From: Lachnospiraceae bacterium
GTDB lineage: Bacteria; Bacillota; Clostridia; Lachnospirales; Lachnospiraceae
NCBI GenBank assembly: GCA_024693845.1
Contig: JAILKJ010000003.1
Coordinates: forward strand, 16,028 to 80,027
Reading direction: 5' to 3'
Length of the DNA: 64,000 nucleotides
Shown here: one piece after another, positions 1 to 64,000 of the stretch
Position numbering within the stretch: the stretch's first letter is position 1
Layout of the letters: each line of letters opens with the position of its first letter
Notes under the pieces: model-generated
Seen by the model: only the letters and a program-made list of their open reading frames with translations
What the model was told of the DNA's origin: nothing
The model's database searches: none
Made by a program: the position numbers and the translations under genes

Positions 1-2
1 TG

Positions 3-443
3 TTATCCCTTGGTATGGTCGGTGCCCTTTCCATCGTTCGTTTCCGTGCAGCGATCAAGGAGCCCATGGAAATTGTGTTCCTTTTCTGGGCTTTGGCAGT
101 AGGTATCGTGATCGGCGCCGGTATGATCCCGCTTGCAGTGATCGGCTCAGGTATCATCGGTGTGATCCTGTTACTCTTTGCTAACCGCAAGCTTCACAAT
201 ACTCCTTATATTCTGATCGTAAACTGCGCAGATGAGAAGACAGAAGAGAGCGCCATGAACATCATTGAGAAGTCCGTTGACAAGTATCTGGTTAAGTCTA
301 AGACCGTAAATAGCGCCGGCATAGAGCTGACTGCAGAGATCCGTGTAAAAGACGCGGCAACAAGCTTCGTAAACAGGATCAGTGAGATCAACGGTGTCTC
401 CGGTGCTACGCTCGTTACCTTTAACGGTGAGTACATGTCCTGA
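3..443 (+). CDS. DUF4956 domain-containing membrane protein, C-terminal part (5' truncated by window edge)
   Basis: Frame is open to the window start (L-S-L-G-M-V-G-A-L-S-I-V-R-F-R...); the GALSIVRFRAAIKEP signature followed by TM segments is typical of DUF4956. Confidence 0.75.
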   Translation, partial: LSLGMVGALSIVRFRAAIKEPMEIVFLFWALAVGIVIGAGMIPLAVIGSGIIGVILLLFANRKLHNTPYILIVNCADEKTEESAMNIIEKSVDKYLVKSKTVNSAGIELTAEIRVKDAATSFVNRISEINGVSGATLVTFNGEYMS

Positions 444-452
444 AAGGGGGGC

Positions 453-2705
453 GTGACTATGGTTGCGAACAAGCATATTACGAAGATCGTTTTTGCGATC
501 ATGGCAGTGGCGGTTGCACTGTGTTTACTTGCGATCACCATGTCGGACAAGTTGAATGTCATGCTCGGCGGCACCGGCGTGACGATGGAGTATGAAACCA
601 AGCTTTTCGATACGGATGAGATCATCAGCATAGATATTCAGATGGATGAAGAGGAATGGGAGGAAATGCTCGCTAACTCTACATCGGAAGAATACTACGT
701 CTGTGATGTGGTGATAAACGGTCAGACGGTGCGCCAGGTGGCTATCCGTCCCAAGGGCAATACCTCCCTTTCTGCGATCGCTAAAGATCCCGACAGCGAC
801 AGATATTCCCTCAAGCTGGAGTTCGATCATTTCGTGGAAGGTCAGACCTGCTTCGGGCTGGATAAACTGATTCTGAATAATAACTACGCAGATGCCACCA
901 ACATGAAGGAAGCCATTATCTACGATATGTTCCAGTATATCGGCGCAGATGCTTCCCTGTACAATTATGCGACGGTTTCTCTGAACGGAGAATATCGCGG
1001 AGTATATCTGGCGCTGGAAGGTGTTGAGGACAGCTTCTTCTTAAGAAACTATGGCACCCAGGACGGAGAGCTTTACAAGCCTGATTCCATGGAGATGGGT
1101 GGCAAGAAGATGTCCGGATTCGGCGGCGGTTTCCCGGGTGGGAACTTCGGTGGGGAGTCGCGCTCAAGCCGATCCAACAATACATCAGGTACGTCGACGG
1201 ATTCGAAGAGTGCAGAAGATACCTCGGGAGGTGAGGCGCCGGCATTCGGCGACTTTGATCCATCAAACATGCCTCAGATTGGTGATTTCGATCCCTCGAA
1301 CATGCCTCAGATTGGTGATTTCGATCCCTCCAATATGCCGGAAGGCTTCGGCCCCGGTAGAGAAACAAACGATGAGACGAAATCTTCGGATGATAATTCT
1401 CAAGCTGGATCAACCGGCGATACGAAGGAAGCGGGTGATTCATCTGATAGTAGTTCGGATAAGGCTTCCGGCAGACCGGAGATGCCCGGCGGCGGTAAAG
1501 GCGGCTTCTCCATGGGCGTCAGTGGAGCCAACCTGAACTATACGGATGATGATCTGGACAGCTACTCGACTATCTGGGATGGTGAGATCACCGAGACCAG
1601 CAAGGGCGACCACAGGAGAGTGGTAACGGCTCTTAAGAACATCAGCGAAGGCACGGACCTTGAGAAATATATGGATGTGGATAACATCCTCAAATACATG
1701 GCAGTGCATACCTTCTCGGTAAACATGGACAGCCTTTCCGGTACGATGGCCCATAATTACTATCTGTATGAGTATGACGGTCAGCTGAACATCTTCCCCT
1801 GGGACTACAACCTTTCCCTCGGCGGAATGACCATGGGAAGCAGCGGCGCCACGGATATGGTCAATGATGCTATCGATACCCCGTTCCAGAGCACGGAATT
1901 CTTCGATGCCCTTCTGGAGAACGAAGAGTATCTTGCCAAGTATCATGAATATCTGAACCAGCTGGTAGAAGAGTATGTATATGGCGGCAGATTTGAAGAG
2001 GTCTATAACCGCATCCGCAGTCAGATCGACAGCCTGGTGGATACCGATCCGACAGCCTTCTACAGCTATGATGAGTATGATGCAGCTGCAGAAACGCTCT
2101 ATGAGACAATTCAGCTTCGTGCTGAGAGCATTCGCGGCCAGCTCGACGGAACGATTCCTTCGACGGACGACGGTCAGAAGCAGGATTCCTCGAACCTCGT
2201 AGATGCTTCGCATATCGACGTTACGGTCATGGGTCAGTTTGATATGGGCGGCGCCATAGAAAAAATGAACGCGGAGGTTACCGGAGAGGATACGGAGAGT
2301 GAGAGCGTAGCAGTTCTTGACGCTACAACTGCCGTTATAAATGTATCAGATATAGCTGGCAACAGCACTCTGATTGAGTATGGAACCTCAGGGGGAACAG
2401 TGGGGGAAATTGATAAGCAAGTGAGTGCTTCAACAGAGGAAAACAAAACTGTGGATGAGAAGAATGCGAGTGAGACGAGTGAATCGAGTGATTCATCAGA
2501 CGCAAGACCTTCCTTCGGGCCGGGTGGTCAGGGATTCGGTGGTGGCAATTCTCCGGATTTCGCGGGGATGAGTGGACAGACATCGAATCAGACACGAAAC
2601 AACCTGATCCTGTTCGGAGCCTTGTTCGCCGGTATGTTGATCGCTCTTGTGGCTTGCAAACTGATCAAACGCAGAAAGCCGCTGAAAAAGGCGGAATCGG
2701 TATAA
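453..2705 (+). CDS. CotH kinase family protein with low-complexity acidic/Gly-rich insert and C-terminal TM segment
   Basis: N-terminal signal anchor, CotH-like motifs (RPKGNTSL, LILNNNYADATNMKEAI, NIFPWDYNLSLGG), C-terminal TM plus basic tail. Confidence 0.85.
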   Translation: MTMVANKHITKIVFAIMAVAVALCLLAITMSDKLNVMLGGTGVTMEYETKLFDTDEIISIDIQMDEEEWEEMLANSTSEEYYVCDVVINGQTVRQVAIRPKGNTSLSAIAKDPDSDRYSLKLEFDHFVEGQTCFGLDKLILNNNYADATNMKEAIIYDMFQYIGADASLYNYATVSLNGEYRGVYLALEGVEDSFFLRNYGTQDGELYKPDSMEMGGKKMSGFGGGFPGGNFGGESRSSRSNNTSGTSTDSKSAEDTSGGEAPAFGDFDPSNMPQIGDFDPSNMPQIGDFDPSNMPEGFGPGRETNDETKSSDDNSQAGSTGDTKEAGDSSDSSSDKASGRPEMPGGGKGGFSMGVSGANLNYTDDDLDSYSTIWDGEITETSKGDHRRVVTALKNISEGTDLEKYMDVDNILKYMAVHTFSVNMDSLSGTMAHNYYLYEYDGQLNIFPWDYNLSLGGMTMGSSGATDMVNDAIDTPFQSTEFFDALLENEEYLAKYHEYLNQLVEEYVYGGRFEEVYNRIRSQIDSLVDTDPTAFYSYDEYDAAAETLYETIQLRAESIRGQLDGTIPSTDDGQKQDSSNLVDASHIDVTVMGQFDMGGAIEKMNAEVTGEDTESESVAVLDATTAVINVSDIAGNSTLIEYGTSGGTVGEIDKQVSASTEENKTVDEKNASETSESSDSSDARPSFGPGGQGFGGGNSPDFAGMSGQTSNQTRNNLILFGALFAGMLIALVACKLIKRRKPLKKAESV
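1248..1346 (+). repeat. Three tandem 33-bp units encoding GDFDPSNMPQI-type 11-aa repeats in the CotH insert
   Basis: GDFDPSNMPQI / GDFDPSNMPQI / GDFDPSNMPEG read directly from the translation. Confidence 0.9.
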
Positions 2706-2723
2706 CCGTTAACTGAATAAATG

Positions 2724-2751
2724 TTGCAATAACTAACAACTCCTGCTATTA
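2724..2751 (+). promoter_or_regulatory. Candidate sigma-A promoter for the XRE-UDP-glucose dehydrogenase gene
   Basis: TTGCAA-N17-TATTAT with extended TGC before the -10. Confidence 0.45.
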
Positions 2752-2811
2752 TGAAGCTGATGCAAACAAAAAGATTGACGCTATCAGCAACATAATAAGC
2801 AGGAGTTTTTT
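2735..2811 (+). promoter_or_regulatory. Long imperfect inverted repeat overlapping promoter and Shine-Dalgarno, followed by T6 and the ATG
   Basis: AACTCCTGCTATTATG-nn-GCTGAT ... ATCAGC-nn-CATAATAAGCAGGAGTT, then TTTTTTATG. Confidence 0.75.
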
Positions 2812-4344
2812 ATGAGACAATTATCCCTTCAGAAGCTTTCCTATACCGTAGCAAACCGTAGAAAGGCCCTGGGTCTGTCACAGACTGCCCTTTCCGAGAA
2901 GTCGGGTATCAACCGTTCGATCCTCTCCAGACTGGAATCCGGAACCTACAGTCCTTCCGTTGACCAGCTCTTGGTTCTTTCCGAGATTCTGGGCTTTGAG
3001 ATTTCGGATTTGATCGAGAACGGAAGCGGGGATGAGGCTGATGGAAGGAAAGCAGCTGCTAACAATCCCGACAAGACGAAGGTCGGAAGAAAGAAGATCG
3101 CCGTTGCTGGAACCGGCTATGTTGGCCTATCCCTTGCTGTATTGTTAGCACAGCACAACGATGTGACGGCAGTGGACATTGTGCAGGAGAAGGTGGACCT
3201 TTTAAATGAGCACAAAAGCCCCATACGTGATGAGTATATTGAAAAGTACCTTTCGGAATACCGGGAGAGGGGCCTTTCTTTAAAGGCAACAACGGACGGC
3301 GCAGCAGCCTATTCCAAGGCGGATTTCATCATCGTATCCGCACCCACCAACTACGATCCCAGGAATGATTTTTTTGACTGCTCGGCAGTGGAAGCCGTTC
3401 TTTCTCTGGTTAAGACTTCATGCAAAAATCGTAAGAAAAAACCTACGGTGGTCATCAAATCAACGATTCCCGTGGGCTACACGGCGCAGGTGCGTCAGAA
3501 GTTAGACATGGATAACATTATCTTCAGTCCGGAGTTTCTTCGGGAATCCAGAGCGCTGTATGACAATCTCTATCCCAGTCGTATCATTGTGGGCTCGGAT
3601 GATGCCAATATGCCTGCGGCAAAGGAGTTTGCAGCCCTTTTGGAACAAGGGGCCATCAAAACCGATATACCCATACTTTTCATGAATACTACGGAAGCAG
3701 AGGCAACGAAGCTCTTCGTGAACACCTATCTGGCCCTTCGCGTCAGCTATTTCAACGAGCTGGATACCTATGCTGAGGTGAAGAATCTTAAAACGGCGCC
3801 CATCATAAAAGGGGTTTGCCTGGATCCCCGGGTGGGGGATTTTTACAACAATCCTTCCTTCGGATATGGCGGCTACTGTCTGCCGAAGGACACCAAGCAG
3901 CTGCTGGCTAACTATCAGGATGTGCCGGAGAATCTCATTGAAGCCATTGTTGAGAGTAACCGCACCAGGAAGGATTTCATTGCGGACAGGATCCTGGATA
4001 TCGCCGGTGCTTACGGTCACAGCGATCCCTATTCCAGCGACAGAGAGATCCTGCAGAAGGATGTAGTGGTGGGCGTATACCGACTGACGATGAAGTCCAA
4101 CTCCGACAACTTCCGCCAGTCCTCGATCCAGGGGGTTATGAAGCGTATTAAGGCTAAGGGGGCCAAGGTGGTGATCTATGAACCGACCCTGGAGGACGGA
4201 TCCACTTTCTTCGGATCGTTAGTTGTGAACAACTTAAAGAAGTTCAAGAAAATGTGCGGCTGCATCATCGCCAACCGCTATGATCCGATCCTGGATGACG
4301 TGGAGGATAAGGTATATACGAGAGATCTGTTCAGAAGGGATTAA
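2812..4344 (+). CDS. Fusion protein: N-terminal XRE-family HTH + nucleotide-sugar (UDP-glucose 6-) dehydrogenase
   Basis: N-term [45 protein letters not shown] (HTH); then [22 protein letters not shown] (Rossmann) and [14 protein letters not shown] (catalytic Cys). Confidence 0.9.
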
Positions 4345-4445
4345 AAACTGTTGTAAATTGCCGCGGATATGGTATGATTGTGAGAGTGTGAGGCAAGGGA
4401 GCTTCCGCGGAAAATTCAAATATGATAGTTCCCAAGGAGGTAAGT

Positions 4446-5651
4446 ATGGCTAAAATTGCAATGACCACCCCGCTGGTGGAAATGGACGGAGATGAAATGA
4501 CGAGGATCCTCTGGAAGATGATCAAGGACGAGCTTTTGCTCCCTTACGTTGATCTGAAGACAGAGTATTATGATCTTGGCCTGGAGCATAGAAACGAAAC
4601 CGATGATCAGGTTACCCGTGACAGCGCTGAGGCGACCAAGAAGTACGGCGTGGCTGTTAAGTGTGCGACCATCACCCCGAATGCGGCAAGAATGGATGAG
4701 TATCATCTCAAAGAGATGTGGAAGAGTCCCAACGGAACCATCCGTTCCATGCTGGACGGAACCGTTTTCCGCGCACCCATCATTGTTAAGGGCATCGAGC
4801 CCTGCGTGCGCAACTGGGAAAAGCCCATTACCCTGGCTCGTCACGCATACGGCGATGTTTACAAAAATGTTGAGATCGCAGCAAATGGCCCCGGTAAGGC
4901 TGAGCTGGTATTTACCGCAGCTGACGGCACCGAAGAGAGAAAAGTGATCCACGAGTTTGACGGCCCCGGTGTGATCCAGGGCGTTCATAATACGAAGAAG
5001 TCCATCGAGAGCTTCGCAAAGGCTTGCTTTAATTATGCCCTTGATACGAAGCAGGATCTGTGGTTTGCAACCAAGGATACGATCTCCAAGACTTATGATC
5101 ATACCTTCAAGGATGTATTCCAGGAGATCTTTGATGCGGATTACAAGGAGAAGTTCGATGCGGCAGGCATTATCTACTTCTATACGCTGATCGATGATGC
5201 TGTAGCCCGCGTTATGAAGGCAAAGGGCGGCTTTATCTGGGCCTGCAAGAACTATGACGGCGATGTGATGAGTGATATGGTTTCCTCCGCCTTCGGTTCT
5301 CTTGCCATGATGACCAGTGTTCTGGTATCTCCCGCAGGCGTATACGAGTACGAGGCTGCTCACGGAACCGTACAGCGTCACTATTATAAGCATCTGGCAG
5401 GAGAGGAGACCTCCACCAACTCCGTGGCTACCATTTTTGCATGGACCGGCGCCCTTCGTAAGCGCGGCGAGCTGGATGGCAACAAGGATCTGATGGCTTT
5501 TGCAGACAAGCTTGAGAAGGCTACCATCGATACCATCGAGAGTGGACGCATGACCAAGGACCTTGCGCTGATAACTTCCCTGAAGGACGTAACCGTACTC
5601 AACAGTGAGAACTTCATCAAGGAGATCCGCAAGACCCTTGAGGCGATGTGA
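4446..5651 (+). CDS. icd: NADP-dependent isocitrate dehydrogenase
   Basis: [66 protein letters not shown] upstream of ATG 4446. Confidence 0.95.
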
Positions 5652-5688
5652 GGATCCTACCGGATGGTTTATTAGCTCATAAAGAGAC

Positions 5689-5725
5689 GCCTCCCCTGTT
5701 GGCAGACAGGAGAGGCATTTTTATT
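5689..5725 (+). terminator. Intrinsic terminator after icd (possibly bidirectional with aroC)
   Basis: GCCTCCCCTGT-TGGCAG-ACAGGAGAGGC followed by ATTTTTATTTT. Confidence 0.8.
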
Positions 5726-5774
5726 TTCGCTTATTACTTCTCTTATCGAGAAAGTTCAGCAACGCTACGAGCAG

Positions 5775-6875
5775 TCAGGAATACACCTTCATCAGGTTCT
5801 CTAGCTTTGAGGACATGTTGCCCATGAGCAGGTCCAGGATGGTAAGTGCGGTCATGCACTCGACTACGACTACGGCGCGGGGGACGATGACGGGATCGTG
5901 GCGCCCGGTGATGGTCAGCTCTGTAGGTGTGCCGTCCTGAGTGACGGTCTGCTGGGGCTGATAGATGGAAGGGGTGGGCTTGATGTGAGCCCTTATGATC
6001 AGATCGCTTCCGTCTGAGATGCCGGCCAGTGTTCCGCCGCTGTGGTTGGTGATCTTAACGATCTTGCCGTTCTCATCGGCGCTGAAGCCGTCGTTGTTTT
6101 CGCTTCCCTTAAGTTTTGCGGCATTGATGCCATCGCCGATCTCAACGGCTTTAACGGCGCCGATGGACATGAGGGCAGCTGCAAGGCGGGCATCCAGCTT
6201 ATCAAAAACAGGATTTCCGATACCGGGCATAAGCCCTTTGGTCACACATTCGATGACGCCGCCGGCGGAATCCCGTTTCTCAATGCAATCAGCCAGATAA
6301 GCTTCCGCTAACTGAGAGGATACGCGATCCGGCATGGCAGTAGGCGTCTCAAGGATGGCCTGCCTGTCAAAGCGGGCAGGATCGATGGAAACTGAGCCGA
6401 TGCTTTTGGTATAGGCAAAGATCTCAATGCCCAGCTCTCTAAGGATCTTGGCGGCAACTGCGCCTGCAGCCACGCGTCCTGCAGTCTCGCGGCCGGAAGA
6501 ACGTCCGCCTCCGCGATAATCCCTGAAGCCGTATTTTTCATCATAGGTATAATCCCCGTGTCCCGGACGATAGCAGCTTGCAATCTGGGAATAATCCGAT
6601 GAGCGCTGGGAGGTGTTGCGGATCAGAAGGGCAATGGGAGTGCCGGTGGTCTTACCTTCGAACACGCCAGAGAGGATCTCCACCTCATCAGCCTCCTTGC
6701 GCTGGGTCGTGATGGCGCTCTGACCCGGCTTGCGTCTGTCCAGGTACTTCTGTATATCCGATTCACTGAGCGAAAGCCCTGCGGGACAGCCGTCGATCAC
6801 GGCGCCAAGGCCGGGTCCGTGGGATTCTCCGAAGGTCTGTACTCTGAAGTTATTGCCGAAACTTGATCCGTTCAT
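5775..6875 (-). CDS. aroC: Chorismate synthase
   Basis: MNGSSFGNNFRVQTFGESHGPGLGAVIDGCPAG, RPGHGDYTYDEKYGFRDYRGGGRSSGRET; internal Met chosen as start over the longer ORF. Confidence 0.95.
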   Translation of the reverse strand: MNGSSFGNNFRVQTFGESHGPGLGAVIDGCPAGLSLSESDIQKYLDRRKPGQSAITTQRKEADEVEILSGVFEGKTTGTPIALLIRNTSQRSSDYSQIASCYRPGHGDYTYDEKYGFRDYRGGGRSSGRETAGRVAAGAVAAKILRELGIEIFAYTKSIGSVSIDPARFDRQAILETPTAMPDRVSSQLAEAYLADCIEKRDSAGGVIECVTKGLMPGIGNPVFDKLDARLAAALMSIGAVKAVEIGDGINAAKLKGSENNDGFSADENGKIVKITNHSGGTLAGISDGSDLIIRAHIKPTPSIYQPQQTVTQDGTPTELTITGRHDPVIVPRAVVVVECMTALTILDLLMGNMSSKLENLMKVYS

Positions 6876-7013
6876 TTTTCTTTCCCCTGTAAGATGTAGA
6901 TTGACGATGTTTGTCTTGATTTCGTCTCGATTAGAATACCACAGATAGGCGATTTCGTACAAGGGCGACATTTTTATTGTATCCTGCATGGATTGTGGTA
7001 TATACTGTATCTC

Positions 7014-7973
7014 ATGAGTAATATAAAGTATTGGCTGAAAAAAGCAGGGATCGCAGCTCTGCTCATAGTGGTGATGCTTTTCTGCAGCAGTATTTTCTAC
7101 CAGACGGGAAGTGCTGCGGATGAAAGACATATAGCGGAGTTTGAATGGGAAGCCATGTCGGATGACTGGACATCGGTTTACTACGAAGGAAGCGATGAGG
7201 CGAATGACGTGAATCTAAAAGATAAGGCTGATTCCGGAGAAGCGGCTGATTCGAAGGAAGCTACGGGCGAAGAGATCGATGCGTCAGAAGTCGGAAAGGG
7301 AACCTCCCTTCTCAGCTACTCGAAGATAAGCGCTGAGGAAGAGGAGGATGATCCTCTGGCGGCCTTCTCTTCAGATGACTGGGAGCTGATCCTGGTGAAC
7401 AAGCAGCATCCCATTCCGGATGACTACAGCTTTGAGTTGGGAAGTATCCACAACGGACTTCGGGTGGACAAAAGGATCACGGACAAGCTGGACGCCATGC
7501 TGAGTGCGGCGGCGGACGACGGAGTGCCGCTCCTTGTGATCTCGCCCTATCGAAACGGCGACAAGCAGAAGGATCTGTTTGATAAGAAGGTGAAACGGGC
7601 GCTGAAGAATGAGAAAAGCTACCTGGATGCCTATCGCGAGACGGCGCAGGCGGTGACGATCCCGGGCTCCAGTGAGCATGAGATCGGTCTTGCGGCGGAT
7701 CTGACAACGAAGGCGCATATCACCCTGGATGCGGAATATGCCGAGTCGGAGGGCGGAAAGTGGCTTGCCGCTAACTGCACCAGATTCGGTTTTATCCTGC
7801 GTTATCCTGTGGGAAAAGAGAAGATCACGGGCATTGAGTACGAGCCCTGGCATTTCCGCTACGTAGGCAGGGAGGCGGCCGAGTATATCACGGAGCATGA
7901 TCTGTCCTTAGAAGAGTTTGTAAGCCTTTTAAAGGAGCGGGAAAGAGCCATGGAGCAGGAGAAGAGTGAATGA
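7014..7973 (+). CDS. M15 family D-alanyl-D-alanine carboxypeptidase (VanY-like), membrane anchored
   Basis: N-terminal TM; SPYRNGDKQKDLF, PGSSEHEIGLAADL, EPWHFRYVG motifs. Confidence 0.88.
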   Translation: MSNIKYWLKKAGIAALLIVVMLFCSSIFYQTGSAADERHIAEFEWEAMSDDWTSVYYEGSDEANDVNLKDKADSGEAADSKEATGEEIDASEVGKGTSLLSYSKISAEEEEDDPLAAFSSDDWELILVNKQHPIPDDYSFELGSIHNGLRVDKRITDKLDAMLSAAADDGVPLLVISPYRNGDKQKDLFDKKVKRALKNEKSYLDAYRETAQAVTIPGSSEHEIGLAADLTTKAHITLDAEYAESEGGKWLAANCTRFGFILRYPVGKEKITGIEYEPWHFRYVGREAAEYITEHDLSLEEFVSLLKERERAMEQEKSE

Positions 7974-9103
7974 AATATACATTACTGAAAACGGAAGGAA
8001 GAGCCAAAAGAGCTCAGTTTGAAACCTGTCACGGCACGGTACAGACGCCGGTGTTCATGAACGTGGGAACGGTGGCTGCCATCAAAGGTGCCGTGGGAAC
8101 GGAGGATCTGGAGTCCATCGGGACGCAGATTCAGCTGTCCAATACCTATCATCTCCACGTAAGGCCAGGAGATAAGCTGATCCATGATCTGGGAGGACTC
8201 CATAAGTTCATGGTCTGGGACAAGCCGATCCTGACCGATTCCGGTGGATTCCAGGTCTTTTCCCTGGCTACCCTTCGAAAGATCAAGGAAGAAGGTGTTA
8301 CCTTCCGCAGTCATATAGACGGACATAAAATCTTCATGGGCCCCGAGGAGAGCATGCAGATCCAGTCGAACCTGGGATCCACCATCGCCATGGCCTTTGA
8401 CGAATGTCCCCCGGCTTTGGCGGAAAGAAGCTATGTGCAGCCCTCCGTGGACAGAACCACCAGATGGCTGGAGCGCTGCAGGACAGAGATGAAGCGGCTG
8501 AACAGCCTTCAGGATACAGTTAACCCCGAGCAACTTTTGTTTGGTATCAATCAGGGCGCCGTTTATTCCGATATCCGCATCGAGCATGCCAAAACCATCG
8601 CCGATATGGACCTTGACGGCTATGCCATCGGGGGTCTTGCCGTGGGAGAGAGCCATGAGCAGATGTATGAGATGATCGAGGCAGTCACCGAGTATCTGCC
8701 CAAGGACAAGCCTACCTATCTGATGGGAGTGGGAACGCCTGTCAACATCATCGAAGCGGTAGAGCGGGGCGTGGACTTTTTCGACTGTGTCTATCCTTCC
8801 AGAAACGGAAGACACGGACATGTCTACACCCATGACGGGAAGCTGAACCTGTTCAATCAGCAGTATGAGAGGGATATGCGGCCCATCGAGGAAGGGTGCG
8901 GCTGTCCTGCCTGCAGAAGATACAGCAGAGCTTACATCCGACACCTTCTGAAGGCCAAGGAAATGCTGGGGCTTCGCCTCTGTGTTCTCCATAACCTGTA
9001 TTTCTACAATCACCTGATGGAAGAGATCAGGATCTCCCTGGATGAGGAGCGATTTTCCTCCTTCAAAAAAGAGTTCCTGGAAAGGTATCAGGGGGAAAAA
9101 TAA
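7970..9103 (+). CDS. tgt: Queuine/preQ1 tRNA-guanine transglycosylase
   Basis: LSNTYHLHVRPGDKLI, DSGGFQVFSL, PSRNGRHGHVYT, zinc motif CGCPACRRYSRAYIRHL; ATGA overlap with upstream gene. Confidence 0.96.
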   Translation: MKYTLLKTEGRAKRAQFETCHGTVQTPVFMNVGTVAAIKGAVGTEDLESIGTQIQLSNTYHLHVRPGDKLIHDLGGLHKFMVWDKPILTDSGGFQVFSLATLRKIKEEGVTFRSHIDGHKIFMGPEESMQIQSNLGSTIAMAFDECPPALAERSYVQPSVDRTTRWLERCRTEMKRLNSLQDTVNPEQLLFGINQGAVYSDIRIEHAKTIADMDLDGYAIGGLAVGESHEQMYEMIEAVTEYLPKDKPTYLMGVGTPVNIIEAVERGVDFFDCVYPSRNGRHGHVYTHDGKLNLFNQQYERDMRPIEEGCGCPACRRYSRAYIRHLLKAKEMLGLRLCVLHNLYFYNHLMEEIRISLDEERFSSFKKEFLERYQGEK

Positions 9104-9139
9104 GCAGTTGCTTAAGGTACGAATTTTTAGTATAATGAG

Positions 9140-9325
9140 CTTAACCTGAATGAGGGTTTTCTCATTATTTTGAACCTACATTTACTTGAAACGGGATTCC
9201 TATATTGTCATGCGGATGTCACGCCTTACCTACGGGTCAGAGGACGGCAGAAGCGTGGTTGCGGTTGCCCACCTGGCTGTGCGCTAGGAGTCAAAGTATG
9301 AGAGCCTTGTTCAGGGGTTTCTTAT
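9140..9325 (+). ncRNA. ssrS: Probable 6S RNA (ssrS-like)
   Basis: Non-coding gap of about 240 nt preceded by a TATAAT-like box (GTATAATGAG); closing-stem arms AACCTGAA...TTCAGGGGTTT; internal GCCCACCTGG...CTAGGAGTCAAAG resembling 6S conserved elements; ends approximate. Confidence 0.6.
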
Positions 9326-9340
9326 TTTTGTGAGGATTTC

Positions 9341-10234
9341 ATGTTTGGCAAGTGTTACAGGATCTGGCTGAATTTCAGCAAAAAGCTGAGCGATGATCAC
9401 ATCGGTGCGTATGCTTCCAGCACCGCTTTTTTTACATTCCTGTCGCTCATTCCCATGCTGATGGTGCTCCTGGCACTGCTTCCTTATACGCCGCTGCAGC
9501 AGGATGTGCTGCTGGAGGTGGTCTCGGCGGTTTTCCCCGATTACATGTATGATATCATCAACAGCATCATTCAGGATCTGTATTCGGCTTCCGGCGTAGT
9601 GCTTTCCGTTACGCTGGCCTTTACGATCTGGTCTGCGGCCAAGGGCACGCTGTCCCTTCTGCGGGGCCTGAATGTGATCTTCGAGGTAGAGGAGCAGAGA
9701 AACTACTTCGTTCTGCGTCTGCGTGCCGCGCTCTATACCTTTGCGATGCTGCTGATCATTCTGCTTTTGCTGGTAGGCGTCGTCTTCACCCACAAGATCA
9801 GGGACATGATCCTGGTGACCTTTCCCTCCCTGAGTCCGGTATTCGGATTCCTTGTGTCGGTGCGGGCCTTTTTTGTGATCGCGGTGCTCAGCGTGCTGTT
9901 TACCGCCATCTACACCTATCTGCCCAATGCCAAGAACAAGTTCCACTGGGAGATGCCGGGTGCCATCTTTTCGGCCTTTGCCTGGTATATCGTCTCCCTG
10001 GGCTTTTCGGCTTACGTCAATAACGTCATGGGTAAAAATGCATTCGGAAGCATGACGACGGTGGTCATTGCCATGCTGTGGATGTACATCATTTTTTACC
10101 TGATCCTGTTCGGGGCGGCCGTAAACTGCTTCCTGCTGGAGACCTTCCGGTATCTAAATTCCAGAAGGATCGAGCGGAAACGGGAGAGAGCCGAGCAAAG
10201 AAGGCTAAACAGAGAGCAAAAGAAAACAATTTGA
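9341..10234 (+). CDS. YihY/BrkB family inner membrane protein
   Basis: Multiple TM segments, ASSTAFFTFLSLIPMLM and FGSMTTVVIAMLWMYIIFYLILFGAAVN motifs. Confidence 0.9.
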   Translation: MFGKCYRIWLNFSKKLSDDHIGAYASSTAFFTFLSLIPMLMVLLALLPYTPLQQDVLLEVVSAVFPDYMYDIINSIIQDLYSASGVVLSVTLAFTIWSAAKGTLSLLRGLNVIFEVEEQRNYFVLRLRAALYTFAMLLIILLLLVGVVFTHKIRDMILVTFPSLSPVFGFLVSVRAFFVIAVLSVLFTAIYTYLPNAKNKFHWEMPGAIFSAFAWYIVSLGFSAYVNNVMGKNAFGSMTTVVIAMLWMYIIFYLILFGAAVNCFLLETFRYLNSRRIERKRERAEQRRLNREQKKTI

Positions 10235-10301
10235 TCATTCACAAAAGGCCGCAATTGTGTTATGCTAACAGGTGGCAAATTTTTCAAAAAGGAGACAGAG
10301 G

Positions 10302-11321
10302 ATGAAAGAAAAACTGTTGAAAATAAAGGAGGAGGCCCTTGCTCAGATCTCTAAGAGCCAGACCCTTGAGCAGCTCAATGAAGTCAGAGTCAGCCAGCTG
10401 GGTAAAAAGGGCGCTCTCACAGAGATATTGAAAGGGATGAAGGACGTATCCGCCGAGGAACGTCCGAAGATCGGTCAGCTTGTGAACGAGACCCGCGCCG
10501 AGATCGAAGCCGTTCTCGAGGAGGCCCGCAAGAAGATGGAAGCCATCGTGATGGAGGCAAAACTTGCCCAGGAGACCATCGACGTTACGCTGCCGGCCAA
10601 GACCATGAAGGTGGGGCATATGCATCCCAATACCCGTGCTCTGGAAGAGGTAGAGAACATCTTCATCGGTATGGGCTATGAGGTTGTGGAAGGCCCCGAC
10701 GTAGAGCGTGATTATTACAATTTCGAAGCACTGAACATTCCTGCGGATCATCCCGCCAAGGATGAGCAGGATACCTTCTATATCAGCGGGGACATCCTGC
10801 TGCGTACCCAGACCTCATCCACTCAGGTGCATGAGATGGAAAAGGGCAAGCTCCCCATCCGTATGATCGCACCGGGCCGTGTATTCCGTTCGGATGAAGT
10901 GGATGCCACCCATTCCCCTTCCTTCCATCAGATCGAGGGCCTTGTCATCGACAAGAACATTACCTTCGCCGATCTGAAGGGAACCCTTTCCGTGTTCGCC
11001 AAGGAGCTGTTCGGAGAGGATACCAAAGTGAAGTTCAGACCGCATCACTTCCCCTTTACCGAGCCTTCGGCTGAGATGGATGTGAGCTGCTTTAAGTGCG
11101 GCGGTAAGGGCTGCCGTTTCTGCAAGGGCGAGGGTTGGATCGAGATCCTCGGTTGCGGAATGGTTCATCCCCATGTGCTTGAGATGAGCAAGATCGATCC
11201 CGAAGAATATGTTGGCTTTGCTTTTGGTGTGGGCCTGGAGCGTATCGCCCTTCTGAAGTACGAGATCGATGATATGCGACTGTTGTATGAGAACGATGTT
11301 AGATTTTTGGATCAATTCTAA
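10302..11321 (+). CDS. pheS: Phenylalanine-tRNA ligase alpha subunit
   Basis: [84 protein letters not shown]. Confidence 0.97.
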
Positions 11322-11356
11322 TATTATTTCAACGGTTCAATGAGCAGCAAGCCTAA

Positions 11357-11421
11357 GCTTCTGATCTCTCTTCGGACGACATTACGAGCTTTGCGAGTCT
11401 GAGGGAGAAGAGAGTCAGAGC
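11357..11421 (+). other. Structured intergenic hairpin between pheS and pheT
   Basis: GCTTCTGATCTCTCTTC (11357-11373) pairs with GAAGAGAGTCAGAGC (11407-11421) with small bulges. Confidence 0.55.
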
Positions 11422-11469
11422 GCAGGATTGATGCGGTGTAAATACTAGATAAGAAAGGATAATAGCTCT

Positions 11470-13890
11470 ATGAACGCAGCAAAAAGCTGGCTGAAAGCCT
11501 ATGTACCTGATCTGAACTGCTCTGATCAGGAATTCATGGATAAAATGACCCTCTCCGGTACCAAGTGTGAGGGATTCGAGAGAATGGACAAGAACCTCGA
11601 GAAGATCGTGGTAGGTCAGATCGAAAAGATCGAAAGACATCCTGATGCGGACAAACTCATCGTATGTCAGGTAAATGTGGGTACCGAGACGATCCAGATC
11701 GTAACCGGTGCTCCCAATGTAAAAGAGGGAGACAAGGTTCCCGTAGTTCTGGATGGCGGTAAGGTTGCAGGTGGTCACGACGGCTCACCCCTTCCCGAGA
11801 ACGGCATCGAGATCAAAGCGGGCAAGCTTCGCGGTGTGGATTCCTTCGGTATGATGTGCTCCATCGAGGAGCTGGGCTCTGATCGGAACATGTATCCCGA
11901 AGCGCCTGAAAACGGCATCTACATCTTCTCCGATGATGTGAAGGTGGGTGATGATGCAGTAGAAGTGCTGGGTCTTCATGATACCCGCTTCGAGTTTGAG
12001 GTGACCTCCAACAGAGTGGATTGCTACAGCATCCTGGGTCTTGCCAGAGAGGCGGCGGCCACTTTTGACCTACCCTTCAAGGCCCCTGAGGTAAAGGTAA
12101 ATGAGACATCCGAGAAGGTGGAGGATTATATCAGCGTTGAGGTGAAGGATCCGGATCTTTGCCCCAGATACTGCGCAAGAGTTGTTAAGAACATCAAGAT
12201 CGAGCCTTCACCCGAATGGATGCAGAGACGCCTGGCTTCCAGCGGCATCCGTCCCATCAACAACCTGGTGGATATCACCAACTACGTGATGGAAGAGTAC
12301 GGCCAGCCCATGCATGCCTTCGATCTGGACACCGTAGCCGGCAACAAGATCGTTGTAAAGAGAGGCGTGGACGGTGAGCAGTTCCAGACTCTGGACGGTC
12401 AGATGAGAACTCTGGATCACGATGTACTGATGATCTGTGACGGTGAGAAGGAGATCGGTATCGCCGGTATCATGGGCGGTGAGAATTCCAAGATCACTGA
12501 TGATGTGAAGACGGTCCTGTTTGAGGCGGCTACCTTTAACGGTGCAAATATCCGTAAGTCTGCTAAGCGTGTGGGTATCCGTTCCGACGCTTCCGGTAAG
12601 TTCGAGAAGGGTCTGGATCCCAACAATGCAGAAGCAGCCATCAATCGTGCCTGCCAGCTTATCGACGAGCTGGGCTGCGGCGAGGTGGTGAGCGGTATCG
12701 TGGATGTAAAGGAGCCCATCAAGCCCCTTGTACAGCTTCCCTTCGAGCCTGATTTCTACAACGGCCTTCTGGGAACCGATATTGACAAAAATGATATGCT
12801 TGCGATCTTCAAAAAGTTAGAGATCGCTTATGACGAGAGCACCAACATGCTCACCTGTCCTTCCTTCAGGCAGGATCTGCTGGGCAAGGTGGATATTGCC
12901 GAGGAGGTAGCACGTTTCTTCGGTTATGACAAGATCCCCATGACGCTGCCCAGAGGCGAGGCAACCACCGGTAAGCTTCCTTTCAAGCTTGTGGTTGAGA
13001 AGATCGCTTCCAGAGTTGCCATGTATTGCGGTTTCTCCCAGGGTATGTGTTATTCTTTCGAAAGTCCCAAGGTATTTGACAAGCTGAGGATCCCCGAAGG
13101 TGATAAGCTTCGTGAGGCGATCAGGATCGCAAACCCGCTGGGCGAGGACTTTTCCATCATGAGGACCACCTCTCTGAACGGTATCCTTTCCAGTCTGTCC
13201 ACCAACTTCAACAGACGGAACAAGAACGTCAGATTGTTTGAGATCGCTAACATTTATGTACCCAAGTCGCTGCCCCTTACCGAGCTTCCCGATGAGAGAA
13301 GCCAGTTCACCCTGGGATTTTACGGTGACGGCGATTTCTTCACCATGAAGGGTGTGCTGGAGCAGTTCTTCAGCGAGCTGGGCATGACGGAGGAGAGAGA
13401 GTATGATCCTTCCGTAAAGCGCCCCTATCTGCATCCCGGCAGACAGGCTGATATCGTTTACAAGGGCGTAAAGGTGGGATACCTGGGTCAGGTACATCCC
13501 ATGGTAGCCCAGGCTTATGAGATCAAGGGGAATGTATATGTGGCAGTGATCGATCTGCCCGAGATCCTGGATTTCGTAACCTTTGACAGAAAATATGAAG
13601 GTATTGCCAGATTCCCTGCGGTAACAAGAGATCTTTCCCTTGTGGTTCCCAAGAATATCATGGTAGGCCAGATCGAGAGCATGATCCGCCAGAGAGGCGG
13701 CAAGCTGCTTGAGAATCTTGAGCTGTTCGATGTCTATGAGGGTGATCAGATCAGCGCGGGCTTCAAGTCCGTTGCTTACTCCCTTTCCTTCAGGGCTAAG
13801 GACAGAACCCTTGATGAAAACGATGTTTCCGGTGCCATGAAGAAGATCCTGAATGGTCTCACCTCCATGGGGATCGAGCTTAGGGCATAA
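11470..13890 (+). CDS. pheT: Phenylalanine-tRNA ligase beta subunit
   Basis: Full-length PheT with tRNA-binding domain (VVGQIEKIERHPDADKLIVCQVNVG), B3/B5 regions, C-terminal FDX-ACB. Confidence 0.97.
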   Translation: MNAAKSWLKAYVPDLNCSDQEFMDKMTLSGTKCEGFERMDKNLEKIVVGQIEKIERHPDADKLIVCQVNVGTETIQIVTGAPNVKEGDKVPVVLDGGKVAGGHDGSPLPENGIEIKAGKLRGVDSFGMMCSIEELGSDRNMYPEAPENGIYIFSDDVKVGDDAVEVLGLHDTRFEFEVTSNRVDCYSILGLAREAAATFDLPFKAPEVKVNETSEKVEDYISVEVKDPDLCPRYCARVVKNIKIEPSPEWMQRRLASSGIRPINNLVDITNYVMEEYGQPMHAFDLDTVAGNKIVVKRGVDGEQFQTLDGQMRTLDHDVLMICDGEKEIGIAGIMGGENSKITDDVKTVLFEAATFNGANIRKSAKRVGIRSDASGKFEKGLDPNNAEAAINRACQLIDELGCGEVVSGIVDVKEPIKPLVQLPFEPDFYNGLLGTDIDKNDMLAIFKKLEIAYDESTNMLTCPSFRQDLLGKVDIAEEVARFFGYDKIPMTLPRGEATTGKLPFKLVVEKIASRVAMYCGFSQGMCYSFESPKVFDKLRIPEGDKLREAIRIANPLGEDFSIMRTTSLNGILSSLSTNFNRRNKNVRLFEIANIYVPKSLPLTELPDERSQFTLGFYGDGDFFTMKGVLEQFFSELGMTEEREYDPSVKRPYLHPGRQADIVYKGVKVGYLGQVHPMVAQAYEIKGNVYVAVIDLPEILDFVTFDRKYEGIARFPAVTRDLSLVVPKNIMVGQIESMIRQRGGKLLENLELFDVYEGDQISAGFKSVAYSLSFRAKDRTLDENDVSGAMKKILNGLTSMGIELRA

Positions 13891-13896
13891 GGCAGC

Positions 13897-14952
13897 ATGA
13901 GTCAGCAAAGTTTAAAAAAATCAGATTTTTACTATGATCTTCCCAAAGAACTGATCGCGCAGCATCCCCTTGAGGATCGCTCTTCCTCACGGCTTTTGCA
14001 CCTTGATAAGGAAAGCGGAGCCGTGGAGCACCTTACCTTCAGGGATGTTAAGTCCTTTCTGCAAAAAGGGGATTGTCTGGTGCTGAACAACACCAGGGTC
14101 ATCCCCGCAAGACTGATCGGCAGAAGGGTGACGGGAGGTGCCGTTGAGGTGCTTCTTCTCAAAAGGCGCGAGCTGATGCTTTGGGAAGTCCTTGTTAAAC
14201 CCGGTAAAAAAGCCCGCCCCGGCGATGAACTGATCTTCGGGGAAGGCATGCTGAAGGGTGTGATCGAGGATGTGGTGGAAGAGGGCAACCGTCTGATCCG
14301 CTTTTCCTGCGACGGCGTATTCGAGGAGGTCCTGGATAAACTGGGACAGATGCCTCTGCCGCCTTATATCACCGAAAAGCTGGAGGATAAGACCAGATAT
14401 CAGACCGTTTATGCCAAGTATGACGGCTCTGCGGCGGCTCCCACGGCGGGCCTGCATTTTACCCCGGATCTGCTGGATGAGATCCGTGATATGGGCGTAA
14501 AGCTTGCCTTTGTCACCCTTCACGTAGGATTGGGAACTTTCCGACCCGTTAAGGAAGATGATATCTTAAAGCACCATATGCATACCGAGTGGTATGAGAT
14601 CACCAGGGAAACCGCCGATCTTATCAATGAGACGAAAAAAGCCGGCGGAAGAGTGATCTGCGTGGGTACCACCAGCGTCCGCACCATAGAAAGTGCTGCG
14701 GTTGAGGATCCTTCTTTGGAGGGAAGCTATCTGGTGAAGGCCGGAAGCGGCGAGACGGGCATTTTTATCTATCCCGGTTATACCTTCAAGCTTACACAGG
14801 GGCTGATCACCAATTTCCATCTGCCCGAGTCTACGTTGATCATGCTGGTCAGCGCACTGGCAGGCCGTGAAAACGTGCTTGCCGCCTATGAGGAAGCGGT
14901 GAAAGAGAGGTATCGTTTCTTCTCCCTGGGAGATGCCATGATCGTCATCTGA
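13897..14952 (+). CDS. queA: S-adenosylmethionine:tRNA ribosyltransferase-isomerase
   Basis: [52 protein letters not shown]. Confidence 0.96.
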
Positions 14953-15062
14953 CCGAATTGGTGACTATACGGGTCATTTTTGCAAATGGCTTGTAAATAG
15001 TATACAATTTTGATACAATTAAAGCAGTCTTATAGCAAAACAATTCATAGAAAGGCATTGAG

Positions 15063-15416
15063 GTGGCTGATATGGATGAGAGAAGAAAAAGTAAGCGGAT
15101 CGGGCTTGAATCCAAGCTGGTGATGAAACGGCTTTCCGACGGGGATGCTTTTTCAGAGGAGATCGCGATCGAGATCATCGACGTTTCAAAGACGGGCGTC
15201 GGATTCCTTTGTGAGAAGCCTCTGGAGATCGGCGCTGTTTATGAAGGCTATCTGACCATTTGGACGAAAGAGGTTATCCACGCTTTTATCGAGATCGTAA
15301 GGATCATCAAGGAAGATGATGTTTTTTCCTACGGCGGGATTTTTATTGGAATGCCCGAGATGGACGCATCCAGGATTGCGGTTTATGAGACGGTTTCCGA
15401 GTCAAATGCCGAGTAA
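15063..15416 (+). CDS. PilZ domain-containing protein
   Basis: RRKSKRIGLESKLV ... IDVSKTGVGFLCEKPL pattern typical of PilZ. Confidence 0.7.
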   Translation: MADMDERRKSKRIGLESKLVMKRLSDGDAFSEEIAIEIIDVSKTGVGFLCEKPLEIGAVYEGYLTIWTKEVIHAFIEIVRIIKEDDVFSYGGIFIGMPEMDASRIAVYETVSESNAE

Positions 15417-15434
15417 TACAAGGAGGTAGCTGTT

Positions 15435-16034
15435 ATGAAATGTTTTATCTGCGGAAGGGATTCCGTTGGCGAGGTCTGCAACTCCTGCACAAGAGATGAG
15501 CAGGGCTTTTATAACAGGGATTTTCAGTACAAGGAAGGCCTTTTGGGCCGTAAGAAAGAGGATTTTCGCGTTAATATCACCAACGCCAGGATCTCCGGTA
15601 TCAGTATCGTAAGTCCTTACGAGAACGGAATGAACTCCAAGGTGGATAATTTTAACCACTGGATCGGCGCTGTTGACAGTGTTGGTGAGACTACTTATAA
15701 CAAGTCCCCCGCACCTTATGTGCATATCAAGGTGCCCGGTGGTATGGATCGTTACCTGATCTTCCCGCAGCTGGATGATATGAACGGTATCCGCAATGCC
15801 ATTGACAAGGCGAAGGCAGCCAAGATGGCATCCCCTGCTGCAGCACCTGTTTATGCGGCTCCCACAGCACCTGCGCCCGCTCCCAGACCGGCAGCACCGG
15901 CTCCTGCGCCCGCACCTGCGGCTCCGCTGGATCCCGCAAAGCAGGATAAGCTCAACAAGCTGAACGCGCTGCTTACCAGCGGCATCCTGACCCAGGCTGA
16001 GTACGACGCAGAGAAGATCAAGTTAGGCTTATAA
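15435..16034 (+). CDS. Zinc-ribbon + SHOCT domain protein with Ala/Pro linker
   Basis: N-term CFICGRDSVGEVCNSC; C-term KLNKLNALLTSGILTQAEYDAEKIKLGL (SHOCT); APAPAPAAP linker. Confidence 0.75.
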   Translation: MKCFICGRDSVGEVCNSCTRDEQGFYNRDFQYKEGLLGRKKEDFRVNITNARISGISIVSPYENGMNSKVDNFNHWIGAVDSVGETTYNKSPAPYVHIKVPGGMDRYLIFPQLDDMNGIRNAIDKAKAAKMASPAAAPVYAAPTAPAPAPRPAAPAPAPAPAAPLDPAKQDKLNKLNALLTSGILTQAEYDAEKIKLGL

Positions 16035-16077
16035 GATTTATGTTTGAATATGACCCCGGCTTTTTATGCCGGGACCC

Positions 16078-16148
16078 GCAGGATTAGTACATCGGTAGTG
16101 CGCCAGCTTCCCAAGCTGGATAGGCGGGTTCGACTCCCGTATCCTGCT
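16078..16148 (+). tRNA. tRNA-Gly (anticodon CCC), CCA not encoded
   Basis: Cloverleaf: acceptor GCAGGAT/ATCCTGC, anticodon arm CCAGC-TTCCCAA-GCTGG, T arm GCGGG-TTCGACT-CCCGT. Confidence 0.93.
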
Positions 16149-16283
16149 TACCCTGAGAAGAGTAAACCAAAAGAAAAGAGCTCCGCATGCTCGCATGCAG
16201 GAGCTCCTTTTCTTTTCGGTTTATTCGGCGAAGCCGAACATCCGGTGAACGCGAAGCGTTTACCGGATGCTCTTCTCATGGTA
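16149..16283. terminator. Multi-hairpin structured element, likely bidirectional terminator between tRNA-Gly and the convergent kinase gene
   Basis: Outer arms TACCCTGAGAAGAG/CTCTTCTCATGGTA enclose three hairpins: TAAACCAAAAGAAAAGAGCTCC...GGAGCTCCTTTTCTTTTCGGTTTA; TTCGGC-GAA-GCCGAA; CATCCGGTGAACGC-GAA-GCGTTTACCGGATG. Confidence 0.75.
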
Positions 16284-18570
16284 AGCCGGATAAAAGCTTT
16301 TCCGCCAACTCTTTATAACGATCCATAAGCTCCGGATGCAACTCCTTCAATCCATCCACATCCTTCTCCTTGGCCAGCATCTCAAGCTTCTTTGCCAGCT
16401 CCGAAACCTCCATGGCACCGATGGTTTTGGAGGTGCTCTTTAAGGCGTGGACGGTAGTCTGGTAATCGGCGATCTTGCCTTCATCCAGGAAGGTTTGCAA
16501 AAGCTTACTTTTCTGGGGCTGCTCATTGGAATAATCCGAGAGCATTTCCCGGTAGAAATCCATGCTGCCGCCGCAGTAGCGGATCGCAGCTGTCGTATCC
16601 AGACCCAGGGCTTTCAGGTCATCCTCGCCGTTGCCTGAAGCGGAAGAGCTTCCGTCGTCTTCCTGGGGCTCAAATGTTAAAACTTCATCGCCATCCGAAG
16701 TGAATGATGTTTCCGAGTTCTCAATCAATTCCGCAGGCAGATGCATCCGGATCTTTTCTTCCATCTTGTCCATTTCTATAGGCTTGGAGATATAGTCCGT
16801 AAAGCCTTCCGAAAGGTATTTCTCTTTAGCGCCCACAACCGCATTGGCCGTCATCATCAGAACAACGGTATCGGAAGGAAGAAGGTTATCCTCTTTCAGC
16901 TTATGCAGCGTTTCTATACCATCCATCTGGGGCATCATATGGTCCATACAGATGATGTGGTAGTGTTTATGCTTAACCTTGTCAATGGCTTCGGCTCCTG
17001 AGGAAGCCAGATCCGGTACGATGGAAAACAGGCCCAGAAGATTCTTGGCCACCTTTAAGTTCATGGTATTGTCATCTACAACCAGGATATCAGCATTGGG
17101 CGCCTTGAAGGATAGATTGATGTGGCTTTCGCTTCGGCTGTTCACCAGCCGTTCATTGATATCACCGATGGGGGTATCATTATTGATCCCCTGTTTAACG
17201 GTAAAGGAGAAGACGGAACCTTCACCGTAAACACTTTCCACATTCAGCTCGCTGTTCATCATGGCAAGCAGTCTGGATACGATAGACATACCAAGTCCCG
17301 TGCCCTCAATGCTGTGATTGCGCTTTTCATCGATCCTCTGGAAGACTTCGAAGAGCTTTCCGATATCCTCCTCCTTGATGCCGATGCCGGTATCCTTAAC
17401 GGCAACGAACAGATCCATCTTACCGTCTTCGGTCTTGGTACCCCTCATACAAAAGGTGACGGTGCCCCGTTCCGTGTATTTTACGGCGTTGGTCAAAAGA
17501 TTCATGATGATCTGGGTTAGTCTGACATCATCACCGATGAGTTCCGAAGGAAGATCGGGATCGACGGCCAGGTTCAGATCCAGGCCCTTGCTGATGGCAC
17601 GGTCGGAAACCGAGTGCACCAGATTGATGATGACGGAAGAGGTATCGTAGGATACGTTCATGATCTCCATCTTACCGTCTTCGATCTTGGAAAAGTCCAG
17701 AATGCTGTTGATCAGCGCAAGGAGGGTTTTGCCTGCGTCGCTGATATTCAGAGAGTACTCGCGGATCTGGGGATCGGCGGACCGAAGGACCATCTCGTTC
17801 ATACCCAGGATGGCATTGATTGGGGTCCTGATCTCATGGGACATCTGTGCCAGGAACACCGACTTGGCGCGGTTGGCGGTATCAGCCTTTTCACGCTCTG
17901 CAGCCAGCATTTCGATGAGCATGGCATCCGGGCTTTCCACTGTATAGAACAGCGCCACGTTGATCAGGGTAAGTCCGATATGGGTGATCAGAAGGGCATG
18001 GAAGATACCCTGCAAAACCGTTACCAGCATCAGAGTGCACAGGGAAATGGAGATGGCCTGAACGGACTTTTTCTCCATATACTTACCCCTGCGGATCAAA
18101 AGGGCGATGCTGAGCAGGAAATACAGATAGGCACAGACAAAAGCCACCGTCAAAAAGGGTCCGGAGGAGTAGTTGCCGTGATCCGAGGTTTCATAACCGA
18201 AGGGCAGGATCGCCACCGAAGCAATGGAAACGATCAGCGGCAGAAGCCATATGGGCTTGAATTTGAACTGTTCATAAGCCAGGGTCTGGATATACATGAA
18301 GATGATGAACAGCACCGCAGCTATGGTGGATACGAAGATCACGTGAAAGATGCGGTTCCATATGATGGGGATCTCATCGGCGTGATTGACGGAATAAACC
18401 GTCACCATATCGAAGATCAGATCCACGATGGAAACGATGATCAGTGAGGAAAAAAGCCTGTGGGCAATGGTATCCCGGCGCTTCACAGAGAAGTAGGTCC
18501 AGGCGATATAGAGCAGGATACAGGTACAGCCGATCTGCCCGCGAATGGAAATGATATAATCATAGATCAT
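16276..18570 (-). CDS. Hybrid sensor histidine kinase with N-terminal 7-TM-like region, HisKA, HATPase, REC and C-terminal Hpt domains
   Basis: FLAQMSHEIRTPINAILGMNEM, DDVRLTQIIMNLLTNAVKYT, DILVVDDNTMNLKVAKNLL, TVHALKSTSKTIGA (Hpt). Confidence 0.93.
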   Translation of the reverse strand: MIYDYIISIRGQIGCTCILLYIAWTYFSVKRRDTIAHRLFSSLIIVSIVDLIFDMVTVYSVNHADEIPIIWNRIFHVIFVSTIAAVLFIIFMYIQTLAYEQFKFKPIWLLPLIVSIASVAILPFGYETSDHGNYSSGPFLTVAFVCAYLYFLLSIALLIRRGKYMEKKSVQAISISLCTLMLVTVLQGIFHALLITHIGLTLINVALFYTVESPDAMLIEMLAAEREKADTANRAKSVFLAQMSHEIRTPINAILGMNEMVLRSADPQIREYSLNISDAGKTLLALINSILDFSKIEDGKMEIMNVSYDTSSVIINLVHSVSDRAISKGLDLNLAVDPDLPSELIGDDVRLTQIIMNLLTNAVKYTERGTVTFCMRGTKTEDGKMDLFVAVKDTGIGIKEEDIGKLFEVFQRIDEKRNHSIEGTGLGMSIVSRLLAMMNSELNVESVYGEGSVFSFTVKQGINNDTPIGDINERLVNSRSESHINLSFKAPNADILVVDDNTMNLKVAKNLLGLFSIVPDLASSGAEAIDKVKHKHYHIICMDHMMPQMDGIETLHKLKEDNLLPSDTVVLMMTANAVVGAKEKYLSEGFTDYISKPIEMDKMEEKIRMHLPAELIENSETSFTSDGDEVLTFEPQEDDGSSSASGNGEDDLKALGLDTTAAIRYCGGSMDFYREMLSDYSNEQPQKSKLLQTFLDEGKIADYQTTVHALKSTSKTIGAMEVSELAKKLEMLAKEKDVDGLKELHPELMDRYKELAEKLLSGLP

Positions 18571-18685
18571 AGGAAAGCCTCATGTGCTTTACATCGGGTA
18601 TTGTAAATACAGTTCAATATTATATAACATATGAACGATTATTTCAATTTAACGGGAGAGATTGCATATGAGAGCGTAGTATGCT

Positions 18686-19666
18686 ATGGTCTTTTCGATG
18701 AATGGAAACGGATATGAGGGAAAAATGAAGGCTGAAAATTCACGAAATTACAATATCGAGCTCTGGCGCATCGTCTTTTGTGTCGTCATCGTGATCTACC
18801 ACTTCGGCATTACCTTCGGCAGGAACCTGCTTGGTGCCGGTTATCTTTGCGTGGAGTTTTACTTCCTGCTCAGCGGTCTGGGGATTTACATGGCTTATCA
18901 AAAGGGAAAAGAGCAGGGCATCAAAGGCCTGTTTCCTTATGCTAAAAGCCGCTTTCTCCGCCTTTATCCGCTGTATATTGCCAGTATGGCGGCCATGCTG
19001 ATCTCGGATCTGATCACCCATCAGATTGTCCTTTCCGAAGTTCCCGGATTGTTGAAAAATTGCCTCGCGGAGTTTTTTATGCTGCAGTGCAGTCCCCTGG
19101 GCAACTCCGTTCTTGTCTATACCAACTGGTATGTGGCCACCCTGTTCTGGGGAAGTCTTCTTTACATGCTGATCCTTCTTTTGCTGAAAAAAGCGGCCGT
19201 CTACGTGATCTGTCCCCTGACGGGCATCGGATTGTATTATTATTACGCCCGCCTTATCGCCAAGATCGACGTTATCGTGTCCTATCACGGCTTCCTGCGG
19301 GCTCTGGCAGGACTGGGCCTTGGGATCTTTCTGGCGGCTCTTGCAGAGGCTGTAACCCATCTTCGGGATGAAAAAGCTCCGAATACCGAAAACTCAGCAT
19401 CCGGAGGGATTTGGATCATATTGGTCATTCCTGCAAACCTGCTTCTGATCTACGCCGTCTATTATTTTGGCATAGGGGTCAGGAGCCTGAAGGACTTTGT
19501 GATGATAGGTCTGTTTTTCGCAGCACTTTTCCTGCTGGTTTCCGGAAAGGATCCGGTTCCGAAGAAGGGGAGAAAAATGTTAGCCGTGGCTTCCCGGCTG
19601 ACCTATCCCGTATATCTGTTCCAGCTGCCTGTGTTGCAGCTTCTGTATTACCTTTCGCAGCGCTGA
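18686..19666 (+). CDS. Acyltransferase 3 (OafA-like) membrane protein; alternative start 18725
   Basis: NIELWRIVFCVVIVIYHFGITFG...; multiple TM; FLRLYPLYI motif. Confidence 0.82.
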   Translation: MVFSMNGNGYEGKMKAENSRNYNIELWRIVFCVVIVIYHFGITFGRNLLGAGYLCVEFYFLLSGLGIYMAYQKGKEQGIKGLFPYAKSRFLRLYPLYIASMAAMLISDLITHQIVLSEVPGLLKNCLAEFFMLQCSPLGNSVLVYTNWYVATLFWGSLLYMLILLLLKKAAVYVICPLTGIGLYYYYARLIAKIDVIVSYHGFLRALAGLGLGIFLAALAEAVTHLRDEKAPNTENSASGGIWIILVIPANLLLIYAVYYFGIGVRSLKDFVMIGLFFAALFLLVSGKDPVPKKGRKMLAVASRLTYPVYLFQLPVLQLLYYLSQR

Positions 19667-20944
19667 TCAACGCATCAGAGACTCCAGATCCCCATAGAAG
19701 CCGGGATAGGAGATATCCACACATTCTTTGTTTTTGATCGTTGTTTCACCCTCAGCCACAAGAGAAGCTACGGTAAAACTCATGGCGATGCGGTGATCCA
19801 GATAGGAATCCAGAGCGGCGCCGGTAAGTGATCCGGTGCCGTTTATGATATATCCGTTCTCTGTGGGGGTGATATCAGCCCCCATCTTTTTCAGATTCTC
19901 CGTTACGGTCATGATCCTGTCGGATTCTTTAACCTTCAGCTCAGCGGCATCCTTTACCACAGTTGTTCCCTCGGCCATGGCAGCCATAACCGCGATCATG
20001 GGAAGCTCATCGATGAGAGTGGGGATCAGATCGCCTTCTACAGTAGTTCCTTTCAGTAAGGAGGAGCGTACCAGCAGATCTGCTACGGGTTCTCCCTCGC
20101 CGCCTCTGCGATTTAAGTATTCGATGTTTCCGCCCATTTTCTCGGCAACCTCCAAGATACCTGCCCTGGTGGGGTTTATGCCCACATTGCGGATCAAAAC
20201 CTCTGAGCCGGGCACCAGAAGAGCGGCGGCAATGAAGTAGGTGGCAGAGGAAATATCCCCGGGAACCTCAAAATCCACGGCATTCAGCTCATTTTCGGGA
20301 ATAAGGGTTGCGCTGTTGCCTTCACTTTTTACCGTGGCACCTAAGGATCTGAGCATGCGCTCCGTATGATCCCGGGAAAGCGCAGGCTCGATGACGGTGG
20401 TGCTGCCTTCTGCGTACAGGCCTGCCAGCAGGATGGCTGATTTCACCTGGGCGGAGGCTACGGGAGAGTTATAGGTGATACCCTTTAGAGCGGAAGGCGT
20501 GATGTGCAGGGGCGTACAGCCGTTTCCGCCTTCACTTTCTATGGATGCGCCCATTTGGGTCAGTGGATCGATCACGCGCCCCATTGGTCGTTTACAGATG
20601 GAGGCATCGCCACTGATACGGCTTTCAAAGCTCTGGCCGGCCAGAATGCCGGAAAGCAGTCTTGTGGTGGTGCCGCTGTTGCCTGTATAGAGAAGATCTG
20701 AGGGAGCCTTCAGTCCATGGAGGCCCCGGCCCTGCAGCAGGATCTCTGAGCCTGTATCCTCAATATCGATGCCCATCTGACGGAAGCAGGAGATGGTGGA
20801 GAGGCAGTCCGCCCCTTTCAAAAATCCCGTGATCCTGGTTTTGCCCTTGGAAAGAGCGCCGAACATAACGGCTCTGTGAGAAATGGATTTGTCACCGGGT
20901 ACGGTGACTTCCCCTCGAAGCGGTTTAATACTTGATAATGACAT
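19667..20944 (-). CDS. aroA: 3-phosphoshikimate 1-carboxyvinyltransferase (EPSP synthase)
   Basis: VPGDKSISHRAVMFGAL, GNSGTTTRLLSGILAGQ, KVKESDRI, DHRIAMSFTVASL. Confidence 0.96.
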   Translation of the reverse strand: MSLSSIKPLRGEVTVPGDKSISHRAVMFGALSKGKTRITGFLKGADCLSTISCFRQMGIDIEDTGSEILLQGRGLHGLKAPSDLLYTGNSGTTTRLLSGILAGQSFESRISGDASICKRPMGRVIDPLTQMGASIESEGGNGCTPLHITPSALKGITYNSPVASAQVKSAILLAGLYAEGSTTVIEPALSRDHTERMLRSLGATVKSEGNSATLIPENELNAVDFEVPGDISSATYFIAAALLVPGSEVLIRNVGINPTRAGILEVAEKMGGNIEYLNRRGGEGEPVADLLVRSSLLKGTTVEGDLIPTLIDELPMIAVMAAMAEGTTVVKDAAELKVKESDRIMTVTENLKKMGADITPTENGYIINGTGSLTGAALDSYLDHRIAMSFTVASLVAEGETTIKNKECVDISYPGFYGDLESLMR

Positions 20945-21007
20945 GATTTTTATCCCTCATACAAATTATTTCATGTGACTAACTCATCTGTTAGCTATTG
21001 CTGACTT

Positions 21008-22138
21008 TTACCTGAACAGTCGGTAACCCTCACCGCGAAGGACCTCAGCAGCTTTGGCGGCAGTGGCATCGTCATAGAATTCGATGCGCAAAGCACCTTC
21101 CTGGAATTCGCGGGAATGCATGATGCCGATATTTTTGATGGAAAGATCCTGATCTGCCAGGATGGTAGCTGTCTTGGCAAGAGAGCCGGGCACATCGGGA
21201 ATGTCCACATACAGATCGTGTACCTTCTTGATGGGGCCGTGATCGGCGATCTGGAAGCTGTCTCTGTATTCCTTGGCACCGGAAAACAGCTGATAGAGAG
21301 CATCGAGATCCCGCTTTTGCACGATGGAGAGGATCTCTTCCAAAGATCTGATATAGGCCTCCAGCATATCCGTGATATTCTCACTGTTGGCACGGCAGAT
21401 GGACTGCCACATCACGGGAGAGGAGGATGCGATCCTGGTAATATCCTTAAAACCGCCGGCGGCGATGAGCTTCATGGTCCGATCCTCATCGTCCATATCA
21501 CGGATCAGACTCACAAGAGCAGCTGCCACGATATGGGGCAGATGACTGATGGCGGCGGTGACTTCGTCATGCTTGTCGGGGCTCATCACAATGGGGATGG
21601 CTCCTGTCTTTGCGATCAGCTCCCGGAAAAATGCCACCTTTTCCTCACTGACTTGCTCCGAAGGAGTCAGGATATAGTAAGCATTCTCTAACAATGAAGC
21701 GCCGGAATTGGCATAGCCCGTCTTTTCGCTGCCCGCCATGGGGTGTCCGCCGATAAAGGCCTTCGCCAGCGGGGTGGAAGCGATAGCCTGGCAGGTACTT
21801 TTTTTCACACTTCCCACATCCGTGATCAGGGTGTTATCGCCGATCTTATCGGAGAGCTCAAGGATCATGGAATCATTCTCCAGTACCGGCGCACATAAAA
21901 AGAGCACCTCGCAGCTGAGGAAGTCGCCTGAAGGGGTATCGAATGCTTCATTTACAACCCCATCCCGAAGGGCAAGATCCAGTGAGGCACGGTCCCGGTC
22001 ACAGGCTTTGATCACGGCGCCGGGAAGAGCATTCCGAAGAGCCCTTGCGATGGAGCCTCCGATCAGACCCAGTCCGAAGAAGCCAATCACGGGATTTTCT
22101 GAGATTTGAAAGTCGTTTATTTTTTCCATAGACATCAT
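21008..22138 (-). CDS. tyrA: Prephenate dehydrogenase with C-terminal ACT domain
   Basis: GFFGLGLIGGSIARALR, GGHPMAGSEKTGYANS; C-term ACT-like VDIPDVPGSLAKTATILADQDLSIKNIGI. Confidence 0.92.
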   Translation of the reverse strand: MMSMEKINDFQISENPVIGFFGLGLIGGSIARALRNALPGAVIKACDRDRASLDLALRDGVVNEAFDTPSGDFLSCEVLFLCAPVLENDSMILELSDKIGDNTLITDVGSVKKSTCQAIASTPLAKAFIGGHPMAGSEKTGYANSGASLLENAYYILTPSEQVSEEKVAFFRELIAKTGAIPIVMSPDKHDEVTAAISHLPHIVAAALVSLIRDMDDEDRTMKLIAAGGFKDITRIASSSPVMWQSICRANSENITDMLEAYIRSLEEILSIVQKRDLDALYQLFSGAKEYRDSFQIADHGPIKKVHDLYVDIPDVPGSLAKTATILADQDLSIKNIGIMHSREFQEGALRIEFYDDATAAKAAEVLRGEGYRLFR

Positions 22139-22203
22139 AGTAACGCATTTTTCAGAAAATGAAAAGCACAGGCCGTTATGTTAGTCAAAATTCCGAAAAA
22201 AAG

Positions 22204-22232
22204 TTGTAATTGTAGCAAGAATTTAGTAAAAT
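22204..22232 (+). promoter_or_regulatory. Candidate sigma-A promoter of the EF-G paralogue
   Basis: TTGTAA-N17-TAAAAT. Confidence 0.4.
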
Positions 22233-22242
22233 ATCCCTAAGT

Positions 22243-22291
22243 GTATTCCCAAGTGTATGGTTGGGGTCATACGTGGAATACCAAATTTTTT
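22243..22291 (+). promoter_or_regulatory. Terminator-like leader hairpin upstream of the EF-G paralogue
   Basis: GTATTCC...GTGTATG-loop-CATACGTGGAATAC followed by CAAATTTTTT, just before SD GTGGAGG. Confidence 0.55.
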
Positions 22292-22306
22292 CGTGGAGGT
22301 TACAAA

Positions 22307-24397
22307 ATGAAAGTTTACACAACAGACAAGATCCGAAACGTTGTATTACTGGGGCATGGCGGCGCCGGAAAGACTACTCTGGCAGAAGCTTTTGCTTACC
22401 TGGGGGGACTGACTTCCAGAATGGGTAAGGTTGAGGACGGAAATACTGTATCTGACTTCGGTAAGGAAGAGCAGAAGAGAGGTTTTTCCATTTCCACATC
22501 CATGATCCCCATCGAGTGGGAAGACTGCAAGATCAATGTATTGGATACTCCCGGATATTTTGACTTTGTCGGCGAGGTTGAGGAAGCGGTTTCCGCAGCC
22601 GATGCAGCCGTTATCGTGATCTCCGGTAAGGCCGGTGTCGAGGTGGGGACCCTCAAGGCATGGGATATCTGTGAGAAATATAATCTGCCGCGTATGATCT
22701 ACGTTTCCGATATGGATCAGGACAACGCTTCCTATCGTGAGATCGTTGAGGATCTTATTGCCAGCTACGGCAAGAAGATCGCTCCTTTCCATTTCCCCAT
22801 CCGTGAGGAAGGCAAGTTCGTGGGCTATGTAAATGTGGTTTCCGAGACCGGTAACCGTTGGCAGGGCAAGGAAGTTGTTGAGTGCGACATCCCCGATTAC
22901 AGCCAGTCTTACCTGGAGCAGTATAAAGAGACCCTGATGGAGGCAGTTGCCGAGACCAGCGAGGATATGATGGAGCGTTACTTCTCCGGCGAGACCTTCT
23001 CTGATGCGGAGATCCGTGCGGCCCTTCGTACCAACGTTATGGATTGTTCCATCATCCCCGTATGCATGGGTTCCTCCATTACCTGTCAGGGACCTTACAC
23101 CCTGCTTGATGATATCATCAAGTATTTGCCTTCACCTGAGAACAGGACCATGGCAGGTATCGCGCTGAAGACCAATGAGATCTTCCAGGCTGACTACGAT
23201 TTCTCCAAGGCAAAATCCGCCATCGTATTCAAGACCATCGTGGATCCCTTCATCGGTAAGTATTCCCTCATCAAGATCGCTTCCGGCGTTTTGAAGACCG
23301 ACGATCTGATGTACAACAAGGATAAAGAGACTGAGGAGAAGATCGGTAAGCTCTATGTGCTTCAGGGGTCCAAGCCCATTGAAGTTCCCGAGCTTCATGC
23401 CGGTGATATCGGCGCACTTGCCAAGCTTTCCAAGGCTCGTACCGGCGATACCCTTTCCACCAAGGCTACGCCCATCCAGTATACCAAGGCAGACATCTCC
23501 ACGCCTTACACCTACATGCGCTACAAGGTAGCCAACAAGGCTGAGATCGACAAGGCCGCTCAGGCGCTTCAGAAGCTGTCCCATGAGGATCAGACCCTGA
23601 AGGTTGTAAACGACAGCGAGAACGGTCAGATGCTTCTGTACGCTATCGGCGATATGCAGCTTGAGGTGGTTAAGAGCCGTCTTGCCAATGATTACAAGGT
23701 TCAGATCGATCTTTCCGAGCCCAAGGTTGCTTATAAGGAGACCATCCGCAAGAAATCCGATGTGGAGGCTAAGTACAAGAAGCAGTCCGGCGGACATGGT
23801 CAGTACGGTCATGTAAAAATGCGCTTCGAGCCTCTCGGCGATCTGGATCAGGCTTATGCCTTCGAGCAGGAAGTCGTGGGCGGTGCCGTTCCCAAGAACT
23901 ACTTCCCGGCTGTTGAGAAGGGTATGCAGGACGCAGTCCTCAAGGGCCCTCTGGCTGCTTACCCCGTAGTAGGCGTTAAGGGTATCCTTTATGACGGATC
24001 CTATCACCCTGTTGATTCCTCCGAGATGGCATTCAAGAAGGCTACCATCCAGGCCTTTAAGGACGGCTTCATGAAGGCTGATCCCATCCTCCTTGAGCCC
24101 ATTGCCAACCTGAAGGTTACGGTTCCCGACAGCTACACCGGTGATATCATGGGCGACCTTAACAAGCGTCGCGGCCGCGTTCTGGGTATGAACCCCATCG
24201 CAGGCGGTAAGCAGGTGATCGAGGCTGATATCCCCATCAGTGCTCTGACGGGATATTGTACCGTGCTCCGTTCCATTACCGGCGGACAGGGCGACTATGA
24301 ATACAAATTTGTTCGTTATGAGCAGGCTCCTTCGGATGTTCAGGCAGCCGAGGTTGAAGCAAGAAAGAGCAAGCTGACGGATTCCGAGGAAGACTGA
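22307..24397 (+). CDS. Elongation factor G-like GTPase (EF-G paralogue)
   Basis: GHGGAGKTTLAEAFAYLGG, DTPGYFDFVGEVEEAVSAADAAV; domain IV/V motifs; divergent from canonical EF-G G-domain (GHxDxGKTT). Confidence 0.9.
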   Translation: MKVYTTDKIRNVVLLGHGGAGKTTLAEAFAYLGGLTSRMGKVEDGNTVSDFGKEEQKRGFSISTSMIPIEWEDCKINVLDTPGYFDFVGEVEEAVSAADAAVIVISGKAGVEVGTLKAWDICEKYNLPRMIYVSDMDQDNASYREIVEDLIASYGKKIAPFHFPIREEGKFVGYVNVVSETGNRWQGKEVVECDIPDYSQSYLEQYKETLMEAVAETSEDMMERYFSGETFSDAEIRAALRTNVMDCSIIPVCMGSSITCQGPYTLLDDIIKYLPSPENRTMAGIALKTNEIFQADYDFSKAKSAIVFKTIVDPFIGKYSLIKIASGVLKTDDLMYNKDKETEEKIGKLYVLQGSKPIEVPELHAGDIGALAKLSKARTGDTLSTKATPIQYTKADISTPYTYMRYKVANKAEIDKAAQALQKLSHEDQTLKVVNDSENGQMLLYAIGDMQLEVVKSRLANDYKVQIDLSEPKVAYKETIRKKSDVEAKYKKQSGGHGQYGHVKMRFEPLGDLDQAYAFEQEVVGGAVPKNYFPAVEKGMQDAVLKGPLAAYPVVGVKGILYDGSYHPVDSSEMAFKKATIQAFKDGFMKADPILLEPIANLKVTVPDSYTGDIMGDLNKRRGRVLGMNPIAGGKQVIEADIPISALTGYCTVLRSITGGQGDYEYKFVRYEQAPSDVQAAEVEARKSKLTDSEED

Positions 24398-24425
24398 TCA
24401 GCAAAAGGTTAGCAGAGGGAGACTT

Positions 24426-25136
24426 ATGTTTCATATTGTAGTATGCGATGATGATCCGGTGATCTGCACACAGTGCAAGGATCTGCTGGAAAAACATTAC
24501 AAAAAACAAGTCAGTATAACGGTCCTCGGCAGTGCCGAGGACCTGAAGGGGTGGCTGGAGGAGAAGGATAAAGGCCAGACCAATATCATTCTCCTTGATA
24601 TCGCCCTGGGAGACGCGGACGGCATTGAGCTGGCAAAGGATATCCGCAGGGATTATCCTCAGATCAAGGTGATCCTGCTCTCAGGATATGCGCAGCTGGC
24701 CAGCAACGTATTCGATGCGGATCCGGTGTATTTCCTTTCCAAGCCCATCGATTCTTCCAAGCTCTTTGCCTCCATGGACAGAGCCATGAAGATCGTGTCC
24801 AGCCAGGAGATCAAAGCGGTTACCGTTACCGGTGTGGGCGGCAAGATATTCCGTCTGAAGGTGGATGAGGTGGTCTACATTGAGACCAGCGGGCGCAACT
24901 GCCGCGTACATCTGGATAACGGACAGATACGTGACGTCAACTGCAAGCTTTCCGAGATCCTTTCCATGATGCCCGACCATGTGGTTGCCACCCATCAGAG
25001 CTACGGGTGTAATCTTCACAAGGTCAAGGCCTTTTCCAAGGAGGACGGCATCGATCTGGCAGGCGGCATGAATATTCCCGTCAGCCGCAGGCATTATAAG
25101 GGTGTGAAGGAGAAATTAGCACTGCACATGGTATAA
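24426..25136 (+). CDS. LytTR-family response regulator
   Basis: REC: IVVCDDDPVICTQCKDLL, ILLDIALGDADGIELA; LytTR: VYIETSGRNCRVHLDNG...HQSYGCNLHKVKAF...IPVSRRHYKGVKEKL. Confidence 0.9.
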   Translation: MFHIVVCDDDPVICTQCKDLLEKHYKKQVSITVLGSAEDLKGWLEEKDKGQTNIILLDIALGDADGIELAKDIRRDYPQIKVILLSGYAQLASNVFDADPVYFLSKPIDSSKLFASMDRAMKIVSSQEIKAVTVTGVGGKIFRLKVDEVVYIETSGRNCRVHLDNGQIRDVNCKLSEILSMMPDHVVATHQSYGCNLHKVKAFSKEDGIDLAGGMNIPVSRRHYKGVKEKLALHMV

Positions 25137-25151
25137 CGAGGTAACAGAATA

Positions 25152-26072
25152 ATGATAAGCCACGGCGAAAAACAGCTAATCGGCAGGATGCAGCAGGCCT
25201 GGTCGGATATGAAAAGGCCGGATGAGCTGTATCGTGGTTTCCGCAGGATCAGACATGATTTTGCCAACTATATACAAAGCAGCAGTTTCGAATCGGAGGA
25301 TGAAGGTTTTATCCTCCGACTTCGTGTGTTAAAAAAGAATACACTGGACCTTACCAACGAACTGCTGGAGGAAGTAAACGAATATATCGCAACGGAGCCT
25401 TTGAAGACCTATGACTATCTTACAGAAGAGCTTCCCGAGATGGGAGCAAGGGATGTAAGAGGGCAGGTCCTTCGAAGGCTCTGGCTGTCTATGCGGGAGT
25501 ATTTTGCCGTTCAGCTCACAGAGCTTTCCCGGGTAAAAGAGATCCTTGAGCATCTACAGGACAGGCTGGAGAGAAGCCTCCCCCCCGACGAGGAAGAAAG
25601 CAGGATCCATCTGGAGGAGTGCGACAGCATCACCTGTCATATGACGGCAGATGATCCGTTGCTGGCGGCCTATGTATACACCCTGAACCGCCGTTGTTCT
25701 GAGGCGGGAGGCATGTTCCGGTTCCAGATGGGCATCCCCGTCTGCTTCCAGCAGGATGTGGCGGATCTGTATTACATTTTGGGCAGGATCAGTGAAGTGA
25801 TCGAAGTATTTTTGCAGGAGCTTGCTTTGCAGGAAGAAGTAAAGGGCCGGGGAGGCGAAGATGCGCAGCAGAGCAGCCCTGTCCTTATCAGGCTGAGACT
25901 GGCCGGGAATATGGGCCTTTGGCATCTTTTCCTGGAAATGGGTCCGGCCAGAGAGGGGGATCCTGCATATCTTGCCAGGGATAAGGCACTGAAAAAGATC
26001 CTTCGAAGAATGGACGCTTCTTTCCGGCAGATGCGGGAAGAGGATAAGATCAGGATCGATATTACAGGATAA
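25152..26072 (+). CDS. Soluble AgrC-like (HPK10/GHKL) protein with intact H-box but degenerate N-box; candidate pseudokinase/phosphotransferase
   Basis: FRRIRHDFANYIQ (H-box); ADDPLLAAYVYTLNRRCSEAGGMFRFQMGIPVCFQQDVADLYYILGRISEVIEVF aligns by eye with the GHKL_5 region where ILGNxLDNAIEA is expected. Confidence 0.6.
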   Translation: MISHGEKQLIGRMQQAWSDMKRPDELYRGFRRIRHDFANYIQSSSFESEDEGFILRLRVLKKNTLDLTNELLEEVNEYIATEPLKTYDYLTEELPEMGARDVRGQVLRRLWLSMREYFAVQLTELSRVKEILEHLQDRLERSLPPDEEESRIHLEECDSITCHMTADDPLLAAYVYTLNRRCSEAGGMFRFQMGIPVCFQQDVADLYYILGRISEVIEVFLQELALQEEVKGRGGEDAQQSSPVLIRLRLAGNMGLWHLFLEMGPAREGDPAYLARDKALKKILRRMDASFRQMREEDKIRIDITG

Positions 26073-26101
26073 TGCAACCTTTTGTGAAAAATCGCGGTAT
26101 T
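26073..26101 (+). promoter_or_regulatory. Candidate ECF-type promoter, copy 1
   Basis: TGCAACC (26073-26079)-N17-GTATT (26097-26101). Confidence 0.65.
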
Positions 26102-26202
26102 ATGGTTAAAGCGGCAGGAGCCCGGGAAAGAAGTGGAGATAAGGTTGAGCAGACAAGGAAGCAAAATGAGCAGCACAAGAAGCAGGCTATGGGGAGGTTC
26201 TC

Positions 26203-29139
26203 ATGAAAGATTATAACGATAACGAAATAAAAGATGTAAGCATCCTCTTACCCGAGGATGGGTATGAGGAAGATGATCGCGGCGGTGAAAACGAAAAGGA
26301 AGCCGAAGATTATTCCCAGATGTCCGACGACGAATTTTTTAAGAGCATGTGGGGCTTTTTGAAGGACGTTAATGATGTGCACGGATCCTTCGGCAAGAAT
26401 CCTTCTGAAAAGGAGCAGATCATCGAGGTGCCGGACGATGGGGACGGGCTTTATGATGGCGAAAATGAGGCCCCTGAAGAGGATCTGATCATCAAGCAGG
26501 ATCAGAAGGACCGGGATGAGGAAAAGGAAGCCGAGAAGAAGAAAACAAAGCATATCAAGACCAACTCCCTGGCTTATTATATCGCCATGGAGAATGAGTA
26601 TAAGTATGCCAAGAAGATAGATCCCAATGCGGAAATGCCTGAGGAACTGAAGGGCTTTCGTGAGACCATGAAGGCTCCTCTTATGAATAATACAGGCGAA
26701 AAGACAGGGGTTAAGATCGTTTCCGATCCCCGAAGGGATCAGGTGATAAAGGAAGCACAGGAGGCTGAAAAAAGAAAAGATGCGGCAAGTAAGGAGTTGG
26801 AGGCTGCAAAGGCTAAGCACAGCAAGTACCGGATCCGGGATCTTTCCCGTTTGGAGCTGAAGAGAAATCAGGATCAGATCGCTGCTCTGGTGGAGCTTTT
26901 GGACAGCAAGGATCACTGGTGGAGAGGCAGTTCCCCAAATTTCCGGGCTCTGATGAAGGAGCTTAAGACCCTCAAGGAGCTTTCTGCCGATCTGGCGGCT
27001 CAGCGCGCAGATCATACCGAGATCACGGATCCCGCAAAGCAGAAGGAAAAGGAGAAACAGATGAAGGCGGCAATGGGCCGTTACCAGCGCCAGATCGATC
27101 TGGTGGGACACGCTGCGGAAACCTATCTGATAAATAAGGTAGGGAAGATCAATTCCGATTATGCCCAGGCCCGGTTCGATACCATTACCGATATCAGGAA
27201 TATCATGCTGGTAAACAGGGATTCCCTGAAAAATGCCTATCTGGAGAATGATGCTGTCAATACGGAGCGCAGGATCAAGAACCGCAAACAGATGGAAAAG
27301 AGCAATGCCCAGCGTCAGAAGATCTATGACTGGCAGCAGAATATATATCACAAGTGCTCCTATTCAACCGACCTGTGCGGAGTCCGCAGCTCTTATATGG
27401 GTGATAACTTCACACAGGACTCTCTGGTTAAACTGGGCGGCAAGTTTTCCGTTGCCAGAGGTGCCGGTTTTTCTCTTTCCATGATGATCCTGATGGGTGA
27501 AAAGGATGAGAAGGGAAATAGGAAATATTCTATCGATGATGTGTTGGATCCCACAAAACTGTTGGCCGAAAAACAGAAGATCTTCAAAGAAGTGATCGGT
27601 CATATGAAAAAGGGAGACGAAGACAATGAATGGTTGGCCGAAAAGTTTTATGAAGCCCATAAGACAGGTGAAGCGGCCATTGATGAGCTGATGAAGAAGG
27701 TGGATTTTAAAGATCCTGATTATATGATGTCGGAAGCCTTCACAAAGGCCGGTGTGATCGGTCATTCCATGATGGATGTATGGCAGGAACTGGCCAGGAT
27801 CCCGGAGGAGTCCCTGAAGGTATTAAAGGAGAAAGAGCCGAACCTACGGGGCATCAACAATATCAATGATTACGGAGAACTGCTGGGAGCCAGAAGAGGC
27901 TATATCGATGTGATGAATGAAATGCAGTCCAAGCTGGCATCCCATCTGAAAAAACAGGAAGGCAATGGCGGTGTTGGCGTAGATGAACAGATGGCGTTGA
28001 CATCTGCTTATTCCCTCAATATTCTGAAGGGTCATTTAACGTCCATCGCAGAGAAAAACAAGGACAAGCCCTTTAATCATTGGTTTAAAGTGCAGGATGC
28101 CGTTTTCGGCAAGGAGCTGGAGAAGGATGCGGCGGATTATTTTTCCGCCCTGCCGATCCCCGGCGGGACATTCTTCGATTACAATCTTTCCTCATTCCTG
28201 GACGGAAGTGCTTTTAAAGACCTTCATCATAAGAGGAAGGAAGACGGCGAGATTTCCGGTTCTCTGCAGGGCGATTTTAATATAAATGCCATGGCAGATG
28301 ATCACTCAGTGATCACTTTGACGGATGCGGAGCTCTATCGCCGGATCGACAATAAGCTGGAGCATTATGATGAGCTGAAGAAGACCAGCAACAAACAGCT
28401 GCAGGAGTACATAAACGGTGCCATGAAGGCTACAGGTTTTTTGGCAAAGCATATCGTAAGTCCCGAAAAGATGAATGAGGATGAGAAGAAGCAGGCTGCA
28501 GAGAGCATGGAGGCGATCTTTAAGTGTCAGGTAGCGATCGAGCTGCAAGGTGCCGGAGCCACCGGAGATCTGCTGAAGAAAGAAGTTGACGATATTACGG
28601 TCAAGCTTCCGGAATACCAGCGCTACATGAAGAACATCGGCAAAACTTCCATGGCAGCTCTGATTTACGGTAATCTGGCCAATGAAGTTTCATCCAGCAA
28701 AGAGACGGATCTTTCCAAAGGCAGGATCGCCCGGGCCAGACTGGCGGACGGAAAGCAAAAGAGCGATCACAATTTTGCCGTTTTCTATGCCACAGCTTTT
28801 GCCTGTGCCGTATATGAGGCCAATAACGGAGTATTGCCCATCAATCCCTATAAGCCTTTTGATAAAAGATTTAAAATGGGAGAGTATATCGACCATGTTT
28901 ACGATTCCTTCTTCGGCTCGCCGGCAGGAAAGGCAAAGCTTGAAGAACTGAAGGCGAACCCGCATCAGATCCCCATGATCATGGACAATAAGGATAAACT
29001 GCGGGAAATGGTCAAGAGTCAGGACGAAAAGCTTCTTGCCCAGCGTGCGGAACAGCGCAAACTGGATGAGGAAAAGTTCCGTAAGCAGCGGGAGGAGAGT
29101 AAAAAGAATCAGGCGGCGTTGAAGAAGACCAAAGTCTGA
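26203..29139 (+). CDS. Large hypothetical protein (978 aa), cytosolic, coiled-coil rich; island protein A
   Basis: Long ORF with SD GGGGAGG; no signal peptide or TM; module SSPNFRALMKEL...AAETYLINK...ARFDTITDI. Confidence 0.9.
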   Translation: MKDYNDNEIKDVSILLPEDGYEEDDRGGENEKEAEDYSQMSDDEFFKSMWGFLKDVNDVHGSFGKNPSEKEQIIEVPDDGDGLYDGENEAPEEDLIIKQDQKDRDEEKEAEKKKTKHIKTNSLAYYIAMENEYKYAKKIDPNAEMPEELKGFRETMKAPLMNNTGEKTGVKIVSDPRRDQVIKEAQEAEKRKDAASKELEAAKAKHSKYRIRDLSRLELKRNQDQIAALVELLDSKDHWWRGSSPNFRALMKELKTLKELSADLAAQRADHTEITDPAKQKEKEKQMKAAMGRYQRQIDLVGHAAETYLINKVGKINSDYAQARFDTITDIRNIMLVNRDSLKNAYLENDAVNTERRIKNRKQMEKSNAQRQKIYDWQQNIYHKCSYSTDLCGVRSSYMGDNFTQDSLVKLGGKFSVARGAGFSLSMMILMGEKDEKGNRKYSIDDVLDPTKLLAEKQKIFKEVIGHMKKGDEDNEWLAEKFYEAHKTGEAAIDELMKKVDFKDPDYMMSEAFTKAGVIGHSMMDVWQELARIPEESLKVLKEKEPNLRGINNINDYGELLGARRGYIDVMNEMQSKLASHLKKQEGNGGVGVDEQMALTSAYSLNILKGHLTSIAEKNKDKPFNHWFKVQDAVFGKELEKDAADYFSALPIPGGTFFDYNLSSFLDGSAFKDLHHKRKEDGEISGSLQGDFNINAMADDHSVITLTDAELYRRIDNKLEHYDELKKTSNKQLQEYINGAMKATGFLAKHIVSPEKMNEDEKKQAAESMEAIFKCQVAIELQGAGATGDLLKKEVDDITVKLPEYQRYMKNIGKTSMAALIYGNLANEVSSSKETDLSKGRIARARLADGKQKSDHNFAVFYATAFACAVYEANNGVLPINPYKPFDKRFKMGEYIDHVYDSFFGSPAGKAKLEELKANPHQIPMIMDNKDKLREMVKSQDEKLLAQRAEQRKLDEEKFRKQREESKKNQAALKKTKV

Positions 29140-29202
29140 TATTGCAGCAGAAAGAAAAGGCAAAGCCGAAGGCGGCGGGAATGTGAATGAAATCACATTT
29201 TA

Positions 29203-29231
29203 TGCAACCGATATGGTATAATCAGTGTATT
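29203..29231 (+). promoter_or_regulatory. Candidate ECF-type promoter, copy 2
   Basis: TGCAACC (29203-29209)-N17-GTATT (29227-29231). Confidence 0.7.
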
Positions 29232-29254
29232 TAGGATAACAGGAGGATCTTAAC

Positions 29255-31219
29255 ATGCCGAGACGAAATAAGAAAAAATACGACCTGAAAGCAGAGGATG
29301 TCATCGCCCAGAACAGAGCGCGGGAAGAGCAGGAACTGCAGCAGCGCGAGCAGGAAGCACAGCAAATGGAGGAAGAGCTTCTTACCGAGAACAAGCAGGA
29401 TATTTATGATTATGCCTCAAGGGACGAGAAGATCGATTATCTCAAACAGCTGATGTGGTCCAAGGTGCTTCCGAGCGTGGGCGAGAACGGCGAGCGGTTT
29501 AAGGAAGAGCTGGAAAAGCCCGAAACCAGAGAGACCCTTGGTCTTGTTGCTGATAGGGTAAAGAATATCCGGGTAGCAGCCGAGCTGATGGAAAGCAAGG
29601 ATCTGCAAAGGACCATATTCGGCGGACTTGTGCCCGGTAAAAAAGGCTGGGATAAGGCCAAAGAAGATTTTATTCAGAATAAGCTGAACGGCATTGAAAA
29701 TTATGGCACGGAATCCGCCTATCGAAAGGTGCTGGCGGAAAGAGAAGCCAAAGAGCGCTTGTGGCGGCAGAAACTGGATGAATTTGCGTTCACTCAGGAG
29801 GACTATGAGAATGCTACGCCCAAGGAAAGAGCCGCGAAAGCAACGGAGTATATCAAGCTGTATTATTCGAAAGATGCAGCAGATCCCAAGGCAATGGATG
29901 AAAAGCTCAAGGATCCCGTGGCTCAGGAAGTGATCCTGAAGACGGTAACGGACTGCAAGCTTTGGCACACTGTGGTAGACATGACCGGTCACGGTTCCTT
30001 TGTGGATGCCACACTCGGTTCATCCTATAATGCAAATTTTGACGACGCACAGAGAGAGCAGTCCAAGGAAGATTTTTTGGAATACAACCTGAAAGCTGCC
30101 GTTCAGTATGATGAAAAGGCCGGACTCGAGGCACGGGCAAAGGAGAAAGCCGACAAGCAGAAGGAAGAAGAGCAGAAGCGAGTTGAAGATGCGGACAGCA
30201 GAAAACGGGAACACGCTGCCATCGATGTGGAATTCTATGATGATCACGGTCGGAATTTTGAAAAATGGCAAAAGTGGATCGAGGGTGTTGATTTCAATAT
30301 GGCAGGCACCGGTTCCCGGACCTTTAAGCAGATGAAGGAAGCCATCGTGGATCTGAATAAGTTTCATAAGGAGATGCGTTTCAATTTCAGGGAGGGGTAT
30401 GATCTGCAGCAGCAGGAAGCGCTTATGGACAAGCAAAAAGCTGCTATGAAAGCCGTAGAAAAGTATTTGGCCTATAAGCAGAAACAGATGGATAACGAGC
30501 CGGAACGAAGAAATAATCCCAAGAAGCAGAAACGGGAACAGCCCCGTATTGCCACCTCCATCAGGATCCTGAAGGAGATGGAAGATACCTTCGCGGTAGA
30601 GCAGGATGTTACCTTCAGAAAAGAAAGACATTTGCGGGATGAGCTGTATGACAAGATCATGGAAGAGGACAAGATCCTGAAAAACCATAATACACCGCAG
30701 AAGGAATACCTGGCCTCCGTTGCCAGAACGGTGGATATGATCAATAATTTCGACGCTAAAAGATGGTATAAGAGTAACGAGCATGCATCGGATTTTCTGG
30801 AGATCCATGATAAAGAGGTGCATAAGGATTACAATCCCGATGTGATGAGGGAACTGCTTGGTGCCAGAACGGCATCGGGGATGAAGGTATATAACGAGGC
30901 CTACAACATGACGATGAACGATCCGGATAAAAGACTGCATGTGAATGATCTGATTAATATGTCGCATGAGATGAGAGGCTTTGAGTTTCATCATCCGTTT
31001 CCCAATGTTAAACAGGCCATGGCTCTAGAACATGAAAAGGATGACTATATCAGAAATCTCTTGTCGGCAGATTCCAAAAATCAGCTCAATCGTCATGATC
31101 TTTTCAAAAATGAAGACAGCCAGATCATGGAACGAATGAATGCACAGGCAGAAAGACAGCAACAGCAAAACAGAAGCCACAACAGAAGCCAAAACAGAAG
31201 CCACAACAGAATGATGTAA
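29255..31219 (+). CDS. Large hypothetical protein (654 aa); island protein B
   Basis: SD AGGAGG; charged helical sequence; module EKYLAYKQKQMDNEPERRNNPKKQKREQPRIATSIRILKEM. Confidence 0.9.
   Translation: MPRRNKKKYDLKAEDVIAQNRAREEQELQQREQEAQQMEEELLTENKQDIYDYASRDEKIDYLKQLMWSKVLPSVGENGERFKEELEKPETRETLGLVADRVKNIRVAAELMESKDLQRTIFGGLVPGKKGWDKAKEDFIQNKLNGIENYGTESAYRKVLAEREAKERLWRQKLDEFAFTQEDYENATPKERAAKATEYIKLYYSKDAADPKAMDEKLKDPVAQEVILKTVTDCKLWHTVVDMTGHGSFVDATLGSSYNANFDDAQREQSKEDFLEYNLKAAVQYDEKAGLEARAKEKADKQKEEEQKRVEDADSRKREHAAIDVEFYDDHGRNFEKWQKWIEGVDFNMAGTGSRTFKQMKEAIVDLNKFHKEMRFNFREGYDLQQQEALMDKQKAAMKAVEKYLAYKQKQMDNEPERRNNPKKQKREQPRIATSIRILKEMEDTFAVEQDVTFRKERHLRDELYDKIMEEDKILKNHNTPQKEYLASVARTVDMINNFDAKRWYKSNEHASDFLEIHDKEVHKDYNPDVMRELLGARTASGMKVYNEAYNMTMNDPDKRLHVNDLINMSHEMRGFEFHHPFPNVKQAMALEHEKDDYIRNLLSADSKNQLNRHDLFKNEDSQIMERMNAQAERQQQQNRSHNRSQNRSHNRMM
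31169..31211 (+). repeat. 12-bp tandem repeat AACAGAAGCCAC (about 3.5 copies) encoding the NRSH/NRSQ tail of protein B
   Basis: AACAGAAGCCAC AACAGAAGCCAA AACAGAAGCCAC AACAGAA. Confidence 0.9.
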
Positions 31220-31226
31220 AGCAGTA

Positions 31227-31266
31227 CAGAACCGTTTGGGTGACAGTCATCATCGAGACGGTTCTG
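31227..31266 (+). terminator. Hairpin after island protein B, possible weak terminator
   Basis: CAGAACCGT ... ACGGTTCTG 9-bp stem followed by TTGCTCGTTATATT. Confidence 0.4.
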
Positions 31267-31300
31267 TTGCTCGTTATATTGTCCGCAGATTTGCGAGGAA

Positions 31301-31329
31301 TGCAACCGAATGCGGATCAGCCGTGTATT
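31301..31329 (+). promoter_or_regulatory. Candidate ECF-type promoter, copy 3
   Basis: TGCAACC (31301-31307)-N17-GTATT (31325-31329). Confidence 0.7.
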
Positions 31330-31395
31330 CTGAACAGATACGAAAAAAACACAGACAGTATTGGTTCAGAGTAAAGACACAGGAGGAACGAACAT

Positions 31396-34300
31396 ATGCC
31401 GAAAATGACCAAGGAGACCCTCAGAGCTTTAAAACAATTTGCCGACCAGGTGATCGCAGCGGGAAATATCAATACCCCCGAAATGCGACGCTATTTCATT
31501 GAGGCCGCAAGGAACACTTCTTACAGTGAAGATGCCAGAAATGATGCGAATGAGATCTATAATATCATTACCAACGACCATTTTCAGGCTTTTGATAAAC
31601 TGAGTGCGCTTTCCGCCAAGATGCAGACCATGATCGATGATCCGAATTATCCAGACAATTCTCCGACTGCCGAGGACGACACGAGGGCAGTAACGGATAC
31701 CTTCCGGGATTATTATGACAATTATCGCATGCTGGATACCCATATCATGAATTTTAACGCGGATACGGGTTATAAGCCGCTGAACAAGCTCAATTCTCCG
31801 CTGCAGTCTTTGATCGGTGTGATCCATTCCTATTCCCAGATCGATACGCAGTATGATCTGATAAATATTCAGATCGAGAACAGCTATACTCAGGCACAGA
31901 TCGATGCACTGAAAAAGGAAAACAAAAAGTTGGATGACATGACCGACTTTATCGTGTTTGAAGTGGCGGATGATGTGGATTTCCATAATGTGAACGATAT
32001 TATTGACAAGCATCATGCAGATGAAAGAACCCTGAATGCCACCAGGGCGGAGCTTGCCGACTTAAAATCCCCGGACAAAAGACTTGTCTACGAAACCCTT
32101 GAAAAAAGGCGCATTGAAGAAGCACAGCAGCACCAGAAAAATTATGTGGATGCTTATAAAAAGGTTTTGGACGAGGCGGATCATGAGGTTCAGAAAGCCC
32201 AGGAGCTGACGGACAGTGCCCGGCATGATTTTGATGAGTATAAAAATCTGGAGGCCAGAACCCTGCCTATGATCAGAAGGGCTGCAGAGGCCAAACAGGA
32301 ACATGAAAGAATGTCGAAAGAGCTGCAGGAAATGCGAAGAAATCGCGTGAAGCTCAATAATCTGATCGATCTGACCCATATCGATAAAGAGCCTCAAAGT
32401 GAGGCCGACAAACTGTATAAGGCCTATTATAAAGCAAAACGGAACAGTGAAAAATGGGAACAGGTGGGAAAGCTGTTTGAAGAGTTCTTCGAGAAGTACG
32501 GTAACTCCGATATGGCCATGGCAGTATGTGCAAGCCCGGAAAGCAACGTCGCCGTCACTTTCAAGAAGGTATACCAGAATAATCCCAACACGAAAGCACA
32601 GTCAGACGAGATCAACGGTTCGGAAAAACTGCTTGCCGATATCAAAAAGATCCTTCCGGATCCCGAGTTCTGGGAAAAGAATGTGGCCAAGGCAAAGAAT
32701 GAACAGGGCGTTTTGGACAGAAAGCTTTTGCGGGAAACGATCGAAAAGGAGACGACGCAGTTTGCGGAAAGCTCTTTTTATGATCTGGCAAAAGATCAGA
32801 ATTATATCAATCATTTCCGTCTGAAGCAGATCAATAAGCTGCTCCTTGAGGCGACTGATAAGGAGGATCCCCGTGCGATCGAAATGCTGCAGGAGGAACA
32901 GAAAAAGCTCTATGACGAAATGTTAAACAACGGTTCCGGTGCCGTGGATCTGAAGCATGTCGACGACATCCTGGTGCTTCAGAAGCTTGTCAAGGACTTC
33001 GATCAGCTGAAACTGGATTTTGAGAATGCGGCAAAAGACTATGCCGAGAAACAGCAGGGAGCTTTGACCGCGCTGAATGATCTTGAAAAGCTGAAAGCCG
33101 GACAACTGATCAAAAACAATCCCGGCTTTGCCCGGCTGCGTGAAGCTGTGGAAAAGGGTGAGCTTTCCAAGACAAGTTATGATACCGTTGTATCCCAGGC
33201 CTTCAAAGGCAATCAGATCCATAAGCATTATGAGGATATGACGCAGAAGGCGGAGGAGAACCTTCGCCAGAAGAAAGCCAGCCGAAAAGCGGTCAGTGAG
33301 CAGTATCGCAAGCTTAAGAGGGAAAATACCGAGATGAAGCTCGATGCTAAAGACTGCAGCTTTAATAACTATGTATATGATGTGGTCAAGAAGGCTGTTT
33401 CGGTACACAATCATGAGAAAGAACTGGAAAAGAACAGCGGCAGATATCAGCATATCCAGGATACCAAGCTGCAGTTCAAAACCGTAGAAGACAGCCGCCG
33501 CAATCTCTATGTTGCTTTCAAGGAAAAGGCGGCCAAAAAGCAGATTGCCAAGGGAATCTATGATAAAGTCAACGAATTGAAAAGAAGCTTTACCTTTGCC
33601 CGGAATAATCCGAATCCGGATCCCAAGGCCGGTAACTCCAACAAATACAACGCCATCTATACCGCACTGGAAAGCTTCGGGACCAAACAGGATATTGAAA
33701 AGCTCTCGCCCGATGAGCTGAGGGAAAAATTCCGCGTTTTGTCCAAAGCGGCATCGGATTATAAAACAGCCAAGTTAAACCAGAAGCTTCATTTCAAGAT
33801 CTTTGCTTCCAAGCAAAGAACCTTCCGTCTGGCCTATGCGGATGAGGTGACTACCTTCTGCAAGAACGAAACCGCACTGCTTGGCAACGGCTGGGATATC
33901 ACGCCGGAAAATGAGCGCTATATCAGTGACCAGGCAAAGCTTCTGCCGGAAGGCATGCGCTATATGATCGATAATCCCCGGGGACGCGATCACGTCAGGG
34001 ATGAAAGTGTAGATGTGCGTTTCCGTCGCTATACCGAAAAACAGGCGGATTATAATGCGGTACACTATAAGGTGAATCAGCTCAAGGATATGGAGGCGGA
34101 TATTAAAAGCCGTCTGAATTCCATAGACCTGCAAAGAAAAGGCCGCAAGGAGATCATCATGACAGATGAGGAGAATAAGCGGATCTATGAGCAGGAGACA
34201 TGGACAGTCCTGTATTATCTTCATACTCTGGATGAACTGCACAACTACAAAGCCGGTGAAACTTCGGAGGAGAGATGGACAAGGCTGACTAATATGTATG

Positions 34301-34689
34301 AAGAATACAATGAGGATGCCAATGTCGCTGCGTTCATGGCAAACCCGCCGGATCAGAAATACAAGGATGTGGCCAATTATATCAACACAACCTATTCAAA
34401 TCCCTCTGCCCTCATGCGGGAAAAGGTGGATACCGCTTCGATGCGCTCTTACCTGAAGGCTTACGGTAAGACTGCGGTGGAAAAGAACACCGAGAAGGAA
34501 CTGTATGACAGAGAAAGGCAGCGTTTAAAAGCCATAGAGGACGAAAAGAAAAGAATACAGGAAGCGGCTGAAAAAGCAAAAAAAGACGAGCCGAAGTACG
34601 ACAAGAAAGGGAATCGCATTCCCAAGCCTTCCGCTCCCCATAAGGATCTGACGGGGCCTACGGGCTTTCAGGGGCCGGGCAAAAAATAA
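31396..34689 (+). CDS. Giant hypothetical coiled-coil protein (1097 aa); island protein C
   Basis: SD AGGAGG; paralogous to protein D (NSNKYNAIYTALESFGTKQDIEKLSPDELREKFRVLSKAASDYKTAKL...RTFRLAYADEVTTF). Confidence 0.92.
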   Translation: MPKMTKETLRALKQFADQVIAAGNINTPEMRRYFIEAARNTSYSEDARNDANEIYNIITNDHFQAFDKLSALSAKMQTMIDDPNYPDNSPTAEDDTRAVTDTFRDYYDNYRMLDTHIMNFNADTGYKPLNKLNSPLQSLIGVIHSYSQIDTQYDLINIQIENSYTQAQIDALKKENKKLDDMTDFIVFEVADDVDFHNVNDIIDKHHADERTLNATRAELADLKSPDKRLVYETLEKRRIEEAQQHQKNYVDAYKKVLDEADHEVQKAQELTDSARHDFDEYKNLEARTLPMIRRAAEAKQEHERMSKELQEMRRNRVKLNNLIDLTHIDKEPQSEADKLYKAYYKAKRNSEKWEQVGKLFEEFFEKYGNSDMAMAVCASPESNVAVTFKKVYQNNPNTKAQSDEINGSEKLLADIKKILPDPEFWEKNVAKAKNEQGVLDRKLLRETIEKETTQFAESSFYDLAKDQNYINHFRLKQINKLLLEATDKEDPRAIEMLQEEQKKLYDEMLNNGSGAVDLKHVDDILVLQKLVKDFDQLKLDFENAAKDYAEKQQGALTALNDLEKLKAGQLIKNNPGFARLREAVEKGELSKTSYDTVVSQAFKGNQIHKHYEDMTQKAEENLRQKKASRKAVSEQYRKLKRENTEMKLDAKDCSFNNYVYDVVKKAVSVHNHEKELEKNSGRYQHIQDTKLQFKTVEDSRRNLYVAFKEKAAKKQIAKGIYDKVNELKRSFTFARNNPNPDPKAGNSNKYNAIYTALESFGTKQDIEKLSPDELREKFRVLSKAASDYKTAKLNQKLHFKIFASKQRTFRLAYADEVTTFCKNETALLGNGWDITPENERYISDQAKLLPEGMRYMIDNPRGRDHVRDESVDVRFRRYTEKQADYNAVHYKVNQLKDMEADIKSRLNSIDLQRKGRKEIIMTDEENKRIYEQETWTVLYYLHTLDELHNYKAGETSEERWTRLTNMYEEYNEDANVAAFMANPPDQKYKDVANYINTTYSNPSALMREKVDTASMRSYLKAYGKTAVEKNTEKELYDRERQRLKAIEDEKKRIQEAAEKAKKDEPKYDKKGNRIPKPSAPHKDLTGPTGFQGPGKK

Positions 34690-34696
34690 AATCCTA

Positions 34697-34725
34697 TGCA
34701 ACCGAATCCGTTTCGCTTGTGTATT
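34697..34725 (+). promoter_or_regulatory. Candidate ECF-type promoter, copy 4
   Basis: TGCAACC (34697-34703)-N17-GTATT (34721-34725). Confidence 0.7.
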
Positions 34726-34810
34726 ATACACAGAAAGAATCGAAACACTGCTGGATTTATAACATAACATCGACGGATCCGAAGGATCTTCGAAAAAAGG
34801 AGGGACACTC

Positions 34811-37800
34811 ATGCCGAGAACAAAAAACCACCAGGTCAATTACACAAAGAACGATTTTAAGATGCTGATCGGTCTCGCAAACGATGTCGGCGAAGTGAAA
34901 CTTGGTGATCAGAAAAAGATTGAAGATAAGCTGAGCGGCTATATCCGTGCAAACGAAAACAGCGAGGATCCTTCCAAGGTTAAGAAGGTGGCTGCGGCAA
35001 AAGTACTCCTTCCTTTCCTGAAAAAGGGAGGTACGCTTGAAAAGATCAAAAACTCAATGGCGCAGTCGGTGCCGGAGATCCAGGAAGAATTGGAAGAAAA
35101 ATTCGAGAAAAACCCTCAGGTCGAAGTCATTGACGGTATGGATGTGAATATGCTGATCTATAAGGGTTTTGATGAACTTAAGAGAGTAGACGATATGGAT
35201 GATGATGCAGGGATCCTGCGCGTGGATCAGGCTTTGACCGACTTTTTTGAAGAGCAAAACTTTGCGGAGTACGAGGATGATTCTCCGCTGAAGGATATTG
35301 TGGATTCCGTGAAGACCTGTGTCAATGCATGGCATGCCAATGAACATATTCTGGCCAACGGAGACAGGCAGAGATATTTTTCCGATAATCCGGAAGAAAA
35401 GATGAGAAACATGTGGCGCACCTTCAGTAAGAAAAATGTGCAGCCGCTCATATCAGCCTATGATAACGATCTGGATCTGGAAAAGGTGCAAAGAGACAGA
35501 AAGCAGACCAGAACCGAACTGGTCCGGGTGTCAAAAGAGATCACAAGCCTGCAGAGGCAGTATGATGAACAGATCAAGGCGGAAAGCAAGGCACGCAATG
35601 ATCTTGCGTTATACGAAAATGAATACAGGTCTGTGGAAAGAGAGCTTGAGGATGAAAGCAGAAAGGCCATCAGCGGAGAAGGCATCAGGATGACCATACA
35701 GGAAAGAGAGGCCTATTACAATGCCATGAGAGAGCTTGCGCTTGCTCATAAAGACATTACCGACGGCCTTAACAGCCAGCCTCCCAAACAGGTGAACCTG
35801 TTTAAAGAAGCGCAGGAGGATGCCAGAGCCTATGAGCAGATGAAGCAGGAAGTTGATTCGATCAGGGAGAAGACCGATCCCGATCTTCTGATCGAAAAGC
35901 TGGTGGCAAATGATCTGACAGACAAAGAGGCTGCTCGCACCGCGCTGAAAAAGTTTTATAACGATGCCGTGGCTTCTAAAACAGCGGAAAAGAAGTGGAA
36001 TCAGATCAACGGAACTTTCATCAACTATAAAAACCTCTTCTCTGATGATCCGGATATCATGAACTTTTTGATCAGCAACGATGATACCCTGGTTTCCAGA
36101 GGCTTTCAGAAGCTTCAGAATGAGTATGCTCACAGCGATGATCCGGATAAGAGGAGTCTCTACGATCAGGCCGTCGGTTTAAAATCCAGGATCATTGAAA
36201 ATATGGATGAAAAGCTGGATACCGTATTTAATTATGACGGTAAGACGGATCAGAAGACTTATCTTGCTACTCTGGAGAAGAATCTTTCCGAAAAACCGCT
36301 TCAGATCCGTAAGGATTTCGCCGAGAATAATCGTGTCTTCCGTGCTTACAGAGGCTTCACGAAATCGGATGAGCGGTTGACGGAGAATAAGGAGCTTCTT
36401 GAGGCGGAGATGAAGAAGGGCGATCAGGCAGATCCGAAGCTCATCGAAGAATACTCCAACAATATGACCAAGTTTGCTCAGAAAAAGTCCGAATATGATG
36501 AGCAGCTGCTTTCCTTAGAAATCAAATATGCGGATCAGATCAAGGCGCTGGATGATCTGGCAAACCAAAATGTGTCTTCTGACAGCCTGTTAATGAATTA
36601 TCACGAGAATAAACTGAATCAGGCGAAGAAAAAAGCGGATAAGAGTGCGGCTAAGGCGAAGAAGATCAAGGATGCGGTTGAACTTCTGAATAAATCCGCC
36701 ATCGCCAATGAAAGTAATGAGCTGCAGGATCTGATCCATGTGGTCACCGCGGAGAATCCGGATTATTCCAAGCTTCCGAAAAGCGTTGCTTTCATGGACA
36801 AGGTATTTGAGAAAAAGAAAGAAAGTCTGAATAAAAACAACGAGCGCAAAATGAAAGAACTGCAGGAGCGCAAGGCGCAGCTCTACAATAAAAAAGCTGC
36901 TGCAGATCAGGTGATAAATAACTTAAAGACCGGCGAGCTGTTGGATAAACTGGTAGAAAAGTGCACGCTGCAGAATCGTCTGACGAAACAGGATGAGGTA
37001 CTCACGCAAAAGGAAAAAATGATCCTGGCTGTGGGCGATGGTGCCAAGCAGTACATGAAGCAGCAGTACGATTCCTTTAAGGCAGGCGTAAAGAATTTCC
37101 CTACATACGGAACCGAAAAGGCCTATGAACGGATCTTTGACAAGATCGAATCTTTGCGTCACGATTATTCCAAATGTATGCGTAAGGATTATGCCAGAAA
37201 TCCGAATAAGAACAGTACGGAATACAAGTTGATCAAGGAAAAGCTGGACAGCTTCGGAACCAGAGAAGATTTTTATAAGCTTACCAAGGAAGAGATCGCA
37301 CAAAAGCTGGGTCAGCTCCAGAAGGCCGCTTCCGATTATAAGACAAAGAAGCTGGATGAAACCAGACTGTGGTGGTCAGCCCAGAGAAGATACCGTCTTT
37401 CTTATGCGGACAGGATCGTGGATTTTGCCAAGGGTGAATCTAAGATTTTAACCGGTATTCTCGCACCCGGCAATGATGAACAGGATCTTGCCAGGGTAAA
37501 GGAGTTAAGTACAAAGTTTGAGAATGTTAATCCCAACGGTAAAAAGCTGGTGTTCGATCAAGAAGGTTTCCCGTCTCTGGAGCCCAAAACAAAAGAGGAT
37601 GTTGCCAAAGAGATCTTCGCAATGCAGCCGGATCAGGCGGGCACACTTTCCGATTTCGATGCCATAGACAGATTTATCGAAAAGACCAAAAAGGATATCT
37701 TAAAGAAACTGGATAAATCTTCCGACCAGATCTCGGATCGTGATGTAGCGCATGTTTTGATCGGACTGGATATATTGAATGATGTCAAAAAAGACCTCAG

Positions 37801-38260
37801 AGATCCCAAAGCGCTTCTGCTGGAAGGAAATGAGGAGCACCTTGCAAAAATAAAAGAGGCACTGACTAAGCAGGAACTCAGCAAAAAGGCAGGAGAAATC
37901 CAGGATAACAAATATGATTATGATCTGTATCTGGATTCCGCAGCGAGAATGGATAAACTATTCCTTTCCCACATTACGGATCCCCAGAAGGTTCTGGATC
38001 ACAGAGAAAAAATGGATATCCGTGCGGATCAGAAGTCATTCGCTTTGGGACGCCTGGACAGCAAGCGCCGGATGGCCGAAGACAGTATTCATTTCCAGGT
38101 TAATAAAAACATTAAGTCCCTTAACAAAGATAACCTGAATGACGCAATGGATCAGGCAGGGATCGGTAAGAAGGTTCAGAAGAATAACGCCGAGGGAAAT
38201 CAGGCCGAGGCCCCCAAAGCCAAAAGGAAGCCTGCTAAGAAAACATTCCAGCCCGGCTGA
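34811..38260 (+). CDS. Giant hypothetical coiled-coil protein (1149 aa); island protein D
   Basis: SD GGAGGG; NSTEYKLIKEKLDSFGTREDFYKLTKEEIAQKLGQLQKAASDYKTKKL...RRYRLSYADRIVDF shared with protein C. Confidence 0.92.
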   Translation: MPRTKNHQVNYTKNDFKMLIGLANDVGEVKLGDQKKIEDKLSGYIRANENSEDPSKVKKVAAAKVLLPFLKKGGTLEKIKNSMAQSVPEIQEELEEKFEKNPQVEVIDGMDVNMLIYKGFDELKRVDDMDDDAGILRVDQALTDFFEEQNFAEYEDDSPLKDIVDSVKTCVNAWHANEHILANGDRQRYFSDNPEEKMRNMWRTFSKKNVQPLISAYDNDLDLEKVQRDRKQTRTELVRVSKEITSLQRQYDEQIKAESKARNDLALYENEYRSVERELEDESRKAISGEGIRMTIQEREAYYNAMRELALAHKDITDGLNSQPPKQVNLFKEAQEDARAYEQMKQEVDSIREKTDPDLLIEKLVANDLTDKEAARTALKKFYNDAVASKTAEKKWNQINGTFINYKNLFSDDPDIMNFLISNDDTLVSRGFQKLQNEYAHSDDPDKRSLYDQAVGLKSRIIENMDEKLDTVFNYDGKTDQKTYLATLEKNLSEKPLQIRKDFAENNRVFRAYRGFTKSDERLTENKELLEAEMKKGDQADPKLIEEYSNNMTKFAQKKSEYDEQLLSLEIKYADQIKALDDLANQNVSSDSLLMNYHENKLNQAKKKADKSAAKAKKIKDAVELLNKSAIANESNELQDLIHVVTAENPDYSKLPKSVAFMDKVFEKKKESLNKNNERKMKELQERKAQLYNKKAAADQVINNLKTGELLDKLVEKCTLQNRLTKQDEVLTQKEKMILAVGDGAKQYMKQQYDSFKAGVKNFPTYGTEKAYERIFDKIESLRHDYSKCMRKDYARNPNKNSTEYKLIKEKLDSFGTREDFYKLTKEEIAQKLGQLQKAASDYKTKKLDETRLWWSAQRRYRLSYADRIVDFAKGESKILTGILAPGNDEQDLARVKELSTKFENVNPNGKKLVFDQEGFPSLEPKTKEDVAKEIFAMQPDQAGTLSDFDAIDRFIEKTKKDILKKLDKSSDQISDRDVAHVLIGLDILNDVKKDLRDPKALLLEGNEEHLAKIKEALTKQELSKKAGEIQDNKYDYDLYLDSAARMDKLFLSHITDPQKVLDHREKMDIRADQKSFALGRLDSKRRMAEDSIHFQVNKNIKSLNKDNLNDAMDQAGIGKKVQKNNAEGNQAEAPKAKRKPAKKTFQPG

Positions 38261-38340
38261 TAGGGATTGCATGATAAGAACAAGGCAGTGTAAATGGCTG
38301 TCTGTATGAACGGAAACATATCATATAGGAGATCAAGAGG

Positions 38341-41130
38341 ATGAAAGAACAAGAACAAAACGGCGGCAATTTTTTTGAGATAAAGGAAGAAACAATAAAG
38401 GACAAAATGATCCGGGAGGTGCAGACCAGCGCATCACCTGTGCGCGCTCAGGCCGCAAGGTTCTTTCTGGACGGAAGGTATGAGGAGGCCTCCGAGCAGG
38501 ATCGCAGGGAGAAGGTAGGGGAGTATTTGTCCTTAAAAACGGTGGAGATCAGAAACAACCTGAATCTGGATAATGAGGCTTATGAAAAAGTAATCACTGA
38601 TCTGGACAAACCTCAGGTGGAGGATGTGCTGAATTCGCTTCTGGAGAATGTGCAAAGTGGACCGGATATGCTGCTGGCTCTTAATCTGAAAGAGATCGAT
38701 ACAGTTTTATATCCCACTCTGGATGAGAGGATCAATATGTCCTACAATGAGGGCGCCGATGATCTGACCAGGACATTTCGAAATGATCTCATCGAGAGGA
38801 TCGAATCTATTGATGATGATTCTGAAGACATGACCTTTGAAAACCTCTTCCTCAGAAATGATGGCGTTGAGTTTGTGCCGGATGAATATGATGTGGAAGG
38901 CAATAGGCTGGACGGTAAGAAGGAATTCGTCTTTGATGAGGATGCCTATGTGAACGGCCCCATCGAACAGACCTATGAGGAAGCTTATCAGGAGCAGAAG
39001 GATGCTTTTGAAAGAGAACAGATCCTGAATGATATTGATGATGACGATGAGCTGGATGTTGATGTTCCAAACCTGAATGACCTGATCGGAGATTATGAAG
39101 GTCCGACTACTTTCACGCTTTCCAATGATGAGGCTGCGCAGAAGCAGGCGGATATTCAGAACGAAGAACAGGAAGACATTAAGAACGAAGAACAGGTAAA
39201 CATACAGGAAGAAAAGCCGATAGAAGTGGATCCGGAAGTGGAAAGGATACTGGAGGAAGACCGGGCCAAACTGCAAGTAAGCAAACAGAAGTCGGCACTT
39301 ACAAAGCTTATGATCCTCCATACACCGAATGATAAGGAAAGCTTTAACAGTTCACGGATCAATAACAGGATCCTCAATAAGATCGTAAATGAAATGAGCA
39401 GGCTGGATCAGGAAGGAGCCGATCCCAAATACGAAGAGCTGGTAGATAAGGATGATGAAGCACTGAAGGAGCTTGATCCCTGGAAGAACTATTCCCTGGA
39501 GGATCTGGAAAGAGAAGAAAAGCAGGAGGCAGAGCAAAAACAGAAAGAGCAGGAAGAGCAATACAAAGCCTTTGTTGAAGCCAGAGAAAGGGAGAAAGAA
39601 AATGAAGATGTGATAATCAATAAACAGACCGGAAACGCTCAGGTGATGTATACCAATAAGAACCTGAGTGATTCGGCAGAGCGGGAGAATGAGGAGCCCA
39701 AGCAGGAGATTCCCCAAGAAGATCTTGAGATGGAGAATCTCAAGATCGAAGAGGCAGCGAAAGAGGGCAACATCTTCCATCAGGAGGAGAAAAAAGAAGA
39801 AAAGGTTGTAGAAGCTCCCAAGGCGGAAACACCCGAAGAGTTCATCATGAACGGCAATAAGTTCCTTTACTGCGGTAAGAGCCGGCGCGTGGCGGCGTTA
39901 AAGGAGTATCTGGTACAGCGTGCCATGGATCGGTATACGGACTTTTACGGAACCGGTTATGAGAACCGGGAAGAATCCTTCATGAAGTACCTTTCCACCA
40001 ACGAGGTGGCCATGCAGCTCATCGATGATATGGCCAGATCCCTCAACGGACCTCAGTGTATGCAGATCCTGAAGTCCGATAAGATCATGAAGGTGGGCTT
40101 TGATGCTTTTGAGAAGAACCTGGAGGTAAGCGACCGCAAACGTGCGAAAAACGTTTCCAAGTTTTATACCGGCCCCGATGAGATCAGCAATAATCTGAGA
40201 GACAAGGCTAAAAGCCGTTTCTTCGGAAGCATCTTAAATCCCAGCCCCACTGTGGAACGGATGCAGGAGGAGTGCTACAGAAAGTTGGACGAGGCTAAGG
40301 AACGCCCCTTCAAGATCAACCATGACAATATGACCAAAGCAGCAGATCTGATCTTTGCGGAAATGCTTACCCGTAACCAGGCTACCATGGCAGGCGGTTA
40401 CTTCGGGAAAGGCAAAGATGAGCTGATCAGACCCGAGCACAACTGGGATCTGAGCTCCGGTGAATTCAAACTCATCGGCTCTAAAATGGGCAAAAACGAT
40501 CATACCTTAAAGCAGCATAATGAGAAGATGCAGTCCATGCGTGATCGCATGCTGAAGGATAAGATCTTTAAGAAAGTCTTTGAGGAAGAGCGAAAGAGGG
40601 GCGGCACCTCCGCAGATTTCGTAAAGCGTTACAAGGCGGAATGGAAAAGGGAAATGGAATTCTCTGCCGGCAAAGAGCAGGTATGGGTGAAAAACAGAGC
40701 CCTTGACTCTAAGAAGATCTCCCTGTCACAGGATGAAAAAGAATTCTTCCGAAACATGTACAATGACATGTGGAACTTCAACAATAAAGAGGTCCGCAAG
40801 GGCGTGAACGAAGACATGATGAAGGCGCTGAAGAACGTCAACGAAAAGGCGGCGGGAGATGCTCTTACGGTTGAGGATATGAAGCTGCTCAACTATACCA
40901 GTGCCAAGTACTATATGGCCAGGAAAGGTACCTTCATGGAGCCTGTCACCCAGGCCGGTAAGGACAGACTGCAGGCATCGGCTGATATCCACAAGAAAGC
41001 CAACGGCATCATCGATGGCATTGAAGCTAAGCTGGCGAATGATAAGAGCGCTGAATATGACAAGATGATGCAGGAGAACAACCCCGTAACATCCCGGCAG
41101 CAAAAGAAGGTAAGTGCTCCGGCTAAATAA
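38341..41130 (+). CDS. Large acidic hypothetical protein (929 aa); island protein E
   Basis: Long ORF; C-terminal domain SAKYYMARKGTFMEPVTQAGKDRLQ shared with downstream ORF; Glu/Gln-rich low-complexity centre. Confidence 0.9.
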   Translation: MKEQEQNGGNFFEIKEETIKDKMIREVQTSASPVRAQAARFFLDGRYEEASEQDRREKVGEYLSLKTVEIRNNLNLDNEAYEKVITDLDKPQVEDVLNSLLENVQSGPDMLLALNLKEIDTVLYPTLDERINMSYNEGADDLTRTFRNDLIERIESIDDDSEDMTFENLFLRNDGVEFVPDEYDVEGNRLDGKKEFVFDEDAYVNGPIEQTYEEAYQEQKDAFEREQILNDIDDDDELDVDVPNLNDLIGDYEGPTTFTLSNDEAAQKQADIQNEEQEDIKNEEQVNIQEEKPIEVDPEVERILEEDRAKLQVSKQKSALTKLMILHTPNDKESFNSSRINNRILNKIVNEMSRLDQEGADPKYEELVDKDDEALKELDPWKNYSLEDLEREEKQEAEQKQKEQEEQYKAFVEAREREKENEDVIINKQTGNAQVMYTNKNLSDSAERENEEPKQEIPQEDLEMENLKIEEAAKEGNIFHQEEKKEEKVVEAPKAETPEEFIMNGNKFLYCGKSRRVAALKEYLVQRAMDRYTDFYGTGYENREESFMKYLSTNEVAMQLIDDMARSLNGPQCMQILKSDKIMKVGFDAFEKNLEVSDRKRAKNVSKFYTGPDEISNNLRDKAKSRFFGSILNPSPTVERMQEECYRKLDEAKERPFKINHDNMTKAADLIFAEMLTRNQATMAGGYFGKGKDELIRPEHNWDLSSGEFKLIGSKMGKNDHTLKQHNEKMQSMRDRMLKDKIFKKVFEEERKRGGTSADFVKRYKAEWKREMEFSAGKEQVWVKNRALDSKKISLSQDEKEFFRNMYNDMWNFNNKEVRKGVNEDMMKALKNVNEKAAGDALTVEDMKLLNYTSAKYYMARKGTFMEPVTQAGKDRLQASADIHKKANGIIDGIEAKLANDKSAEYDKMMQENNPVTSRQQKKVSAPAK
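39151..39213 (+). repeat. Degenerate 30-bp-type repeat encoding DIQNEEQ-like units in protein E
   Basis: ADIQNEEQ / EDIKNEEQ / VNIQEEK. Confidence 0.6.
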
Positions 41131-41150
41131 AGGTTTTTGAATTCCGTCTG

Positions 41151-41852
41151 GTGAAGGGTTATCTGGATCATAAGCTTTTCGAATTTGCCGAACACCCCGC
41201 ACAGCGCGACCCGGATCGCAAGCAGAAGCATGAACAACCCAGAATACAGGCTGTCATGAAAGTATATGATGATATGAAAAAGCAGCTGCTGGAAGAGCCT
41301 GAGCTTTTAAAGCAGGCCATGGCTGATGCAGCCTCTCCAAAAGAAATCTACGGTAAGCTCCGTGAAAGACTCCGCCGGAATATGGATACCGGTGTGGATG
41401 ACGCAAAGAAAGCCGAAGAAGCGGAAGCACGCAGAGAAAAGAGCCTGCTTACTGATGCGGAGGATATCTATATCCTGGGCAAGAAGGATAATGATTATCT
41501 GAAAAAGACCCGCAAGGAGTTAAAGGAGCTCTATGTGCTGGACGGAAAGTTCCGCTCCGAATATGCGGAAAAGCTCTATAAAAAGCTGGACAGAGTGATC
41601 AGATCTGCGGATCAGAATGACGGTATCATTCCGCAGAAGGAGATCAACAGCCTGAAAAACAAAGCCCTGGTATACTACGATAAGAGAAAGGGCGTTTTGA
41701 TGGGACCCATCACCGACAAGGGCAAGGCGAGGCTGAAGATCGTGGAAAACCTTGCGCACAGACTGGATCGGATCTCGATCCAAGCGAATATCCGGGATGC
41801 TGACCGAAATATGCAAAATAATAATCGCAGAGTGCCGGGTAATCATATCTGA
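41151..41852 (+). CDS. Short composite island protein F (233 aa), probable truncated paralogue or remnant
   Basis: GTG start, no evident SD; begins inside a YLDHK...KHEQPRI module shared with protein B, and ends with a KALVYYDKRKGVLMGPITDKGKARL domain shared with protein E. Confidence 0.5.
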   Translation: MKGYLDHKLFEFAEHPAQRDPDRKQKHEQPRIQAVMKVYDDMKKQLLEEPELLKQAMADAASPKEIYGKLRERLRRNMDTGVDDAKKAEEAEARREKSLLTDAEDIYILGKKDNDYLKKTRKELKELYVLDGKFRSEYAEKLYKKLDRVIRSADQNDGIIPQKEINSLKNKALVYYDKRKGVLMGPITDKGKARLKIVENLAHRLDRISIQANIRDADRNMQNNNRRVPGNHI

Positions 41853-41917
41853 TCCGTACATTGTACGGGTATGAGTGAAAGACTGCCCTCGCTGAGCGGA
41901 AGTTGAGACGCGTTTTG

Positions 41918-41946
41918 TTGACATTGATTATAAAAACTTATAGAAT
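41918..41946 (+). promoter_or_regulatory. Candidate sigma-A promoter of leuS
   Basis: TTGACA-N17-TAGAAT. Confidence 0.7.
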
Positions 41947-41985
41947 AGTAAAGGTGCGAAATTACGCGCCTTTACTATTTTGTAT
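41947..41985 (+). promoter_or_regulatory. Perfectly paired 12-bp inverted repeat with T-rich tail in the leuS leader
   Basis: AGTAAAGGTGCG-AAATTA-CGCGCCTTTACT (one G-T wobble) then ATTTTGTATTT. Confidence 0.65.
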
Positions 41986-42003
41986 TTACGGAAGGAAAAA
42001 GTG

Positions 42004-44406
42004 ATGAGGTACAATTTTAAGAAGATCGAACAAAAATGGCAGGAGGAATGGGAGAAGGCGGGCATTTTTCATGCGCAGGACTTCTCTGACAAGCCGAAAT
42101 TCTACGGACTTGTGGAGTTCCCTTATCCTTCGGGTGCCGGCATGCATGTCGGACACATCAAGGCTTACTCCAGTATCGAGGTAGTAGCCAGAAAGCGCCG
42201 TATGCAGGGTTATAACGTACTATTTCCCATCGGCTTTGATGCCTTCGGCCTTCCTACCGAGAACTATGCGGTAAAGACCAATACGCATCCCCGCATCATC
42301 ACTGATACCAATATCAAGAAGTTCTCCGAGCAGCTGCAGAAGGTGGGCTTTTCCTTTGACTGGACAAGAGTGGTGGATACCACCGATGAGAACTATTACA
42401 AGTGGACCCAGTGGATCTTTTTGAAGATGTTCGAAAAAGGACTGGTTTTCCGCGACAATGCGCTGGTCAACTATTGCCCCCATTGCAAGGTTGTCCTTTC
42501 CAACGAGGATTCCCAGGGCGGTAAGTGCGATATCTGCCACAGCGACGTGATCCAGAAGCCCAAGACCGTTTGGTATCTGAAGATCACTGAGTATGCCGAT
42601 AAGCTTCTCAGCGGCCTTAAGGACGTGGAGTATCCCGAGAATGTAAAAATGCAGCAGGAGAACTGGATCGGTAAATCCACCGGTGCTTTTGTTGACTTTA
42701 CCATCGAAGGCATCGAGGATAAGCTGCAGATCTACACCACCAGACCGGATACCCTTTTCGGTGTTACCTTCATGGTAATCGCTCCTGAGCATCCTCTGAT
42801 CGACAAGTATGCAGACCGCATCTCCAATATGGATGCCATAGAAAATTACAGAAACGAATGTGCAAAGAAGACGGAGTTTGAGAGAACCCAGCTTGTTAAG
42901 GACAAGACCGGTGTGAAGATCGAAGGTCTTGAGGCTGTGAATCCGCTCAATGGTAAGAAGATTCCCGTCTTCATCGCGGATTATGTAATGATGGGCTATG
43001 GTACCGGCGCTATCATGGCCGTACCGGCTCATGACCAGAGAGACTATGATTTTGCCAAGGCCTTCGGCGTAGATATCATCGAGGTTATCAAGGGCGGAGA
43101 CATTAATGTGGAAGCCTATACCGGCGACGGGGAGATGATCAACTCCGATTTTCTTAACGGTTTCACCAATAAGAAGGATTCCATTGCAAAAGTGATCGAG
43201 GTACTTACCGAAAGAGGTATCGGTCAGGCAGGCGTTCAGTTCAAGATGAAGGACTGGGCCTTCAACAGACAGCGTTACTGGGGCGAGCCTATTCCCCTGA
43301 TCCACTGTCCTTCCTGCGGTATCGTTCCCGTGCCTTATGATCAGCTGCCTCTGGTACTTCCCGATGTGGAGCAGTTTGAGCCCGGTGAGGATGGTGAATC
43401 ACCTCTTGCCAAGATCGAAAGCTATGTGAACTGCAAGTGCCCCAAGTGCGGCGGCGATGCTAAGAGAGAGACCGATACCATGCCCCAGTGGGCAGGCTCC
43501 TCCTGGTATTTCCTGCGTTATATCGATCCTGAGAACGATAAGGAGCTTGCCTCCATGGATAAGCTTAAATACTGGATGCCCGTTGACTGGTATAACGGCG
43601 GTATGGAGCATGTGACCAGACATATGATCTATTCCCGTTTCTGGCATCACTTCCTCTATGACGAGGGCATCGTGAACACTCCCGAGCCCTATGCCAAGAG
43701 AAGTATCCAGGGTCTGATCCTGGGCCCCGATGGAGACAAGATGAGCAAGTCAAAGGGTAACGTGGTGGATCCTTTGGATATCGTGGAAGAGCTGGGTGCG
43801 GATACCCTGAGAGTTTATGTGCTCTTCATGGGTGACTACGGCGCAGCTACTCCCTGGAACGACAGCTCCGTAAGAGGTTGTAAGAGATTCCTGGAAAGAG
43901 TGGCATCCCTGGAAGAGATCATCACTGAGGGAGAGGAGACCAAGTCCCTTTCCGCAGCGATCCATAAAGCCATCAAGAAGGTATCCTCCGATATCGAGGA
44001 GACCAAGTTCAATACGGCCATCGCAACCCTGATGACCCTGATCAATACCATCACCAAGGAAGGCAAGATTACAAAGAGCGAGCTGGAGATCTTCATCAAG
44101 CTGCTGGCTCCTTTTGCACCTCACCTTTCCGAGGAGATATGGCACAATCTGGGACATGATGATTTCATCGCCCTTGCTCCCTGGCCGGAGTACGACGAAG
44201 CCAAGATGGTAGAGGATACCATCGAAGTGGGCGTTCAGGTGAACGGTAAGCTGAAGAACACCGTATCCATTCCCTTCAACGGAGAGAAGGACGCAGTTCT
44301 TGCCATCGCCAAGGCAGACGAGAAGGTGGCAGCCGCACTTGAGGGCAAGAACCTTGTCAAAGAGATTTACGTGCCTAACAAGATCATTAATTTCGTTGTA
44401 AAGTGA
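42004..44406 (+). CDS. leuS: Leucine-tRNA ligase
   Basis: FPYPSGAGMHVGHIKAYSSIEVVARKRRMQGYNVLFPIGFDAFGLPTENYA; KMSKSKGNVVDP. Confidence 0.97.
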   Translation: MRYNFKKIEQKWQEEWEKAGIFHAQDFSDKPKFYGLVEFPYPSGAGMHVGHIKAYSSIEVVARKRRMQGYNVLFPIGFDAFGLPTENYAVKTNTHPRIITDTNIKKFSEQLQKVGFSFDWTRVVDTTDENYYKWTQWIFLKMFEKGLVFRDNALVNYCPHCKVVLSNEDSQGGKCDICHSDVIQKPKTVWYLKITEYADKLLSGLKDVEYPENVKMQQENWIGKSTGAFVDFTIEGIEDKLQIYTTRPDTLFGVTFMVIAPEHPLIDKYADRISNMDAIENYRNECAKKTEFERTQLVKDKTGVKIEGLEAVNPLNGKKIPVFIADYVMMGYGTGAIMAVPAHDQRDYDFAKAFGVDIIEVIKGGDINVEAYTGDGEMINSDFLNGFTNKKDSIAKVIEVLTERGIGQAGVQFKMKDWAFNRQRYWGEPIPLIHCPSCGIVPVPYDQLPLVLPDVEQFEPGEDGESPLAKIESYVNCKCPKCGGDAKRETDTMPQWAGSSWYFLRYIDPENDKELASMDKLKYWMPVDWYNGGMEHVTRHMIYSRFWHHFLYDEGIVNTPEPYAKRSIQGLILGPDGDKMSKSKGNVVDPLDIVEELGADTLRVYVLFMGDYGAATPWNDSSVRGCKRFLERVASLEEIITEGEETKSLSAAIHKAIKKVSSDIEETKFNTAIATLMTLINTITKEGKITKSELEIFIKLLAPFAPHLSEEIWHNLGHDDFIALAPWPEYDEAKMVEDTIEVGVQVNGKLKNTVSIPFNGEKDAVLAIAKADEKVAAALEGKNLVKEIYVPNKIINFVVK

Positions 44407-44467
44407 GGCGCACATTTTGCGGCATGGGGGCCTCACAGAAATGAATTAAACACAGTACTACTACGTT

Positions 44468-44980
44468 ATGCGACAAAAATCTTCTTACAAGATAGCGACG
44501 CTGGGCCTGGCCCTGACGCTGGCCCTGATCCTGGGCTATGTGGAGTCTCTGATCATACTCCCTGTGGCCATCCCGGGTATCAAGGTGGGACTTTCCAATC
44601 TGGCGGTGGTTTTTCTGCTGTACCGATACGGTTGGAAAGAAGCGTTGCTTGTAAACACAGCGCGTATCCTTCTTAGCAGCCTGTTGTTCGGAAGCCTGAT
44701 GGGCCTTTTGTTTTCCGCCTCCGGAGCGCTGCTGAGTTTTCTGTTCATGATAACGGTGAAACGGTTTGATTTTTCTTCACCGCAGTTTACCAGCGTTGTG
44801 GGCGGTGTTACGCATAATGTGGGGCAGCTGGTTGCGGCGATGCTCTTATTTTCACAGGTTATGCTGGGATATTACCTGCCGGTGCTGCTCGTAGCGGGGC
44901 TGATCACGGGACTACTGAACGGGATGCTGGCGGATATCCTTTTGAAGCGGATCCCGGATGGATTACAGATAAATAATTGA
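44468..44980 (+). CDS. Gx transporter family protein (heptaprenyl diphosphate synthase component I-like)
   Basis: ALALILGYVESLI...PGIKVGLSNLAVVFLLYRYGWKEAL, 5-6 TM. Confidence 0.85.
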   Translation: MRQKSSYKIATLGLALTLALILGYVESLIILPVAIPGIKVGLSNLAVVFLLYRYGWKEALLVNTARILLSSLLFGSLMGLLFSASGALLSFLFMITVKRFDFSSPQFTSVVGGVTHNVGQLVAAMLLFSQVMLGYYLPVLLVAGLITGLLNGMLADILLKRIPDGLQINN

Positions 44981-44996
44981 GACTGCAGAGGACGTT

Positions 44997-45614
44997 ATGT
45001 TCGGATATATCAAGGGAATGTTGGCCGAGATCGATGAAGGCTCGGTAACGGTAGATGTTAACGGAATAGGGATTCAGATCCTTGTGGGCGCCGGATTGAT
45101 AGGCCGGATGCCTGCCATGGGCAGTGAGGTGAAGATCTATACCTACACCTATGTAAAAGAGGACGCCTTTTCTTTGTTCGGCTTCGGTTCCAAAGAGGAG
45201 CTGGAGCTTTTTAAGAAGCTGATTACCGTCAGCGGAATCGGCCCCAAAGGCGGGCTGGCACTTTTATCCACCCTGGAGCCTTCCGAGATACGATTCGCCA
45301 TCTATTCGGCGGATATCAAGACCATTTCCCGGGTTCCCGGCATCGGAAAGAAAACGGCGGAACGCCTGATCCTGGAGCTGAAGGACAAGATCTCCCTGGA
45401 TATGCCTTCCGGTTCCGAAGGGGTTTCCCTGCTGGCGGGAAACGAAACAGCCGCCGCTCAGGATCTGATGAACAATCAGAAGGATGCGGTGGAAGCGTTG
45501 GTGGCTTTGGGCTATTCTGCTACAGAAGCAGCAAGAGCTGTTCGCGAATGCGCGCCGGATGAGTCCATGAGCGCTGATGAGATCCTGAAGAAATCGTTAC
45601 GTTTCCTTTTGTGA
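44997..45614 (+). CDS. ruvA: Holliday junction branch migration protein RuvA
   Basis: MFGYIKGMLAEIDEGSVTVDVNGIG; VSGIGPKGGLALLSTL; VPGIGKKTAERLILELKDK. Confidence 0.96.
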   Translation: MFGYIKGMLAEIDEGSVTVDVNGIGIQILVGAGLIGRMPAMGSEVKIYTYTYVKEDAFSLFGFGSKEELELFKKLITVSGIGPKGGLALLSTLEPSEIRFAIYSADIKTISRVPGIGKKTAERLILELKDKISLDMPSGSEGVSLLAGNETAAAQDLMNNQKDAVEALVALGYSATEAARAVRECAPDESMSADEILKKSLRFLL

Positions 45615-45631
45615 TATAAGGAGAAAACAAC

Positions 45632-46627
45632 TTGTCCAGAGTGATAGAAACCAATCTTACAAGTGAAGATATTCCCGTTGAGGAAAGCCTGCGGCCCCAG
45701 CTTCTTGCCGACTACATCGGACAGAAGAAGGCCAAGGAAACTCTCAAGATCTACATAGACGCGGCTAAGCAGCGAGGCGACTCCCTGGATCATGTGCTTT
45801 TGTACGGACCTCCGGGACTTGGCAAGACCACCCTGGCCGGCATCATAGCCAACGAAATGGGAACCCATATCAAGGTGACCAGCGGTCCGGCCATCGAAAA
45901 GCCAGGTGAGATGGCCGCGATCCTGAACGGTCTTGCAGAAGGCGACGTTCTTTTTGTGGATGAGATCCACCGTCTGAACCGTCAGGTGGAAGAGGTGCTG
46001 TATCCGGCCATGGAGGACTATGCTATCGATATTATGATCGGCAAAGGACAGGGTGCCAGAAGCGTGAGACTGGAGCTTCCGCATTTTACCCTGGTTGGCG
46101 CGACTACCAGGGCGGGACTTTTGACAGCGCCCCTCAGAGACCGGTTTGGCGTGATCCACAAGCTGGAGTTCTACACCGTGGACGAGCTGGAGAAGATCAT
46201 CCTTCATTCGGCAAAAGTGCTGGATGTGCCCATCGAAAAAGAGGGGGCATTGGAGCTTGCCAGAAGAAGCCGCGGAACCCCGAGACTTGCCAACAGGATC
46301 TTAAAGCGTGTCCGGGATTTTGCCCAGGTCAAATACGACGGAAAGATCACTCTTGAGGTTGCCAATACGGCTTTGGATCTTCTGGATGTGGATAAGCTGG
46401 GCCTTGACCATGTTGATCAAAACCTGATGCTTACCATGATCGACAAGTTCGGAGGCGGCCCAGTAGGACTGGATACCCTGGCTGCCGCAACCGGTGAGGA
46501 TGCGGGCACCATCGAAGATGTCTACGAGCCCTATCTGATCTTAAACGGTCTTATAAACCGAACACCCCGTGGCCGTATGGTCACTCCCGGAGGATATGAA
46601 CATTTTCACAGATCCGCTCCCGATTAA
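45632..46627 (+). CDS. ruvB: Holliday junction DNA helicase RuvB (TTG start)
   Basis: [65 protein letters not shown]. Confidence 0.97.
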
Positions 46628-46642
46628 GGGGCGGATCTTTTT
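46611..46642 (+). terminator. Intrinsic terminator overlapping the ruvB stop codon
   Basis: GATCCGCTCCC-GATTAA-GGGGCGGATC-TTTTT; the TAA stop lies in the loop. Confidence 0.88.
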
Positions 46643-46756
46643 ACTCAACTATATCTTGTATTACCCCTTGCTTTTTATGGAAAATATAGTATAATTTCTA
46701 CGTATCTACTTTTCGTTTACACAATCAGTCAATCATAATAAGCAGAGGGAATATCC

Positions 46757-47092
46757 ATGAAAGAAGCCAAAACAGATACCGAAGTGCTGATCAGGGGACG
46801 GATCTACACGCTGAGCGGATACGAGAGCGAAGAATATCTGCAGAAGGTCGCACTTTATATCAACAATAAATTTGCGGAATACAACAAGAACGAGACTTTC
46901 AGCCATCAGAGCACCGATACCCAGAGCGTGCTTCTGGAGCTGAACATCGCCGATGATTATTTCAAGGCAAAGAAGCAGATCTCTCTTCTGGAGGAGGCGC
47001 TGGCTCAGAAGGAGCAGGAGCTTTCCGACGTGAAGCATGATCTCATCGCATTGCAGATGCGTACAGAGAGCAAGCAGGCGAGCGGCGTATGA
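46757..47092 (+). CDS. zapA: Cell division protein ZapA
   Basis: VLIRGRIYTLSGYESEEYLQKVALYINNKFAEY... short coiled coil. Confidence 0.85.
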   Translation: MKEAKTDTEVLIRGRIYTLSGYESEEYLQKVALYINNKFAEYNKNETFSHQSTDTQSVLLELNIADDYFKAKKQISLLEEALAQKEQELSDVKHDLIALQMRTESKQASGV

Positions 47093-49443
47093 CAGAGCTT
47101 CTTTCGCCTGCAGGCAATATGCAATGCCTTACGGCTGCGCTGGCAGGTGGAGCTGACGCTGTTTATGTGGGCGGGACCAGTTTTTCCGCCAGAGCCTATG
47201 CGGACAATTTCGGCCGTGAAGAGATGATAGAGGCCATCAGACTGGCCCATCTGCATCACAGAAAGCTGTATCTAACTGTTAATACCCTGGTCAGGGAGCA
47301 GGAGCTTGCGCCGCTTCCTGATTTTTTACTGCCCTTTTACGAGGAAGGGTTGGACGGCGTCATTGCCGCGGATCTGGGAGTGATATCCTATATCCATGAG
47401 TATTTCCCGGATCTGCCGATCCATGCAAGTACCCAGATGACGCTGACGGGGCCGCTTTCCAGCGAACTGTTAAAGCCTCTCGGCATCAGCCGTATCGTGC
47501 CTGCCAGGGAGCTTTCCCTTGCGGAGATACGGAATCTTAAGGAAAAATGCGGCATGGAGCTTGAGATCTTTATCCACGGCGCCATGTGCTATTGTTATTC
47601 GGGACAATGCCTGATGTCCAGTATGCTGGGAAGAAGGAGCGGAAACAGAGGCAGATGCGGAGGACCCTGCCGTCTGCCTTATCAGAGCCTGTGCGACGGA
47701 AAGAAGATCGGCAAACAGAGCGATGAGTATCCCCTTTCCTTAAAGGATCTTTGTGCATTGCCCATCCTGGATGAACTGATGGATCTTGGGATCGATTCTT
47801 TCAAGATCGAAGGCAGGATGAAATCCCCGGAATATGTATATTTTGTCACCAGTCTCTACCGTAAATACATGGACAGACATGTGAAGGGACAAAAGACCGT
47901 CATCGAGCCTGAGGATGCGGATGCACTGACCAAACGCTTTAACCGGGGCAGTTTGCAGACCGGCTACTTTAAGGAGCATAACGGCCGGGATATGGTACTT
48001 TTGCAAAGGAGCGGCTACACAGGCTCCAAAGCGGGAGATAAACAGGAGGATGAGCTGAAGATCCCGCCCCTGCCCAAGGTGGGGATCAATGGCGAGCTTT
48101 ATCTGCAGCCTGAGATGCCTGCTCACTATGTTTGCACCGCTGACGGAAGGAACCGGGCCTTTGAAGCCGGAGTTCGGGGTGGCGTTGTCCAGAAGGCTCT
48201 GAACACGCCGCTGGAAGAGGACCTTCTCAGAGAGAAGTTTTCGGAGCTGGGTAATACGGAATTTGAGCTTAAGGATTTTAAGATCTTTTACAGGGAAAAT
48301 GACCGGGAGGAGTTTGCAGAGTGCCAACAGGGTGAGCTTCCGCCTCTTTTCCTGCCCCTTAAGGATATCAAGGATCTGAAGAGAAGAGGAGCCGAGGCAC
48401 TTTTTGAGGAGCTGCTTGCGGGCAGGAGGAGACAGCCCACGGAGGAGCTGAAGGCTTATCTTAAGGTCTTTCAGAACTCCGGGGCGTTACAAAACTCCCG
48501 GAGATCATATGATACCGCGATGTCATCTGCAAAACAGACCGCAGGAAATGATAAAGAAAACCGCACCGGCGGCTGGTTTATACGTATCCGCACCATGGAT
48601 CAGCTTCGCGGCATTCCGCAAAATGCAGGCGACAAGCTTTCCGGTCTTATCCTTTCCTATGAGCTGATGAAGACCAAGGGGCTGGAGCACAGTGCTTTTG
48701 AACTGTCGGGGAACCTGCTTGATGAGGAGGGAGAGCTGTATCTGGCCCTTCCGCCGGTAACAAGGCAGGCCATGACGTCGGAATATGACAAGGTTCTGAC
48801 GGAAGTATTTTTGTCACGGTTTGAGGGAGTGATCTGCGGCAACCTGGAATCCGTGGCCTATTTAATAAGCCGCGGCTACGAGGGCCGGATCCTGACTGAC
48901 AGCGGTCTTTACGTATTCCAGTCGGAGACGGCGAAGATCTATGAAGACTGGGGCATCACCCATCATATCCTGCCCTATGAGCTGCAAAAAAGCGAGATCC
49001 GGGAGCTTTTAAATGCGAAGAAGGCAGCCGGTCATGCAATGTATCTGCCGGTTTACGGCTATATTCCGGTGATGGTTTCGGCGGGATGCATCAGGAATAC
49101 GGCGAAGGAATGCCTGATGGAGATCCCCTCTGCCGGCAAGCGTACGGCGGCAGCCTCTCAGAGCGTAAGGCTGAAGGACCGTATGGGAAAAGAGTTCCCC
49201 GTGGTGTTTCACTGCGACCGTTGTGAGAACACCATCTATAATACCGTGCCCCTGTCACTACATAAGGAGCTATCTGAGATCGAAACCCTTCCCCTTGCGG
49301 GAAAGATCCTGTCCTTTACCATTGAGGACGGCAAAAAAGTTGCCGAAATATGTAATTATTTCCTCGGTGATACAAAGAAACAAAGTGTGCCCGTGGCCCT
49401 GAAGGATTTTACCAGAGGCCATTATCAAAAGGGCGTGGAATAA
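47089..49443 (+). CDS. U32 family peptidase
   Basis: MTELLSPAGNMQCLTAALAGGADAVYVGG; EIFIHGAMCYCYSGQCLMSSMLGRRSGNRGRCGGPCRLPY. Confidence 0.95.
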   Translation: MTELLSPAGNMQCLTAALAGGADAVYVGGTSFSARAYADNFGREEMIEAIRLAHLHHRKLYLTVNTLVREQELAPLPDFLLPFYEEGLDGVIAADLGVISYIHEYFPDLPIHASTQMTLTGPLSSELLKPLGISRIVPARELSLAEIRNLKEKCGMELEIFIHGAMCYCYSGQCLMSSMLGRRSGNRGRCGGPCRLPYQSLCDGKKIGKQSDEYPLSLKDLCALPILDELMDLGIDSFKIEGRMKSPEYVYFVTSLYRKYMDRHVKGQKTVIEPEDADALTKRFNRGSLQTGYFKEHNGRDMVLLQRSGYTGSKAGDKQEDELKIPPLPKVGINGELYLQPEMPAHYVCTADGRNRAFEAGVRGGVVQKALNTPLEEDLLREKFSELGNTEFELKDFKIFYRENDREEFAECQQGELPPLFLPLKDIKDLKRRGAEALFEELLAGRRRQPTEELKAYLKVFQNSGALQNSRRSYDTAMSSAKQTAGNDKENRTGGWFIRIRTMDQLRGIPQNAGDKLSGLILSYELMKTKGLEHSAFELSGNLLDEEGELYLALPPVTRQAMTSEYDKVLTEVFLSRFEGVICGNLESVAYLISRGYEGRILTDSGLYVFQSETAKIYEDWGITHHILPYELQKSEIRELLNAKKAAGHAMYLPVYGYIPVMVSAGCIRNTAKECLMEIPSAGKRTAAASQSVRLKDRMGKEFPVVFHCDRCENTIYNTVPLSLHKELSEIETLPLAGKILSFTIEDGKKVAEICNYFLGDTKKQSVPVALKDFTRGHYQKGVE

Positions 49444-49452
49444 GGCGATATC

Positions 49453-50814
49453 ATGAACCATGTAATAGCTGATCTATCCAAATATGTGATCCTGGCCTTA
49501 ATGGCCGTCTATACGGTGGAATGCTACCTGATCCTGCTGCGCAAAGAGGACAATACCTCGAGCGGCATCTATGTAAGGCAGATCGTATGTATGTTTCTTT
49601 TGCATTTTCTGGGATTTGCAGCCATCTGTCTGGAGACAGGTGACCCTTCCTACATTGTGTTTTACGGATTTCAGGAGCTGATGCTGTTTGCCACCATAGC
49701 ACTTTTCCGGGTGATCTATCCCGAGGCGGACAGGCTGGTGGTCAACAATATGTGTCTGCTTTTATGCATCAGTTTTGTGATCCTCACCAGGATATCCTAT
49801 CAAAAGTCCCTGCGTCAGTTTGTGATCGTATCGGTTTCCGCAGTCATCGGACTGTTCATCCCCGGGCTGATCAAGCATCTGGGATTCCTGCCTTCCCTGA
49901 CCTGGATCTATGCCATGCTGGGTGTAGGAGCCCTGACGGTTGTTTATATCCTGGGAGCCGTGACCCACGGATCCAACCTTTCCTACACCATCTTTGGCGT
50001 TACCTTCCAGCCTTCGGAGTTTGTTAAGATCCTCTTTGTATTCTATGTGGCGGGCATGATGGCTAAAGCCACGGATTTTAAGCAGGTCTTTGTCTCGGCT
50101 CTGGTGGCTGGGCTTCATGTGATCGTTCTGGTACTTTCCAGAGATCTGGGAAGCGCCGTGATCTTCTTTGTGGTCTATCTGGGTATGGTCTTTATTGCCA
50201 CTCATAACTATCTGTATCTGCTGATCGGTATGGCAGCCGGCACGGGAGCCAGTGTAGTGGGATACAAGCTCTTTTCCCATGTGCGGGTCCGTGTGACCGC
50301 CTGGCTGGATCCCTGGGGCAATATCGATAATGCCGGCTATCAGGTGACCCAGTCCCTGTTTGCCATCGGAACCGGCGGCTGGTTCGGCATGGGCATCTAT
50401 AAGGGAGATCCTTCCTCCATTCCTTATGTGGAGAAAGATTCCATCTTCTCGGCGGTGGCAGAGGAGATGGGTGTTCTGTTTGCCATCCTGCTGATCCTGG
50501 TGTGCCTGTCCTGTTTTCTGATGTTCATGAAGCTGGCTTCCCGCATAGAGGAAGACTTTTACAGGTATATCGCCATCGGACTTTCCATCACCTATATTTT
50601 TCAGGTGTTCCTTACCATCGGCGGCGGAACGAAGCTGATCCCCCTGACGGGCGTGACCCTGCCCCTTGTCAGCTACGGCGGCTCCAGCGTGCTGTCCACG
50701 GTGATCATTTTTTCCGTGATCCAGGGTCTTTACGGCATCCGTAAAAAGGAAAGACTGCTGGACGATGATTACGACGAAGACTACGAGGATTATGAGGAGG
50801 ATGAAGATGTTTAA
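49453..50814 (+). CDS. FtsW/RodA/SpoVE family cell-cycle protein
   Basis: GVTFQPSEFVKILFVFYVAGMMAK; SRDLGSAVIFFVVYLGM; GGTKLIPLTGVTLPLVSYGGSSVLSTVIIFSVIQGL. Confidence 0.94.
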   Translation: MNHVIADLSKYVILALMAVYTVECYLILLRKEDNTSSGIYVRQIVCMFLLHFLGFAAICLETGDPSYIVFYGFQELMLFATIALFRVIYPEADRLVVNNMCLLLCISFVILTRISYQKSLRQFVIVSVSAVIGLFIPGLIKHLGFLPSLTWIYAMLGVGALTVVYILGAVTHGSNLSYTIFGVTFQPSEFVKILFVFYVAGMMAKATDFKQVFVSALVAGLHVIVLVLSRDLGSAVIFFVVYLGMVFIATHNYLYLLIGMAAGTGASVVGYKLFSHVRVRVTAWLDPWGNIDNAGYQVTQSLFAIGTGGWFGMGIYKGDPSSIPYVEKDSIFSAVAEEMGVLFAILLILVCLSCFLMFMKLASRIEEDFYRYIAIGLSITYIFQVFLTIGGGTKLIPLTGVTLPLVSYGGSSVLSTVIIFSVIQGLYGIRKKERLLDDDYDEDYEDYEEDEDV

Positions 50815-52228
50815 AGTGAGAAAGCTTGAGATCATCCTCACCAGCCTGTTTTTCTCGGTGCTGATGATAGCGCTGATCGTCAATATCGTGATCTATATGA
50901 AGCGGGATTCCGCTGAAGCCATCAACAACAATTACAACAATTCCAGACAGGAGATCATCGCCAAGCAGAACATCCGCGGGCGGATTCTGAGCCGGGACGG
51001 GGATGTGCTGGCAGGCACGAACATCGAAAACGGGCAGGAGGTGCGCATATATCCCTATCGTAATCTTTTTGCCCATGTGGTGGGCTATGCGGTAAAAGGC
51101 AAGGCCGGCATTGAGAACAGTGAAAGCATGAACCTGCTCCTTTCCCATGAAAAAATGAGTGACAAGATCCAGAATCAGCTTTCCTCGGCCAAGAACTACG
51201 GCGATAACGTGATCACCACTCTGGATGTGGATCTGCAGAAGACCGCCTACGATGCTCTCGGAGCCTATAATGGTGCGGTGGTCGTTACGGAGGTCTCCAC
51301 GGGAAAAGTGCTGGCCATGGTTTCCAAACCGGATTTTGATCCCAACGAGATCGCGGATATCTGGGACGGCATCGTAGCCGATGAGAACAGCTCGGTGCTC
51401 TTAAACCGTGCCACCCAGGGCCTTTATCCCCCGGGATCCACCTTCAAGATCGTAAGCGCGCTGGAATATTACCGGGAAAACGGAGGAGATGTGTCCGGTT
51501 ACCGGTTCAACTGCTCCGGCAAGTATTCCTATGAGGGCTGCACCATCCGCTGTTATCACGGCAGCGTCCACGGCTCGGAGGATTTCAAGCAGAGCTTCGC
51601 CAAATCCTGTAATGCCTCTTTTGCCAATGTGGGAACCACCCTGGCCATCCCTTCCTGGCAGAAGACCTGTAAGGAGCTGCTGTTTGACTGCCCTCTGGAC
51701 ACGCCCATTTCCTATAAGCAGTCCCATTTCAAGCTGCAGGAGACGGATTCGGCCAATGATCTGATGCAGACCAGCATCGGACAGGGAGATACCCAGATCA
51801 CGCCCCTTCTTTTGAACATGATCACCTCATCCGTGGCCAATAAAGGCAAGTGCATGGTGCCCTATGTGGTTGACCGCCTGGAGGATCATGACGGGAATGT
51901 GGTACGCCAGAACCATCCGGCCCAGCAGTGTGTGACGATGACGGAAGATGAATCGGCCTTTTTGACCGAGCTGATGCGAAGCGTGGTGGAAGACGGCGGA
52001 ACGGGTCGCAAGCTCAAAAATGACAACTATACGGCAGCCGGAAAGACCGGATCTGCCGAATATTCCTCGGCAAAGGATGATTCCCACGCCTGGTTTACCG
52101 GCTTTGCACCGGTGGAGAACCCGCAGATCGCTGTCACCGTCATTGTGGAAAGCGCCGGGTCCGGCGGTGAATATGCGGTTCCCGTGGCTAAAAGGATCTT
52201 CGATACCTACTTCGGCATTGCGCAGTAA
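50807..52228 (+). CDS. Penicillin-binding protein, transpeptidase class (PbpA/FtsI-like)
   Basis: PPGSTFKIVSALEYY; KSCNASFANVG; AGKTGSAEY; SD GAGGAGG precedes ATG 50807. Confidence 0.93.
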   Translation: MFKVRKLEIILTSLFFSVLMIALIVNIVIYMKRDSAEAINNNYNNSRQEIIAKQNIRGRILSRDGDVLAGTNIENGQEVRIYPYRNLFAHVVGYAVKGKAGIENSESMNLLLSHEKMSDKIQNQLSSAKNYGDNVITTLDVDLQKTAYDALGAYNGAVVVTEVSTGKVLAMVSKPDFDPNEIADIWDGIVADENSSVLLNRATQGLYPPGSTFKIVSALEYYRENGGDVSGYRFNCSGKYSYEGCTIRCYHGSVHGSEDFKQSFAKSCNASFANVGTTLAIPSWQKTCKELLFDCPLDTPISYKQSHFKLQETDSANDLMQTSIGQGDTQITPLLLNMITSSVANKGKCMVPYVVDRLEDHDGNVVRQNHPAQQCVTMTEDESAFLTELMRSVVEDGGTGRKLKNDNYTAAGKTGSAEYSSAKDDSHAWFTGFAPVENPQIAVTVIVESAGSGGEYAVPVAKRIFDTYFGIAQ

Positions 52229-52352
52229 ACTTTGCCAAAAAAAACTATCATTTTACGGGAAAATGTTATATACTTTTTATGTGTGTTTTTATGTAAAAGT
52301 GCATCCTGAAAGGATGTAAGACATAGTATCTTCGGTAAAAGGGAGGGCGCAA

Positions 52353-53249
52353 ATGTTTGATCAGATCTTTGGCAACTATCTGGTTTCATCCGGTTATCTT
52401 ACCAGGGAACAGTTCGACGAGGCTGTAGAAGCGGAAGCTCAGGTGCGCGTTAAGCTTGGACTCATCGCGGTTACCGAGAAGCTCATGACCCAGCAGCAGG
52501 CGGATGAGGTCAATAATCTTCAGGCGATCATGGATAAGCGTTTCGGTGATATCGCCGTTGAAAAGGGCTATCTTTCCGATGAACAGGTAGGACGCCTTTT
52601 GAAGAAACAGGGCAATATCTACATGGTATTCGTACAAGCCATCATTGACAAAGGCTTCATGACTTTGGAAGAAGCTGACGAGATGCTTTGCCGTTATCAG
52701 GTTACGGAGCAGCTTTCTGCCAGTGATATGGACGATCTGGTCAGCGGTGATGTAGACAGGACCATTGCCCAGTTCCTTCCCGAGAACAATCCTTTGGGAC
52801 AGAAGCACTGCGGTATTGCAGTAAGAACCCTGCTTCGTCTCATCGATTCCCGGGCCTATGTTTCCAAGGCATATCTCGTGGATGAGCTCATGGTGGACAA
52901 TTTTGCCATGCAGCCCATGGAAGGTGATCATAAGATGTTCGTTGGCTTTGCAGGCGTCGGCAACGGCCTTTTGAAGATCGCCAATCCCTTCGCCAAGGAG
53001 GAGTTTGAAGGCGTTGATCCGGATGCTCTTGATGCCGTAGGCGAGTTCATCAACTGCATCAACGGACTGTTCGCATCCGAGCAGAGCGCCGCAGGCGGTG
53101 TGGAGATGGATATGCTTCCGCCCAGCTTTTATGAGGAGCCCTGCTCCATCAAGGGAAGCGGATTCATCGTTCTTCCCATCCATTTCAAGGATGAAGTGAT
53201 CAACTTTGTACTTTCGATCGATTCCGATCTGACGATAGAAAACAGGTAA
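52353..53249 (+). CDS. CheX-like chemotaxis phosphatase domain protein with N-terminal MshEN/GspE-N-like repeats
   Basis: Repeats YLVSSGYLTREQFDEAVEAE / IAVEKGYLSDEQVGRLLKKQ / AIIDKGFMTLEEADEMLCRY; C-term DALDAVGEFINCINGLFASE CheX/CheC-like. Confidence 0.7.
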   Translation: MFDQIFGNYLVSSGYLTREQFDEAVEAEAQVRVKLGLIAVTEKLMTQQQADEVNNLQAIMDKRFGDIAVEKGYLSDEQVGRLLKKQGNIYMVFVQAIIDKGFMTLEEADEMLCRYQVTEQLSASDMDDLVSGDVDRTIAQFLPENNPLGQKHCGIAVRTLLRLIDSRAYVSKAYLVDELMVDNFAMQPMEGDHKMFVGFAGVGNGLLKIANPFAKEEFEGVDPDALDAVGEFINCINGLFASEQSAAGGVEMDMLPPSFYEEPCSIKGSGFIVLPIHFKDEVINFVLSIDSDLTIENR

Positions 53250-53264
53250 GCGGAGGATAATAAA

Positions 53265-53639
53265 ATGGCTAAAGTTTTGATGGTAGATGATTCACGCACA
53301 TCCCGGAAGCTGCTCCGTTCCATTTTGGAAGAGGGAGGCCATGAAGTAGTAGGGGAGGCTGTTAACGGCCAGGAAGGTGTTCAGCAGTTTCAGGCATTAA
53401 AGCCCGAGCTGGTCACGATGGACATCACGATGCCGGTTCTTGACGGTATCGAGGCGCTTAAGATGATCAAGGCTCTTGATAAGGAAGCCAAGGTGATCAT
53501 GGTAACTGCTGCCGGACAGAAGAACAAGGTTATGGAGTGCATCAAGGCAGGTGCCGACGAATTCATTACCAAGCCTTTTGATAACAATGAGATCATTTCG
53601 GCAGTCTCCAAGGTTGCGGAAAGTCAGGAGAATGCATGA
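53265..53639 (+). CDS. CheY-like response regulator (stand-alone REC)
   Basis: AKVLMVDDSRTSRKLLRSIL; LVTMDITMPVLDGIEAL; TKPFDNNEI. Confidence 0.93.
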   Translation: MAKVLMVDDSRTSRKLLRSILEEGGHEVVGEAVNGQEGVQQFQALKPELVTMDITMPVLDGIEALKMIKALDKEAKVIMVTAAGQKNKVMECIKAGADEFITKPFDNNEIISAVSKVAESQENA

Positions 53640-54088
53640 TAGAAGCAACCAGCTGCGGCGGAGTTGTGATCTTCCGGGGGAAGATCCTGCTGCTGTATAA
53701 GAACATTCGAAACAAATATGAAGGCTGGGTCCTTCCCAAGGGAACCGTGGAAGACGGCGAAGAGTATAAGGATACCGCCCTTCGTGAGGTCCTGGAGGAG
53801 AGCGGTGCAAGAGCCGCTATCATGAAGTATATCGGAGAAAGCTCCTATACCTTCACGGTACCCGAGGATACGGTGGATAAGACGGTTCACTGGTATCTGA
53901 TGATGGCGGACAGCTATTACAGCAAACCCCAGAGGGAAGAGTTTTTTGTGGATTCCGGCTATTACAAATATCACGAAGCCTATCATCTGCTGAAGTTCGC
54001 CAACGAGAAGCAGATCCTCGAACAGGCATATTCCATGTACCTGGATATGAAGCATAACAATTTATGGGGCTCTAAGAAATATTATTAA
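53636..54088 (+). CDS. NUDIX hydrolase
   Basis: LPKGTVEDGEEYKDTALREVLEESGARA Nudix box. Confidence 0.92.
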   Translation: MIEATSCGGVVIFRGKILLLYKNIRNKYEGWVLPKGTVEDGEEYKDTALREVLEESGARAAIMKYIGESSYTFTVPEDTVDKTVHWYLMMADSYYSKPQREEFFVDSGYYKYHEAYHLLKFANEKQILEQAYSMYLDMKHNNLWGSKKYY

Positions 54089-54113
54089 AGGAGAAGGAAG
54101 AGCCTTCTCCTTT
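54087..54113 (+). terminator. Candidate terminator after NUDIX gene
   Basis: AAAGGAGAAGG-AAGAG-CCTTCTCCTTT. Confidence 0.55.
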
Positions 54114-54123
54114 CCCATATCGG

Positions 54124-54465
54124 GTGATTTTTATGTACATCTACAAGGATTTTATGACGGACGAGGCGCTGGCATCCCAAAAGCGTTCGGTGCTCCGCAA
54201 GCTCTGGATGAACATCGGCCAGATCGATGTGTATCTGATCTTCTTAAGTACCGGTCCCGATCAGTTCGATATCATTCATACCGGCGTTTTGAAGCAGAAG
54301 CACTATCCGAAGAAGGATCTCTATCTTCTGGGCGCGGCCAAGGGCTGGGAGAGTGCAGCACTTCTGAGTGGTCAGCTGTATGAATCCTTTCGGCAAAAAT
54401 ACGACAAGACTTTTTTTTCCGGGGATATCTGGAGAGACAGACAGACGCTGTTTCGGAGATTTTAA
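54124..54465 (+). CDS. Conserved-looking hypothetical protein
   Basis: ORF in a co-directional operon-like run; no recognised motif. Confidence 0.6.
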   Translation: MIFMYIYKDFMTDEALASQKRSVLRKLWMNIGQIDVYLIFLSTGPDQFDIIHTGVLKQKHYPKKDLYLLGAAKGWESAALLSGQLYESFRQKYDKTFFSGDIWRDRQTLFRRF

Positions 54466-54468
54466 ACT

Positions 54469-55590
54469 ATGGCATTTTTGCACATCCTTTTGACAATATT
54501 GAAGATCCTGGGGATCGTGCTCTTATGCCTGCTGGCCCTGATCCTGGCAGTTTTGCTGATCGTCCTGTTCGTACCTGTCCGCTATAAGGTTAGCGGAGGC
54601 TACCAAAAAGAGGTACCTAACGCGAAAGTCAGGATACGGTATCTGGGATGGTTAGTCATTGCTTATTTCGATCTGGATCAGGAATCCAAGGAATCTCCCA
54701 TGAACATGGCCGGAGGCGTGAAGCTTCTGGGATTTCGGATCCTGAACTTCTTCCCAACAGAGAAGGAGAAGCAAAAGAGCGAAGAGAAGAAACGGAAAAA
54801 GGAAGAGAAGAAGCGCCTCAAAGAGGAGAAGGCGACCGATATTGATACGTCAGTAGCTTTTTCAACTGATGTTACAACAACTGATGGTAATAGCACGCTC
54901 AGTAATGTTGTGGATTTCTCAGATGGTATAACCGGAAATGATAACATATCGGGCTTCGACATGACAGGCGAGAATGAATATATAGATGTAGGTGGCGAAT
55001 CCGATTCGGACGCAGCCGATGGGGAGGATCTTCCCGATGAGGAAGCGATCGGCATCATCGAAAAGCTGCGATTGTTCTTCCTGAGCCTCATGGATCTGAT
55101 ACAGATCGTTTCCGACAAGATCGCTGCGGGGCTGGCATTTTTGGCTGATCTGCCAAGTGATGTACTTGAGCGGACCGATGAGATCCGAAAGAAAGCCCAT
55201 GATATAAAGCGAAAAGGACGCCTGATCCTGTGTATCCTGGAAAAGGAACAGACCAAGCGGGCCATAACCAAGGCTAAAAGCGCCCTCATCAAGATCCTGA
55301 AGTCCATCAGTCCCCGAAAGGGCTATGTGAAAACCAGAGTTGGTCTGGATGACGTGGCCACAACGGGACAGATAGCCGGCTACTACGGAATGCTTTACGG
55401 CGCCATGTATCCCTTCTTCGGTAAGATCGTAACACTGGAGCCTGTATTTGACGAGCAGGTGATCGAAGCGGATGCCTATCTGAAGGGCCATATCAGACCC
55501 TGTATCCTGCTTAGGGCTCTGTGGCTGTACTTCTTTGACAAAGATATCAAACACCTTAAGAAAGCGCTTAAAAAAGGAGGTTTTCTATGA
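54469..55590 (+). CDS. DUF2953 domain-containing protein (YtfI-like)
   Basis: N-terminal TM, VPVRYKVSGGYQKEVPNAKVRIRYLGWLV; adjacent to GerW/YtfJ as in ytfI-ytfJ. Confidence 0.8.
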   Translation: MAFLHILLTILKILGIVLLCLLALILAVLLIVLFVPVRYKVSGGYQKEVPNAKVRIRYLGWLVIAYFDLDQESKESPMNMAGGVKLLGFRILNFFPTEKEKQKSEEKKRKKEEKKRLKEEKATDIDTSVAFSTDVTTTDGNSTLSNVVDFSDGITGNDNISGFDMTGENEYIDVGGESDSDAADGEDLPDEEAIGIIEKLRLFFLSLMDLIQIVSDKIAAGLAFLADLPSDVLERTDEIRKKAHDIKRKGRLILCILEKEQTKRAITKAKSALIKILKSISPRKGYVKTRVGLDDVATTGQIAGYYGMLYGAMYPFFGKIVTLEPVFDEQVIEADAYLKGHIRPCILLRALWLYFFDKDIKHLKKALKKGGFL

Positions 55591-55988
55591 ACAACAATTT
55601 TACGGAAGTGATCAATTCTCTTTCCAAGGGCATGGAGGGATTTCTTTCCTCCAAGACCGTAGTCGGTCAGCCCACCACCATTGAGGATGCGATCATCATC
55701 CCCCTTGTAGACGTATCCTTCGGTATCGGTGCCGGCGCCAATGCAGGTGACAAGAGCAATGGCGGCTTCGGCGGACTGACCGGAAAGATGTCTCCCAGCG
55801 CTGTTCTCGTGATCAAAAACGGTCAGACCAAGCTGGTTAACATCAAGGAGTCCAATACCATCGTGAAGCTGGTTGATGCGATCCCTGACCTTGTGGACCG
55901 TCTTACCCAGCCCAAGGAAGAGATGCCTTCCGACGAAGATGCCACGTCGGCAGCTTTTCCCGAGGAGACAAATTCCGTAGATCTGTAG
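55587..55988 (+). CDS. gerW: GerW family sporulation protein (YtfJ)
   Basis: GQPTTIEDAIIIPLVDVSFGIGAGAN...GGFGGLTGKMSPSAVLVIKNGQTKLVNIK. Confidence 0.9.
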   Translation: MNNNFTEVINSLSKGMEGFLSSKTVVGQPTTIEDAIIIPLVDVSFGIGAGANAGDKSNGGFGGLTGKMSPSAVLVIKNGQTKLVNIKESNTIVKLVDAIPDLVDRLTQPKEEMPSDEDATSAAFPEETNSVDL

Positions 55989-56022
55989 GAAGTAACTTTG
56001 CGGCTGGAAAGGTACGTTTGCT

Positions 56023-56949
56023 ATGAATTGGAAGGATGAAATACGCAAGACGATCTATCGCCAGCTCCCTCAGGAAGGTGAGACCGTCTATGAGCAGGCT
56101 TCGGATCCGAAAAAACTGAATACGAAGAATGAGCCTTCCATCTGGGAAAAGACCGCCATGGCCGTTCACGAGGAGCTGATGCAGGATGAAGAGGAAGAAA
56201 TCCGCACCGGATTTCGCGCCGAAATGATGCAAAATGAGCTCTTCAATACCGACAGCTCAGGCAATGGTTCCGATATTGAAGACAGTGTCGGTGCTGCGGG
56301 TACCTCAGATAGACCGGATGATGAGTCTTTCAAGTTCGAAGAGGAAACAAAGGGGAAGGAGAAGGAAGTCTCCCAGGGGGATCTGTCCCAGGAGGTCCGC
56401 CAGTGGCTGTTCAAAGAGAATCTCAGGCTTGAAGGTCTTCGAAGCGAGCTTGCCAAGGCCAGCAAGATGATGCAGCAGCAGGCGGCTAAGATCAAAGAAG
56501 ATTCCGAACAGCTGGAGAAGGATAAGAAGCTTTTTGCCAAAGAAAAAGAAGAGTTCACCGGCGAGATGAAGGACTGGACCACCCGGATCCGTCATTCCCA
56601 GGAAAAGCTTAATAACGATCAGATGCTCTTTGACAAGAAATACAAGGTGCTGGAAATGGGCTTTGCCAAGCTCAATGAGGACAGGAAACAGCTGGAATCC
56701 CAGAAGAGAGCCTTTGAGTACAAGAAGAAGTTCATGGCGGATGCCCAGCAGTTCGATGCTTTTGAAGAGGGTGCTGCCGTGGTTGCGGCAAGCGGAGATT
56801 ACATTTTTTTCAAAGGGCTTACCCATCCCGTTGCCATCAAGAAGCGATATAAGGAGCTTATCAAGATCTATCATCCGGACAATACAGACGGAGATAAGTA
56901 TATCCTTCAGCTGATCAACAAAGAATACGACAGGATAAGAAAGAATTAA
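56023..56949 (+). CDS. Coiled-coil protein with C-terminal J-like domain
   Basis: IKKRYKELIKIYHPDNTDGDKYILQLINKEYDRIRKN (HPD motif of J domain) after a long coiled coil. Confidence 0.7.
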   Translation: MNWKDEIRKTIYRQLPQEGETVYEQASDPKKLNTKNEPSIWEKTAMAVHEELMQDEEEEIRTGFRAEMMQNELFNTDSSGNGSDIEDSVGAAGTSDRPDDESFKFEEETKGKEKEVSQGDLSQEVRQWLFKENLRLEGLRSELAKASKMMQQQAAKIKEDSEQLEKDKKLFAKEKEEFTGEMKDWTTRIRHSQEKLNNDQMLFDKKYKVLEMGFAKLNEDRKQLESQKRAFEYKKKFMADAQQFDAFEEGAAVVAASGDYIFFKGLTHPVAIKKRYKELIKIYHPDNTDGDKYILQLINKEYDRIRKN

Positions 56950-56982
56950 AAAACAGCTCTGTGTAGTAAATACACAGAGCTG
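56946..56982 (-). terminator. Intrinsic terminator of rpmB (minus strand)
   Basis: CAGCTCTGTGTA-loop-TACACAGAGCTG perfect 12-bp stem; U6 tract on the minus strand. Confidence 0.85.
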
Positions 56983-57005
56983 AATTCATTCAAAGTGATC
57001 GGATC

Positions 57006-57191
57006 TTATGCACGCTCTACTTTGCCGGAACGAAGGCAGGAAGTACAAACATGAAGGGTCTTGTTGGAACCGCCAACTTTGCACTTAACATTCTTTACAT
57101 TAGAGTGCCAGATACGATTGGATCTTCTATGGGAATGGCTGACATTATTTCCGAAATGCGCTCCCTTGCCACAAATATCACATTTTGCCAC
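57006..57191 (-). CDS. rpmB: 50S ribosomal protein L28 (GTG start)
   Basis: VAKCDICGKGAHFGNNVSHSHRRSNRIWHSNVKNVKCKV; SD GAGGAGG upstream. Confidence 0.95.
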   Translation of the reverse strand: MAKCDICGKGAHFGNNVSHSHRRSNRIWHSNVKNVKCKVGGSNKTLHVCTSCLRSGKVERA

Positions 57192-57391
57192 GATAAACAC
57201 CTCCTCGCGCAGTATTCTCAAAACACAACATGAGTATTTTATCAGAAGTGTTTCATGATTGCAAGAGGATTTTTAAAACTTTCCCAAATCGGCATTTTTT
57301 TATTCCATTTTCCCTAAATAATGGTATAATGTTCTTCGGTATGTTATCCTATAACAAAGGGTAAAACGAACCTTATTTAAGGAGGTACAGT

Positions 57392-64000: not shown

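What the first reader, a model, noticed from the sequence alone, without database searches (positions are those of the whole stretch)
26203..41852. 15.6-kb block of six giant uncharacterised co-directional genes: candidate undescribed system
Between a LytTR/AgrC-like pair and leuS lie ORFs of 978, 654, 1097, 1149, 929 and 233 aa with no recognised enzymatic motif, no signal peptide or TM segment that I can see, strong charged/helical character and Lys-rich or low-complexity tails. They share modules with one another (separate findings) and four share a promoter motif. No integrase, transposase or phage gene flanks them. Plausible roles are a cytoplasmic structural assembly, or substrates of a non-Sec export route; function is unknown.
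Basis: partly seen in the sequence, partly recalled or inferred. Interest (0 to 1): 0.85.

Follow-up and report, generated by a model that had tools for sequence, protein, structure and literature searches.

The report
Giant candidate T4SS effectors, rumen bacterium
The six huge mystery genes belong to a large family of proteins that is switched on by the same DNA signal as a type IV secretion machine in these rumen bacteria, so they are probably proteins the bacterium exports or injects into other cells, which is hardly known in Gram-positive bacteria.

Summary
The block is real: five intact giant soluble ORFs (A-E) plus F (233 aa), which looks like a truncated remnant. None matches Pfam, NCBIfam or PADLOC. 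Iterated profiles show that all six share one ~90-residue four-helix module (reversed and shuffled controls negative), with basic, disordered C-terminal tails.

The decisive clue is the promoter. TGCAACC-N18-TATT occurs exactly four times in the window, before A, B, C and D. Elsewhere in this genome it occurs three times, all in one locus encoding VirD4-, VirB4- and VirB6-like type IV secretion components. In sibling genomes the same promoter precedes the machine and dozens of giants. In other genera module genes lie beside the machine. Across 250 family genomes, module and machine co-occur (p = 5e-8). No MobP relaxase was found in this genome. Some relatives carry Fam20C/PI3-kinase-like or ADP-ribosylglycohydrolase domains. 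Named hits are mostly rumen Lachnospiraceae.

Best explanation: the giants are effectors of a dedicated Gram-positive type IV secretion system. Co-regulation, shared module and linkage are shown. Translocation, signal and target cell are inferred. A 2025 review calls dedicated Gram-positive effector T4SSs a long-standing open question. No prior description was found in the papers searched.

The parts
26073..26101 (+). regulon promoter upstream of A: TGCAACC-N18-TATT (TGCAACCTTTTGTGAAAAATCGCGGTATTAT)
   Evidence: exact pattern, 0.03 expected per 64 kb; same pattern upstream of the type IV secretion genes in contig C73
26203..29139 (+). gene A, 978 aa, candidate effector; homologues in 5 of 6 sibling genomes (absent only from G005)
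26884..27189 (+). shared four-helix module in A (residues 228-329)
   Evidence: iterated HMM M2, domain E 8e-29; controls
27391..28143 (+). second shared domain in A (residues 397-647, '..DDILDPxKL..'), also in giants of two other genera
29145..29186 (+). deletion scar: last 13 codons plus stop (QQKEKAKPKAAGM*) of a 924-aa giant gene still present between A and B in sibling genome G004:C290 (L063)
   Evidence: blastn L063 vs window, translation
29203..29231 (+). regulon promoter upstream of B
29255..31219 (+). gene B, 654 aa, candidate effector
30263..30556 (+). shared module in B (residues 337-434)
   Evidence: HMM M2 E 9e-19
31301..31329 (+). regulon promoter upstream of C
31396..34689 (+). 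gene C, 1097 aa, candidate effector, paralogue of D
   Evidence: blastp to D E 8e-19
33622..33852 (+). shared module in C (residues 743-819)
   Evidence: HMM M1 E 2e-14
34697..34725 (+). regulon promoter upstream of D
34811..38260 (+). gene D, 1149 aa, candidate effector
37190..37420 (+). shared module in D (residues 794-870)
   Evidence: HMM M1 E 2e-17
38341..41130 (+). gene E, 929 aa, candidate effector (MKExE-type N-terminus); 80 bp after D, no promoter of its own, probably co-transcribed with D
40714..40992 (+). shared module in E (residues 792-884)
   Evidence: HMM M1 E 3e-26
41151..41852 (+). gene F, 233 aa; starts mid-module, no promoter: probable 5'-truncated remnant of a giant gene
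   Evidence: alignment to B and E families
41439..41756 (+). shared module in F (residues 97-202)
   Evidence: HMM M1 E 2e-24, M2 E 1e-20; AlphaFold2 model of F, module core pLDDT about 90

Best explanation
A-E (with F as a remnant) are candidate effector proteins of a dedicated, non-conjugative type IV secretion system of rumen Lachnospiraceae. The machine is encoded elsewhere in the same chromosome (G000:C73, about 15-40 kb). Machine and effectors are switched on together from TGCAACC-N16-GGTATTAT-type promoters, presumably by one alternative sigma factor or activator that was not identified. The giants are made without a Sec signal, are probably handed to the VirD4-like coupling ATPase through their basic, disordered C-terminal tails (perhaps with the small P202-type protein of the machine locus as chaperone), and are exported through the VirB4/VirB6-type channel. 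The shared four-helix module would be a common targeting or handling domain, and the variable remainder would act in or on a neighbouring cell. Shown: shared promoter, shared module, genetic linkage, co-occurrence, tail bias. Inferred: translocation, signal, chaperone, target.
For: (1) The promoter pattern occurs 79 times in the seven genomes of the genus against 2 matches to the reversed control. Of the 7 in this genome, 4 lie before A-D and 3 in the C73 locus. That locus encodes VirD4 (T4SS-DNA_transf E 7e-54; NCBIfam CD1115-type VirD4 above cut-off), VirB4 (VirB4 structure 4ag5, E 2e-48) and a VirB6-like protein (conjugal-transfer TM family NF045848 above cut-off). (2) Of 75 distinct sites classified, 32 precede module genes, 26 precede other large soluble ORFs and 3 directly precede machine genes; several of the 11 'other' sites lead the machine operon. 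(3) Other genera: G150 has the machine, then the promoter, then a module giant in one run; G183 has module giants on both sides; G008 has both on one contig. (4) Co-occurrence in 250 family genomes 6/4/3/237, p 5e-8. Inside the genus, five of six siblings have the 66-72%-identical VirB4 and module giants; G005 has neither. (5) C-tails: net +3.3 in the last 25 residues against -0.27 in 323 other ORFs (p 3e-22) and -0.2 inside the same proteins (p 3e-12). (6) Effector-like enzyme domains in relatives. (7) No MobP relaxase (PF03432) in this genome or in G150, G190, G105, G104, G245.
Against: No secretion has been shown. VirD4, VirB4 and VirB6 fall in conjugation families; only one relaxase family was searched. 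G079 and G270 have module genes but no long VirB4, and G104, G177 and G245 have the VirB4 without a module hit at the first threshold; some of these genomes are incomplete. G008 and G190 do not use the TGCAACC promoter. The six window ORFs themselves have no recognised effector activity. Basic disordered tails are also common in nucleic-acid-binding or scaffold proteins.
Confidence: 0.72

Rival explanations
1. The machine is an ordinary conjugation apparatus (degenerate ICE) and the giants are cytoplasmic proteins that merely share its stress- or contact-responsive promoter.
For: VirD4, VirB4 and VirB6 best matches are conjugation and mycoplasma-ICE families.
Against: No MobP relaxase in the genome, no integrase or relaxase seen in the machine loci, which sit among housekeeping genes; module giants adjoin the machine in other genera; module and machine co-occur.
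Confidence: 0.13
2. The giants form an intracellular structural assembly, expressed with the secretion machine for example as a cytoplasmic sorting platform or scaffold.
For: Helix-rich, charged, no signal peptide or TM; shared module suggests common partners.
Against: Repertoire differs strongly between siblings, with whole-gene gain and loss, unlike a structural assembly; enzyme domains in relatives; dispersed loci.
Confidence: 0.1
3. The giants are exported toxins or effectors, but by another route (for example T7SS), with the T4SS only co-regulated.
For: Co-regulation alone does not prove that the T4SS is the exporter (inference).
Against: No T7SS-type N-terminal domain matched; direct adjacency and co-occurrence are with the T4SS. 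Presence of a T7SS in the genome was not tested.
Confidence: 0.05

Closest known systems
Gram-negative VirB/D4 effector translocators (Agrobacterium VirB/D4, Bartonella BID/Bep effectors, Xanthomonas X-Tfe/XVIPCD; from general knowledge)
   Same: VirD4 coupling ATPase and VirB4; many modular effectors sharing one domain, with basic or polar disordered C-terminal tails; co-regulation of machine and effectors
   Different: Monoderm host; no sequence match to BID or XVIPCD domains; effectors much larger (up to 3250 aa); module not always at the C-terminus
Streptococcus suis 89K type IV secretion system (PMC12857230)
   Same: Gram-positive T4SS for which protein secretion has been reported (SspA-1)
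   Different: 89K is a pathogenicity island with one reported substrate; here the machine lies among housekeeping genes with a large co-regulated family of candidate substrates
Mycoplasma and Clostridium ICE conjugation machines (Mbov_0397 VirB4, MMCAP2_0566 TM protein, CD1115 VirD4; NCBIfam)
   Same: Homologous VirD4, VirB4 and VirB6-like components; probable ancestors
   Different: VirB4 scores below the family cut-off; VirD4 at most about 30% identical to the best plasmid copies; no MobP relaxase in the genome; linked giants
4HBM four-helix membrane-localisation domains of large toxins and BteA (PMC8100071)
   Same: Four-helix bundle with conserved basic and hydrophobic residues in loops 1 and 3 (here NKGKxPSD and RKGxFFxPxT)
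   Different: No significant structural match: best PDB E 0.39 and 0.73; likeness of topology only

Membership tests
Type IV secretion system (machine in C73) | VirD4-type coupling ATPase | tested here: met
   PF02534 E 7e-54, TraG-D_C 6e-33; NF045973 above cut-off
Type IV secretion system (machine in C73) | VirB4 ATPase | tested here: met
   TraG P-loop 2e-17; 4ag5 VirB4 E 2e-48
Type IV secretion system (machine in C73) | VirB6-like polytopic membrane protein | tested here: met
   NF045848 conjugal transfer protein above cut-off
Type IV secretion system (machine in C73) | VirB1, VirB3 and VirB8 components | tested here: inconclusive
   No Pfam or NCBIfam match naming these for S439 or the S2342 homologue; two TM segments at the N-terminus of the VirB4 ORF resemble a fused VirB3 (inference)
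Conjugative element (ICE) | Relaxase | tested here: not met
   No PF03432 relaxase in this genome; other relaxase families not tested
T4SS effectors | Co-regulated with or linked to a T4SS | tested here: met
T4SS effectors | C-terminal basic or disordered signal region | tested here: met
   Tail composition p 3e-22; function of the tail not tested
T4SS effectors | VirD4-dependent export into medium or recipient cell | not testable with these tools
   Needs experiment
BID-domain (Bep) or XVIPCD effectors | Pfam-recognisable domain | tested here: not met
   No match in 6 window ORFs nor among the reported families of 64 relatives
4HBM membrane-localisation domain | Structural similarity to solved 4HBM | tested here: not met
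   Confident model (pLDDT 91.6) has no PDB match below E 0.7
Anti-phage defence or prophage genes | PADLOC or PHROG match | tested here: not met
   No PADLOC match; one weak unnamed PHROG for D

The most novel reading that the evidence does not exclude
Rumen Lachnospiraceae carry a dedicated Gram-positive type IV injection system that delivers dozens of giant multidomain effectors (kinase-like, ADP-ribosylglycohydrolase and unknown domains) into eukaryotic neighbours such as rumen ciliates or fungi, the effectors sharing a new four-helix targeting module.
Probability: 0.35. Interest if true: 0.95.

Novelty: new variant of a known kind. Interest (0 to 1): 0.85.

Why it matters
A 2025 review (PMC12857230) calls it a long-standing question whether Gram-positive T4SSs became dedicated effector translocators, with S. 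suis 89K as the lone case. This block points to a whole lineage with a machine, a shared regulon signal and dozens of candidate substrates, in apparently non-pathogenic rumen bacteria. The promoter and the module give a simple way to list candidate substrates from sequence alone. Module proteins also occur in the cultured Eubacterium ruminantium FB3002, so the claim can be tested.

Tried and rejected
Pfam, NCBIfam, PADLOC and PHROGs on the six ORFs: no informative match. PDB profile search with the A family: nothing. IMG/VR scan for A relatives: none, against a phage origin. Global hhalign runs of the first attempt used a wrong flag and were discarded; local runs between family profiles gave no high-probability link except C-D and E-F, so the module link rests on iterated HMMs with controls. 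The membrane-localisation (4HBM) idea from weak Foldseek hits of the F model did not survive the better model. The module hit in G175 lies beside conjugation-type genes in an ORF of unrelated look and is treated as false. Rfam: only a tRNA elsewhere in the window. The LytTR/AgrC-like pair as regulator: no LytTR-type repeat was recognised in the promoter, and the pair sits in the same place beside other giants in siblings, so no role is claimed.

Full report
Observation. The six ORFs exist as described: large, charged, helix-rich, without TM segments, and without a database family. F is probably a 5'-truncated remnant: it begins with GTG, 20 bp after E, inside a module that is whole in B.

One module in all six. 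Pairwise BLAST links only C-D strongly and E-F-B weakly. From relatives in the seven genomes of the genus two profiles were built. Iterated on 508 ORFs they find a ~90-residue module in every window ORF and in 69 ORFs in all, while reversed and shuffled sequences of the same proteins reach only E ~0.1. Consensus: NKGKxPSDxMKxLxxALxxV...LNxAALxYYxxRQGxFFxPxTxxGKxRL. AlphaFold2 on the module with 14 relatives gives a confident helical bundle (pLDDT 91.6, pTM 0.87) with no significant PDB or viral structural match. A also has a second domain shared with giants of two other genera.

A family, not a block. In the genus the module sits in many proteins of different size at dispersed sites beside housekeeping genes. 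The site between the AgrC-like gene and leuS holds different giants in G002 and G004. In G004:C290 an extra 924-aa giant lies between A and B; the window keeps its last 13 codons after the A stop, a deletion scar. In the wider bacterial family the module is patchy (8 of 250 genomes at the first threshold, one probably false) but multi-copy where present (G008 eight, G190 six), and it was seen in only one genome besides this one among 392 sampled from the class. Named hits are Lachnospiraceae, mostly rumen or omasum MAGs, plus Eubacterium ruminantium FB3002.

The promoter. Upstream regions of most family genes in the genus, and of some in G150 and G079, carry TGCAACC-N16-GGTATTAT. TGCAACC-N18-TATT occurs four times in the window, before A-D, against 0.03 expected, and 79 times in the seven genomes against 2 for the reversed control. 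Of 75 distinct sites classified, 32 precede module genes, 26 other large soluble ORFs, and 3 machine genes directly; several of the remaining 11 precede small ORFs that lead the machine operon (e.g. L162, L163, L180, L203).

The machine. The only three sites of this genome outside the window lie in contig C73, before an operon with a 202-aa small protein, a VirD4-like ATPase (T4SS-DNA_transf E 7e-54), a 607-aa MKE-type protein, secreted and lipoprotein-like ORFs, a VirB6-like protein (NF045848 above cut-off), a 1634-aa VirB4 (4ag5 E 2e-48) and a 2342-aa secreted protein. The order VirD4-S439-VirB6-VirB4-S2342 recurs in other genera. In G150 the machine is followed by the promoter and a module giant; in G183 module giants lie on both sides; in G008 the giants and the machine share one 95-kb contig. 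Long VirB4 (at least 1286 aa, 60-68% identical) occurs in 10 of 250 family genomes; module and long VirB4 co-occur 6/4/3/237, p 5e-8, or 5/4/3/237, p 9e-7, without this genome. I did not verify that the 250 genomes of the separate calls are identical, though the handles overlap. In the genus, G001-G004 and G006 have the closely related VirB4 and module giants; G005 has neither, only a divergent second VirB4. No PF03432 relaxase was found in this genome; other relaxase families were not searched.

Effector traits. The last 25 residues of 76 module proteins average net +3.3 against -0.27 for 323 other ORFs (p 3e-22) and -0.2 inside the same proteins (p 3e-12). Related sequences are not independent, so the p-values overstate the case, but the size of the difference is large. 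N-termini fall in two classes, MKExE and MP. Relatives carry an ADP-ribosylglycohydrolase domain (E 5e-39) and a Fam20C/PI3-PI4-kinase-like catalytic stretch DYICxNxDRHxxN...GIDNDxSFG, one of them in G004 directly downstream of its B- and A-type genes. The six window ORFs have no such domain.

Interpretation. Co-regulation, shared module, linkage and tails together make export through this T4SS the best reading (0.72). Translocation, the signal, the chaperone role of P202 and the recipient are inferred. A eukaryotic recipient is suggested only by the kinase-like and ADP-ribosylglycohydrolase domains and the rumen habitat. The machine components fall in conjugation families, so descent from an ICE is likely. 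A 2025 review (PMC12857230) states that nearly all known Gram-positive T4SS functions are DNA transfer and that dedicated effector translocation is a long-standing question. The literature searches found no description of this family; the library lacks most subscription papers and preprints.

Noticed in passing
G005:C8:1-3723 (L265), G004:C120 (L266), G001:C72, G006:C161: A second, divergent T4SS (VirB4 37-42% identical) occurs in the genus, also in G005, which lacks the module giants.
   Followed up: partly
L107:3975-5279 and 6166-7533 (G000:C7): Two more giant-family genes (434 and 455 aa, the second with the module) flank a 280-aa lipoprotein-like gene in the window's own genome.
   Followed up: partly
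L162:6048-6655; homologues in L254, L259/L260, L212, L213: A small P202-type protein beside the machine genes in six of the loci compared is a candidate effector chaperone.
   Followed up: no
L162:about 4984-5520; L163, L180, L195: A small 156-178 aa protein with an 'LPRAPE(E/D)L' stretch is the first ORF after the promoter that leads the machine operon.
   Followed up: no
L060:12655-16089, L113, L114, L115, L116, L041, L048: Family giants contain a Fam20C/PI3-kinase-like catalytic stretch, sometimes twice in one protein (L113, L100).
   Followed up: partly
G000:C31:74204-74515: A 104-residue A-like fragment lies alone in a short frame, a probable remnant of another giant gene.
   Followed up: no
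G008 and G190 giants: These genera lack the TGCAACC promoter; their regulatory signal was not identified.
   Followed up: no
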